From Oscillospiraceae bacterium (GTDB lineage: Bacteria > Bacillota > Clostridia > Oscillospirales > Oscillospiraceae), in NCBI GenBank assembly GCA_017469115.1, contig JAFUGY010000001.1:1-41930 (forward strand): a stretch of 41,930 nt of DNA, read 5' to 3'. A program made the position numbers and the translations under genes. Shown piece after piece: positions 1 to 41,930 of this stretch (the stretch's first letter is position 1; the number at the start of each line of letters is the position of its first letter). Under the pieces are notes generated by a model. That model did not search any database. It was not told the DNA's origin and saw only the letters and a program-made list of their open reading frames with translations.

Positions 1-1672
1 CCATCTTGGCTGCCAGGCAGTCAATGGCGATGTCGGAACCCATGAAGGACTGCGGAGTACCGTAGGCACGGAAAGCGGAGCCCCATGCATGGTTGGTGAA
101 GACCGTCTGGCTCTTGTTGCGGATGGAGGGGATGCCGTAGCCGGCACCGGTGAACTGGCTGAGACGCATCGTCAGCAAATCGCCGAATTCGGAGTACGGG
201 CCGTGGTCGACATAGTTGTCACCCCACAGGGCCAGCAGTTTGCCGTTCTTGTCTGCTGCGAGCTTGATGTGCATGAAAGCAGGAGAACGCTTGCCGGTGT
301 AGGTGATATTCTGGAACTGGTTGAAGTTCAGGGAGACCGGCTTGCCGATAATCTTGGCAGCAGCGCCGATCAGAGCTTCATTCGTCGGGGAGAATTTGTA
401 ACCGAAGGTGCCGCCGGCATGGTTCTGAACCAGGCGGAGCTTTTCCATCGGCACGCCGATACCGTCGGCAATCATCGGCATGTGCAGGTGAATACCGATC
501 GACTTGGAGTGGACTGTAACCATTCCGTCTTCATCGATGTAGCCGTAGCCGCAGTCCGGTTCGAGATGCAGGTGCGGCTGACGGGAGCAGTAGCTCTCGA
601 TTTCAACCTGCTGGGAATCGGGCACGCTGTCCCAGTCAAAGTCAGGTCCTTTGATGCAGTTGGTCTCAAAGAAGACGTTCGGGGTGCCCGGGTGGATTTC
701 AATGGCATCGGGTGCCATGGCATCCAGTGCGCTCATGTAGGCCGGCAGTTCTTCAATCTCTACTTTTACTGCATCGGCAGCAGCGCGGGTATGTGCTTCG
801 GTGTCAGCGGCAACGATGGCAATCGCATCACCGAACTGGAAGATCTTATCCGAGCAGAGAACGGGGCGCTCAAAGCCGTCGGTCTTGTTGTGCTTCGGCA
901 GCATGACGAGACCGTTGATCTTGTTGGAGCCGCCGGATGCAAGAATGTCTTTATAGGTGATTACTTTTACAACGCCGGGCATCTTCTCGGCTTCCGAGGT
1001 GTCGATGCTCTTGATGTTTGCGTGGGAAACCTTTGCCTGAGTCAGGGCGAGGCGCAGGCAGCCGGGCATCTTGAGGGCATCGTCAGCGCCGAAGTCCCAC
1101 GTGCCGGTAACTTTCTGGGCTGCGGACGGGCGGATGTACTTCGTGCCCTTGATGCTGTCGCCGGTGGGCTTGAAGACGAGGTCTTCCTTCGTCATTTCGC
1201 CGCGCAGAACGGCAGCGGCATCCATCACGGCGTCAACCAGCGGTTTGTAACCGGTGCAGCGGCAGAGGTTACGGGTCTTGTTGAACCAGTCACGTACTTC
1301 TTCTCTCGTCGGGTTGGGATTCTGCTCCAACAGAACTTTTGCACTGATGATAAAGCCCGGGGTGCAGAAACCGCACTGTGCGCAGCCGTGAGCCATCCAT
1401 GCAACCTGCAGCGGGTGCATGTCGCTGATGGTGCCGACGCCTTCGATGGTGGTGATTTCGGCATTATCGGGGACTTTGCTCATCTTCACGATGCAGGATT
1501 TGGTGACCTTCCCGTTCATGATGACGTTGCAGGCGCCGCAGTGGCCTTCACCGCAGCCGATTTTACAACCGGTCAGCAGCAGATGCTCACGAAGCACGGT
1601 TGCCAGGGTTTCGTCCTGCTCCAGCACCAGGTTACGGGAGACACCGTTGATAACAAGTGTTTTGCGAATCAT
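1..1672 (-). CDS. Mop-type aldehyde oxidoreductase / molybdenum hydroxylase (3' end outside window)
   Basis: This is a cytoplasmic molybdenum hydroxylase that oxidises aldehydes or purine-like substrates with water as oxygen source. The window holds residues 1-557; family members are about 900 residues, so the C-terminal third is missing. The N-terminus has a plant-type 2Fe-2S domain with Cys40, Cys45, Cys48 and Cys60, then a second 2Fe-2S domain with Cys100, Cys103, Cys137 and Cys139. This is the same spacing as I recall for Desulfovibrio gigas Mop. The molybdopterin-binding part begins after about residue 190 and includes a GGTFGYK motif. The start is ATG at 1672, with AAGGAGG about 7 bases upstream. 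Fe-S and Mo domains lie in one chain and no FAD domain is seen, which favours the Mop class over three-subunit xanthine dehydrogenase. Substrate specificity cannot be read from the sequence. Confidence 0.95.
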
Positions 1673-1718
1673 TGTTTATCCTCCTTAAGATACATAGAGT
1701 GGTATATAGTACGCCTTT

Positions 1719-1988
1719 TCAGGGATTGCGCGCTTCTTTGCCGTGCCCGCCGCACGGATCATGATCAAAGCCCTTTCCGGTCAGGTCTTTCAGCCGTTCC
1801 AGGCCTCGGGAAGAATAAAAGACCAGTTGGGAGACGCTTCCGTCCAGATTCTCTCCGCTTAGCTTGAGAATGTTTGCGTTTTCGTAATAATCAATCGGGA
1901 GCTCCCGCCGATAGACTTTGCCGGTCGCTTCATCTTTGATCTCAATGGTTACCTCATGGGCAATCAGCTCAAACAGTTCTTCGTCCAT
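1719..1988 (-). CDS. Small conserved-looking protein of unknown function upstream of Mop
   Basis: This 89-residue protein is encoded 46 bases upstream of the hydroxylase gene on the same strand and is probably the first gene of its transcript. It is acidic, has no membrane segment or signal peptide, and ends in a short Asp/His/Cys/Gly-rich tail (FDHDPCGGHG) that could bind a metal. I do not recognise the family. A sigma-A type promoter lies about 45 bases upstream of its start. Because it is co-transcribed with a molybdenum hydroxylase, an accessory or metal-handling role is plausible, but this is inference. The ribosome site is weak (AAGGCGG, somewhat far from the ATG). Confidence 0.7.
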   Translation of the reverse strand: MDEELFELIAHEVTIEIKDEATGKVYRRELPIDYYENANILKLSGENLDGSVSQLVFYSSRGLERLKDLTGKGFDHDPCGGHGKEARNP

Positions 1989-2034
1989 CTGTAAAATGCC
2001 GCCTTGACATGATAATATTTATTTTAACACAACA

Positions 2035-2063
2035 ATTTTAAAGTACGAAAGGCAGATAATCAA
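2035..2063 (-). promoter_or_regulatory. Promoter of the small gene-Mop unit
   Basis: Read on the minus strand, TTGATT (2058-2063) and TAAAAT (2035-2040) are separated by exactly 17 bases. The -10 box lies about 47 bases upstream of the ATG at 1988. The match is good but not perfect. The shared CGAAT motif at 2069-2084 sits just upstream of the -35 box. Confidence 0.6.
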
Positions 2064-2068
2064 CTTAT

Positions 2069-2084
2069 AATAAATTGCAATTCG
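2069..2084 (-). promoter_or_regulatory. Candidate molybdate/ModE-type operator, copy 1
   Basis: On the minus strand this reads CGAATTGCAATTTATT. The same pattern (CGAAT, then an A/T-rich half with AA near the centre) occurs next to the promoters of the molbindin gene (14534-14549) and modA (14658-14674). Here it lies five bases upstream of the minus-strand -35 box. It also overlaps a plus-strand TATAAT (2066-2071), so it could affect both directions. The binding protein is inferred to be the ModE-domain protein encoded at 2297. Confidence 0.5.
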
Positions 2085-2094
2085 TAGAAAATAG

Positions 2095-2131
2095 GTGCCC
2101 GATTTTGTGCAAAACGTCCAAAATCAGGCAC
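2095..2131. promoter_or_regulatory. Inverted repeat in the divergent intergenic region
   Basis: Arms GTGCCCGATTTT (2095-2106) and AAAATCAGGCAC (2120-2131) pair over 12 positions with one mismatch and a 13-base loop. No T-run follows, so it is not an ordinary terminator. It could be an operator or part of a leader RNA if transcription starts at the plus-strand TATAAT at 2066. The rest of the 1989-2296 gap holds only the promoters listed separately. Confidence 0.4.
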
Positions 2132-2190
2132 TGAAATTAACTGATTCTAACCGAAAGAGGGCAAATGGAAGAGCTACACGGAAAAACCGA

Positions 2191-2219
2191 TTTACAAAAA
2201 AGAAAAAGTCGGCTATACT
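2191..2219 (+). promoter_or_regulatory. Promoter of the maturation operon
   Basis: TTTACA (2191-2196) and TATACT (2214-2219) are separated by 17 bases. Transcription would begin near 2227, leaving a leader of about 70 bases before the ATG at 2297. Confidence 0.6.
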
Positions 2220-2296
2220 GTGTTACAGAATCGACCGGGAACGGTGCATCAGGTTCTGAATAGTTTCTGATTGGGAAATTGCAGGAGGCGGAACGG

Positions 2297-3220
2297 ATGA
2301 AAACAGCAGCGCTGATTGTTGCAGCAGGAATGTCTTCCCGCATGGGAGAATTCAAGCCGATGTTGAACATCGGTTCCATTTCCATTGCACAGCGGGTAGT
2401 GGCAACCTTCCAGCAGGCGGGAGTTGACCGGATTGTCATGGTAACGGGATACAACGCCCCTCTTCTGGAGCACCATCTTTCCGGAAACGGCATTGTTTTT
2501 TTGCGCAATGAAGCATATGAGACGACCCAGATGTTTGATTCCGTCTGCATTGGGCTGCGGTATCTGCAGGGTAAATGCGACAGGATTCTGTTTACCCCGG
2601 TGGATATCCCTCTTTTTACTGCTGCAACGGTACAGACGCTTCTTGAGAGCAATGCCAAGCTTGCAAGCCCTGTGTTTGAAGGGAAGATCGGGCATCCTAC
2701 GCTGATTTCCGCCGAGCTCATCGATTCCATTTTGGAAGACGGTGGCGAACAGGGGCTCAAAGGGGCGCTTGCGCGCTGCGGGGAGACGATGGTCTCCGTT
2801 CCCGTGCCGGATGGGGGCGTCCTCCACGATGCCGACACACCGGAGGATTACCGGGCACTGCTCTCCTATCACAACAGGCAGCTTGTAAGGCCGGTGATCA
2901 GCGTATCGCTGGCGAGAGAAAAACCCTTCTTTGATGCCCGGACGGCGATGCTGCTTCGCCTTGTAGAGGAAACCCATTCCGTCCGCACGGCCTGCCAGCG
3001 AATGCAGATGTCCTATTCCAGCGGATGGAATGTGATCCGCGCGCTGGAATCCCAGTTGAAACGGACGCTCATTTCACGCAGCCAAGGCGGAGCTGGCGGC
3101 GGCAGCAGCAACCTGACGGAGGACGGCAGACGATTTCTGCAGCAGTATGAGGAGTTTACTGCCAAAGTGAGAAACAGTGCCATGGAGATTTACGATCAGT
3201 ATTTTCAGGAGTTGTTCTGA
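2297..3220 (+). CDS. MobA/MocA-like NTP transferase fused to a ModE-type DNA-binding domain
   Basis: This 307-residue two-domain protein begins with a nucleotidyltransferase of the MobA/MocA type (about residues 1-190). It has the sugar-nucleotidyltransferase-like signature AAGMSSRMGEFKPML near the N-terminus and a TPVDIPL metal-site segment. Such enzymes transfer CMP or GMP to the molybdopterin cofactor. Residues from about 205 to the end match the winged-helix N-terminal domain of ModE, including the GGxGGG stretch and the LTEDGRRFL helix. The ATG at 2297 is chosen because AGGAGG lies 8 bases upstream; an earlier TTG has no better site. The stop overlaps the next ATG by one base. The fusion suggests coupling of cofactor nucleotide attachment to gene control. 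It may correspond to the family NCBI calls DVU_1551 NTP transferase (from memory, not checked). Confidence 0.88.
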   Translation: MKTAALIVAAGMSSRMGEFKPMLNIGSISIAQRVVATFQQAGVDRIVMVTGYNAPLLEHHLSGNGIVFLRNEAYETTQMFDSVCIGLRYLQGKCDRILFTPVDIPLFTAATVQTLLESNAKLASPVFEGKIGHPTLISAELIDSILEDGGEQGLKGALARCGETMVSVPVPDGGVLHDADTPEDYRALLSYHNRQLVRPVISVSLAREKPFFDARTAMLLRLVEETHSVRTACQRMQMSYSSGWNVIRALESQLKRTLISRSQGGAGGGSSNLTEDGRRFLQQYEEFTAKVRNSAMEIYDQYFQELF

Positions 3221-4278
3221 TGCGCAAGGTCTATTTGATTCGGCATGGCCATCCGGATTTTCCTGTGGGAGCGCATATGTGCCTGGGGAGAACAGATCTG
3301 CCCCTCGGGCCTCTCGGGCGGATGCAGGCATGTCTTCTTGCCGAGGAGCTTCGGGAAAAGGAGCCTTTTTCCTGCTTTGCAAGCCCTTTGATCCGCGCGA
3401 AGCAGACGGCCGAGCCTCTTCACCTGCCGATTGATACGATAGATGGTCTGGCCGAACAGAATATGGGTACATGGGATGGGCTCGATTTTGACACCATTGA
3501 GCGGATCGATCCGGATCTTCATCGGGCGAGGAGAACAAATCCGCTTCTGGTGCCGGCCGGTGCGGAAACCCTTGCACAGGTGCAGCAGCGCGCAATGTCC
3601 GCTCTCCGGCAATGTGCCGGCTCCTGCAGGGGTGATTTCGCTGTTTTTGCCCACGCCTCGGTGATCCAGGCGATTCTTGCCTATGTGATGGGAGTTGCCC
3701 TTGCAGAAAGCCGGGAGCTTCGCCCACCCTATGTCGGTTATTCCGTGATGGAATATGACGGCGGGTTTCATATGCTTTCCCGCGAGAATGTTCCGCACCC
3801 GGAGATGACGCCGATGCTTGCAGAGAGCCTCCTTGCAGCAGCTGCACCCGGAGCACGGGTAGAGGCCCATTGCAGGGCAGTTGCCAGAAAGGCAATGGAG
3901 ATCGCCGAAGCGCTGCCCCTGCCGATGGATCGGAATGCCCTTTGCTGTGCCGCTCTCTTACATGACGTTGCCCGCAGTGAAAAGAACCATGCCGAGGCGG
4001 GTGCACTTTGGGTAAAGACGTTGGGATATGAAAAAGAAGCGGAGATCATCCGGCAGCATCACGATCTTGCTTCTGATACTGTGGATGAAGCCGCAATTCT
4101 GTATATCAGCGATAAATGCATTCAGGAGACCGAGCCGGTCTCAATCGAGGAGCGTTTTGCAAAAAGTGCCGCAAAGTGTGTCGGAAGAGAGGCGCAGGAA
4201 GCCCACGAAAGGCGCTATCAAAAAGCGCTTGCTTTGCAAAATCAAATCAACAGCCTGTGTAAGCAGGCGATCTTATGA
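3220..4278 (+). CDS. Histidine phosphatase fused to an HD domain
   Basis: The 352-residue product starts with a phosphoglycerate-mutase-type histidine phosphatase domain. The catalytic RHG is at residues 8-10, the second-motif arginine is in the SPLIRAKQTAE segment, and FAHASVI carries the C-terminal histidine. From about residue 210 an HD-type hydrolase domain follows, with H248-D249 (LLHDVAR), EKNHAEAG and later histidines. Both parts are predicted phosphohydrolases acting on small phosphorylated or nucleotide substrates. The nearest well-known histidine phosphatase in cofactor synthesis is CobC (alpha-ribazole phosphate), but the substrate here is unknown. The start codon overlaps the previous stop, and the stop is near the XdhC-like gene, so translation is likely coupled. 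Its place in a molybdenum operon suggests it trims a nucleotide or pyrophosphate intermediate; this is inference. Confidence 0.85.
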   Translation: MRKVYLIRHGHPDFPVGAHMCLGRTDLPLGPLGRMQACLLAEELREKEPFSCFASPLIRAKQTAEPLHLPIDTIDGLAEQNMGTWDGLDFDTIERIDPDLHRARRTNPLLVPAGAETLAQVQQRAMSALRQCAGSCRGDFAVFAHASVIQAILAYVMGVALAESRELRPPYVGYSVMEYDGGFHMLSRENVPHPEMTPMLAESLLAAAAPGARVEAHCRAVARKAMEIAEALPLPMDRNALCCAALLHDVARSEKNHAEAGALWVKTLGYEKEAEIIRQHHDLASDTVDEAAILYISDKCIQETEPVSIEERFAKSAAKCVGREAQEAHERRYQKALALQNQINSLCKQAIL

Positions 4279-4295
4279 AGAGAACGGAGGGAACC

Positions 4296-5321
4296 ATGGA
4301 AAACTTTTATCAGGCTATTTTGCAGGAACTGGCAGAGAACAGGCCGGTTGCCCTTGAAACCGTGCTTCAGGGCGAAAAAGGGGAGATCAGCAGCGGGCTG
4401 TCCCGACGGCTTACAGAGGTTACCCCGGTGGCCGATACGAGAGGAAGGCGTTTTGCCCGCGTGACGGCCGAGCAGGAGGGCGAGAGCCTGACGGTTCGGG
4501 AACCCGTCCTGCCTCAGGAGCGGCTCATCGTGCTCGGCGGCGGGCACATTGCGCTGCCGGTCTGTCAATTCGGCGCGGCCTGCGGATTCAACGTATGTGT
4601 GGTGGACGATCGGCCGGATTTTGCCAACACCCAGCGCTTTCCGGAGGCAGCGCAGGTGATTTGCGACAGCTTTGACAACGGCATTCGCCGCCTAAAAGTG
4701 ACTCACTTTGACTATGTGGTGGTGATCACACGGGGCCACCGCCACGATGCCGACTGTCTTCGTGTCCTGCTCCCCGGCACCGAGCCCGCCTACCTCGGTA
4801 TGATCGGCTCCCGCCGCAGGACGACCGGGCTTTTGCAGATGCTGCGGGAGGAGGGCTTTGATGCCGACCGTATCGCGAAAATCTGTACCCCCATCGGATT
4901 GAATATCGGTGCGGTTACACCGGCGGAGATCGCCGTCTCCATCCTCTCGGAAGTGATTGCCTACAAACGTCTGCCGGAGCATGGGGATCAGGACCGTTTT
5001 TGCAACGATTCCGACGTGGAGCTTTCCACCCTGCAATATCTGGCAGAAAACCGCGACCCGAAGGCCATCGTCACCGTGATTGAAACCAAGGGATCCACCC
5101 CCCGCGGCACCGGGGCAAAAATGGCTGTCAGTCCTCTCGGAAAAGTGACGGGCAGCATCGGCGGCGGATGCAGCGAAGCTGCCGTGATTCAGGATGCCGT
5201 CCGCATCATCGGCACAGGGTGCTACAAGATTGTGGATATTGATCTGACCGGAGATGTTGCCGAATCGGACGGTATGGTGTGCGGGGGGACGATGCGTGTC
5301 CTTGTGGAAGACGCATCCTGA
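4296..5321 (+). CDS. XdhC/CoxI-family maturation factor with swapped domain order
   Basis: XdhC-family proteins bind molybdenum cofactor and help insert it, in sulfurated form, into xanthine dehydrogenase-type enzymes. This 341-residue protein has a weakly conserved N-terminal part (about 1-75). A Rossmann domain follows (LGGGHIALP, VVDDRPDFANTQRFP, GMIGSRRR), and then the XdhC_CoxI domain sits at the C-terminus (TVIETKGSTPRGTGAKM, GSIGGGCSE, DGMVCGGTMRVLVED). The usual order is XdhC_CoxI first and Rossmann last. The ATG at 4296 has GGAGG five bases upstream. An earlier in-frame ATG at 4275, overlapping the previous stop, has a weaker site. It lies between the HD/phosphatase and the CobW-like GTPase in a continuous operon, and it supports the view that the operon matures the divergent Mop enzyme. 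Confidence 0.9.
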   Translation: MENFYQAILQELAENRPVALETVLQGEKGEISSGLSRRLTEVTPVADTRGRRFARVTAEQEGESLTVREPVLPQERLIVLGGGHIALPVCQFGAACGFNVCVVDDRPDFANTQRFPEAAQVICDSFDNGIRRLKVTHFDYVVVITRGHRHDADCLRVLLPGTEPAYLGMIGSRRRTTGLLQMLREEGFDADRIAKICTPIGLNIGAVTPAEIAVSILSEVIAYKRLPEHGDQDRFCNDSDVELSTLQYLAENRDPKAIVTVIETKGSTPRGTGAKMAVSPLGKVTGSIGGGCSEAAVIQDAVRIIGTGCYKIVDIDLTGDVAESDGMVCGGTMRVLVEDAS

Positions 5322-5344
5322 GCCGTCCGGACTGAGTGGATCAA

Positions 5345-6409
5345 ATGAAAAAGTTTGCTGTTTTCAGTGGGTTTCTGGGTTCAGGCAAAACCTCAACTAT
5401 GATGGCCCTTACGCATTATTATACGCAGCATCACGGAAAAGCTGCCATGATCACCAATGATCTCGGCAGCAAGGGCTTTGCCGATCACCGGCTTGCTCTT
5501 CTGCGCGGGTGCAATGCATCGGAAATCGCGGAAGAATGCATCTGCTTCTGCCATGATGTTCTGGCTGAGCGCCTGAACGCATCTTTCAACGACGGCGTGG
5601 AGCTGGTGGTTTCCGATATTCCGGGGTTTGGCGTAGGTGCGCAGGAGCACGTCTACCACGGGATGGAAGCAGATTATCCCGGCTGCTATGCCTTTGCCCC
5701 CTTCACCGTGCTGGCGGAGCCGCGCACCGTGACATTCCTGCGGGAAAAACAGGGCGGTGATCTGAGCCATATCCTGCATGCACAGCTCCTGGAGGCGGAT
5801 CTGATCGTCCTCAACAAGTGCGATGTCCTTACGGACTCTGAGCGGGAAGAAGCAATTACCTTCCTTCGTGCCTCCTATCCGCTTTCACAGGTGATCGCCG
5901 TCAGTGCCCTTCGGGGAGACGGGCTGGAGGAACTTTCCCGGGCTCTGATGCAGGGAGAAGCCTCCATGCGCCATCCCGATATCGATTATGAGGATGCCGA
6001 CCTGCAGCATGCCATGGGAGAACTGAGCGAGTATTACCTGCAGTATCATGCATCCGTCTGCTGCAATGATTTTGACGGGAATGCCTATCTGCTGGAACTT
6101 GCAAAGCGGATTCAGGCGGAAGTCAAAGCTTCCGATGGAGAGATTCCGCATCTGAAGCTGCTGGCCTGGGCGCCGGAAGGGGATTATGGCAAGGTGGATC
6201 TTTTGGGGACGGACAGACCTTTGGAAGTACCCCATACCTTTGCCCAACCCTGCACAGACCTTGCAGTTGTCCTCAATGCCACCGCGGCCTGCCCGCACCA
6301 GACGCTGGATGGAATCATCACCGGTACGGTTGATGCAGTTTCCCGGCAGTTTCAGCTGGAGTGGGTCGCATTTCGAAAAGAGTGCTTCGACCTCGGGGAA
6401 GAAGAATGA
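5345..6409 (+). CDS. CobW/COG0523-like GTPase (metallochaperone type)
   Basis: The product is a 354-residue G3E-superfamily GTPase. It has a Walker A motif GFLGSGKT (residues 9-16), a DIPGFG switch segment, and the guanine-specifying NKCD at 157-160. Cys65, Cys67 and Cys69 (ECICFC) lie where COG0523 proteins carry their CxCC metal-binding motif, so a metal-dependent switch is likely. The C-terminal 130 residues are less conserved and may hold the partner-binding domain. ATG at 5345 follows a modest GAGTGG site; an upstream GTG is possible. The stop shares bases with the ATG of the radical SAM gene. The inferred role is GTP-driven delivery of a metal or cofactor to the hydroxylase or to the radical SAM enzyme; the metal cannot be told from sequence. 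Confidence 0.85.
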   Translation: MKKFAVFSGFLGSGKTSTMMALTHYYTQHHGKAAMITNDLGSKGFADHRLALLRGCNASEIAEECICFCHDVLAERLNASFNDGVELVVSDIPGFGVGAQEHVYHGMEADYPGCYAFAPFTVLAEPRTVTFLREKQGGDLSHILHAQLLEADLIVLNKCDVLTDSEREEAITFLRASYPLSQVIAVSALRGDGLEELSRALMQGEASMRHPDIDYEDADLQHAMGELSEYYLQYHASVCCNDFDGNAYLLELAKRIQAEVKASDGEIPHLKLLAWAPEGDYGKVDLLGTDRPLEVPHTFAQPCTDLAVVLNATAACPHQTLDGIITGTVDAVSRQFQLEWVAFRKECFDLGEEE

Positions 6410-7689
6410 GCAGCCTCGTGCGTGAAACCCGCTCCGTCTGCCCGGTCTGCCTGCAAAACCTCCCTGCAGTTCTGGTAAGGAATGACGATGGGCGGATTGA
6501 ACTGCAAAAAAAATGCCCGGAACACGGGTCCTTCCGGGTCCCGATCTGGCAGGGTTTGGTTGATTTTGACCGTTGGGTAAGGAGCAGTGAGCAGTTGAGC
6601 CCGGAGAAGGGGCTTGCCTGCCCGCAAAACTGCGGCATCTGCCCCGAACATGAAATCGGCACCTGCTGCGCCCTGCTGGAAGTGACCTCCCGGTGCAATT
6701 TGCACTGCACCTATTGCTTTGCCGACGGCGGAAAACCGACAGAAGATCCGGGCATTGATGAGATGAAAGCCGCGATCCGCGAAATCGTCCGGCAATGCGG
6801 CTCCCCGCTGCTGCAGCTTTCGGGAGGCGAACCCACCCTGCGCAATGACCTGCCGGAACTGGTGCGTTTTGCAAAAAAAGCCGGCTGCAGCTATGTGCAG
6901 CTCAACACCAACGGAATTCGCCTGGCGGAGGATCCGCTTTATGCCAAAGAACTGGCGGATGCGGGGCTGGATATCGTGTTTCTTCAGTTTGACGGAACCT
7001 CGGACGATATCTATCAAAGTCTGCGCGGTGCACCGCTCCTGCAGACCAAGCTGGAAGCGATCCGCATCTGTTCCGACCTGCGCCTCGGCGTTACCCTGGT
7101 GCCGACGGTGGTGAAAGGCGTCAATGATCACGACCTTGGGAATCTTGTCGCTCTCGCCCAAACCCTTTCGCCGGGCGTGCGGGGCATTCATTTTCAGCCG
7201 GTATCCTATTTCGGCAGGATTCCCCATCTTCCGGGGAGTGACGACCGTTATACGCTCGACCGCCTGATGGCAGATCTCAGTGAGCAGGCGGGCATTCCGC
7301 TTGATTGCTTCATGCCCTCCCGGTGCGACCATCCGCTCTGTGGCTTTCATGCAAGCTTCCTGATTTCCCCGGATGGAAAACTGAAGTCCCTTTCTTCCAT
7401 CACGCATTCTGCCCGGGATCGCGGCTGTGCCCGGGACAACCGGGAATATGTAGCCCGACACTGGCGCTGTCCGCCGTCGGAACCTGCACCGGCTGCAAGC
7501 TTTTCCGATGAGATGGATTTTGATACGTTTCTTTATCGTCTGCGGCACGAAAGCCTGACGCTTTCTGCCATGGCCTTTCAGGATGCCATGAATCTCAACA
7601 TCGAGCGCCTGCATCGCTGCAGTCTGCACGTCTATGATCAGGGGAAAATCAAACCCTTCTGCGCCAGATATCTCACTCCAATCAAATAA
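6406..7689 (+). CDS. Radical SAM protein, TrsS-like
   Basis: This 427-residue radical SAM enzyme has an N-terminal zinc-ribbon-like region (Cys12, Cys15, then CPEHG) and a second cysteine group (CPQNCGICPEH, TCC). The SAM-binding 4Fe-4S motif is CNLHCTYC (Cys97, Cys101, Cys104), followed by GGEP at 140-143. The C-terminal part has more cysteines (RCDHPLCGFH) but is not a canonical SPASM domain. The N-terminal layout resembles proteins NCBI names radical SAM (seleno)protein TrsS, found near Mop-type oxidoreductases in Desulfovibrio; I recall this and could not check it. Here the positions are cysteines, so no selenocysteine is needed. ATG at 6406 overlaps the previous stop and has GGGGAAG upstream. 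The inferred role is a modification step in maturation of the molybdenum hydroxylase; the substrate is unknown. Confidence 0.85.
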   Translation: MSSLVRETRSVCPVCLQNLPAVLVRNDDGRIELQKKCPEHGSFRVPIWQGLVDFDRWVRSSEQLSPEKGLACPQNCGICPEHEIGTCCALLEVTSRCNLHCTYCFADGGKPTEDPGIDEMKAAIREIVRQCGSPLLQLSGGEPTLRNDLPELVRFAKKAGCSYVQLNTNGIRLAEDPLYAKELADAGLDIVFLQFDGTSDDIYQSLRGAPLLQTKLEAIRICSDLRLGVTLVPTVVKGVNDHDLGNLVALAQTLSPGVRGIHFQPVSYFGRIPHLPGSDDRYTLDRLMADLSEQAGIPLDCFMPSRCDHPLCGFHASFLISPDGKLKSLSSITHSARDRGCARDNREYVARHWRCPPSEPAPAASFSDEMDFDTFLYRLRHESLTLSAMAFQDAMNLNIERLHRCSLHVYDQGKIKPFCARYLTPIK

Positions 7690-7707
7690 CCTGAAAGGAG
7701 TCCATCC

Positions 7708-8022
7708 ATGAAAAAAGTTCGGATTACCGTCAAAAGAATGGCACATTACGATGATTTGATAGCGCAATACGAAAACCCTATGGAGCATGCCTGCACCATG
7801 CAGCTCGGTCAGGAGTTCGTCTGCAATGGCTGGGAGCGGCCGGAAGGCTTCTGCGGAAGCGCATGGGATACGGTGTCTCCTTTTGTGATGGCGCTCGCCC
7901 ACGGAGGCGAGAACTTCTACGATGGTTGGATGAAAAATCCGAAAGCGGCAATGATTTCCTGCAACGACGGCTTTCGCCCGGTAAGCTTCCTCCTTGAGGC
8001 GCTGAGAGAAGAGGCAGACTGA
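7708..8022 (+). CDS. TIGR04076-like small protein
   Basis: This 104-residue protein has an AAAGGAG ribosome site a short distance upstream of its ATG and follows the radical SAM gene after 18 bases, so it is the last gene of the operon. It resembles the TIGR04076 family of short proteins of unknown function (KVRITVKR start, a central cysteine/glycine stretch FVCNGWERPEGFCG, and CNDGFRPVSF near the end). The spaced cysteines suggest metal or cofactor binding. No membrane segment is seen. It is followed at once by a strong terminator. Confidence 0.75.
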   Translation: MKKVRITVKRMAHYDDLIAQYENPMEHACTMQLGQEFVCNGWERPEGFCGSAWDTVSPFVMALAHGGENFYDGWMKNPKAAMISCNDGFRPVSFLLEALREEAD

Positions 8023-8054
8023 AACGATACCGAATCCATTCTCCCAAATGATAA

Positions 8055-8086
8055 GACAAGACCTCTGCCGGGTCTTGTCCTTTTTT
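8055..8086 (+). terminator. Rho-independent terminator of the maturation operon
   Basis: A perfect 9-bp stem (GACAAGACC, 8055-8063, with GGTCTTGTC, 8071-8079) and 7-base loop is followed by a run of T. It lies 32 bases after the TIGR04076-like gene. Confidence 0.93.
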
Positions 8087-8103
8087 ATACAAGATGTTAT
8101 AAT
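8075..8103 (+). promoter_or_regulatory. Promoter of araA, overlapping the terminator
   Basis: TTGTCC (8075-8080) and a perfect TATAAT (8098-8103) are 17 bases apart. The -35 box is inside the 3' arm of the preceding terminator and the spacer is its T-run, so the two units are packed without a gap. Confidence 0.6.
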
Positions 8104-8168
8104 ACCGTCAGGTTTCATCGGCAGTTTGTAAATACAGAATGAAAAGGAAGGAAAGGCAAGAGAAAACC

Positions 8169-9635
8169 ATGAAACAATACGAATTTTGGTTTGTAGTCGG
8201 GAGCCAGTTCCTGTATGGACAGGATGTGCTGGATACCGTCGCGGCGAGAGCGGAAGAAATGGCGGAAGCGCTGTCCAAAGTGCTGCCCTATCCGCTCGTT
8301 TACAAGGTTACAGCGAAGACAAACAAAGAAATCTCTGACGTTGTGAAAGAGGCCAACTATCGTGACGAGTGCGCAGGTATTATCACCTGGTGTCACACCT
8401 TCTCCCCGTCCAAGATGTGGATTGACGGTCTGCGGGATCTGCAGAAGCCGTGGTGCCATCTTGCAACGCAGTATAACCGTGAGATCCCCAATGACGAGAT
8501 CGATATGGACTTTATGAACCTCAATCAGGCTGCCCACGGTGACCGCGAGCATGGCTTCATGGGCGCAAGGCTCAGAAAGCCCCGCAAAGTCATCGCCGGG
8601 TTCTGGCAGGATCGATGCGTGCAGGAGCGCCTTGCAAAATGGCAGCGGGTCTGCATGGGCGTGATTGCCTCCAGAGAGATGAAGGTCATGCGCTTTGGCG
8701 ACAATATGCGTGAAGTGGCCGTCACCGAAGGCGATAAAGTGGAAACCCAGATCAAACTCGGCTGGCAGGTGAACACTTGGGCAGTTGGTGATCTCGTGAA
8801 GGAGATGAAGGCTGTTACCGAGGCGGAAGTCGATGCCCTTTATGAGGAGTACATCAGCCAGTACGATGTCAATACGGATAATCTCGCGGCAATCCGTTAT
8901 CAGGCCCGCGAGGAGATCGCCATGAAGAAGATGATGGATCGGGAAGGGTGCAAGGCATTCAGCAACACCTTCCAGGATCTTTACGGCATGCAGCAGCTGC
9001 CCGGCCTTGCCTCCCAGCATCTGATGAGCCTGGGCTACGGCTACGGCGGCGAAGGGGACTGGAAGGTCTCCGCCATGACGGCCATCCTCAAATCCATGGG
9101 AGAAGGCGGCAACGGCGCCAGCGGCTTTATGGAAGACTATACCTATCACCTCGTGGAAGGACAGGAGTACTCTCTTGGCGCCCATATGCTGGAGGTATGC
9201 CCATCCCTGGCAGCGGATAAACCCCGTATCGAGACGCACCATCTCGGCATCGGAATGAATGAAAAAGATCCTGCCCGCCTCGTGTTTGAAGGCAAAGCCG
9301 GGAAGGGGATTGTTGCAAGCCTGATCGACATGGGCGGCAGGCTGAGGCTCATTGTTCAGGACATTGAGGCTGTAAAGCCCATTATGCCGATGCCCAATCT
9401 CCCGGTCGCGAGAGTGATGTGGCGCGCGCTGCCCAACCTCACCACCGGTGTGGAATGCTGGATTACGGCAGGCGGTGCGCATCACACGGTGCTTTCCTAT
9501 GATGTGGATGCAGAAATGCTGCGTGACTGGGCGAGAATCATGGATATTGAGTTTGTCCATATCGGTGCTGACACTACGCCGGAAAAGCTGGAAGAAGAGC
9601 TTCTCGTCAAAGACCTCGTCTGGAAACTGAAATAA
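8169..9635 (+). CDS. araA: L-arabinose isomerase
   Basis: The enzyme converts L-arabinose to L-ribulose in the cytoplasm, using Mn2+. The 488-residue product is the normal family length (about 500). The expected catalytic residues are present: Glu295 (GEGDWK), Glu322 (MEDYTYH), His339 (AHMLEVCP) and His438 (AHHTVLS). The ATG at 8169 is preferred over the ATG at 8139 because family N-termini begin close to KQYEFWFVVGSQ and a GGAAAGG site precedes it. No ribulokinase, ribulose-phosphate epimerase or arabinose transporter lies nearby; the next gene encodes a DUF2804 protein. It has its own promoter and is separate from the molybdenum genes. Confidence 0.97.
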   Translation: MKQYEFWFVVGSQFLYGQDVLDTVAARAEEMAEALSKVLPYPLVYKVTAKTNKEISDVVKEANYRDECAGIITWCHTFSPSKMWIDGLRDLQKPWCHLATQYNREIPNDEIDMDFMNLNQAAHGDREHGFMGARLRKPRKVIAGFWQDRCVQERLAKWQRVCMGVIASREMKVMRFGDNMREVAVTEGDKVETQIKLGWQVNTWAVGDLVKEMKAVTEAEVDALYEEYISQYDVNTDNLAAIRYQAREEIAMKKMMDREGCKAFSNTFQDLYGMQQLPGLASQHLMSLGYGYGGEGDWKVSAMTAILKSMGEGGNGASGFMEDYTYHLVEGQEYSLGAHMLEVCPSLAADKPRIETHHLGIGMNEKDPARLVFEGKAGKGIVASLIDMGGRLRLIVQDIEAVKPIMPMPNLPVARVMWRALPNLTTGVECWITAGGAHHTVLSYDVDAEMLRDWARIMDIEFVHIGADTTPEKLEEELLVKDLVWKLK

Positions 9636-9643
9636 GCATAAAA

Positions 9644-9677
9644 CATCCCTGCTTTCCCTTGCGGGAGAACAGGGATG
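9644..9677 (+). other. Hairpin between araA and the DUF2804 gene
   Basis: CATCCCTG (9644-9651) pairs with CAGGGATG (9670-9677), and an inner TCCC/GGGA pair closes the loop. No clear T-run follows, so it may be an attenuator, an RNA-stabilising stem or a weak terminator. It lies 8 bases after the araA stop. Confidence 0.5.
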
Positions 9678-9721
9678 AACTGCATCAGGCTCAATCAAAA
9701 AGATGATGTGAGGGAAAACAG

Positions 9722-10795
9722 ATGAAAAAAACATATCAGGGCTGGCAGGAATGGAATTACAGGAGCCGGCAGACAGAAGTGACGGCTCCGACGCCGCTCC
9801 TTGCGGAAGACGGAACGCTTTTTGCAAGAGGTTGGGCACGGAAAAATGTGTTTTTGTATGATCGTGACCGGGTCAAACACGTGATGCGCAGAAAAGAGTG
9901 GGATTTCTATCAGATTTCCGATGGGCATTATATGGCACAGATCAGCTTCGCCAACATTTCTCTCGGCGGATATGCGTCAGCTGTTCTGGTAGATTTGCAG
10001 GAAGGGAAGACACTTGTCTCTTCCATGGCGCCCTTTGTCGGAGGGAAAGATCGCTATATTCTTCCGCCCCGGGGAGATGAGCCGAATTATGTGAGCTTCC
10101 GGGTGGGCAATGCCCTTTTTGAAGCAGATACCACCGACACCGGCAGAACGCTGCGCTATGAAAACGGTGAGATCCATTGTGAATTTCAGATGGACATCAT
10201 GCCCGGGCTCGAAAATATCACGACGGTGCTTCCGTTTTCCGGCCATCCCGACCGCTATTTTATGACGACAAAGCAGAATTGTATGCCCTGCAGCGGTACC
10301 TTCCGGGCGCCGGGGATATCCGTTGCTTTCTCAAAGGAAAATGCATTCGGTATTCTCGATTGGGGCCGTGTCTGCACCCCGTATTCTCTCGTCTGGTACT
10401 GGGGGAATGGCTCCGGCTGGCTGAGAGATGCCGCAGGGGAAAAACACCTCTTTGGTTTTGAGATCACCTGGGGGATCGGCAACGAAGCCAATGCCACCGA
10501 AACCTGTGTGTTTTACGATGGCAAAGCCCATAAAATCGGGGCGGTCGATGTAGAAGTATTCCCCAAACCGGACCGTTACATGGAGCCGTGGAAGTTTGTT
10601 TCGGAAGACGGCCGTTTCAATCTCACCATGCAGCCATTCTACGATCACCACAGCGATCTGAACGTGTTTGCCATGCGTATGCATAGCCACCAGGTGCATG
10701 GCCTGTGGAATGGCACCGTAGTTCTGGATGACGGGCAGGTGCTTGGAATCCATGATCTGTACGCCTTCTGCGAATACGTGGAAAACCGCTGGTAA
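9722..10795 (+). CDS. DUF2804 domain protein
   Basis: The 357-residue product looks like a DUF2804 protein, a family of predicted beta-rich proteins of unknown function. The recognisable parts are an early GWARKN segment, KEWDFYQI and the C-terminal half with HQVHGLWNG. No signal peptide or membrane segment is seen. ATG at 9722 has GAGGG about 7 bases upstream. It follows araA by 86 bases with a hairpin between and may be co-expressed with it, but no functional link is known to me. It ends 13 bases from the convergent spermidine-synthase-like gene. Confidence 0.75.
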   Translation: MKKTYQGWQEWNYRSRQTEVTAPTPLLAEDGTLFARGWARKNVFLYDRDRVKHVMRRKEWDFYQISDGHYMAQISFANISLGGYASAVLVDLQEGKTLVSSMAPFVGGKDRYILPPRGDEPNYVSFRVGNALFEADTTDTGRTLRYENGEIHCEFQMDIMPGLENITTVLPFSGHPDRYFMTTKQNCMPCSGTFRAPGISVAFSKENAFGILDWGRVCTPYSLVWYWGNGSGWLRDAAGEKHLFGFEITWGIGNEANATETCVFYDGKAHKIGAVDVEVFPKPDRYMEPWKFVSEDGRFNLTMQPFYDHHSDLNVFAMRMHSHQVHGLWNGTVVLDDGQVLGIHDLYAFCEYVENRW

Positions 10796-10808
10796 GAAGG
10801 GTAGCTTC

Positions 10809-11615
10809 CTATCGGCTTATGGAGGCATCCGTCAGAATAGGATCGTATCGGCTTACATGGTAGCGGATTTTATCGGCGGGTTCGATTTTTTGGTCGGTTG
10901 CCATGATCATATAGTTTCCCCGGTATAATCCGTTCCGATCCTCCGGGTTGGTGTACAGAACGTGCACATAGCGGAACATCTTTTTGGTGGTTGCAATCAT
11001 GGCTTTCATAAAAGTGGAAGCCTGCCCGACGGAACTGCCGATGATGTTGGACATGTAGATTCCGCCCTCAGTCAGATGCTCCCGGATAGCAGTGACAGCC
11101 TCCAGCGTTGCAAGCGCCGTCACCGGGATTGCTCCTGCAAAAGCATCGTTGAAGATGACATCGTAAGTCTTTTCGGTAGAAGCCAGATAGTCCCTTGCAT
11201 CAGCCGTGATGCAGTTGAGGCGCCCGGTGCGGTAGAGATCAAAATCCTGATAAAGATCCTCGAGAAAGAACCATTCCCGTGCAATGATTTCTGCCATGGG
11301 GTCAATCTCAACCACGTCCATGCTTCCCGCATGATGGCTGATATAATACTTGGGATACTGATAGGCTGCCCCGCCGATCATCAGCGCCGAACGGACGTCC
11401 AGAAACCGAAAGGCCTCTTCATACTTCTTCGGGTAATCAAAAAGGATTTCGTATTTCATTTCATCCCGCAGAAAAGTTCCGGAAGAATAAGCCCCGTTAT
11501 GGCGGTAAAGGCGCACTTCTTCCCCGCGGGACGTGGTGTCCTCAATCAGGATGTATCCATATTCTGTTTCAATCCGTTCCGGCGGCTTCCCGGCTTTCTT
11601 TCCCTGATGCGGCAT
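10809..11615 (-). CDS. Spermidine synthase-like (aminopropyltransferase-fold) protein
   Basis: This 268-residue Rossmann-fold protein resembles the spermidine synthase/SAM methyltransferase group. It has the nucleotide-binding strand with MIGGAAYQYP (in place of the usual GGGxG), VVEIDP with the ribose-binding acid, ADARDYL, and DVIFNDAF in the position of the catalytic acidic loop. The N-terminus is shorter than in full SpeE enzymes. Such spermidine-synthase-like proteins often have unproven substrates, so polyamine synthesis is not assured. The ATG at 11615 is chosen because GGGAGGGAG lies just upstream; an ATG 63 bases further upstream lacks a site and would overlap the promoter. Confidence 0.8.
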   Translation of the reverse strand: MPHQGKKAGKPPERIETEYGYILIEDTTSRGEEVRLYRHNGAYSSGTFLRDEMKYEILFDYPKKYEEAFRFLDVRSALMIGGAAYQYPKYYISHHAGSMDVVEIDPMAEIIAREWFFLEDLYQDFDLYRTGRLNCITADARDYLASTEKTYDVIFNDAFAGAIPVTALATLEAVTAIREHLTEGGIYMSNIIGSSVGQASTFMKAMIATTKKMFRYVHVLYTNPEDRNGLYRGNYMIMATDQKIEPADKIRYHVSRYDPILTDASISR

Positions 11616-11649
11616 GTTGCTCCCTCCCGTTTTATCCGTTCCTGGCGGT

Positions 11650-11678
11650 ATTATACCTGTTGAGGGCAAATCTGACAA
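11650..11678 (-). promoter_or_regulatory. Promoter of the spermidine-synthase-like gene
   Basis: On the minus strand TTGTCA (11673-11678) and a perfect TATAAT (11650-11655) are 17 bases apart. The ATG lies 35 bases downstream of the -10 box. Confidence 0.75.
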
Positions 11679-11691
11679 GAAGCATCTGTTC

Positions 11692-11721
11692 TTGACACAG
11701 CGATCGTCGGGATGCTATACT
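11692..11721 (+). promoter_or_regulatory. Plus-strand promoter with no obvious gene
   Basis: A perfect TTGACA (11692-11697) and TATACT (11716-11721) are 18 bases apart. It is divergent from the spermidine-synthase-like promoter. Only about 45 bases separate it from the terminator at 11763, so it would make a very short transcript. Confidence 0.55.
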
Positions 11722-11727
11722 CCGTTT

Positions 11728-11785
11728 GTCGGGGCCTGGCCGAAATTGCCCGGCCTCCTTCTCCGGGGAACTTTCCCCGGTTTTT
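11728..11785 (+). ncRNA. Candidate small RNA between promoter and terminator
   Basis: A transcript starting near 11728 and ending at the T-run at 11781-11785 would be about 58 bases. It would hold a GC-rich stem (GGCC elements around 11733-11755) and then the terminator stem. No start codon with a ribosome site is seen in it. It could instead be a leftover promoter-terminator pair from a gene lost when the neighbouring segment arrived. Confidence 0.3.
11763..11785 (+). terminator. Rho-independent terminator
   Basis: CCGGGGA (11763-11769) pairs with TCCCCGG (11774-11780), followed by five T. The last bases of the stem and the T-run are also the start of the 41-bp repeat. Confidence 0.8.
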
Positions 11786-11818
11786 ATACAAAGCAGGCGT
11801 GGATTTCCGCGCCTGTTT
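11778..11818 (+). repeat. 41-bp direct repeat, left copy
   Basis: It matches 13841-13881 at 40 of 41 bases in the same orientation. It starts in the 3' arm of the upstream terminator, passes the T-run, and contains a 22-base hairpin (CAGGCG at 11794-11799 with CGCCTG at 11810-11815, extended inward with one G-T pair), then TTT. The two copies bound the toxin-antitoxin and broken ATPase segment. Confidence 0.85.
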
Positions 11819-11868
11819 CATATTTAGGCAGAAATGGCGGTTATACAGTTGAATTAACATAAAAACAG

Positions 11869-11912
11869 TTGACAAACAACGTATAAACACATATAATACA
11901 TATAAGTATTAT
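11869..11912 (+). promoter_or_regulatory. Promoter and likely operator of the toxin-antitoxin operon
   Basis: Perfect TTGACA (11869-11874) and TATAAT (11892-11897) boxes are 17 bases apart. An inverted repeat, ATAATAC (11893-11899) and GTATTAT (11906-11912), overlaps the -10 box and start point. This is where antitoxins of the RelB/DinJ type usually bind to repress their own operon. Confidence 0.8.
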
Positions 11913-11929
11913 TGAAAGGGGAGAGGAAT

Positions 11930-12202
11930 ATGGCAGCGACCATTGTGCAGGTCAGAATGGACACAGAACTGCGAGACTCCGCAACAAAAACATTTGATGA
12001 GTTAGGGCTTGATTTGCCGACTGCAATTCGTGTTTTCCTGAAAAAGGCGGTTGCAGTGCAGGGAATTCCGTTTGATGTGAGAACTGAAATTCCCAATGAA
12101 GAAACCAGAAAAGCAATTGAAAACGTCAGAAATGGTGTTGGCCTCAGTAGAGGATTTTCTTCCGTTGCAGAGCTGATGGAGGATTTGAATGCTGACGATT
12201 AA
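11930..12202 (+). CDS. RelB/DinJ-family antitoxin
   Basis: The 90-residue product has the RelB/DinJ pattern: an N-terminal ribbon-helix-helix DNA-binding part (VQVRMDTELRDSATKTFDEL, then LGLDLPTAIRVFLKKAV) and a C-terminal region that wraps the toxin (SSVAELMEDL). It should neutralise the toxin encoded next and repress the operon. ATG at 11930 has GGGGAGAGG just upstream; an ATG 18 bases earlier lacks a site. The toxin gene overlaps its last 14 bases. The coding sequence is more A/T-rich than the flanking genes, consistent with acquisition. Confidence 0.92.
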   Translation: MAATIVQVRMDTELRDSATKTFDELGLDLPTAIRVFLKKAVAVQGIPFDVRTEIPNEETRKAIENVRNGVGLSRGFSSVAELMEDLNADD

Positions 12203-12461
12203 GTATGAATCAACATTCAAAAAAGATTATAAACGTATTGTAAAGCGTGGTTATGATGTGCGTTTGCTTGAAGCGGTAATCGGTATTCTGGCAGAAGAAC
12301 AACCTTTACCTGAAAAATATAGAGATCATAGTCTTTCGGGAGAGTACAGTGGTTGCAGAGAGTGCCATATAACGCCTGACTGGCTCCTTATTTATCAGAT
12401 TAGTCATTCTGAGCTGATACTCTATCTCACGCGAACAGGCACCCATTCTGATTTGTTTTGA
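12189..12461 (+). CDS. YafQ-family mRNA interferase toxin
   Basis: The 90-residue RelE-superfamily toxin cuts mRNA on the ribosome when not bound by its antitoxin. It closely follows the YafQ pattern, including His47, His60 (GCRECH), Asp64, Arg82, His86 and Phe90 at the C-terminus. These correspond to the residues known to matter in E. coli YafQ, shifted by a few positions. It overlaps the antitoxin gene by 14 bases, which fits translational coupling. It looks intact. Confidence 0.93.
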   Translation: MLTIKYESTFKKDYKRIVKRGYDVRLLEAVIGILAEEQPLPEKYRDHSLSGEYSGCRECHITPDWLLIYQISHSELILYLTRTGTHSDLF

Positions 12462-12735
12462 TTGTGACGGATAATATCCTCCAGGCATTTGCATTTTACC
12501 TGGGGACAATATCTTTTCAGACTCTTTCAGACCTCTACGAGGGGATATATCCTTTCGTAATAAGAGTCAAACAGAAAATGCCGAAATCGGAAGATTCTTT
12601 TAATTCTTGATGAAAAAAGCCGAAAACGGATAAAAAATAGGGCTGGTTCTTTTTCCGTTTCCAAGTATTATCCCGAGAAAAAAGAACTGTCCCGAATTCT
12701 TTTGCTGCAAAAAGTCCTATGACAAATGCAAATGA
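12462..12735. other. A/T-rich non-coding stretch after the toxin gene
   Basis: No gene is supported here. It holds two short palindromes, GGATAATATCC (12469-12479) and GGATATATCC (12543-12552), and the larger inverted repeat at 12640-12693. It ends at the point where the DUF4143 ATPase reading frame begins abruptly, so the right boundary is probably a deletion or insertion junction. Confidence 0.5.
12640..12693. repeat. Imperfect inverted repeat, possible mobile-element remnant
   Basis: GGGCTGGTTCTTTTT (from 12640) pairs with AAAAAGAACTGTCCC (to 12693), with three mismatches and a loop of about 20 bases. The arm reads GGGACAGTTCTTTTT on the minus strand, a type of sequence I associate with terminal palindromes of small IS200/REP-like elements. 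No transposase gene is present, so this is a weak call. Confidence 0.4.
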
Positions 12736-13791
12736 TATGATATAACACAGGAATGTCCGCGAGCAATTACGTCTTTAAAATATTTTTGTGAAAACCAGAG
12801 AAAGCTGCATGTCGTCTGTGCAGGTTCTCTGTTGGGTGTCGCTTTGAAGCGTGAAAACATCTCTTTTCCTGTTGGTAAAGTAAACCGAATGCAGATGCAT
12901 CCTATGAACTTCAGGGAGTTTCTGCTTGCAGCAGGGGAAGACAATCTTCTTGCAATGCTGAAGAATTGGGAAACAGACCGTCCCATTCCGGATCTTTATT
13001 TTGTTCCTATGGAGCAGAGACTGAAGGAATTTTATCTGGTTGGCGGGATGCCGGAAGCTGTAGTGGAATGGAATGAGACGCATGACATGGCTTCAGTAGA
13101 AGTCGTTCTGGATGAAATTCTTCACGATTATGCGGATGATTTTGCAAAGCATGCTCCGATAGATGAAGTTGAAAAAATACGGTGGATCTGGGATTCGGTT
13201 CCGACGCAGCTGGGTAAAGAAAATAATAAATTTGTTTTTTCTCATGTAAAACAGGGAAGAAGGGCAGCTGAGCTTGAGGATGCTTTGCAATGGCTGACGG
13301 ATGCCGGGCTTGTAACAAAACTGGAGCTGGTCGAAAAACCGGAGCTTCCTTTTTCATCGGCAGCCAATACCACTTATTTCAAGGTTTATTATTCTGATAT
13401 CGGCTTGCTCCGGCGTAAGTCTGGTTTGACGGCTGAAACAATACTGACGGATCATGCGCTGTTTCAAAAGTACAGGGGATCGTTTGCTGAAAACTATGTT
13501 TTAAATGAGATGCTGAGTATGGGAGAAACAGCTTGGTTTTGGAGATCCGGAAATACAGCTGAGGTCGATCTGCTTATGGAGCAGAATGGAAATCTTTTAC
13601 CGATAGAAGTTAAATCGGCAGACAACACGCAGGCGAAAAGTTATAAGCAGTTCTGTGCCCGCTATCATCCGCCTGCAGGGTTCAAGATGTCTATGCGTAA
13701 TATCGGAGAATATATGTGTGGAGATACCAGAACTGTCAGTCTCCCGTTATTCCTTACGTGGAATTGGAAGACATATCTGAATGCTCAATAA
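12736..13791 (+). pseudogene. 5'-truncated AAA ATPase with DUF4143 domain
   Basis: The frame shows clear homology to the AAA ATPase/DUF4143 family from about 12745 onward: a damaged DEIQ-like segment, ECPRAITSLKYFCE, HVVCAGSLLG, FPVGKV, then the DUF4143 domain ending in SLPLFLTWNW. A TGA at 12733-12735 closes the frame upstream. The N-terminal Walker A part, roughly 100 residues, is absent, and the Walker B region is incomplete. The first ATG in frame (12832) lies inside the conserved domain and has no ribosome site. The C-terminal nuclease-like region (EVDLLMEQNG, PIEVKSAD) is intact. The gene therefore looks like a remnant cut at its 5' end. Confidence 0.85.
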
Positions 13792-13840
13792 AGAAGAGAA
13801 AAGATCAAAAACCGGTGGGTAATCGTATAGGAAACTCTCA

Positions 13841-13881
13841 CGGTTTTAATACAAAGCAGGCGTGGATTTCCGCGCCTGTTT
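13841..13881 (+). repeat. 41-bp direct repeat, right copy
   Basis: One base differs from 11778-11818. It again begins in the 3' arm of a hairpin (AAAACCG at 13808-13814 with CGGTTTT at 13841-13847) and contains the same CAGGCG/CGCCTG hairpin. It lies 49 bases after the ATPase remnant. Confidence 0.85.
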
Positions 13882-13924
13882 TTATGATCTTTTCCCGGTG
13901 GATGAAAATTGCTTTGCGTAGAAA

Positions 13925-14011
13925 TTGTAAACTTTGTAAACCTCAGGTCCGGAAGGATAGGTTTTTATCTACTTTACAGACTTTTCTCCCACGGGTTTAC
14001 AAAGTTTACAA
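13925..14011. repeat. Perfect 18-bp inverted repeat with 51-base loop
   Basis: TTGTAAACTTTGTAAACC (13925-13942) is exactly complementary to 13994-14011. Each arm holds two copies of TGTAAAC in tandem. The stem could form a cruciform or a long RNA hairpin, or the arms could be paired protein-binding sites. Apart from this, the right copy of the 41-bp repeat and the next hairpin, the 13792-14090 gap holds nothing I can call. Confidence 0.8.
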
Positions 14012-14012
14012 A

Positions 14013-14047
14013 GTGAATGGTTTTACGCACAACGGAAAATCATTCAC
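14013..14047. terminator. Hairpin downstream of the molbindin gene, possible terminator
   Basis: GTGAATGGTTTT (14013-14024) pairs with AAAATCATTCAC (14036-14047) with one G-T position and an 11-base loop. A short palindrome, TCACCGGGTGA, overlaps its right end. It lies 44 bases past the molbindin stop (minus strand), and the arm carries TTTT on either strand. Confidence 0.45.
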
Positions 14048-14090
14048 CGGGTGATTCTTATTTCTTTTCTTTTCGGGGAGAACGCTGCAA

Positions 14091-14510
14091 TCAGTCAATG
14101 CCGACCATAACGGAGGTGGCTTTTACCACTGCAAGAGCATCATCTCCGGGGGCGAGAGCGAGCTCTTCCACCGCTGCATTGGAGATGGTTGCGGAAATGG
14201 TATTGCTGCCGAGTACGGAGATTTTTACAATAGAGTTGACAGCGCCTTTGTCAATACCGATGACTTTGCCGGGGAACTGGTTTCTTGCGCTGAGCGGGAG
14301 GTGCTCACCTTTGCCGACCATTACTTCCGTTGCCTTGATCACTGCATAGGCGGATTTACCCGGTTCCAGAGCGAGCTCACGGATAGCTGCCATGGAGATG
14401 GTTGCGCTGACAGGGGTGCCGCTGACATTGATGGTTACAATGCCGTTGACTGCGCCTTCACTGATTTTTTCAATCGTTCCGGCGAACTGATTTCTTGCAC
14501 TGAGCTTCAT
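14091..14510 (-). CDS. Molbindin: tandem Mop/TOBE molybdate-binding protein
   Basis: The 139-residue protein is two copies of the roughly 68-residue Mop (TOBE) domain. Each starts LSARNQF(A/P)G and contains ISE/IDKGAVN and I(S)ATIS with A(I/V)(R/E)ELAL. Molbindins bind molybdate or tungstate oxyanions as storage or buffering proteins in the cytoplasm. ATG at 14510 has TAGGAGGA upstream. It is divergent from modABC, whose ModC lacks the usual C-terminal TOBE domain, so this protein may supply the missing molybdate-binding function or act as a separate store. A CGAAT-type operator sits just after its -10 box. Confidence 0.95.
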   Translation of the reverse strand: MKLSARNQFAGTIEKISEGAVNGIVTINVSGTPVSATISMAAIRELALEPGKSAYAVIKATEVMVGKGEHLPLSARNQFPGKVIGIDKGAVNSIVKISVLGSNTISATISNAAVEELALAPGDDALAVVKATSVMVGID

Positions 14511-14533
14511 AGAGAATCCTCCTACGAATTATT

Positions 14534-14549
14534 ATTATTTACAATTCGC
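14534..14549 (-). promoter_or_regulatory. Candidate molybdate/ModE-type operator, copy 2
   Basis: On the minus strand this reads GCGAATTGTAAATAAT, starting one base after the -10 box of the molbindin promoter, a typical repressor position. A CGAATT/AATTCG inverted pair (14525-14530 and 14543-14548) spans the site. Confidence 0.55.
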
Positions 14550-14550
14550 A

Positions 14551-14579
14551 ATTATAAAGGATACTGTTCAGAGAATCAA
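14551..14579 (-). promoter_or_regulatory. Promoter of the molbindin gene
   Basis: On the minus strand TTGATT (14574-14579) and a perfect TATAAT (14551-14556) are 17 bases apart. Confidence 0.75.
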
Positions 14580-14628
14580 GAGGGGTGAAACAAAATCGTC
14601 ATTAATTTGGTTTTCCAATTGTTTTCGC

Positions 14629-14657
14629 TTGCAACTTGCTTTCTCCTGTGTTATACT
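14629..14657 (+). promoter_or_regulatory. Promoter of modABC and the cofactor operon
   Basis: TTGCAA (14629-14634) and TATACT (14652-14657) are 17 bases apart. It is the only good promoter seen upstream of the genes from modA to the MoaE-like gene. Confidence 0.7.
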
Positions 14658-14674
14658 GCGAATAACAATTAAAT
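14658..14674 (+). promoter_or_regulatory. Candidate molybdate/ModE-type operator, copy 3
   Basis: GCGAATAACAATTAAAT starts directly after the modA -10 box, covering the start point, so binding would block transcription. An imperfect inverted partner (ATTTGCA) lies at its right. The arrangement matches the molbindin site. Confidence 0.55.
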
Positions 14675-14714
14675 GCAATTTGCAAATGATTGATATTTGA
14701 AAGGAGAATCACCC

Positions 14715-15536
14715 ATGAAAAAGCTGCTTGCGCTGATCCTCGCCCTTTGCCTCACGTTTGCTCTTGCCTCGTCTGCTTTTGCAGAAGAGAAGGAAGAGCC
14801 GGTAGAGCTGATTGTTTTTGCCGCCGCATCCATGACGGAAACCCTCAATCAGATTGCCGATCTCTACAAAGAGGTTGCTCCCAATGTAACGCTGGTCTAT
14901 AATTTTGACTCCTCCGGCACCTTAAAAACGCAGATTCAGGAAGGGGCTGACTGCGATGTCTTCATCTCCGCAGCTCCCAAGCAGATGAACCAGCTGGACA
15001 TCAGCAAGGATGAAACTGCTAACCCCGACAGGCTTGACTTTGTGCTCGAAGGCACCCGCGTCAACCTGCTGGAGAATAAGGTTGCCCTTGCCGTTCCGGA
15101 AGGCAACCCAAAAAACATCAACTCCTATGACGAGCTGGTTGCCGGCTTGAAAGACGGTTCCGTGATGCTCGCCATGGGCAACTCCGATGTACCTGTCGGC
15201 CAGTACACCCAGAAGATTCTTGCCTACTATGAGCTCAACGAAGAAGATCTTGCAAAGGCAGGCGTGATCACCTACGGTTCCAATGTGAAAGAAGTCACCA
15301 CGCAGGTTTCCGAAGCCACGGTTGACTGCGGTATTATCTACGGCACCGATGCCTTCTCCGCCGGCCTCACGGTGGTTGACACTGCAACGGCTGAGATGTG
15401 CGGCCAGGTTATTTACCCGGCAGCCGTGCTGAACATCACAAAGAATGAAGAAGCTGCAAAGGCATTCCTTACCTACCTGCAGGGAGAAGAAGCTTCTGCC
15501 GTGTTTGAAGCTGTCGGCTTTTCTCCTCTTGCGTGA
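14715..15536 (+). CDS. modA: Molybdate ABC transporter substrate-binding protein
   Basis: The 273-residue exported protein binds molybdate or tungstate outside the membrane and delivers it to ModB. It has a typical signal peptide (about 25 residues, ending ASSAFA), then the ModA pattern: LIVFAAASMTETLNQIA, YNFDSSGTLKTQI, GADCDVFISAAPKQM, SDVPVGQYTQ and the C-terminal YPAAVLN. No lipobox cysteine is present, so it may be released or held by other means. ATG at 14715 has AAGGAG close upstream. A terminator-like hairpin follows before modB, which would give more ModA than membrane subunits. Confidence 0.96.
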   Translation: MKKLLALILALCLTFALASSAFAEEKEEPVELIVFAAASMTETLNQIADLYKEVAPNVTLVYNFDSSGTLKTQIQEGADCDVFISAAPKQMNQLDISKDETANPDRLDFVLEGTRVNLLENKVALAVPEGNPKNINSYDELVAGLKDGSVMLAMGNSDVPVGQYTQKILAYYELNEEDLAKAGVITYGSNVKEVTTQVSEATVDCGIIYGTDAFSAGLTVVDTATAEMCGQVIYPAAVLNITKNEEAAKAFLTYLQGEEASAVFEAVGFSPLA

Positions 15537-15562
15537 ATCGTTTTCCCTGTGTATAATCCATA

Positions 15563-15588
15563 GGCGGGCCTGAGGGTCCGCCTTTTTT
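15563..15588 (+). terminator. Intra-operon terminator between modA and modB
   Basis: A GGCGG/CCGCC stem (15563-15582), extended with a G-T and two G-C pairs, is followed by six T. modB starts only 18 bases later with no new promoter, so partial read-through is expected. Confidence 0.8.
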
Positions 15589-15605
15589 GATAAGGATGTG
15601 ATGTT

Positions 15606-16283
15606 TTGGATCTCTTCCCTCTGGTCAATTCCCTGCGAATTGCTCTGATCAGCACCGTTATCATCTTTTTTCTGGGCATCTTTGCCGCTTATTATATTGC
15701 AAAAGCACCGAGAGTGCTGAAAGGGATTCTCGATGTGATTCTGACGCTGCCGCTGGTTCTGCCGCCTACCGTGGTGGGATATCTGCTGCTTCGGGTTCTC
15801 GGGCCGAAACGGATTATCGGCAAGTGGTTCCTTGCCATGTTCGGCATTAAGCTGACGATGACGTGGTGGTCGGCCATTTTTGCCACAACGGTGGTGATCT
15901 TCCCTCTGATGTATCGCACGGCTCGCGGGGCTTTTGAGTCCTTTGATCAAACGCTTGCATACTCCGCCCAGTCCATCGGCCTCTCCAACACCTACATCTT
16001 CTGGCGTATCCGTATGCCCTATTGCAAGCAGGGGATCATGGCAGGCACGGTGCTTGCCTTTGCCCGGGCATTGGGAGAATACGGTGCAACAAGTATGATT
16101 GCCGGCTATACACCGGGTCGCACAGCCACCATCTCCACCACGGTTTACCAGCTCTGGCGCACCAATGACGATGCCATGGCCTTCCGCTGGGTGCTGGTGA
16201 ACATGGCTATTTCCTTTGTAGTGCTCCTTGCAGTGAATATGCTGGAGAAGAAGGAAGGCAAGCAACGAAAGGAGGCAGCGTGA
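15606..16283 (+). CDS. modB: Molybdate ABC transporter permease
   Basis: The 225-residue membrane protein has about five hydrophobic segments. The ATPase-docking EAA-type loop is near residues 110-140 (AYSAQSIGLSNTYIFWRIRMP), followed by ARALGEYGATSMIAG, a hallmark of ModB/CysT permeases. The start appears to be TTG at 15606: the frame is closed by TAA at 15591-15593, the nearby ATG at 15601 is in another frame, and AAGGATG lies upstream. It ends one base before the modC start codon. Confidence 0.95.
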   Translation: MDLFPLVNSLRIALISTVIIFFLGIFAAYYIAKAPRVLKGILDVILTLPLVLPPTVVGYLLLRVLGPKRIIGKWFLAMFGIKLTMTWWSAIFATTVVIFPLMYRTARGAFESFDQTLAYSAQSIGLSNTYIFWRIRMPYCKQGIMAGTVLAFARALGEYGATSMIAGYTPGRTATISTTVYQLWRTNDDAMAFRWVLVNMAISFVVLLAVNMLEKKEGKQRKEAA

Positions 16284-16284
16284 C

Positions 16285-17028
16285 GTGGCACTGAAGATGG
16301 ATATTGAAAAGAAGCTCGGCGCGTTCAAACTGCGGGTAAAGCTGGATGTGCAGGATGAAGTTCTCGGGCTGTGTGGAAATTCAGGCTGTGGGAAAAGCCT
16401 CACCCTCAAGTGCATTGCCGGGATCGAAAAGCCGGACAGAGGCAGCATCGTCCTCAACGGTGTGACCCTTTTTGACTCGGAAAAGCACATCAACCTGACG
16501 CCGCAGCAGCGTCGCACCGGGTTGATGTTTCAGAACTATGCCCTCTTTCCCAACATGACGGTTTACCAGAATATTCGCGCCGGTACGCTGCGGGATAAAC
16601 AGAGCGAAAGTGAGCGGGCTGACAGAGTTGAGGCGATTATGGAGAGCTTCGGGCTTTCACCGCTTGCCTCCCATTATCCCGGGCAGCTCTCCGGCGGGCA
16701 GCAGCAGCGCACAGCCCTTGCACGGATCCTCGTCTCCGAACCGCAGATTCTGATGCTGGATGAGCCCTTTTCCGCACTTGACAGTGAGTTGAAATTCCAT
16801 ATGGAAAAAGAGGTGAGAGAAGTGATCCGACGTTTCGGAAAGACAACGCTTCTGGTCTCTCATGACAAGGGAGAGGCTTATCGCCTGTGTGATCGCATTG
16901 CCATGATGCAGGACGGAACATCGGATGAAATTCTCTCAAAAGAAGAGTGGCTTTTGAAAAGCAATTCTGTTATAATTACCACAGATTCCATCCCACAGAA
17001 TGTAATTCTGGTTCCGGGAGAATCCTGA
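16285..17028 (+). CDS. modC: Molybdate ABC transporter ATPase, lacking the TOBE domain
   Basis: The 247-residue ATPase powers molybdate uptake. It has Walker A GNSGCGKS (residues 31-38), an LSGGQQQR signature, Walker B ILMLDEPF and a SHD switch histidine. Classical ModC is about 350 residues with a C-terminal molybdate-binding TOBE domain; this one stops soon after the ATPase core. The di-Mop molbindin encoded divergently may replace that function. The start is GTG at 16285 with GGAGG nine bases upstream. Confidence 0.94.
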   Translation: MALKMDIEKKLGAFKLRVKLDVQDEVLGLCGNSGCGKSLTLKCIAGIEKPDRGSIVLNGVTLFDSEKHINLTPQQRRTGLMFQNYALFPNMTVYQNIRAGTLRDKQSESERADRVEAIMESFGLSPLASHYPGQLSGGQQQRTALARILVSEPQILMLDEPFSALDSELKFHMEKEVREVIRRFGKTTLLVSHDKGEAYRLCDRIAMMQDGTSDEILSKEEWLLKSNSVIITTDSIPQNVILVPGES

Positions 17029-17048
17029 AAAAGAGTGAGGAAATCAAA

Positions 17049-18065
17049 ATGAAGAAAATCCCTGTGGAATCAGCCGTCGGCATGGAGCTCTGCCATGACA
17101 TTACCGCCATGCGGGACGGTTTTAAAGGCGCCGCTTTCAAGCGCGGCCATATCATTACAGAAGAAGATATTCCCAAACTGCTCGATATCGGCAAACGAAC
17201 CATTTTTGTGTGGGAAGCAAACGCCGGCGAAATCCATGAGGAAGAGGCAGCCCTGCGCATGGCCGCCATGGCGCCGGTGGAAGGGGCGCATTATACCGGC
17301 CCCTCGGAAGGAAAAGTCCTTCTCTTTGCCGACCGGCGCGGAATGCTCCGCGTGGATACGGAGCTTTTGCGGGAGATCAACTCCATCGGGGATATTACCA
17401 TCTGTACCCTGCGCGATCATTATCCGGTGGAAGAAGGGGCAAGGCTCGCTTCGATGCGCATCGTCCCTCTGGTGACGAAGGAGGAGCAGATCCTCCGTGC
17501 AGAAGCGCTTTGCAAAGAGAGAAAGCTTCTGGAGCTCAAGCCCTATCAACATAAAAAAATCGGCGTGGTCATTACCGGCTCCGAAGTCTATTCCGGCAGA
17601 ATCAAGGATAAGTTTGAGCCGGTGGTGCGGGCAAAGATGCAGTACTACCCGTCCGAAATCCTCGGCGTTACCATCTGTGATGATGATTTGGATATGATTG
17701 TCTCTGCAGCCCGGGCATTTCTCGATCAGGGTGCTGACTTCCTGATCTTCACCGGCGGTATGTCGGTAGATCCGGATGATCTGACGCCTACTGCCATCCG
17801 CATGCTGGGTGCTGACATTGTCACCCACGGGGTGCCGTCCCAGCCCGGGAATATGACGTTGATTGCCTATCTCGGGGATGTGGCCATTATGGGTGTGCCC
17901 GGTGCGGCGATCAGCCTGCCGACGACGATGTTTGATGTGCTCGTTCCCCAGATTTTCGTGGGAGACAAATTTACGAAGGAAGACCTGATCCGCCTCGGTG
18001 ACGGCGGCCTCTGCCAGATGTGCAAGGCCTGCCATTTCCCCAACTGCACCTTCGGCAGCTATTAA
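17049..18065 (+). CDS. MoeA-like molybdopterin-binding protein with cysteine-rich tail
   Basis: The 338-residue product carries the MoCF_biosynth (MoeA/MogA-type) domain from about residue 175: VVITGSEVYSGRIKDKF, FTGGMSVDPDDLTPTAI and GVPSQPGNM. In MoeA this domain inserts molybdenum into molybdopterin-AMP. The N-terminal half does not look like full MoeA (about 400 residues). The C-terminus ends in a cysteine cluster (CQMCKACHFPNC) that could bind zinc or Fe-S. I infer it works after MogA in molybdate insertion, or as a variant for hydroxylase cofactor. ATG at 17049 follows GAGGAA. It lies between modC and the desulfurase in one operon. Confidence 0.85.
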   Translation: MKKIPVESAVGMELCHDITAMRDGFKGAAFKRGHIITEEDIPKLLDIGKRTIFVWEANAGEIHEEEAALRMAAMAPVEGAHYTGPSEGKVLLFADRRGMLRVDTELLREINSIGDITICTLRDHYPVEEGARLASMRIVPLVTKEEQILRAEALCKERKLLELKPYQHKKIGVVITGSEVYSGRIKDKFEPVVRAKMQYYPSEILGVTICDDDLDMIVSAARAFLDQGADFLIFTGGMSVDPDDLTPTAIRMLGADIVTHGVPSQPGNMTLIAYLGDVAIMGVPGAAISLPTTMFDVLVPQIFVGDKFTKEDLIRLGDGGLCQMCKACHFPNCTFGSY

Positions 18066-18098
18066 GGAGCTGCTCCGAAAAACGAAAGGAGCCCTGCC

Positions 18099-19286
18099 AT
18101 GTTCGTCTATGCCGACAATGCTGCGACTACCTGCGTCAGCCAAACTGCCCTTGACGCCATGATGCCGTATTTGACCGGACAGTACGGCAATCCTTCCAGC
18201 CTTTATACCTTCGGGCAGACTGCCCATGAAGCGGTGGAAGACGCCCGAAAAACCGTGGCGTCCTGCATCGGTGCGCAGCCGAGGGAGATCTATTTCACCT
18301 CCGGCGGCAGTGAGGCGGACAATCAGGCAATTCTGTCGGCGGCAAAAGCCGGCGCCCGGAAAAACAGGCGCCATCTCATCTCTACCGCTTTTGAGCACCA
18401 TGCCGTGCTGCATACGCTGAAAAAGCTGGAAAAGGAAGGCTTTGAGGTGACGCTCCTGCCCGTCCATGAAGACGGGGTTGCCCGCCTGCAGGATCTGGAA
18501 GTTGCCGTGCGGGAGGATACGGCTCTCGTCACAGTGATGTTTGCCAACAATGAAATCGGCACCGTCCAGCCAATTGCGGAAATCGGCGCATTCTGCCGGG
18601 ATAGAGGGATTCCTTTTCACACCGATGCGGTGCAGGCGGCAGGGCATATGCCCATTGATGTGAACGAGATGAACATTGATATGCTCTCCCTGTCCGGCCA
18701 CAAGTTTCATTCCCCGAAAGGGACGGGTGTGCTCTATGCAAGGCGGAGCATCCCGGTTTATAACCTGATTGAAGGCGGCGGACAGGAGCGCGGAAAGCGT
18801 GCCGGGACGGAAAACGTAGCCGGGATTGTTGCCCTTGCCGCAGCCTTGAAAGAGAGCTGCGATCATATGGCAGCGAACACCGCAAAAATCCTCCCCATGC
18901 GCGATAGACTACTGGAAGGGCTCGGTAAAATTCCTCACAGTGTGATCAACGGCAACCCGGAAAAACGGGTCCCCGGCACGGTGAATATCTGTTTTGAAGG
19001 CCTGGAGGGAGACGGCCTGCTGATTCTTCTGGATCAGAACGGCATATGTGCCTCATCCGGCAGCGCCTGCAATGCCGGCTCGATTGACCCGAGCCATGTC
19101 CTCCTCGCTCTGGGTTTGCCGTATGAGCTCGCCCACGGATCTCTCCGGCTCTCCATCGGGGAGTATAACACCATGGAGGAGATCGACCATATCCTTACGG
19201 TTGTGCCCCGGGTTGTGGAGACGCTCCGAAGCAAAAGCCCGCTGTGGCAGGCAATGGAATCCGGCCAAAAACCCCATTTGATCTGA
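18099..19286 (+). CDS. NifS-type cysteine desulfurase
   Basis: The 395-residue class V aminotransferase-like enzyme takes sulfur from L-cysteine using PLP. It has the substrate/cofactor motifs YADNAATT, EHHAVLH, HTDAVQ, Lys202 (SGHKFH) for the Schiff base, and Cys324 in the SSGSACNAG loop, the position of the persulfide-forming cysteine of NifS (Cys325 in Azotobacter). Its place between the MoeA-like gene and moaC suggests it supplies sulfur for molybdopterin or for the terminal sulfido ligand required by xanthine dehydrogenase-family enzymes. This role is known for NifS4 in Rhodobacter together with XdhC, but is inferred here. Confidence 0.95.
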   Translation: MFVYADNAATTCVSQTALDAMMPYLTGQYGNPSSLYTFGQTAHEAVEDARKTVASCIGAQPREIYFTSGGSEADNQAILSAAKAGARKNRRHLISTAFEHHAVLHTLKKLEKEGFEVTLLPVHEDGVARLQDLEVAVREDTALVTVMFANNEIGTVQPIAEIGAFCRDRGIPFHTDAVQAAGHMPIDVNEMNIDMLSLSGHKFHSPKGTGVLYARRSIPVYNLIEGGGQERGKRAGTENVAGIVALAAALKESCDHMAANTAKILPMRDRLLEGLGKIPHSVINGNPEKRVPGTVNICFEGLEGDGLLILLDQNGICASSGSACNAGSIDPSHVLLALGLPYELAHGSLRLSIGEYNTMEEIDHILTVVPRVVETLRSKSPLWQAMESGQKPHLI

Positions 19287-19299
19287 GGGAGAATCCGAA

Positions 19300-19785
19300 A
19301 TGGAAGATTTTACGCATTTTAATGAGCAGGGCAGGGCTAAAATGGTTGACGTCGGAGAAAAGCCGGTCTCCAGCCGAACAGCGGTGGCTGCCGGCAGCGT
19401 GCTGGTCAATCGGAATACCTTCGCGCTGATCCGCTCCGGCGGGATGAAAAAAGGCGATGTGCTGACGACTGCCCAGATTGCCGGGATAATGGGGGCAAAG
19501 CGAACCTCGGAAGTAATCCCAATGTGCCATCCGGTGGCCGTCAACGGCATTAACCTTTTTCTGGCCTTGAATGAGGAACACTGCGCGGTTGACATCACAG
19601 CGGAAGTTTCCTGTGACGGGCGCACCGGTGTGGAGATGGAGGCGCTGACGGCTGTCAGCATCGCAGCACTGACGGTTTATGATATGTGCAAAGCAGTGCA
19701 GAAAGATATGACCATTACCGATATCCGTCTGCTTTCCAAAACAGGCGGCGTACACGGAGATTTTGTCAGGGAGGAAGAGCAATGA
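19300..19785 (+). CDS. moaC: Cyclic pyranopterin monophosphate synthase
   Basis: MoaC closes the pyranopterin ring in the first stage of molybdenum cofactor synthesis, acting with the radical SAM enzyme MoaA. The 161-residue product is the usual length and has the family motifs MVDVGEK, AKRTSEVIPMCHPV and DGRTGVEMEALTAVSIAALT. ATG at 19300 has GAGGGAG upstream. Its last bases overlap the start of mogA. moaA itself is not in the window. Confidence 0.97.
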   Translation: MEDFTHFNEQGRAKMVDVGEKPVSSRTAVAAGSVLVNRNTFALIRSGGMKKGDVLTTAQIAGIMGAKRTSEVIPMCHPVAVNGINLFLALNEEHCAVDITAEVSCDGRTGVEMEALTAVSIAALTVYDMCKAVQKDMTITDIRLLSKTGGVHGDFVREEEQ

Positions 19786-20303
19786 AGCATTTTACAGCAG
19801 CGGTGATTACGGTCAGCGACAAGGGTTACCGGGGCGAGCGGGTGGATACCAGCGGGCCGGCTCTGTGTGCCCTGTTGAAGGAACAGGGCTATGAGATTGC
19901 CTATACGTCGATGGTGCCGGATGAAGCGGAGCAGATTCGAGCGGAGCTTCTCAAATGCGCCGATGAGAAAAAGCTCTCGCTTGTTCTCACAACGGGAGGC
20001 ACCGGGTTTTCGACCCGGGATATTACACCCGAGGCGACAAAAGCCGTTCTCGAGCGGGAGACGCCGGGTATTCCGGAGCTGATGCGTGCCGAGAGCATGA
20101 AGATTACACCTCGTGGCTGCCTTTCGAGAAGTGTGGCAGGAATCCGCGGGCGGACCTTAATCATCAACCTGCCGGGGAGCGAAAAAGCCGCGAAGGAAAA
20201 TATCCTTGCGGTGCTCGAGCCGATGGAGCACGGCCTTGAAATGCTTGACACCGAAGGCTCGGCTGATTGTGCGGATTCTCCTGCAAAGGCGGCGGCAAAA
20301 TGA
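19782..20303 (+). CDS. mogA: Molybdopterin adenylyltransferase
   Basis: MogA attaches AMP to molybdopterin before molybdenum insertion. The 173-residue product has the MogA/MoaB motifs ITVSDKGYRGERVDTSGP, TTGGTGFSTRDITPEA and NLPGS. ATG at 19782 overlaps the moaC stop, with GAGGAAG just upstream. A longer in-frame extension lacks family similarity. The last 20 residues are alanine/lysine-rich and variable. The stop overlaps the next ATG. Confidence 0.94.
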   Translation: MKHFTAAVITVSDKGYRGERVDTSGPALCALLKEQGYEIAYTSMVPDEAEQIRAELLKCADEKKLSLVLTTGGTGFSTRDITPEATKAVLERETPGIPELMRAESMKITPRGCLSRSVAGIRGRTLIINLPGSEKAAKENILAVLEPMEHGLEMLDTEGSADCADSPAKAAAK

Positions 20304-20698
20304 TAAAAAAAACACCCCCTTCGATGGACGAGTGGCTGAAAGAAGCGAAAGCCGACGCAAAGGCTTCTCAATGCGGGATGTTTCTGGTGCATAACGGGGT
20401 TGTGCGCCAAAGTGCAAAAGCACAGGTGCGTGCAGGGCAAAAAGACGCACCGTCTGTTACCGGGATGAACTTCTCCTACGATGCCGAAAAAGTGGATGCA
20501 GCCATCTCGAAGGCGCTTGCAATGCCCGGCATCTATCTGGTGAAGGTCTGGCTCAATGAGGGTGTGCTTACCGTGGGGGATGATATCATGTTCGTCCTCG
20601 TGGGAGGGGATATCCGCCCGCATGTGGTGGATGCCCTGCAAGCCCTCGTCGGGGAAATCAAAAATCACTGCGTCACCGAAGAAGAGTTTTATGCCTGA
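20300..20698 (+). CDS. MoaE-like protein
   Basis: The 132-residue protein resembles MoaE, the catalytic subunit of molybdopterin synthase, mainly over the segment AISKALAMPGIYLVKVWLNEGVLTVGDDIMFVLVGGD, which matches the HRVGxLxVGD region, and the following helix. The usual C-terminal PIWKKE-type motif with catalytic lysine is not visible; the protein ends NHCVTEEEFYA. It may be a divergent or non-classical MoaE, and no MoaD gene is nearby. ATG at 20300 overlaps the mogA stop. It is the last gene before a strong terminator. Confidence 0.75.
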   Translation: MIKKTPPSMDEWLKEAKADAKASQCGMFLVHNGVVRQSAKAQVRAGQKDAPSVTGMNFSYDAEKVDAAISKALAMPGIYLVKVWLNEGVLTVGDDIMFVLVGGDIRPHVVDALQALVGEIKNHCVTEEEFYA

Positions 20699-20743
20699 GG
20701 GAAGCGGGCAATGCAGCCGAATCATACACACAATAAAGTCCAA

Positions 20744-20790
20744 AACGAGCTGAGACGTTTTTACTCCAATGTCTCAGCTCGTTCTTTACT
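20744..20790 (+). terminator. Terminator of the mod-moa operon
   Basis: AACGAGCTGAGAC (20744-20756) and GTCTCAGCTCGTT (20771-20783) form a perfect 13-bp stem with a 14-base loop, followed by a T-rich tract. Confidence 0.9.
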
Positions 20791-20810
20791 TTTTCAAAAT
20801 CTCAAAACGG

Positions 20811-20930
20811 TTATACGATTGCTTCAATCAGTTCCTTACCGTCAACAATCGCCCGAGTTAAACCCTGCTTGAGGTTGTGGGTTGTTCTGTATGTAAGCAA
20901 ATATCCTTGCGGAGATAATAATTGTACCAT
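20811..20930 (-). CDS. Possible 39-residue open frame or gene remnant
   Basis: An ATG at 20930 opens a 39-codon frame ending in TAA at 20811 (start MVQLLSPQGY, end KELIEAIV). It has no convincing ribosome site and no family that I recognise. It lies in the 280-base gap between the cofactor operon terminator and the epimerase gene. It could be chance or the tail of a lost gene. Confidence 0.2.
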   Translation of the reverse strand: MVQLLSPQGYLLTYRTTHNLKQGLTRAIVDGKELIEAIV

Positions 20931-20980
20931 TCATGGCTTAACCGAGCGGAACAATGGAGATGCGGAATACTCATCTGTTT

Positions 20981-22045
20981 TTATAAATAATACTCTTTGT
21001 ACCATCTTGCAAACTTCCCTAAGCCTTCCCGGATACCTATTTTGGGGGTAAACCCGTAATCTCTCTCCAAGGCGACGGAATCAGCATACGTCACGGGCAC
21101 ATCACCCGGCTGCATACCGACCAATTCCCGATGCCCTTCAAAATCATAGGTCACAGGGAGAATGCCGGAAGCTACCAGTTCTTCCTGTAAGGTAGAGACG
21201 AAGTCCAGCAAATTTTCCGGCTGCCCTCCGCCGATGTTGTAAACGGCATAAGGAGCCAGCGGTAGCCCATCAGGTCCGAGAGCTTTTTCCGGAGCACCTT
21301 TCATCACCCTTACAATCCCTTCAACAATATCATCGATATACGTAAAGTCCCGCTTCATGTCGCCGTAGTTGAAGATCTGAATTGTTCCGCCGGCACTTAA
21401 CTTTTTCGTAGCGCTGTAATAGAACATATCTGGTCTTCCGGCAGGGCCGTACACCGTGAAGAACCGCAGCCCCGTACTCGGAATGGTGTACAGTTTGCTG
21501 TAGGAGTGCGCCAGAAGCTCATTGCTTTTCTTCGTTGCCGCATAGAGAGACACCGGATGATCCACCATGTCCTCCGTGCTGAAAGGCACCTTCTTATTCC
21601 CGCCATATACAGAGGAAGAAGAAGCATAGACCAGATGCTCTACCGGGTAATGCCGGCAGGCTTCCAGAATGTTGTAGAATCCGAGAATATTGGATTCGAT
21701 ATATGCATCCGGATGATCGATGCTGTAACGTACACCTGCCTGAGCGGCCAGATTGACCACCACAGCCGGACGGTACTTCTCAAACACTTCAAACAAGAGT
21801 TCCTTATCCGCAAGGTTCCCCTTTATAAACACGTGTTTAACCCGGCTTTTTTCCGCGGCTTTCGCAACCTGAGCAAGCCGCCATTCCTTAAGAGTGACTT
21901 CATAATAGTCGTTCATATTGTCAAAGGAAATAACGGTACCCCCATCCAATTCCTTCAGCAGCCGAATTACCAGATATGTTCCGATAAATCCCGGGCACCC
22001 GGTGACCAGAATAGTCTTGCCGTTTAATTCTATTTTCTGTTTCAT
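20981..22045 (-). CDS. UDP-glucuronate 4-epimerase
   Basis: This 354-residue short-chain dehydrogenase-type epimerase interconverts UDP-glucuronate and UDP-galacturonate with NAD. It has the NAD-binding GCPGFIG near residue 16, NLAAQAGVRYSIDHP typical of uronate epimerases, the SSSVYG segment and catalytic YAATK. ATG at 22045 has GAGGAAA upstream. It follows the UDP-glucose dehydrogenase gene by 96 bases on the same strand, so the two enzymes form a natural path from UDP-glucose to UDP-galacturonate for the adjacent polysaccharide cluster. Confidence 0.9.
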   Translation of the reverse strand: MKQKIELNGKTILVTGCPGFIGTYLVIRLLKELDGGTVISFDNMNDYYEVTLKEWRLAQVAKAAEKSRVKHVFIKGNLADKELLFEVFEKYRPAVVVNLAAQAGVRYSIDHPDAYIESNILGFYNILEACRHYPVEHLVYASSSSVYGGNKKVPFSTEDMVDHPVSLYAATKKSNELLAHSYSKLYTIPSTGLRFFTVYGPAGRPDMFYYSATKKLSAGGTIQIFNYGDMKRDFTYIDDIVEGIVRVMKGAPEKALGPDGLPLAPYAVYNIGGGQPENLLDFVSTLQEELVASGILPVTYDFEGHRELVGMQPGDVPVTYADSVALERDYGFTPKIGIREGLGKFARWYKEYYL

Positions 22046-22141
22046 ACCATTTCCTCTACCAGCGGTGTTACACCACAGTATTTACGATGCTTGTTTTGCT
22101 CCATGCTGCAGACAATGTGGATACGTTGTTCAGAACGTAGA

Positions 22142-23644
22142 TCAATCTCTCCTGAACAGATCTCTGGTATAGACTTTTTCTTCCACGTCATCCAGCACAG
22201 CGTCATAACGGTTGGCGAGGATACACCCGCACATTGCCTTAAACTTTTTCAAGTCATTCACAACTTTTGAGCCGAAAAAAGTACTGCCATTCTCCAGCGT
22301 CGGTTCATAAATAACAACAGTTGCCCCTTTGGCCTTAATGCGCTTCATCACGCCCTGAATGGACGACTGGCGAAAGTTATCCGAATTAGCCTTCATCGTC
22401 AGCCGGAAAACCCCGACCACAATTTCCTTCTGCCTTGTCTCCCGCTCTCTGCTGTAGCTCTCACTGCTGCCATATGTCCCGGCAATCTCCAGGACGCGGT
22501 CAGCAATAAAGTCTTTCCTTGTACGGTTGCTCTCTACAATCGCCTGAATCAGATTTTCCGGCACATCCCGATAATTGGCCAGTAACTGCTTGGTGTCCTT
22601 CGGCAGACAGTAGCCGCCGTATCCGAAGGACGGGTTGTTGTAGAAATCTCCTACCCGCGGGTCAAGGCAGACACCACGAATAATCTCCTTCGTGCTTAAT
22701 CCTTTGATCTCAGCATAGGTGTCCAGTTCATTGAAGTAAGATACTCTTAATGCAAGATACGTGTTGGCAAAGAGCTTGACAGCTTCAGCCTCCGTCCATC
22801 CCATAAAGAGCGTCTCAATTTCGGGCTTCAGAGCTCCCTCTTTCAGCAGAGAGACAAACACTTCAGCCTGCGGCCTGCTCTTTTCATCACAGCCGACAAT
22901 AATCCTGCTGGGATAGAGATTGTCATATAACGCCTTGGATTCCCGCAGAAACTCGGGGCTGAAAAGAATGTTGTCCATTCCAAAGGCTGCTCTTACTCTG
23001 TCTGTATAGCCAACAGGGATCGTAGATTTAATAATAATCGTTGGCTTATTCTTTCTCTCCGCCGTGCACTCCTTCACAAGCGCAAGTACATCCTCAACTG
23101 CGGAACAGTCGAAGTAATTGGTTTTTGGGTCATAGTTCGTAGGCACGGCAAGCAAAATAAAATCCGCATTCCGGAAAGCGGCTACTCCGTCAACCGTTGC
23201 AGTCAGTTTCAGCTCTCGTTGCCCAAGCTTCGCCTCAGCCAGGTACTTCTCGATATATTCATCCTGAATCGGTGAATGATATCCATTAATCATCTCCGCT
23301 TTCTCCGGTTTTGTGCAGACAGCCGTCACTTCATGATGCTGCGCCAGTAACACTGCCAAACTCAGCCCAACGTAGCCGACGCCAGCCACGGCAATCTGAT
23401 ATGTTTTCTCAACTGCTTCAGGAGCTTTCTTCTCTTCCAGGAACATCTCCGTCACGTCAAATCCCAGAACTTCGGCCAACGCCTCTATCTGGTCGACGGA
23501 TGGTTTAAAGGTCCGATTCTCCAGGTTTGACAATACCGTCCTGCTCATACCGACAGAATCCGCCAGCTGTGCCTGTGTCATTTTCAGAACTTTCCGCTTT
23601 CCGCGCACCGTCTGTGCCAGCAGCGGAAGAGATAATTTCCGCAT
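22142..23644 (-). CDS. UDP-glucose 6-dehydrogenase with N-terminal Xre-type HTH domain
   Basis: The 500-residue fusion starts with a helix-turn-helix domain (about residues 10-68: [40 protein letters not shown], listed here by its key parts [17 protein letters not shown] and [11 protein letters not shown]). From residue 82 a full nucleotide-sugar dehydrogenase follows: NAD motif GVGYVGLS (88-95), SPEFLRES, and catalytic Cys346 in [10 protein letters not shown]. The enzyme oxidises UDP-glucose to UDP-glucuronate. The reading frame is continuous and the first ATG has TGGAGG upstream, so the fusion looks real. Two copies of GTCAAGAATWATT at the promoter suggest self-regulation. It feeds the epimerase downstream and probably the divergent polysaccharide genes. 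Confidence 0.9.
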
Positions 23645-23658
23645 TCCACGCCTCCATA

Positions 23659-23711
23659 GTCAAGAATAATTGCATCCTACCATAGATTAGAAAGGAATGT
23701 CAAGAATTATT
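23659..23711 (-). promoter_or_regulatory. Promoter of ugd-like/epimerase unit with two operator-like repeats
   Basis: On the minus strand TTGACA (23698-23703) and TAGGAT (23674-23679) are 18 bases apart. On the plus strand GTCAAGAATAATT (23659-23671) and GTCAAGAATTATT (23699-23711) are near-identical, 40 bases apart. One covers the -35 box and the other lies just past the -10 box, as expected for a repressor such as the gene's own HTH domain. Confidence 0.6.
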
Positions 23712-24018
23712 CATAACTATACCGATTTTCCCGAAATTTCCCCACAAATTAAATAGAAAATGTCGTTTAAATCGACGCTTTCACACACTGTCACAAAAGA
23801 GTCAATAAGCGGGAAAAACGCAGTTATCCACTTGAAAAGGCAGCTGTAAGATGGTACAATATTATTGGGTTAGTATACCAGAGCGCGGCGGGAATATCGA
23901 TCATAACCCGACAAAGCCGGAAACGTCGCCTTTTGACGGATCAGGTTTTATCGATGCGGAACAGACAGCAGGGAGTTTCATACAAACAGAACTACGAGAG
24001 GAAACCGGGTTAATAACT
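23712..24018 (+). promoter_or_regulatory. Promoter and leader of the phosphoesterase gene
   Basis: TTGAAA (23832-23837) and TACAAT (23855-23860) are 17 bases apart. Transcription would start near 23868, leaving a leader of about 150 bases before the ATG at 24019. An in-frame ATG at 23851 lies inside this promoter. The leader has no structure that I can assign to a known riboswitch. The 23712-23831 part is A/T-rich with a GTCG/CGAC palindrome (about 23763-23777) and nothing else notable. Confidence 0.5.
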
Positions 24019-24927
24019 ATGACAAGTAAAACCACAACGGAACCGAAGAAGACAGAAAAGAAAAAACACGGAATTCTGAGAGCTTTCCTTCATATTTTGA
24101 CCTTTTTGCTCGCATTGACAATGATCATTGGTACTGCTGTTTTCCTTTATGCACGGTATACGAAAACGCATTATGAAATCAGGTTCTATCAGGAAACATC
24201 CAAAAAAGTCAGTGCCAATATCCGAATCGCGGTCATCTCCGATATTCACAACCGGGAATACGGAGAAAACAATGAAACCCTGATTTCTGATCTTCGTGCC
24301 CTGAAGCCTGATCTTGTCCTATTTCCAGGTGATATGGTGATCCGGGACCAGGATGATTATCAGCCCGTGCTGAATCTTGTGTCTGCATCAGCCGAAATTG
24401 CGCCTTGCTACGGAGTTCTGGGTAATCACGAGAGCGAACGTATCTATTACGATAATGACAAGGATCTGCCCAAGGCGTTTGAAAAAGCAGGGCTGAAGCT
24501 GCTGCGCAATTCGCAGGAAGAGATCCGGATCGGTGAGGATACCGTTCAACTGATTGGGGTGGAAGGTACGGCTTACGGATTTGAAGAATACGGCGGGAGG
24601 GATTTTATGGAGAAAAGGAAGGTCAATCCGTCCGCTTTCTGCATTTTTATGGCCCATATCCCAACCCTTTTCGAGCCGCAGCTGTCCGGATACGATTTTG
24701 ATCTGGGAATTGCCGGACACGTGCACGGCGGAATTGTGGTTCTTCCTTTCATAGGCGGATTGTATACGGATGAAGAAGGTTTTTTCCCAAAATTCACCGC
24801 AGGAAAATATATTATGGACAAGCAGCAAACCCTGATCATCAGTGCGGGGCTCGGTGATTCCAAACCTTTTCCCCCGAGGGTCAACAACACTCCTGAACTG
24901 ATTGTAATCGATATCAACCGATATTGA
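24019..24927 (+). CDS. Membrane-anchored calcineurin-like metallophosphoesterase
   Basis: The 302-residue protein (from this start) has one N-terminal membrane segment (about residues 25-47) and an outward metallophosphoesterase domain of the YkuE/YaeI type. It shows the five metal-site motifs: ISDIHNREYG, FPGDMV, LGNHES, MAHIP and GHVHGG. Relatives act on phosphate esters or lipid A-like substrates, and the target here is unknown. ATG at 24019 is chosen because the extra N-terminal residues from the ATG at 23851 look unlike the family and that ATG sits in a likely promoter. The ribosome site at 24019 is weak, so this is not certain. It leads into the polysaccharide cluster and could act on a lipid-linked intermediate. 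Confidence 0.85.
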   Translation: MTSKTTTEPKKTEKKKHGILRAFLHILTFLLALTMIIGTAVFLYARYTKTHYEIRFYQETSKKVSANIRIAVISDIHNREYGENNETLISDLRALKPDLVLFPGDMVIRDQDDYQPVLNLVSASAEIAPCYGVLGNHESERIYYDNDKDLPKAFEKAGLKLLRNSQEEIRIGEDTVQLIGVEGTAYGFEEYGGRDFMEKRKVNPSAFCIFMAHIPTLFEPQLSGYDFDLGIAGHVHGGIVVLPFIGGLYTDEEGFFPKFTAGKYIMDKQQTLIISAGLGDSKPFPPRVNNTPELIVIDINRY

Positions 24928-25023
24928 GCCGGGTTGCAACTGCCACAAGGAAAGATAAGCGGAGAGAGAAGCTGTGATAATCGTTGAGGGGAGGCTTCAA
25001 AGGCATGAAGGAGAAGAAAGGCA

Positions 25024-26370
25024 ATGAATGAAAATAACAAATTGAGGACAGGTGGAGACATGGGTTCATCCGGCATCCTGGACAAAGGATGGAGCAGCCT
25101 GCGAAATACTTTTGGGGTATTCTGGAAGCGGAGGTTCCTTGTCTTCGTTTTCTTCCTGATTATTTCTCTTGGCTTGTGCGGATTTCAGTATTATAGAAGT
25201 CTTCACACCGCCAGTACCATTTTGTCGCTGGACTATGAGGAGGCTTCGAAAGGCCTGACACCCAACCGAACCCGATTTAACATTTTTGAAATCCGAAGCG
25301 GTGAGGTTATGGAGCGGTTGATTGAATATGCCGGTCTGGAAGGACAGATAACCCCGGATGAGCTGAGCAAATGTGTCAGTGTACGGGCAACGCACGACAA
25401 AAGCATTAACGGCAATGTGAATTATATCAGCACTTCATTTGTTATCAGGTTTACGAATAATGGCGAAGTTGCCGGAAGGACTGCGGAAGGCATGCTTTCA
25501 CTCCTCTGCAAAGCGTATCGTGAATACTTTGTAGAGCACTATGGATTCAACCACTCCATTCTCTCTTTTGATATCAGTGACCTGAAATTCAATGATGAGT
25601 ATCTGATGGCAGTTGACCTGCTGGAGCTCAAATGCAGCCAGCTGGAAAATTATGTGCATCTTCGCAGCCGGGAAAGCAAAAACTATCAGGATCCGGATAC
25701 CGGAATTACTTTTTCAGCTCTGGAACAGCAGGCAAAAAACTATTATGCCTATGACCTTGCCCGGCTGCGTTCTTATATTATTGAAAACGGGATCGCAAGT
25801 GACAGGGCAGAACTGAACAGCGTTCTGGATTATAAAATACGTATGGATCGCCTGATGCACAACAAGCTGATGGCCGCATATGATGAAGACAATAAGGGGA
25901 TCCAGATGTATGACGCGGCCATGAGCGCTGCAGTCATGATTCCCAGCCAAGACCAGACAATGAACTATTATATGGCCAGAACCAAAACCGGGATGGACGA
26001 TATGGCCATTCACGCTGACGGACAACTTGCAGGGGCAGCGGAAAAAATGGAACAGATTGAGTATAACACGTATTTGGCAGAAAAACTGGAAGCAGGCGAT
26101 TCTGACCCGATGAAGACAGAGAAGGCCAACGCCATGATCCAAGAGATGGAAACGTCGCTGAAGAAGCTCGCATCGGATATCCAGACAGTGGACAGTGCAT
26201 ATACGAATACAAAAGCCCGTAATTATATCGGATTCAGCGAGCATGATGAGGGTTTTGCAGATCAGATTGGGCTTGTTTATTCACTTCTTTGTGCGGTGCT
26301 GATTCTTGCTGCAGTGTTCACCTGTGTGTTTCTGCGCATATTTCTTTCAGACAAGGAGAAAGAAGTATGA
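25024..26370 (+). CDS. Wzz-like polysaccharide chain-length/export protein 1
   Basis: The 448-residue protein has a membrane segment near residues 38-58 and another near 415-438, with a long, mostly helical outer domain between. This is the layout of Wzz/polysaccharide co-polymerases. The stretch after the first segment (ASTILSLDYEEASKGLTPN, FEIRSGEVMERLI) resembles the Wzz domain and is repeated in similar form in the next protein. No cytoplasmic kinase domain is attached, and no separate tyrosine kinase gene is seen. Its stop overlaps the next ATG, so the two proteins are probably made together and may form a mixed complex. Confidence 0.75.
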   Translation: MNENNKLRTGGDMGSSGILDKGWSSLRNTFGVFWKRRFLVFVFFLIISLGLCGFQYYRSLHTASTILSLDYEEASKGLTPNRTRFNIFEIRSGEVMERLIEYAGLEGQITPDELSKCVSVRATHDKSINGNVNYISTSFVIRFTNNGEVAGRTAEGMLSLLCKAYREYFVEHYGFNHSILSFDISDLKFNDEYLMAVDLLELKCSQLENYVHLRSRESKNYQDPDTGITFSALEQQAKNYYAYDLARLRSYIIENGIASDRAELNSVLDYKIRMDRLMHNKLMAAYDEDNKGIQMYDAAMSAAVMIPSQDQTMNYYMARTKTGMDDMAIHADGQLAGAAEKMEQIEYNTYLAEKLEAGDSDPMKTEKANAMIQEMETSLKKLASDIQTVDSAYTNTKARNYIGFSEHDEGFADQIGLVYSLLCAVLILAAVFTCVFLRIFLSDKEKEV

Positions 26371-28268
26371 GGAAATTCAGTATTCTGCGTTATCTGGAGC
26401 AATTCAGCCTGTTGATCTTTCTTTTGGCCGTCATTGGTTCTCTGACAGTTTATTTCTACGGAAAATCTCAGCAGCACTATGTTGCTTCGACGGTGATTCA
26501 ATACACCAACGACGGAGCCAAAGAGGGCTATACGCCGGATGGGAGCCCGTTGAAAGTAGAGGAAATCTATTCTTCTACTGTAATTGATGCTGCCCTTACG
26601 GACCTGGGATACCAGTCCAATATCGACTCTATTCGCTCAAACTGTTATGTTGAAGAAGTCATTCCGGAAGCACAGCAGAAGTTGAATGAAGCACTTCTGG
26701 AAATGGGCGAGGATCCATCTTATCTTACGGATACATATCGGGTGTATTACATCGGGGACGAAGATACCGGAGAGGATTATGCCTGGAATGTGCTGGATAC
26801 AATTATCAAAAACTATTATGAATTTTATGCCGAAAAATATGTGGAGGAACAGCTGCAGAACAACGGCGTTTCTGTACTGACCAAGGGAAATTACGATTAT
26901 TTGGAAAGCGCGCAGGTGCTGGAGAATTCCGTTTCGGAAATGCTGGATTATTTATTGGACAAAAGAGCCTCCCACCCGTATTTCCGGTCGGTGGAAACAG
27001 GGTATACCTACGACGATTTGTACCGGATCTACAACCATTTATACAATTACGAGATTCCAAGCCTTTATGCTGCGATCCTGACCGATGCGGAAACAAACGA
27101 CATTGATTTGATGATGAGCCAGCTGACAAAAGACTGTGAGGATATGCAGCTGTATATCGAAAACCGGGAGGAACGTGCCAATTCTCTGAAAACGCTTATC
27201 GACAATTTCAGTAAACGCAGCAAGGAGATGATGGATTATCATTATCACATCTCTTACAACTGGAATAACGGAACGGAATATATCCTGAAGGATGTTCAGA
27301 ACGGAAGCGAAAACAATAATAAAGAAACAACATATGATGGACTCATTCGGGAATATGTGAATCTGAATATTGATATCCATCAAAAAACAATCGAGAAGGA
27401 ACACAAGGAATATCTGCTGTCCGTATTCGAAAACGCTCTCCTTACAGAGGAAGAGAAAACCTTCAGCCCCAAAGAGATCCGGGATAAAATCGATCACTGT
27501 GTAAATCTGGCGACGGAATACTATCAGTATGTAGAAAAAACGGGGCATGAGCTGAATCGTCATTTGAGCGCGAATTATTTGACGATGATCAGCAGCATCA
27601 ACGTTCAGCCGGCTGTGAATATCAAGTTATATGTTGCGATTGCAATAGTGTTGTTTATACTGGTGGGTTGTATCGGAGCAGTATTGTTTGGGAGAGCAAT
27701 TGATTTCATTGACTATTTCCGGTATGTGGACAAAACGGTCCAGCTGCCGAATCGAACCGGTTGCGACGCGTATATCGGCGGATGGGCAGACAGGCTTCTT
27801 GACGATAATTTCTCCTGCCTGGCCTTGAAGATGGAGTCTCTGAGCAGCCTGTCAAGTGAATACGGACGCGCAACCGGTGACGAGGTGCTGAAGGACTTCG
27901 CCATGATCCTCAAGAGCTTCGGCGACTTGTATGGGTTTATAGGGTATAACGGCAGCGGTGTTTTCTACGCTTTCTTCCCAGGCTGTTCACCTGAAAAATT
28001 AGATGTGATTCTGGAGGCAATCGTACGTCAGATCGCGCAATACAACAAATCGAATCCAGAATACAGGATTGACTATACTTATGGAAGAGCCGTTTCGAGC
28101 CAGGATAACGTCTTTGAAATCAGAGAGCTGCTTCGGCTTGCCATGCAAAGAATGCGTTCAGGGAAACCTTTCCTTGCGTCAGAGCATGTTTCCGGCGCAT
28201 CTGGGGCAAAGGATGCGCAGGATCGCAAAGAGATAATGATCGCGGAGATAGCCAGTGACAGACAGTAA
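26367..28268 (+). CDS. Wzz-like protein fused to a degenerate GGDEF domain
   Basis: The 633-residue protein has membrane segments at about 14-32 and 417-440, with a Wzz-like outer region between. After the second segment it has a cytoplasmic domain of about 170 residues that matches the GGDEF fold: VDKTVQLPNRTGCDAYI (usual DxLTxLPNR), YGRATGDEVLKDFAMIL (usual YGHxxGDxxL), then GYNGSGVFYAFFPG where RxGGDEF should be (around residue 528). The catalytic Asp/Glu are replaced, so cyclic-di-GMP synthesis is unlikely; the domain may bind nucleotide or act as a scaffold. The fusion suggests polymer length or export is tuned by a nucleotide signal. It overlaps both neighbours. Confidence 0.85.
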   Translation: MRKFSILRYLEQFSLLIFLLAVIGSLTVYFYGKSQQHYVASTVIQYTNDGAKEGYTPDGSPLKVEEIYSSTVIDAALTDLGYQSNIDSIRSNCYVEEVIPEAQQKLNEALLEMGEDPSYLTDTYRVYYIGDEDTGEDYAWNVLDTIIKNYYEFYAEKYVEEQLQNNGVSVLTKGNYDYLESAQVLENSVSEMLDYLLDKRASHPYFRSVETGYTYDDLYRIYNHLYNYEIPSLYAAILTDAETNDIDLMMSQLTKDCEDMQLYIENREERANSLKTLIDNFSKRSKEMMDYHYHISYNWNNGTEYILKDVQNGSENNNKETTYDGLIREYVNLNIDIHQKTIEKEHKEYLLSVFENALLTEEEKTFSPKEIRDKIDHCVNLATEYYQYVEKTGHELNRHLSANYLTMISSINVQPAVNIKLYVAIAIVLFILVGCIGAVLFGRAIDFIDYFRYVDKTVQLPNRTGCDAYIGGWADRLLDDNFSCLALKMESLSSLSSEYGRATGDEVLKDFAMILKSFGDLYGFIGYNGSGVFYAFFPGCSPEKLDVILEAIVRQIAQYNKSNPEYRIDYTYGRAVSSQDNVFEIRELLRLAMQRMRSGKPFLASEHVSGASGAKDAQDRKEIMIAEIASDRQ

Positions 28269-29634
28269 ATTTCTGAGAATGAATGCGGATAGTGAGAGGT
28301 TGCAAAACTCGAAAAAAGAATGCCCGGCGTTTGTAGCATTTCTTGCTGTTGTCTGCACCGTTCTTGCCGGTCTCGGAGACTGGAAGGTTCTTAATAATGC
28401 TTTCGGAGGTCTGCCTAAAGTCGTCGTGCTTGGGACAATTCTCTGTGCTTTTCTGAACTTTCTTATAGCTGCTGATTTCGTACAGCTCAAAAAGGCAATG
28501 GGCTATTTTCCCGTATTTTTGGTCCTGATAGCAGTTTATTCCCTGGTCACCATGTACATCTGGATCACGGATTTCTCAAAGGTAGCATCCATCAGCAGGG
28601 CAGGGCAGAAGATCCTGTTTCAAACAATCACGATCATTTATGCCGTCTTCATGTGCTATTTATTTGAGGACAGAGCGATCAATTACTTGTTTTTCAGTAT
28701 GTGCGCCACAAATACTGCCATTATGCTTCTGGAAATGCCGAAATATGGGCTCATTGCGAGCATTTCATCCGTTGTGACATGCATTGTTACCTTCGGAGAG
28801 GCAGAAGGGTTTGTGCGCGCATTGGAAATCCATGACATTACATTCCTGTTTGGGCAATTCTGTATCTACTATATGATGTTCGCACCGAAGAGAACGACAT
28901 CGGAAAAGAGGCTACGCCGCTGGGGCATAGTCCTCTCCCTCTTTTTCCTGCTGGTGGGGCTGAAGCGCAGCACTCTGCCGGCTGTACTTCTCGTGTGTAT
29001 ATATGTAAAATTCCTCCGTATAACCGGGAAACCAAGGAAGTTTATTCTGGTGACGGGGATCACACTGTTCCTGTTTTTTTATCTCTATCTCTATTTGACA
29101 CGGTCCGGCATCCTGGTGGCGTTTCTGGAATCGCATGGGATCGACATGATGGGCCGCGACGTGCTGTGGAGCTTGCCCAATGATTACTATGAGCTTTCCC
29201 CGCTCTGGAAAGGGCTGGGCTTTGAAGCAGTAACCGATCTGGTGAACAAATGGTATCACGAAGGCCTCATCAATCGAGCTTATCCGCTGCATAATGATAT
29301 TTTAAAGATCTTTATTGAGCTTGGTGCATTGGGATTTACTCTTTGGGCAGGAATCAATTATATTCTGTATCCTGCTTACTGGATGACGCGGCATGATACG
29401 GATACTGGCATGCTGTATATGGCAATATTGTGCTATATGACGGTGACCTATCTGACAGACAACACTGCGTTTTACTTCTGGAGTTGCATCGGGCTGAGGC
29501 TGATTCCCATGAGTTACAGTTACCGGATCAGCAAAACCGGTAAGCCGATGCAGTGGAAAGCGCCGACGCCAAAGGAACTGGCCGATGAGATCTGGCTTAT
29601 TGAAAGGGGAGGAAAAGTCGGGAATGCGGAATAA
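28255..29634 (+). CDS. Wzy-like polysaccharide polymerase
   Basis: The 459-residue integral membrane protein has about ten hydrophobic segments and a larger outer loop near residues 300-350 (GRDVLWSLPNDYYELSPLWKGLGFE, cited by the parts GRDVLW and WKGLGFE; then LHNDILKIFIELG). The HND...ELG segment is typical of O-antigen ligase/polymerase proteins. It should join repeat units outside the membrane. GTG at 28255 is preferred because GGAG lies 7 bases upstream; an in-frame ATG at 28279 is the alternative. It overlaps the genes on both sides. Confidence 0.8.
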   Translation: MTDSKFLRMNADSERLQNSKKECPAFVAFLAVVCTVLAGLGDWKVLNNAFGGLPKVVVLGTILCAFLNFLIAADFVQLKKAMGYFPVFLVLIAVYSLVTMYIWITDFSKVASISRAGQKILFQTITIIYAVFMCYLFEDRAINYLFFSMCATNTAIMLLEMPKYGLIASISSVVTCIVTFGEAEGFVRALEIHDITFLFGQFCIYYMMFAPKRTTSEKRLRRWGIVLSLFFLLVGLKRSTLPAVLLVCIYVKFLRITGKPRKFILVTGITLFLFFYLYLYLTRSGILVAFLESHGIDMMGRDVLWSLPNDYYELSPLWKGLGFEAVTDLVNKWYHEGLINRAYPLHNDILKIFIELGALGFTLWAGINYILYPAYWMTRHDTDTGMLYMAILCYMTVTYLTDNTAFYFWSCIGLRLIPMSYSYRISKTGKPMQWKAPTPKELADEIWLIERGGKVGNAE

Positions 29635-30811
29635 GCTAAAGCGGATGCCGGTTTATCTGAAAAATGTGTTTCTTCTTCTTGTGCTTTGGCCTGTTGCTGC
29701 AGTCCTCAGAAAAACAAACAAGGCATACCGTCATCTCTGGCTGGTGATGGAACGGGGGTTTGATGCCAGGGATAATGCGTACTGGTTTTTTCGTTACCTA
29801 CGGGAATGTCAGCCCCAGATCAATGCGTGCTATGTGATCGACAAATCAAGCCCGGACTATGGCAGAGTTGCGCAGCTTGGCGAGACTGTTGCGTGGAGAT
29901 CAATTCGGCACTATCTGATGTATCTGGCAGCTGACATGCTGATCAGCACCCATTTACAGCCCGGGGCCCCCGATCTTATGGCTTATTATCATCTGCGTCA
30001 AATTGGGATTCATCCAAGAGGACGGGAGATTTTTCTACAGCATGGGATTATCAAGGACGAAATGCAATGGATGAGGTATCCCAACCTGAAGGTCGATTTC
30101 TTTGCCAGCGGCGGAAAAATGGAATATGATTACCTTGTTTCGGAATTTGGATTTCCGGAAGGAGTTATTCAGTATACAGGATTATGCCGTTTTGATAATC
30201 TTATCCGGAGAAACAATCCTTCCAATGAGATCCTTGTAATGCCGACGTGGCGTGGCTGGAAATATCCCCAGGGGGAGCACTTTTACGAGACGGCTTTTTA
30301 TCGGCAGTTTCAGTCCATGTTGGAGAATCCTCGCCTGCTCAGCCTCCTTGAGGAGTATGATCTCAAACTGATTTTTTATCCTCACATTGAACTGCAAAAA
30401 GAGCTGGATAAGTTCAGATCACCGTCGGAGCGAATTATTCTTGCAAGCTGGCGGGATTACGATGTTCAGAGCCTGCTGATGCGCTGCAACCTGCTGATAA
30501 CGGATTATTCCAGCGTGTTTTTTGATGTCGGGTATATGGAAAAACCGGTGATCTATTACCAATTTGATGTGGAGGAGTTCCTGAAATACCATTATCAGAA
30601 AGGCTATTTCTCCTATGAGAAACACGGTTTCGGCCCTGTTGTCAAAACAGAGGAAGCACTGGTGAACGCCGTATATGATTGTGTTGGGAACGATTTCCAA
30701 ATGCAGAAGAAGTATCAAGACCGTCTGGAGGCTTTTTACCCGGTTCGGGATGAACTGAACTGCGAGCGCACTTATCAGATTCTCCGCCGAATGGGAAGAG
30801 AAAATGGGTGA
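29624..30811 (+). CDS. TagB/TagF-like CDP-glycerol glycerophosphotransferase family protein
   Basis: The 395-residue protein matches the CDP-glycerol:poly(glycerophosphate) glycerophosphotransferase family: FLQHGIIKD, MPTWRGWKYP, FYPHIELQ and the C-terminal LLITDYSSVFFDVGYMEKP. Members transfer glycerol- or ribitol-phosphate to teichoic acids or polysaccharides. An N-terminal hydrophobic stretch (about 10-28) suggests membrane contact. ATG at 29624 is chosen because GGGGAGG lies about 11 bases upstream, while an earlier ATG at 29585 has none. The cluster may therefore make a polymer with phosphoglycerol substituents; no tagD-like gene is seen nearby. Confidence 0.88.
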   Translation: MRNKLKRMPVYLKNVFLLLVLWPVAAVLRKTNKAYRHLWLVMERGFDARDNAYWFFRYLRECQPQINACYVIDKSSPDYGRVAQLGETVAWRSIRHYLMYLAADMLISTHLQPGAPDLMAYYHLRQIGIHPRGREIFLQHGIIKDEMQWMRYPNLKVDFFASGGKMEYDYLVSEFGFPEGVIQYTGLCRFDNLIRRNNPSNEILVMPTWRGWKYPQGEHFYETAFYRQFQSMLENPRLLSLLEEYDLKLIFYPHIELQKELDKFRSPSERIILASWRDYDVQSLLMRCNLLITDYSSVFFDVGYMEKPVIYYQFDVEEFLKYHYQKGYFSYEKHGFGPVVKTEEALVNAVYDCVGNDFQMQKKYQDRLEAFYPVRDELNCERTYQILRRMGRENG

Positions 30812-30889
30812 AACACAGAGGCAGAAGAATCATCTCGTGTCCGTGATACAGCACCGTGATCAAAAGAGAAACAGGAGGAATTGAAAAAG

Positions 30890-32026
30890 ATGCTTCGTGT
30901 GCTGCATTCCGTCAGCAATATGGCGCGTGCAGGAATCGAAACCATGCTGATGAACTATTACCGGGAGATTGACCGGAGCCGGATCCAGTTTGACTTTCTG
31001 GCGAACAAACCGGTGCCGGGGGAATATGACGAGGAGATACGCAGCATGGGAGGACGGGTTTTTGTCAGCCCGGGCCTCAATCCGTTGTATTATCCCCGAT
31101 ACAGGCAGTATATGGCAAATCTGCTGCATGACAATCCTGATATCAAAATTATCCATGCCCATAACGAGGCGATGGGATATTATGCTCTCCAGAGTGCCAA
31201 AAACGCCGGGATTAAGGTTCGGATCGCGCATGCACATAACACGCAAATCATTCGGGATTACAAGTATCCCCTGAAGCTGATTTGCAAGCAACTTCTTCCT
31301 GGCGCAGCAACAGATTATTGGAGCTGCGGTAGGGATGCGGGAATTTACTATTACGGAGAAGAGCGGTGGAATGCGTCCGGCTTTATCATGCGAAACGCAA
31401 TAGATGTGTCAAAATTTGCATTCCGGCCGGAAGTCCGCGAGAGATTACGGCAGGACTATGGTTTGGGAAATTGTTTTGTAGTCGGCCATGTAGGCAGGTT
31501 TAATATGCAGAAAAATCACAGCCGTCTGCTGGATGTTTTTTCGGAAATCGTAACTGCCGTTCCCAATAGCCGCCTTGTTCTGATTGGCGTGGGTGAGCTG
31601 GAGCAGGTCGTGAAAGAAAAAGCCCAGTCCATGGGGATTCAGGATAAGACGCTCTTCCTGGGGCAGATGGCTGACGTCAGCGAATGGTATCAGGGGATGG
31701 ATTGCTTCGTGATGCCTTCGCTGTTTGAGGGGCTTCCGGTGGTTGGTATCGAGGCACAGGCAGCCGGATTACAATGCTTCTTCTCTGACCGGGTCACGGA
31801 TGAGATTTTACTTTCGCCGGGAGCGCGCAGAATACCCCTCCAGGCGGAGAATGCGGAATGGGCCAGAGAGATTATAACAGCAAGGCAGTCAGAAACAGAT
31901 CGGACTTTGGGGATGAGCATTGTCCGTGAGGCCGGGTATGATATTTACGAGGAAGCGCGTAAACTGCAGGAGATCTATCTGGAGATGGCAGACCATGCAT
32001 ATTTTGGGTCACATCGATTGGCTTGA
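30890..32026 (+). CDS. GT4-family glycosyltransferase
   Basis: The 378-residue GT-B-fold glycosyltransferase resembles EpsF-like enzymes. Visible parts are VLHSVSNMARAGIETMLMNYYR at the N-terminus (key part ARAGIETM), HAHNEAMGYYAL, HVGRFNMQKNH and the C-terminal PSLFEGLPVVGIEAQAAG, which holds the donor-binding E-x7-E element. It adds one sugar to the lipid-linked repeat unit; the sugar cannot be told. ATG at 30890 has AGGAGG at an 11-base spacing, whereas a TTG at 30881 is too close to it. Confidence 0.9.
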   Translation: MLRVLHSVSNMARAGIETMLMNYYREIDRSRIQFDFLANKPVPGEYDEEIRSMGGRVFVSPGLNPLYYPRYRQYMANLLHDNPDIKIIHAHNEAMGYYALQSAKNAGIKVRIAHAHNTQIIRDYKYPLKLICKQLLPGAATDYWSCGRDAGIYYYGEERWNASGFIMRNAIDVSKFAFRPEVRERLRQDYGLGNCFVVGHVGRFNMQKNHSRLLDVFSEIVTAVPNSRLVLIGVGELEQVVKEKAQSMGIQDKTLFLGQMADVSEWYQGMDCFVMPSLFEGLPVVGIEAQAAGLQCFFSDRVTDEILLSPGARRIPLQAENAEWAREIITARQSETDRTLGMSIVREAGYDIYEEARKLQEIYLEMADHAYFGSHRLA

Positions 32027-32075
32027 TGGGCGGAAGTCGGACGGATTGATTGCCCATCTATTATGAAAGGACGGA

Positions 32076-33227
32076 ATGAAACGAATGCAGAAAACGTCAA
32101 AACGGATCGCGATGATTGGACATAAATTCATTCCTTCCAGAGACGGGGGGGTTGAAGTCGTTGTCAGCAACCTGGCACCGCATCTCGCGGAGATCGGTTA
32201 TGATGTGACCTGCTATAACCGGACAAACAAACAATTCAAAAAGCTACGAAAAAACGGGACCATGATGAGAGAATACAGAGGCGTTCGCCTGATCTGGGCA
32301 CCGACTGTGGATCGACGGGGATTGGCGGCAATGACTTCTTCAATTTTTGCGACAGTGATGGCCACCTTCAGCCCTTTTGATTTGGTACACTTCCATACGG
32401 AGGGTCCATGCGTCCTTTGCTGGCTCCCGAGACTGTTTGGCAAAAAGGTGGTTGTAACGGTTCACGGGCTTGATCATATGCGCCAAAAATGGGGGAAGCT
32501 CGCTTCTGCATATATCATGCGAGGTGAAAAGGCAGCTGTCCGCCATGCCAACAGCATCATTGTGCTGAGCAAGGGTGTCCAGGCTTATTTTCTTGAGAAA
32601 TATGGACGAGAAACAGTGCTGATCCCAAACGGAATTGATCCGGCTGAAAGTAGGCCTGCCTGCGAGATCACAAAGCAGTTTGGCCTTGTCTCACGGGAAT
32701 ATATCCTGTTTCTGGGGCGGCTGGTGCCGGAGAAGGGGATTCATTACCTCATCGAAGCCTATCAGATGCTCCGTTCGGACAAGAAATTGGTGATCGTCGG
32801 CGGGACATCGGACACAGATGATTATGTGCGGCAGCTGCATGCCATGGCCGGAGATACCTCCTCTATCATTTTTACCGGTTTTCAAGAAGGAATTATTGCG
32901 GAGGAATTATACAGCAACGCATACCTGTATGTGCTGCCCAGCGACCTTGAGGGAATGCCGCTTTCTTTGCTGGAGGCGATGAATTACGGATGCTGCTGCG
33001 TGACATCCGATATCGAAGAGTGCGCCGCTGTAATGGGTGGCTGCGGCTTCACCTTTCCTCAAGGAAATGTGGAAGCCCTGCGAGAAACGCTTCAGGATCT
33101 ATGTGATCATCCCGACAAAGCGGAGGAAAAACGCAGCGAAGCGCGAAGGATGGTTTCATCGAAGTACACATGGCAGGAAATTACGGCACAGACTGACGAG
33201 CTATACAGCAAGTTGCTGGGAGATTGA
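32076..33227 (+). CDS. GT4-family glycosyltransferase
   Basis: The 383-residue GT-B enzyme has the glycine-rich N-terminal loop (PSRDGGVEVVVSNLA), HFHTEGP, VVTVHGLDHMRQKWG, ILFLGRLVPEKGIHYLI and PSDLEGMPLSLLEAMNYG with the E-x7-E element. It is a retaining-type transferase acting on the growing repeat unit. AAAGGACGG lies just before the ATG. The gene follows the previous GT4 by 49 bases. Confidence 0.9.
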   Translation: MKRMQKTSKRIAMIGHKFIPSRDGGVEVVVSNLAPHLAEIGYDVTCYNRTNKQFKKLRKNGTMMREYRGVRLIWAPTVDRRGLAAMTSSIFATVMATFSPFDLVHFHTEGPCVLCWLPRLFGKKVVVTVHGLDHMRQKWGKLASAYIMRGEKAAVRHANSIIVLSKGVQAYFLEKYGRETVLIPNGIDPAESRPACEITKQFGLVSREYILFLGRLVPEKGIHYLIEAYQMLRSDKKLVIVGGTSDTDDYVRQLHAMAGDTSSIIFTGFQEGIIAEELYSNAYLYVLPSDLEGMPLSLLEAMNYGCCCVTSDIEECAAVMGGCGFTFPQGNVEALRETLQDLCDHPDKAEEKRSEARRMVSSKYTWQEITAQTDELYSKLLGD

Positions 33228-33302
33228 GCTTGAGCGTCAATTGAGTGATATCCTGTGAGATAACCTTCAAAATACAACCGGGAAAGGATTACAGCAAACG
33301 GT

Positions 33303-34856
33303 ATGAAGCTTGAGCGGACCAAAAACGCGGCAAGGAACATTGTGTTTGACGGGACACTGGAAATGGTTAATATGCTTTTTCCATTCGTTATCCGCTCAGT
33401 TATGCTGCATTGTCTCGGCACTGAATATCTGGGGCTAAACGGTTTATTTAAATCCCTCCTGACATTTTTAAATCTGGCAGAGCTCGGGGTGGGTAGCGCC
33501 ATGGTTTTCAGCATGTACAAGCCGATTGCTGAGGATGATACTCCTACTATTTGTGCGCTGCTGCGCTTGTATCGTACCCTTTACAGAATCATCGGGCTGA
33601 CGGTTGCAGCAGTAGGATTGCTTTTGATGCCTGTTCTGCGCAACCTCATCAAGGGTGACCTTCCTGTCAGCATGAACCTGTACATCCTGTACCTGATGAA
33701 TCTTGGAAATACAGTGATGACGTATTGGCTGTTTGCCTATAAAAGCAGCCTGCTGCAGGCACATCAGCGCCGAGATGTAATCAGCAAGGTCAACCTGGCT
33801 GTACGGTTGACGGAATATGTCCTGAAAATTCTGATTCTTGTCTATACGAGAAATTATTATCTCTATCTGTCAGTTCAGCTGCTATGCCAGCTTGCTGTAA
33901 ACCTGCTGACGGCAGTGTGTGCAACGAAAATGTATCCCCAATATGTACCCGAAGGGAAGTTGCCTAAGGAAAAAACACTGGATATCTTTCGAAGGGTACG
34001 GGATCTGTTCACCTCCAAGCTTTCTGCTACGGTTTTCGATGCCGCAGATACGCTGGTCATTTCTGCCTTCATGGGGCTGACTGTTCTGGCACTTTATCAG
34101 AATTATTATTTTATCATTACTGCGCTGCGTATGATGTTGGTTGTGGTTCTCAACGCCTGTATGGCCGGGGTAGGCAATAAGCTGGTCATGGAGAGCAAAG
34201 AAGCGAATTACCGGGATCTTGAAAAAATCAGCCTTCTTTTCCTCTGGGTGCTGGGTGTGAGCAGTTCCATGCTGCTATGTATGTATCAGCCGTTTATACA
34301 GGTCTGGATGGGCGAGAACAATATGCTTGCCATCGGGTTGGTATTTTGCTTTGTCGTCTATTACTATTCCATGGGCGCCAACAAACTGATCAATATGTTT
34401 AAGGACGCAGCGGGCATCTGGCGGAGAGATCGTTGGAGACCGTTGACCGCGGCTCTTGCCAATTTGAGCCTGAATCTGGCAACTGTACGATGGTTGGGGC
34501 TGTATGGAGTGCTGCTCTCGTCTGTTTTCTCCATCATCTTTATTCAGATCCCCTGGTTGTTCCACAATCTGTTTCAGGAAGTATTTCCCCGTCAATATAT
34601 GGGAAGATATATACGGCTCTTCTCCTCTCTGACGGCGGTAGCTTTGATCTCCTGCGGGGCATCATGGTTTGTTTGCAGCCTGTTGACGTTGAATGTGTGG
34701 GCTTCTCTCATATTAAATGCAGCAGTGAGTTTTCTGGTGCCGAATCTGTGCTACTATGCCGTTTATAGGCGAAATCCTGTGTTCAAGGATAGCCTTTTAC
34801 AATTAAAGCGGATTCTCTTACCCAGTGGCAAAACAACGCAGAGTTCGAATATATAA
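33303..34856 (+). CDS. Wzx-like polysaccharide flippase
   Basis: The 517-residue membrane protein has about 12-14 hydrophobic segments and belongs to the MOP/polysaccharide-synthesis flippase group. The N-terminal LGTEYLGLNGLFKSLLTFLNLAELG (key parts GTEYLGLNGLF and LNLAELG) is very typical of Gram-positive members. It should move the lipid-linked repeat unit to the outer face of the membrane, where the Wzy-like protein polymerises it. A weak AAAGGA lies upstream of the ATG. Confidence 0.92.
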   Translation: MKLERTKNAARNIVFDGTLEMVNMLFPFVIRSVMLHCLGTEYLGLNGLFKSLLTFLNLAELGVGSAMVFSMYKPIAEDDTPTICALLRLYRTLYRIIGLTVAAVGLLLMPVLRNLIKGDLPVSMNLYILYLMNLGNTVMTYWLFAYKSSLLQAHQRRDVISKVNLAVRLTEYVLKILILVYTRNYYLYLSVQLLCQLAVNLLTAVCATKMYPQYVPEGKLPKEKTLDIFRRVRDLFTSKLSATVFDAADTLVISAFMGLTVLALYQNYYFIITALRMMLVVVLNACMAGVGNKLVMESKEANYRDLEKISLLFLWVLGVSSSMLLCMYQPFIQVWMGENNMLAIGLVFCFVVYYYSMGANKLINMFKDAAGIWRRDRWRPLTAALANLSLNLATVRWLGLYGVLLSSVFSIIFIQIPWLFHNLFQEVFPRQYMGRYIRLFSSLTAVALISCGASWFVCSLLTLNVWASLILNAAVSFLVPNLCYYAVYRRNPVFKDSLLQLKRILLPSGKTTQSSNI

Positions 34857-34959
34857 AGGATATCAACTCCGGAATCGCCTGAAAAATACGTCGAAAAATC
34901 TGCTTTTTTATGTGGATTTTTGAGATGGTACTGCCGAGCAATGAAAGGGGAATAAAAGA

Positions 34960-35997
34960 ATGATCAGCGTAATCGTGCCAGTTTACAAGGTGGAAAAATA
35001 TCTGAGACACTGTGTGGACAGTATCCTTGCTCAAACCTATACTGATTTTGAACTTCTGCTCATCGACGATGGTTCACCGGATCAGTGTCCGCAGATCTGT
35101 GATGATTACGCCAGTCGTGATCCGCGTGTGCGAGTGATACACAAACCCAATGGTGGATTGATTTCTGCCCGGAATGAAGGAATACGTGCCGCCATGGGAA
35201 GTTATGTCTGCATTTTGGACGGGGATGACTGGGCTCTTGAAAACATGCTGCAATTCATTCATGATACTGTTTCACAATCGCCGGAGCCGCTCGATATGGT
35301 GCTTTTCGCAGCCCACAATGTATTCGAAGATCATCTGGAAGAAACCGTCAATAATGTTCCGGAAGGATATTACGATAAGACTCGCCTGGAAAAAGAAATT
35401 TTTCCGTTTTTGCTTACGGATACGAGAAATGGGCTTCAGGTAGGCGTTATTCAGGCACATACCTGGGATAAGGCATTTAAGAGGGAATTGCTGGCCGAGC
35501 ATTATACACGTGATGAGAGAATCCGTGTTTTTACCGATGTACCTATGACCTACGAATGCCTTTTGCATTGCAGCAATGTATACATCTGTAATGAGCATTT
35601 GTATATGTATAATAAAACCAACGAAGACTCTATACGTGCCAGAAGCCGGGAGAATCTTCTTATAAAGAGTTTCTGTTATCTGGTTCAGTATATGCGGGAA
35701 CATCTGAGCAACCTGGGGCCGTCGATTGACCGTCAGCTCAACGAATACGCAGCTATGTTGATTATTCGCACAGGAAAGTGGCGCGCTGAGACAGATTCTT
35801 CTTTGCAGGAAGCTGCGCTGCATATGAAGGAAGGACTCATGGAATCAAATATGCTGTCGCTCGTGTCTGTAAAAGGCCTGCCTCGAAAGGTGGGAGCTGT
35901 TATATGGCTGCTTAAAATGCGCCTTTATTTACCGGCTGTGCTTCTGTGTGCTGCCAGGGTCAGACAACAGGAAAAGCAAAACAGGCAGCAGGGATAA
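34960..35997 (+). CDS. GT2-family glycosyltransferase
   Basis: The 345-residue GT-A enzyme has an N-terminal GT2 domain: ISVIVPVYKVEKYLRHCVDSI, LLIDDGSPD, PNGGLISARNEGI and the metal-binding DGDDW. The C-terminal part (about 230-345) is less conserved. It probably adds one of the repeat-unit sugars. AAAGGGGA precedes the ATG. The 100-base gap before it has a short A/T-rich hairpin (AAAAATCTGC near 34895) but no clear promoter. Confidence 0.92.
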   Translation: MISVIVPVYKVEKYLRHCVDSILAQTYTDFELLLIDDGSPDQCPQICDDYASRDPRVRVIHKPNGGLISARNEGIRAAMGSYVCILDGDDWALENMLQFIHDTVSQSPEPLDMVLFAAHNVFEDHLEETVNNVPEGYYDKTRLEKEIFPFLLTDTRNGLQVGVIQAHTWDKAFKRELLAEHYTRDERIRVFTDVPMTYECLLHCSNVYICNEHLYMYNKTNEDSIRARSRENLLIKSFCYLVQYMREHLSNLGPSIDRQLNEYAAMLIIRTGKWRAETDSSLQEAALHMKEGLMESNMLSLVSVKGLPRKVGAVIWLLKMRLYLPAVLLCAARVRQQEKQNRQQG

Positions 35998-36039
35998 TCC
36001 TTTGCGGATTTCCGCAAATTATGGAAAGCAGGTGTAAAA

Positions 36040-37530
36040 ATGTATAAACGAAGATTACGCGGCTGGTCCCAGCATATTGATTTTATGCTTCTGGACAATC
36101 TTTGTGTGTTTGCCAGCCTTCTGGTTGCGTTCTTGATCGTTGAAAAAGAAGGGGTGTTGAGCTCTCTATTTTTCTGGAGAATGGTTTTGGAAACCACCCT
36201 GGTGAATCTGTTTGTCATGATTGTTATGGACACTTATCACAGTGTGCTGCATCATACGCCCTGGGATGAGATGATCCGGCTTCTTGTCCAAACGGGATAT
36301 TTGGTTCTGATCCTTCTGGTTTTCCGGTTACTGAACCAGACAGCCGAAACTGATTTATCGAAAATTGTGCGCTATGCTGTGCCGCTATACCTCCTGTCCT
36401 GTTATATTGTACGCCAGACATATAAAAGCTTTCTGAAGAAAAAACATCACATACTCAACCGTCATTCCTTGCTTATTGCACTGGAAGCTTCTCAGATTCC
36501 CACGGTCATTCCTCGAATTCTCCGTACCAATTACGGGGACTACCGGTTCACCGGCCTTGCAATCATGGGAACCGACCCTTCCGAAGAGGAGGCACGTCAG
36601 GCTCTCCGACTGCTCTGGGATCAATATCCGGAGGTTGAAACAATCCCCATCGTAGCAACATCTGATACACTGGAACAATACTTGACCAATAACTGGGTGG
36701 ATGAAGTGTATTTGGATGTACCTCCAAAAGCGGATCTTCCCGTGGAGCTAATCAATAACCTCATGTGTATGGGGATCACCATCCATACTGCTCTAACAAA
36801 TCTGGACGATATCGAATCCAGGCATAAAAACGTGGAATGGATCTGCGGTCATTTGACCATTACGACCTCCTTGGGATATATCACCGGCCGTGATGTTTTC
36901 CTAAAGCGGCTTATGGATATCATGGGCGGATTGGTCGGATCCTTGATCACCGTGATTCTCACTCCTCCTGTGGGACTTGCCATCTGGCTGTCCGACCCGG
37001 GTCCAATCTTTTTCAAGCAGACTCGAATCGGTCAAAACGGGAAAAAATTTCAGATGTACAAGTTCCGCAGCATGTACATGGATGCGGAAGCACGCAAGAA
37101 GCAGGTTGCGCAAAAAAGCGGCCAGGAAGATCAACTCATGTTCAAACTGGAACATGACCCTCGAATTATCGGACAAAAGGAGCTTCCAGACGGAAGATGG
37201 AAAAAGGGTGTCGGCGGATGGATCCGCGATCTGTCTTTGGATGAGTTTCCGCAGTTTTTCAATGTCCTGAAGGGAGATATGTCTCTGGTTGGTACCCGTC
37301 CGCCGACTGTGGATGAATGGGAACGATACGAACCTTTCCACCGCGCAAGAATGTCAACACGGCCGGGAATCACCGGCCTATGGCAAGTCAGCGGTCGCAG
37401 CAAGATTCGTGATTTTGACACAGTGGTTCGCCTGGACCGGGAATACATCGAAAACTGGTCCCTCAAACAGGATATTCATATCTTATTCAAAACCGTATGG
37501 GTTGTGCTTACCCGGAAAGGGGCCATGTAA
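36040..37530 (+). CDS. Undecaprenyl-phosphate sugar phosphotransferase (initiating transferase)
   Basis: The 496-residue protein starts polysaccharide synthesis by moving a sugar-phosphate to undecaprenyl phosphate. It has four or five N-terminal membrane segments, a central CoA_binding_3-like region, and the C-terminal bacterial sugar transferase domain: KRLMDI, GPIFFKQTRIGQNGK, FRSMYMDAE, LDEFPQFFNVLKGDMSLVG, RPGITGLWQVSGR and DREYIENWSL. This WbaP/exopolysaccharide polyprenyl glycosylphosphotransferase layout is complete. It is the last gene of the cluster, although it acts first. Confidence 0.95.
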   Translation: MYKRRLRGWSQHIDFMLLDNLCVFASLLVAFLIVEKEGVLSSLFFWRMVLETTLVNLFVMIVMDTYHSVLHHTPWDEMIRLLVQTGYLVLILLVFRLLNQTAETDLSKIVRYAVPLYLLSCYIVRQTYKSFLKKKHHILNRHSLLIALEASQIPTVIPRILRTNYGDYRFTGLAIMGTDPSEEEARQALRLLWDQYPEVETIPIVATSDTLEQYLTNNWVDEVYLDVPPKADLPVELINNLMCMGITIHTALTNLDDIESRHKNVEWICGHLTITTSLGYITGRDVFLKRLMDIMGGLVGSLITVILTPPVGLAIWLSDPGPIFFKQTRIGQNGKKFQMYKFRSMYMDAEARKKQVAQKSGQEDQLMFKLEHDPRIIGQKELPDGRWKKGVGGWIRDLSLDEFPQFFNVLKGDMSLVGTRPPTVDEWERYEPFHRARMSTRPGITGLWQVSGRSKIRDFDTVVRLDREYIENWSLKQDIHILFKTVWVVLTRKGAM

Positions 37531-37638
37531 ATAGAAAACAGGCTGCTGTCATGATCTGTGTGACTCCGGATGGAAAAGTGCTCTATCAGTCACGAGAGAA
37601 GAAAGGACGTGATGGTGTAGTTGATTTCCCACTTGAGC

Positions 37639-37672
37639 AAGGAACTCGCGGCTGCTATTCCGCGGGTTCCTT
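37639..37672 (+). terminator. Hairpin after the polysaccharide cluster
   Basis: AAGGAAC-CGCGG and CCGCG-GTTCCTT arms pair over 12 positions with one opposed mismatch and an 8-base loop. The T-run is poor, so it is a likely but imperfect terminator. It lies about 110 bases after the initiating transferase gene. Confidence 0.55.
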
Positions 37673-37745
37673 ATTGATCCTGTTCGGTTAGGCCGTGAAT
37701 GGTAACTCCCGTTTCTCTGCTGCTTTGTCCTGCGGATAGTTTTGG

Positions 37746-37774
37746 TTGACGAAACTTCAGCAGACTTGTATAAT
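37746..37774 (+). promoter_or_regulatory. Promoter of the substrate-binding protein gene
   Basis: TTGACG (37746-37751) and a perfect TATAAT (37769-37774) are 17 bases apart, 37 bases upstream of the ATG at 37811. Confidence 0.8.
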
Positions 37775-37810
37775 ATGGGAGGCATAGAACCTGCCCGGAA
37801 GGAGAATACT

Positions 37811-38734
37811 ATGAAACGAATTTTATCTTTGGTTCTGTCATTTATGATGCTGCTCGGCATTGGTGTTCTGGCGTCGGCTGATGCAGACGTCTCTGACTTT
37901 AAGATTTCCGCTCCCAGTGGGGCTCCGGCGCTTGCTTTGGCAGTCCTGGCTGTCGAAAACCCGGAGAATTATACCTTTGTAGCGGCAGATACGATTACGG
38001 CCGAGTTTGCCAACGCCACGGCTGACTTTATTATAGCGCCCTTGAATGCAGGTGCAAAACTCTATCAGATGGGCAAATCCACCTATAAGCTCGGGGCAGT
38101 TGTCTCCTGGGGAAATCTGTATTTTGCCTCCCAGAGAGAGAACTTCACGCTGGAAGACATCAACGGTGCAGAACTGACGCTGTTTGGTGAAAACACCATC
38201 AATTCCTCTGTTGCCCTTTATGCTCTGGAGCAAAACGGGCTGAAGCCCGCATCCGTCAACTATCTGGCGGGGGCGGCCAACACGCAGAGCCTGCTTCTCT
38301 CCGATGAAAATGCCATCGTGCTGACGGCGGAGCCTGCTCTTACGGCTGCACAGATGAAGAATGACAAGATCACCGCGTATGCCCTCAACGATCTCTATCG
38401 TGAAGCTACCGGAAATGACGGGTTTACCCAGGCAGCTCTCTTTATTCGCCAGGAGACCCTTGAAACCCGGCCGGAAGGCGTGAACGCTTATCTCGAGCTG
38501 GTAAAGGAATCTGCCGATAAATGCACGACCGATCCTAATGCAGTGGCGGAAGCTGCCGTAGCGCTGGAAATTTTGCCGAACGTCAAAGTGGCGTTGCATG
38601 CGCTGCCCAATTGCGCAATCCGTTACTGCAGTGCCCTTGATGCGAAGGACCAGATTGAGACGACGGCAAACATCGATCTGACGCAGTTTGGCGGGGCAGT
38701 TCCCGCGGATGACTTCTATTATGAGGCAAAATAA
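37811..38734 (+). CDS. ABC transporter substrate-binding protein (NMT1/SsuA-like)
   Basis: The 307-residue exported protein has a signal peptide of about 24 residues (MKRILSLVLSFMMLLGIGVL then ASADA) without a lipobox cysteine. The mature part looks like the NMT1/SsuA group of periplasmic-type binding proteins: KISAPSGAPALAL at the start and a middle segment GAELTLFGENTINSSVAL. This group binds nitrate, sulfonates, thiamine precursors and similar small molecules; the ligand here is unknown. ATG at 37811 has AAGGAG upstream. The permease gene overlaps its last bases. Confidence 0.82.
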   Translation: MKRILSLVLSFMMLLGIGVLASADADVSDFKISAPSGAPALALAVLAVENPENYTFVAADTITAEFANATADFIIAPLNAGAKLYQMGKSTYKLGAVVSWGNLYFASQRENFTLEDINGAELTLFGENTINSSVALYALEQNGLKPASVNYLAGAANTQSLLLSDENAIVLTAEPALTAAQMKNDKITAYALNDLYREATGNDGFTQAALFIRQETLETRPEGVNAYLELVKESADKCTTDPNAVAEAAVALEILPNVKVALHALPNCAIRYCSALDAKDQIETTANIDLTQFGGAVPADDFYYEAK

Positions 38735-39482
38735 GGCGAGAGAAACACTCGCTTTTTGTCTTGGCATCCTTTTTCTTGCCTGCCTGGTGCAGACAGCCGG
38801 TTGGATCAGACAGGATCGGCTGGTTTTTCCGGATGTCGCGGAGATTCTGCGAGCCTTTTTTCGCCTTCTCACCACACCCCACACCTACCTCCTGATCTGG
38901 ACGACGCTCCGCCACCTTCTGCAGGCACTGGTTGTTTCATCCTTCTTCGGCCTGCTGATCGGGCTGGCAGAAGGCTTCAGTGACTTTTTCCGTTCCATGA
39001 TGCGGCCGGTGATGATTTTTCTCCGTTCCATCCCGATGATAGTCATGGTGGTGATCCTGATGGTGCTGACGCGGTACGACCGCGTGCCGCTTCTTGCCAC
39101 CTCGCTTTTCCTGATCCCTTTGATCAGCGAAGCGACAAATGAGGGCTGCCGCGGGATTGATCCGGATCTGATTGACGTCTATCGCCTGAACAGCAGCTTC
39201 AACGGCACCGTCCTTACTCGGGTGTATCTGCCGCTGATGGCGGGTTATTGGAAGCAGGCGTACACAAGCGCCGTCGGGATGGGGCTGAAGCTGGTTGTTT
39301 CTACGGAATATCTGGTGCAAACCCGCAATTCCCTCGGAAAAGCAATCAACAACAGCAGCTATTTTAATGAATATCAGGATATCTATGCGTATGCGCTGAT
39401 CATGATCCTGCTGGTGCTGCTGGTCAGTGAACTGCCTTTGTGGCTTGAGAAATTGTTCAGCAAGGCCGGAGAGCCGGGCTGA
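38721..39482 (+). CDS. ABC transporter permease (SsuC/TauC type)
   Basis: The 253-residue membrane protein has about six hydrophobic segments and the BPD_transp_1 layout (TLRHLLQALVVSSFFGLLIGL, then the cytoplasmic loop with DVYRLNSSFNGTVLTRVYLPLMAGYW, cited by its parts DVYRLN and VYLPLMAGYW). It pairs with the binding protein just upstream, whose stop it overlaps. ATGs at 38709 and 38721 are both possible and neither has a strong ribosome site. No ATPase gene is found beside it; the next gene is an amidohydrolase. Confidence 0.85.
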   Translation: MRQNKARETLAFCLGILFLACLVQTAGWIRQDRLVFPDVAEILRAFFRLLTTPHTYLLIWTTLRHLLQALVVSSFFGLLIGLAEGFSDFFRSMMRPVMIFLRSIPMIVMVVILMVLTRYDRVPLLATSLFLIPLISEATNEGCRGIDPDLIDVYRLNSSFNGTVLTRVYLPLMAGYWKQAYTSAVGMGLKLVVSTEYLVQTRNSLGKAINNSSYFNEYQDIYAYALIMILLVLLVSELPLWLEKLFSKAGEPG

Positions 39483-39506
39483 CGATAAAAAGAGGAGGAA
39501 AACAGT

Positions 39507-41105
39507 ATGAGGCACCTTCTGAAACATGCAAAAATCTATGACGGCACCGGGAGTGATGCGTTCCTCGGTGATATTCTGATCGAAGAGGACAGAATTGCTG
39601 CAGTCGGCAGTCTTTCTGATGTTGAAGCAGATGCAGTGACGGATCTTGCCGGAAAGTCGGTTTCCTCCGGCTTTATCGACGGCCACTCTCATAATGACTG
39701 GTTTGCCATCAAAACCGATCCGCTTCCTTATTTTGAGCCGTTTATTCGCCAGGGAATTACCAGCTTTGTTTCAGGCAACTGCGGGATATCGACAATCGGC
39801 TTTGAGCCCGGCTGCCAGTACACCGATTCTATCGGAGGAGGGCTCTTTACTTACCAGAATACAACAGGGCGATACGGCACCCCGGATGCCTTTTTCTCCG
39901 CAACAGATGGGAATATGCCCTGTAATCTGGCAGTTCTGGTCGGCCACTGTTCAGCCCGCGCGGCTGTCGGAGGGATTGAAAACCGAAAGCTGACTGCTTC
40001 GGAAGAAGAGCAGATGCTGGCGATCCTGGAAAAGGCTTTGCAGCAGGGTGCTGCCGGGATTTCCCTCGGCTTGATGTACGAGCCCGGTCTCTACGCCGAT
40101 GTGGAGGAACTGAAAAAGGTTGCCGCTCTCTGTGTGAAGTACAACAAACCGTTGACGGTTCATCCGAGGGCAGAATCCAAGGTTTCCATGGCCTATCCGG
40201 AGCTGTTCGGGCGTTCTCATCTGCTCCGCGCGGTGGATGAGCTGGTTGAAATTTCAAAAGGCACCAACCTGAAGCTGCATTATTCCCACGCCATCTTCGT
40301 CGGGCGCAGTTCCTTCAAAGATAAAGAGGAGCTGATGCGCATCTTTGATCAGCTCAGAAGCGAAGGCGTGGATGTGATGTTTGATATTTACAATGAGCTT
40401 CTCGGCGTTTCTGTGATCACGGTCATCTTGCCGGTCTGGTATCAGGGGATGAGCCCGGAAGAGCGGAAAAAGCCTGTGAACAGAGTCAAGCTGGCAGCAC
40501 TGGTGAAAGCAACGAGTATGCTGCTCGGTTTCGGCTTCCAGGATATTCAGGTCGCGTATATTGGGCCGGGCTTTGAGCAATACGAGGGGAAAACCGTCCA
40601 CCAGATCGCGCAGGAGGAGGGCATCAGCGACCTCAACGCCTATCTGATGTTGTGTGAAAAGAGCAATTTTAAAGGGCGCGTCAATATGGGGCCTTATACG
40701 ACACCGGAGATTATCCGGGAGTTTGAAAACAATGACAGATGCCTCTATATGACGGATGCCTGGGTAGAAGACCACGGCGTTCAGAATCCTGCCATTTACG
40801 ATTGCTTTCCCAAATTCCTGCGGGATTCCCTCCTCGGCACGGGCGATACCATGCCGAATACCGTCCGTCGGATGACGGGTGCCATCGCCGACCGTTTTAT
40901 GATTCCGGAGCGCGGCTATGTGAAAGAGGGTTACTATGCCGACCTTACGGTTTTCAATGAGGATCTTCTTCGCAACGGGATGCCGGATCGTGAAAAACCG
41001 TTCGGGATTGAGAAAGTGTTTATCAACGGCAAACTCGTTCTGGATGGAGATGTGCTGGATCAGGAGAAACTGAAGACCTCCGGCAGTGCCATTCGCGTTT
41101 TTTAA
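39507..41105 (+). CDS. D-aminoacylase-like amidohydrolase
   Basis: The 532-residue enzyme belongs to the amidohydrolase superfamily, nearest to N-acyl-D-amino-acid deacylases. It has the metal-binding GFIDGHSHND near residue 57, SGNCGIS, the LGLMYEPG segment, HPRAESK, LHYSHAIFVG and TDAWVED near the C-terminus, then the typical GYYADLTVFN end domain. It probably removes an acyl group from a D-amino acid or a related cyclic or amide substrate. AGAGGAGG lies 8 bases before the ATG. Its place after the binding protein and permease suggests they import its substrate. Confidence 0.88.
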   Translation: MRHLLKHAKIYDGTGSDAFLGDILIEEDRIAAVGSLSDVEADAVTDLAGKSVSSGFIDGHSHNDWFAIKTDPLPYFEPFIRQGITSFVSGNCGISTIGFEPGCQYTDSIGGGLFTYQNTTGRYGTPDAFFSATDGNMPCNLAVLVGHCSARAAVGGIENRKLTASEEEQMLAILEKALQQGAAGISLGLMYEPGLYADVEELKKVAALCVKYNKPLTVHPRAESKVSMAYPELFGRSHLLRAVDELVEISKGTNLKLHYSHAIFVGRSSFKDKEELMRIFDQLRSEGVDVMFDIYNELLGVSVITVILPVWYQGMSPEERKKPVNRVKLAALVKATSMLLGFGFQDIQVAYIGPGFEQYEGKTVHQIAQEEGISDLNAYLMLCEKSNFKGRVNMGPYTTPEIIREFENNDRCLYMTDAWVEDHGVQNPAIYDCFPKFLRDSLLGTGDTMPNTVRRMTGAIADRFMIPERGYVKEGYYADLTVFNEDLLRNGMPDREKPFGIEKVFINGKLVLDGDVLDQEKLKTSGSAIRVF

Positions 41106-41129
41106 AAGACGGGAAAAGAGGAATATCGA

Positions 41130-41444
41130 ATGTTTACACCAACTTGTATGATAAGCGGGAAAGAGCTGGATGACGTCCAGTCGGATTTCAAATCTTCCCG
41201 GAAAGTGGAACAGTATCGCATCAGTGAGCAGGCGCTTTACCTGCCGGAAGGTCTCCGTTGGAAGTATATTCCCCTCAAAGAAATTCAGCATGCGGAAGAG
41301 TCATTTCGGGTCATCAGTGCAGGGCACTGTGTTCCTGTGAGAGAAAAGCGGCCCGAACTGGATCTTTCGATCGGGGATCAGACGGTGCACCTTCATCTTG
41401 AGAAAAAGGAAAACATGCAGAAAATTCTGGATGCCATCCGATAA
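41130..41444 (+). CDS. Small protein of unknown function
   Basis: The 104-residue protein follows the amidohydrolase by 24 bases with AGAGGAA before its ATG, so it is probably in the same operon. It has alternating beta-strand-like segments and ends in a lysine-rich helix (EKKENMQKILDAI), which gives it a PH-like look. There is no signal peptide or membrane segment. I do not recognise the family. A strong terminator follows its stop. Confidence 0.65.
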   Translation: MFTPTCMISGKELDDVQSDFKSSRKVEQYRISEQALYLPEGLRWKYIPLKEIQHAEESFRVISAGHCVPVREKRPELDLSIGDQTVHLHLEKKENMQKILDAIR

Positions 41445-41449
41445 GACCG

Positions 41450-41488
41450 GCCGGGATCTGTCAATCGTCAGACCCCGGCTGTTTTTTT
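41450..41488 (+). terminator. Rho-independent terminator
   Basis: GCCGGG (41450-41455) pairs with CCCGGC (41474-41479), with an inner CTG/CAG pair, followed by seven T after a TG. Confidence 0.9.
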
Positions 41489-41538
41489 AAAGAAGAAGTT
41501 TCTTTCCAGATTCTTCACATTTTCTGAGTTCTTTCGCC

Positions 41539-41567
41539 TTGCGCAAGCTCCCAAAATTTGATAGAAT
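41539..41567 (+). promoter_or_regulatory. Promoter of deoC
   Basis: TTGCGC (41539-41544) and TAGAAT (41562-41567) are 17 bases apart, 38 bases before the ATG. Confidence 0.6.
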
Positions 41568-41605
41568 CAAAACGACTGAAATGAAAAATAGAACAGGAGA
41601 ATACT

Positions 41606-41930
41606 ATGGAACCAGGGAAAACCTTAACCGTTTCAACACTTGCCGCCTATTTTGACCACACACTGTTGAAGGCTTATGCGTCTCTGCCCGATTTTGAAGC
41701 CCTCTGCAAGGAGGCGCAAACCCATCATTTCTATATGGTGGCGGTAAATCCTGCGCAAGTGGCATTGTGCAAAGAGCTTCTGAAAGGCTCTCCAGTTCGT
41801 GTCGGAGCATCAGTCGGCTTCCCGCTCGGGCAGAGCACCGTTCGCACAAAAGTGTTTGAAGCGGTGGATGCCATCGAAAACGGAGCGAATGAGATTGATT
41901 ATATGATCAACCTTTCGGAGCTGAAAAACC
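41606..41930 (+). CDS. deoC: Deoxyribose-phosphate aldolase (5' part; runs off the window)
   Basis: DeoC splits 2-deoxyribose-5-phosphate to acetaldehyde and glyceraldehyde-3-phosphate in nucleoside breakdown. The window holds the first 108 residues of about 220. Typical motifs are present: FDHTLLKAYAS near residue 15, VNPAQVALCKELL, and VGASVGFPLGQSTVRTKV followed by ENGANEIDYMIN. ATG at 41606 has AGGAGA six bases upstream. The catalytic lysine of the Schiff base lies beyond the window. It has its own promoter after a terminator, so it is a separate unit. Confidence 0.95.
   Translation, partial: MEPGKTLTVSTLAAYFDHTLLKAYASLPDFEALCKEAQTHHFYMVAVNPAQVALCKELLKGSPVRVGASVGFPLGQSTVRTKVFEAVDAIENGANEIDYMINLSELKN

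Follow-up and report, generated by a model that had tools for sequence, protein, structure and literature searches.

Control of PCP-2 polysaccharide co-polymerases has so far been ascribed to tyrosine kinases or pseudokinases, and for a pseudokinase a role as co-polymerase scaffold has been proposed (PMC12004946). In the EPS system of B. subtilis, the degenerate GGDEF protein YdaK binds the cyclase DgcK (PMC7064775). Elsewhere, passages of four further papers treat GGDEF proteins and Wzz/Wzc as distinct proteins (PMC4971617, PMC11340318, PMC4443731, PMC3584217), and full-text searches of the open-access literature gave no paper whose title or abstract tells of a Wzz-GGDEF or Wzz-EAL protein. 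Here we analyse a gene, B, on a 41,930-nucleotide stretch of DNA from a gut bacterium of the Oscillospiraceae (the window), whose product, a putative regulator of a capsule-type polysaccharide, joins the two and suggests an apparently undescribed route tying sugar-polymer production to c-di-GMP.

A Wzz-type protein pair in a Wzx/Wzy cluster

The B reading frame runs from an ATG at 26367 to a stop at 28268 (633 aa), its start overlapping the upstream stop in an ATGA. It lies in the following gene cluster:

23851..24927, + strand, calcineurin-like phosphoesterase, a frequent neighbour of A/B (PF00149)
25024..26370, + strand, A, Wzz-like paralogue of B, 448 aa, two membrane segments and no cytoplasmic domain; stop overlaps B start (ATGA)
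26367..28268, + strand, B, Wzz-type co-polymerase with C-terminal pseudo-GGDEF domain, 633 aa (ORF, profile searches)
28255..29634, + strand, Wzy-type polymerase/O-antigen ligase family protein, overlapping the end of B (PF04932, Wzy_C, 31.9 bits, just 0.2 bits above the cut-off of 31.7)
29585..30811, + strand, CDP-glycerol-type glycerophosphotransferase family protein (PF04464)
30881..32026, + strand, glycosyltransferase, group 1 (profile match)
32076..33227, + strand, glycosyltransferase, group 1 (profile match)
33303..34856, + strand, Wzx-type flippase (PF01943)
34960..35997, + strand, glycosyltransferase family 2 (profile match)
36040..37530, + strand, initiating sugar-phosphate transferase, Bac_transf (PF02397)

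B had originally been predicted to be Wzz-like. Searched with PF02706 (Pfam Wzz), B itself falls below detection, and the label is upheld through its family: two members score over the cut-off, the GGDEF-bearing G745 at 28.2 bits and the tailless G426 at 29.1 bits, nine more match under it, and a profile-profile comparison of the family with classical Wzz gave a probability of 95.4 (E 1.8e-8). B shows three features of a polysaccharide co-polymerase, namely PF02706 kinship (via relatives and profile), two flanking hydrophobic segments and a cluster with Wzy, Wzx and an initiating transferase. A shares 22% identity with B over part of its length, and six A proteins aligned to the B profile in hhalign with E 4.5e-41 over 410 columns. 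A and B may together form a two-protein Wzz-type co-polymerase serving the Wzx/Wzy cluster at 23851-37530.

Within B, the following parts can be told apart, the transmembrane topology being predicted from sequence:

26403..26459, + strand, membrane segment 1, residues 13-31 (hydropathy)
26460..27632, + strand, probable extracytoplasmic Wzz-type domain, residues 32-422 (profile comparison)
27633..27689, + strand, membrane segment 2, residues 423-441 (hydropathy)
27723..28166, + strand, pseudo-GGDEF domain, residues 453-600 (PF00990)

The ectodomain, of about 390 residues, would have a membrane helix on each side. Since the hydropathy peaks fall at 13-31 and 423-441, the GGDEF-fold domain comes immediately after the second membrane segment, beginning about 12 residues past it, as originally predicted. 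This is the place where PCP-2 systems use a fused or adjacent cytoplasmic tyrosine kinase or pseudokinase. In the A/B cluster no kinase was found: TIGR01007 gave no match on the window contig, and a BLAST search with one kinase found none in the covered flanks of 64 related loci. The genome's only kinase above the family cut-off adjoins another, classical Wzz, away from the A/B cluster, which agrees with the predicted placing of the GGDEF domain in the usual kinase position.

In 58 of 61 named related loci, a single ORF spans the Wzz part together with a tail longer than 120 residues (relatives were found with search patterns in the N-terminal part of the closer 5-row alignment, and a 'full' ORF was defined as one having the tail). 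The three exceptions comprise two loci truncated where the contig stops (L167, L191) and one with an interrupted frame and the tail as a separate ORF (L190). Because the fusion recurs in this way, an assembly artefact is very unlikely.

A GGDEF fold without its known sites

The GGDEF fold was borne out by profile searches. PF00990 (Pfam GGDEF) matches B residues 453-600 at 41.9 bits (cut-off 23.8) and the tail alone at 45.1 bits. A profile of 32 tails, all of which match the PF00990/GGDEF profile, aligned with 24 canonical GGDEF domains at a probability of 99.6 (E 1.4e-24); these controls were chosen by the pattern GG[DE]EF and so have an intact signature by construction. NCBIfam TIGR00254 scored B at 16.2 bits, under its cut-off of 37.4, and single-sequence matches of B to solved GGDEF structures were weak (best E 0.037). 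The motifs LPNR (residues 460-463) and GDEVL (504-508) are kept, as had been noted, and the signature indeed reads NGSGVF. The allosteric RxxD site, a point absent from the original prediction, is gone as well:

27924..27935, + strand, RxxD I-site position, reading DLYG, residues 520-523 (sequence)
27948..27965, + strand, degenerate signature NGSGVF, residues 528-533 (sequence)

These losses extend across the family. Among 76 distinct tails (73 at 95% identity, with the same result), none has GG[DE]EF or RxxD, the fourth position of the signature is never acidic, and the metal-binding Asp is missing from 53. Three residues are kept in all 76: the Asp of D..T, the Asn of NR and the Phe that closes the signature. 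Asp occupies the D344 position in 73/76 and Asn the N335 position in 57/76 (PleD numbering). B has Ser at N335, one of the two guanine-contact positions, and Lys at D327. One tail, that of G319, was missed by the local cyclase profile and was scored as GGDEF since PF00990 matches it. As originally expected for a domain with GSGVF in place of the signature, the B pseudo-GGDEF is catalytically dead, c-di-GMP synthesis by known chemistry being closed to it, and both known c-di-GMP/GTP sites are gone in the window lineage. An active cyclase that makes another dinucleotide with a new signature would account for the presence of the fold; however, with the acidic fourth residue lost throughout and the metal-binding Asp lost in most tails, this is extremely improbable.

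Loss of the signature would equally be expected of a fused cyclase decaying as a functionless relic, and between the window and L196 the tail has the higher dN (0.122 vs 0.065 for the ectodomain). Against such decay, tail dN/dS is 0.15-0.18 in five window pairs, within the ectodomain range of 0.10-0.21, and none of the 58 named loci whose full ORF is unbroken lacks the tail, 'full' itself requiring one. Three Faecalibacterium pairs gave 0.12-0.15 for the tail and 0.08-0.15 for the ectodomain. The tail is constrained about as strongly as the ectodomain, and a relic is very unlikely.

Three readings of B were considered and set aside: an active cyclase, a relic and an artefact of assembly.

c-di-GMP genes at related loci

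The Wzz and pseudo-GGDEF fusion recurs in Clostridia, Faecalibacterium included. A 65-row tree built on the Wzz part places rows with a GGDEF tail on one side of a branch and those with an EAL tail on another; locus counts were made on 64 loci. Both leave out the distant G225 of 551 aa, in which no GGDEF tail was seen, as well as G029 (truncated by a contig end), G116 (a near copy of G047) and G475. B has no tail at all in 20/64 loci. The EAL tails are mostly degenerate, with the second Asp of DD gone in 12/13 and several positions gone in 10/13, although that of G444 retains 14 of 15 checked positions.

Intact c-di-GMP enzymes (a diguanylate cyclase or an EAL phosphodiesterase) or a c-di-GMP-I riboswitch are found at many relatives' loci. 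Taken from related genomes, these linkage counts are not independent. In a 19-locus subclade, an EAL protein lies 5.6-5.7 kb downstream in 18 loci, the nineteenth being cut by a contig end; its EAL motif reads EVL and the remaining checked positions are canonical. Ten of these loci also have an intact cyclase of about 770 aa 8-10 kb away. c-di-GMP-I riboswitches occur at 7/13 EAL-tail loci. Apart from B itself, nothing at the window locus matches GGDEF, EAL or Rfam profiles, riboswitches included, and it is one of 9/13 GGDEF-tail loci outside the subclade with neither a further GGDEF gene nor an EAL gene in the covered flanks. In the window's own genome, PilZ gave no match and no riboswitch was listed, 94 of 249 first-look candidates having been scored. 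The linked cyclase has close relatives in 22 genomes, nine of which have no B match.

These observations bear on two further readings of the tail. It may be a direct receptor, still able to take up c-di-GMP, GTP or some other guanine nucleotide in a remodelled pocket and altering the co-polymerase when it does so. The residues kept at D344 and N335 in most tails, the nearly complete EAL tail of G444 and the linkage to riboswitch, cyclase and EAL genes are consistent with this, as is PelD, a degenerate GGDEF receptor in an EPS system (PMC8461298). However, RxxD is missing throughout, the metal-binding Asp is mostly lost, the EAL tails are largely degenerate, and in the window N335 and D327 are replaced by Ser and Lys; we regard a direct receptor as unlikely. 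The original prediction of nucleotide-based control keeps circumstantial support from the c-di-GMP genes of relatives. For the window domain as a direct nucleotide sensor it is not supported: the active site and RxxD are lost, Ser replaces N335, and profile and Rfam searches gave no further c-di-GMP gene at the locus.

Alternatively, the tail could serve assembly alone, stabilising the co-polymerase oligomer as has been suggested for the EcpK/HfsB pseudokinases, with no c-di-GMP link left in the window lineage. The window subfamily has lost all known ligand sites and is nevertheless under purifying selection, profile and Rfam searches gave no c-di-GMP gene in its cluster, and tailless B proteins exist. 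Yet both tail groups of the tree are c-di-GMP-type domains and c-di-GMP genes accompany many relatives, and since a neutral scaffold leaves both unexplained, we disfavour it and consider it, too, unlikely.

A proposed docking model

GGDEF domains can pair with each other, and the B tail could therefore homo-pair inside the ring of co-polymerase subunits and also form hetero-pairs, either with a live cyclase or with the GGDEF-like part of a phosphodiesterase. Joined straight to helix 2, the usual site of the tyrosine kinase in PCP-2 co-polymerases, the tail might signal by way of that helix to the extracytoplasmic polymerisation complex in what state the c-di-GMP machinery is. Of the readings weighed this is the most likely, with chances about even: the tail would be a pseudo-cyclase docking or assembly module, replacing a kinase and tying polysaccharide polymerisation to the c-di-GMP machinery; the A-B complex, the docking partners and an effect on chain length or export are likewise putative.

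Several observations run counter to docking. The window locus lacks c-di-GMP genes, YdaK docking needs an intact RxxD, which B does not have, and both the nine linked-cyclase genomes (of 22) with no B match and the nine GGDEF-tail loci (of 13 outside the subclade) with no linked gene fit it poorly.

More broadly, and somewhat more tentatively, gut Clostridia may possess a separate co-polymerase class in which c-di-GMP-type modules have taken the place of tyrosine-kinase control, the pseudo-GGDEF and the EAL domain each having joined one and the same Wzz-like adaptor by an independent fusion. EPS loci of this class can carry their own cyclase, phosphodiesterase and riboswitch, and chain length or export would be set by second-messenger proteins through direct contact. 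If so, Wzx/Wzy polysaccharides of gut and rumen bacteria, including Faecalibacterium, would be under c-di-GMP-type control at the co-polymerase itself. With two fusion kinds on one adaptor, the family offers a clean test of why catalytically dead GGDEF and EAL domains persist, and a contrast is available, as a live cyclase and phosphodiesterase adjoin the fusion in some lineages and not in others.

Comparison with known systems

YdaK, from B. subtilis ydaJKLMN, resembles B as a membrane protein with a degenerate GGDEF domain in a Gram-positive EPS operon (PMC7064775, PMC5422440); in the parts of these reports available it keeps RxxD and is not described as a Wzz, whereas B has no RxxD and bears its domain inside a co-polymerase. 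PelD (and BcsE) are also degenerate GGDEF proteins within a polysaccharide machine, although PelD binds c-di-GMP through RxxD (PMC8461298). The RxxD of such receptors (PelD, YdaK) is found in none of the tails studied here, with DLYG in the window. BcsE binds c-di-GMP too, and neither PelD nor BcsE is known to work in a Wzx/Wzy system. Alg44 belongs to a synthase-dependent system and has a PilZ domain. Unlike B, it is not known to have a GGDEF domain; it is, however, a co-polymerase of alginate synthesis that binds c-di-GMP (PMC4443731), so that c-di-GMP control at this level has precedent as an idea. In E. coli NfrB-DgcJ, a dedicated cyclase serves one EPS machine by contact, much as proposed here, through an MshEN domain on a glycosyltransferase and with no Wzz in the part of the account available (PMC8669469). 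The PCP-2 co-polymerases (Wzc; CapA/CapB; EpsV-EcpK, HfsA-HfsB) share with B an extracytoplasmic Wzz-type domain between two membrane helices, a Wzx/Wzy cluster and a cytoplasmic module, which in EcpK/HfsB is dead as well (PMC12004946). Their module has a kinase fold, whereas the B family carries a GGDEF (or EAL) module and there are two co-polymerase paralogues, A and B.

Results

Protein B is predicted to span the membrane twice, with hydropathy maxima at residues 13-31 and 423-441, and lies in a polysaccharide (EPS) gene cluster with the following core:

Genes around B in the window
23851-24927, +, calcineurin-like phosphoesterase
25024-26370, +, A, tail-less Wzz-like paralogue; ATGA overlap with the start of B
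26367-28268, +, B, Wzz-type protein with a GGDEF-fold tail (633-aa ORF)
28255-29634, +, Wzy_C protein, overlapping the 3' end of B

The cluster further encodes a glycerophosphotransferase-type protein, glycosyltransferases, a Wzx-type flippase and an initiating sugar-phosphate transferase. Adjoining it is a predicted regulator-enzyme fusion (22142-23644, -), a single ORF with an N-terminal helix-turn-helix (PF01381, residues 17-66) and a UDP-glucose/GDP-mannose dehydrogenase from residue 83. Before the cluster, 2279-20303 holds molybdenum-enzyme related genes (XdhC, MobA-like, MoCF) together with radical SAM, solute-binding and ABC transporter genes. In related loci, the calcineurin-like phosphoesterase lies at most about 1.5 kb from B in 29/31 GGDEF-tail loci and directly 3' of B in 10/13 EAL-tail loci.

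Pfam gave no Wzz match on the window B protein. In a scan of 35 selected genomes, PF02706 scored above cut-off on two B proteins, the GGDEF-bearing one of G745 and the tail-less one of G426, and under cut-off on nine others. In profile-profile comparison, a 17-row B-family profile matched a set of 26 classical Wzz proteins (probability 95.4, E 1.8e-8); six A proteins aligned with the B profile at E 4.5e-41 across 410 columns. As for the tail, the GGDEF fold originally predicted was borne out by PF00990 on residues 453-600 (41.9 bits, cut-off 23.8); TIGR00254 reached 16.2 bits, under its cut-off of 37.4, and the best match to a solved structure was weak (E 0.037). The tail also sits, as had been proposed, directly on helix 2, at the kinase position of PCP-2 co-polymerases, and a TIGR01007 search of the window contig found no tyrosine kinase. 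The only TIGR01007 match above cut-off in this genome (89% complete) adjoins a classical Wzz on contig C58, and BLAST with one kinase sequence found no kinase near 64 further loci, in flanks of unequal length.

We aligned B tails with 24 canonical GGDEF domains; removal of duplicate genes left 76 distinct tails (58 from named records, 17 from other genomes and the window). None has GG[DE]EF, as expected of the catalytically dead domain that had been foreseen, and all of them lack both RxxD and an acidic fourth residue in the signature. The D of D..T and the last Phe of the signature are conserved in 76/76, the NR motif in 76 (N) and 75 (R), and Gly-Asp in 72 (Gly) and 73 (Asp). At the positions that we take to be N335 and D327 in PleD numbering (D344 is named likewise), 57 tails have Asn and 16 Ser at the first, and 23 have Asp and 25 Lys at the second; the window has Ser and Lys. 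The tail evolves under constraint: dN/dS was 0.15-0.18 in five listed window pairs (ectodomain, 0.10-0.21), 0.12-0.15 in three Faecalibacterium pairs and 0.08-0.37 over 40 listed pairs, except 0.58 and 0.66 in two pairs of distant groups. Against L196, the window's nearest relative, the tail is the faster part (0.17 vs 0.10 for the ectodomain). A stand-alone 241-aa ORF in G001 (L006, 1324-2046) combines a hydrophobic N-terminal part with a degenerate GGDEF (NGGNKF), is 29% identical to the window tail and lies 5' of a sigma-factor-like ORF (labels by eye).

Among the 64 loci fetched from genomes outside the named records, 31 have a pseudo-GGDEF tail, 13 an EAL tail and 20 none; PF00990 matches 32/32 GGDEF tails, the window counted, and PF00563 13/13 EAL tails. 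A quick, unrooted 65-row tree built on the Wzz part (several long branches flagged) places the GGDEF-tail rows on one side of one branch and the EAL-tail rows on one side of another (support 99 each), with tail-less rows between them. Gain and loss are not separable in such a tree, of which two separate fusions would be the simplest reading. Several of 15 checked positions are lost in 10/13 EAL tails, and the second Asp of DD in 12/13; G444 keeps 14, G628 13 and G098 11. The nucleotide-based control originally proposed is upheld in part, with circumstantial support from c-di-GMP genes and riboswitches in the loci of relatives. Direct sensing may occur in the near-intact EAL tails and in subclades that retain D344 and N335; the window's Ser, Lys and missing RxxD speak against it there. 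Two B proteins (L099, 8166-10817, 884 aa; L160, 845 aa) extend far beyond the pseudo-GGDEF, the former with low-complexity sequence. In G606, one 806-aa ORF (L115, 9139-11556) joins a glycosyltransferase-like N-terminal part to an A-type Wzz-like part (label by eye).

A protein search matched 60/394 genomes of the order, many via the GGDEF part only. The Wzz-part profile matched 61/391 genomes of the class, 50 of them, this genome included, above 200 bits (own count), and 8/249 of the phylum, this genome among them; the other seven scored at most 117 bits, in apparent open frames of at most 548 aa, too short for Wzz part plus tail. Of the 61 loci from named records, 58 have the full ORF unbroken; among the sources are three Faecalibacterium strains (40-41% identity), many MAGs of rumen Clostridia and one of Monoglobus.

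Intact c-di-GMP genes accompany B in one subclade, that of G469 (19 GGDEF-tail loci); all linkage counts given here come from related genomes and flanks of unequal length. An EAL protein of about 460 aa lies 5.6-5.7 kb downstream of B on the same strand in 18/19; the contig of the remaining locus (G468) stops short of its expected place. Its EAL reads EVL, every other checked position is canonical and the catalytic residues are kept. In 10/19, B is also accompanied on its strand by an intact cyclase of about 770 aa (RMGGDEF) at a distance of 8-10 kb, upstream of B in seven of these loci and downstream in the other three. For eight of the nine loci without it, the upstream sequence covered was shorter than 9 kb; it was not found in G088 over 20 kb upstream, nor in G039, G070 and G144 over 18-20 kb downstream. 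In G469 (L087/L259), and similarly in relatives, this membrane cyclase opens a same-strand EPS gene run; in G469 the run holds flippase-like, initiating-transferase-like, phosphoesterase, A, B, Wzy, glycosyltransferase and EAL genes, and the cyclase and B are that genome's only two GGDEF matches. Close cyclase relatives occur in 22/391 class genomes (E up to 1e-160, 38-79% identity; own count), with full-length relatives at 28-29% in three more. Of the 22, 13 also belong to the 50 B-bearing genomes, and nine of those carry both genes on a single contig; the class profile search found no B match in the other nine of the 22. Among the remaining 13 GGDEF-tail loci, a further GGDEF or EAL gene was seen only in G361, G394, G519 and G727, and none in the flanks of nine, the window among them; EAL-tail loci had one in 6/13 and tail-less loci in 5/20 (G319 counted as GGDEF). 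This genome's single EAL match is a C85 protein also bearing a canonical GGDEF, and PilZ gave no match in it.

c-di-GMP-I riboswitches scored above the Rfam gathering score in 7/13 EAL-tail loci, in six of them 2.3-2.6 kb 5' of A (L114, L116, L118, L119, L121, L124), for example:

L114, 3734-3825, c-di-GMP-I riboswitch (Rfam), in an EPS locus with a Wzz-like A/B pair

Other EPS loci with A/B pairs and a riboswitch are L109, L107, L115 and L264. Gene order was drawn for five loci: the riboswitch is directly 5' of a glycosyltransferase-like and an initiating-transferase-like gene, then A and B, in L118, L119 and L121, directly 5' of an unlabelled ORF and a glycosyltransferase-like gene in L114, and downstream of B in L109. 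Tail-less loci had one in 2 of 15 searched (20 in all). At least 8/33 GGDEF-tail genomes have one, from the part of the first-look candidates scored, and in G070, G477 and G529 it shares a contig with B, at a distance of no more than about 13 kb; none was among those scored in this genome.

Discussion

Judged by its sequence, the B tail is a dead yet constrained domain, directly on helix 2, at the place of the PCP-2 kinase. Since the fused domains, GGDEF and EAL alike, derive from c-di-GMP proteins and have mostly lost their ligand residues, selection more likely keeps a surface than a pocket, which would favour a role of the tail as a protein docking and assembly module on helix 2 of the co-polymerase. 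Three systems offer comparison. Alg44 is likewise a co-polymerase, one that binds c-di-GMP, and belongs to a different kind of system (PMC4443731). YdaK, a degenerate GGDEF protein, provides a precedent for contact with the cognate cyclase at an EPS machine; however, that contact runs through RxxD (PMC7064775), absent in 76/76 tails. EcpK resembles the B tail in being a dead module, one proposed to act as a scaffold for a co-polymerase (PMC12004946).
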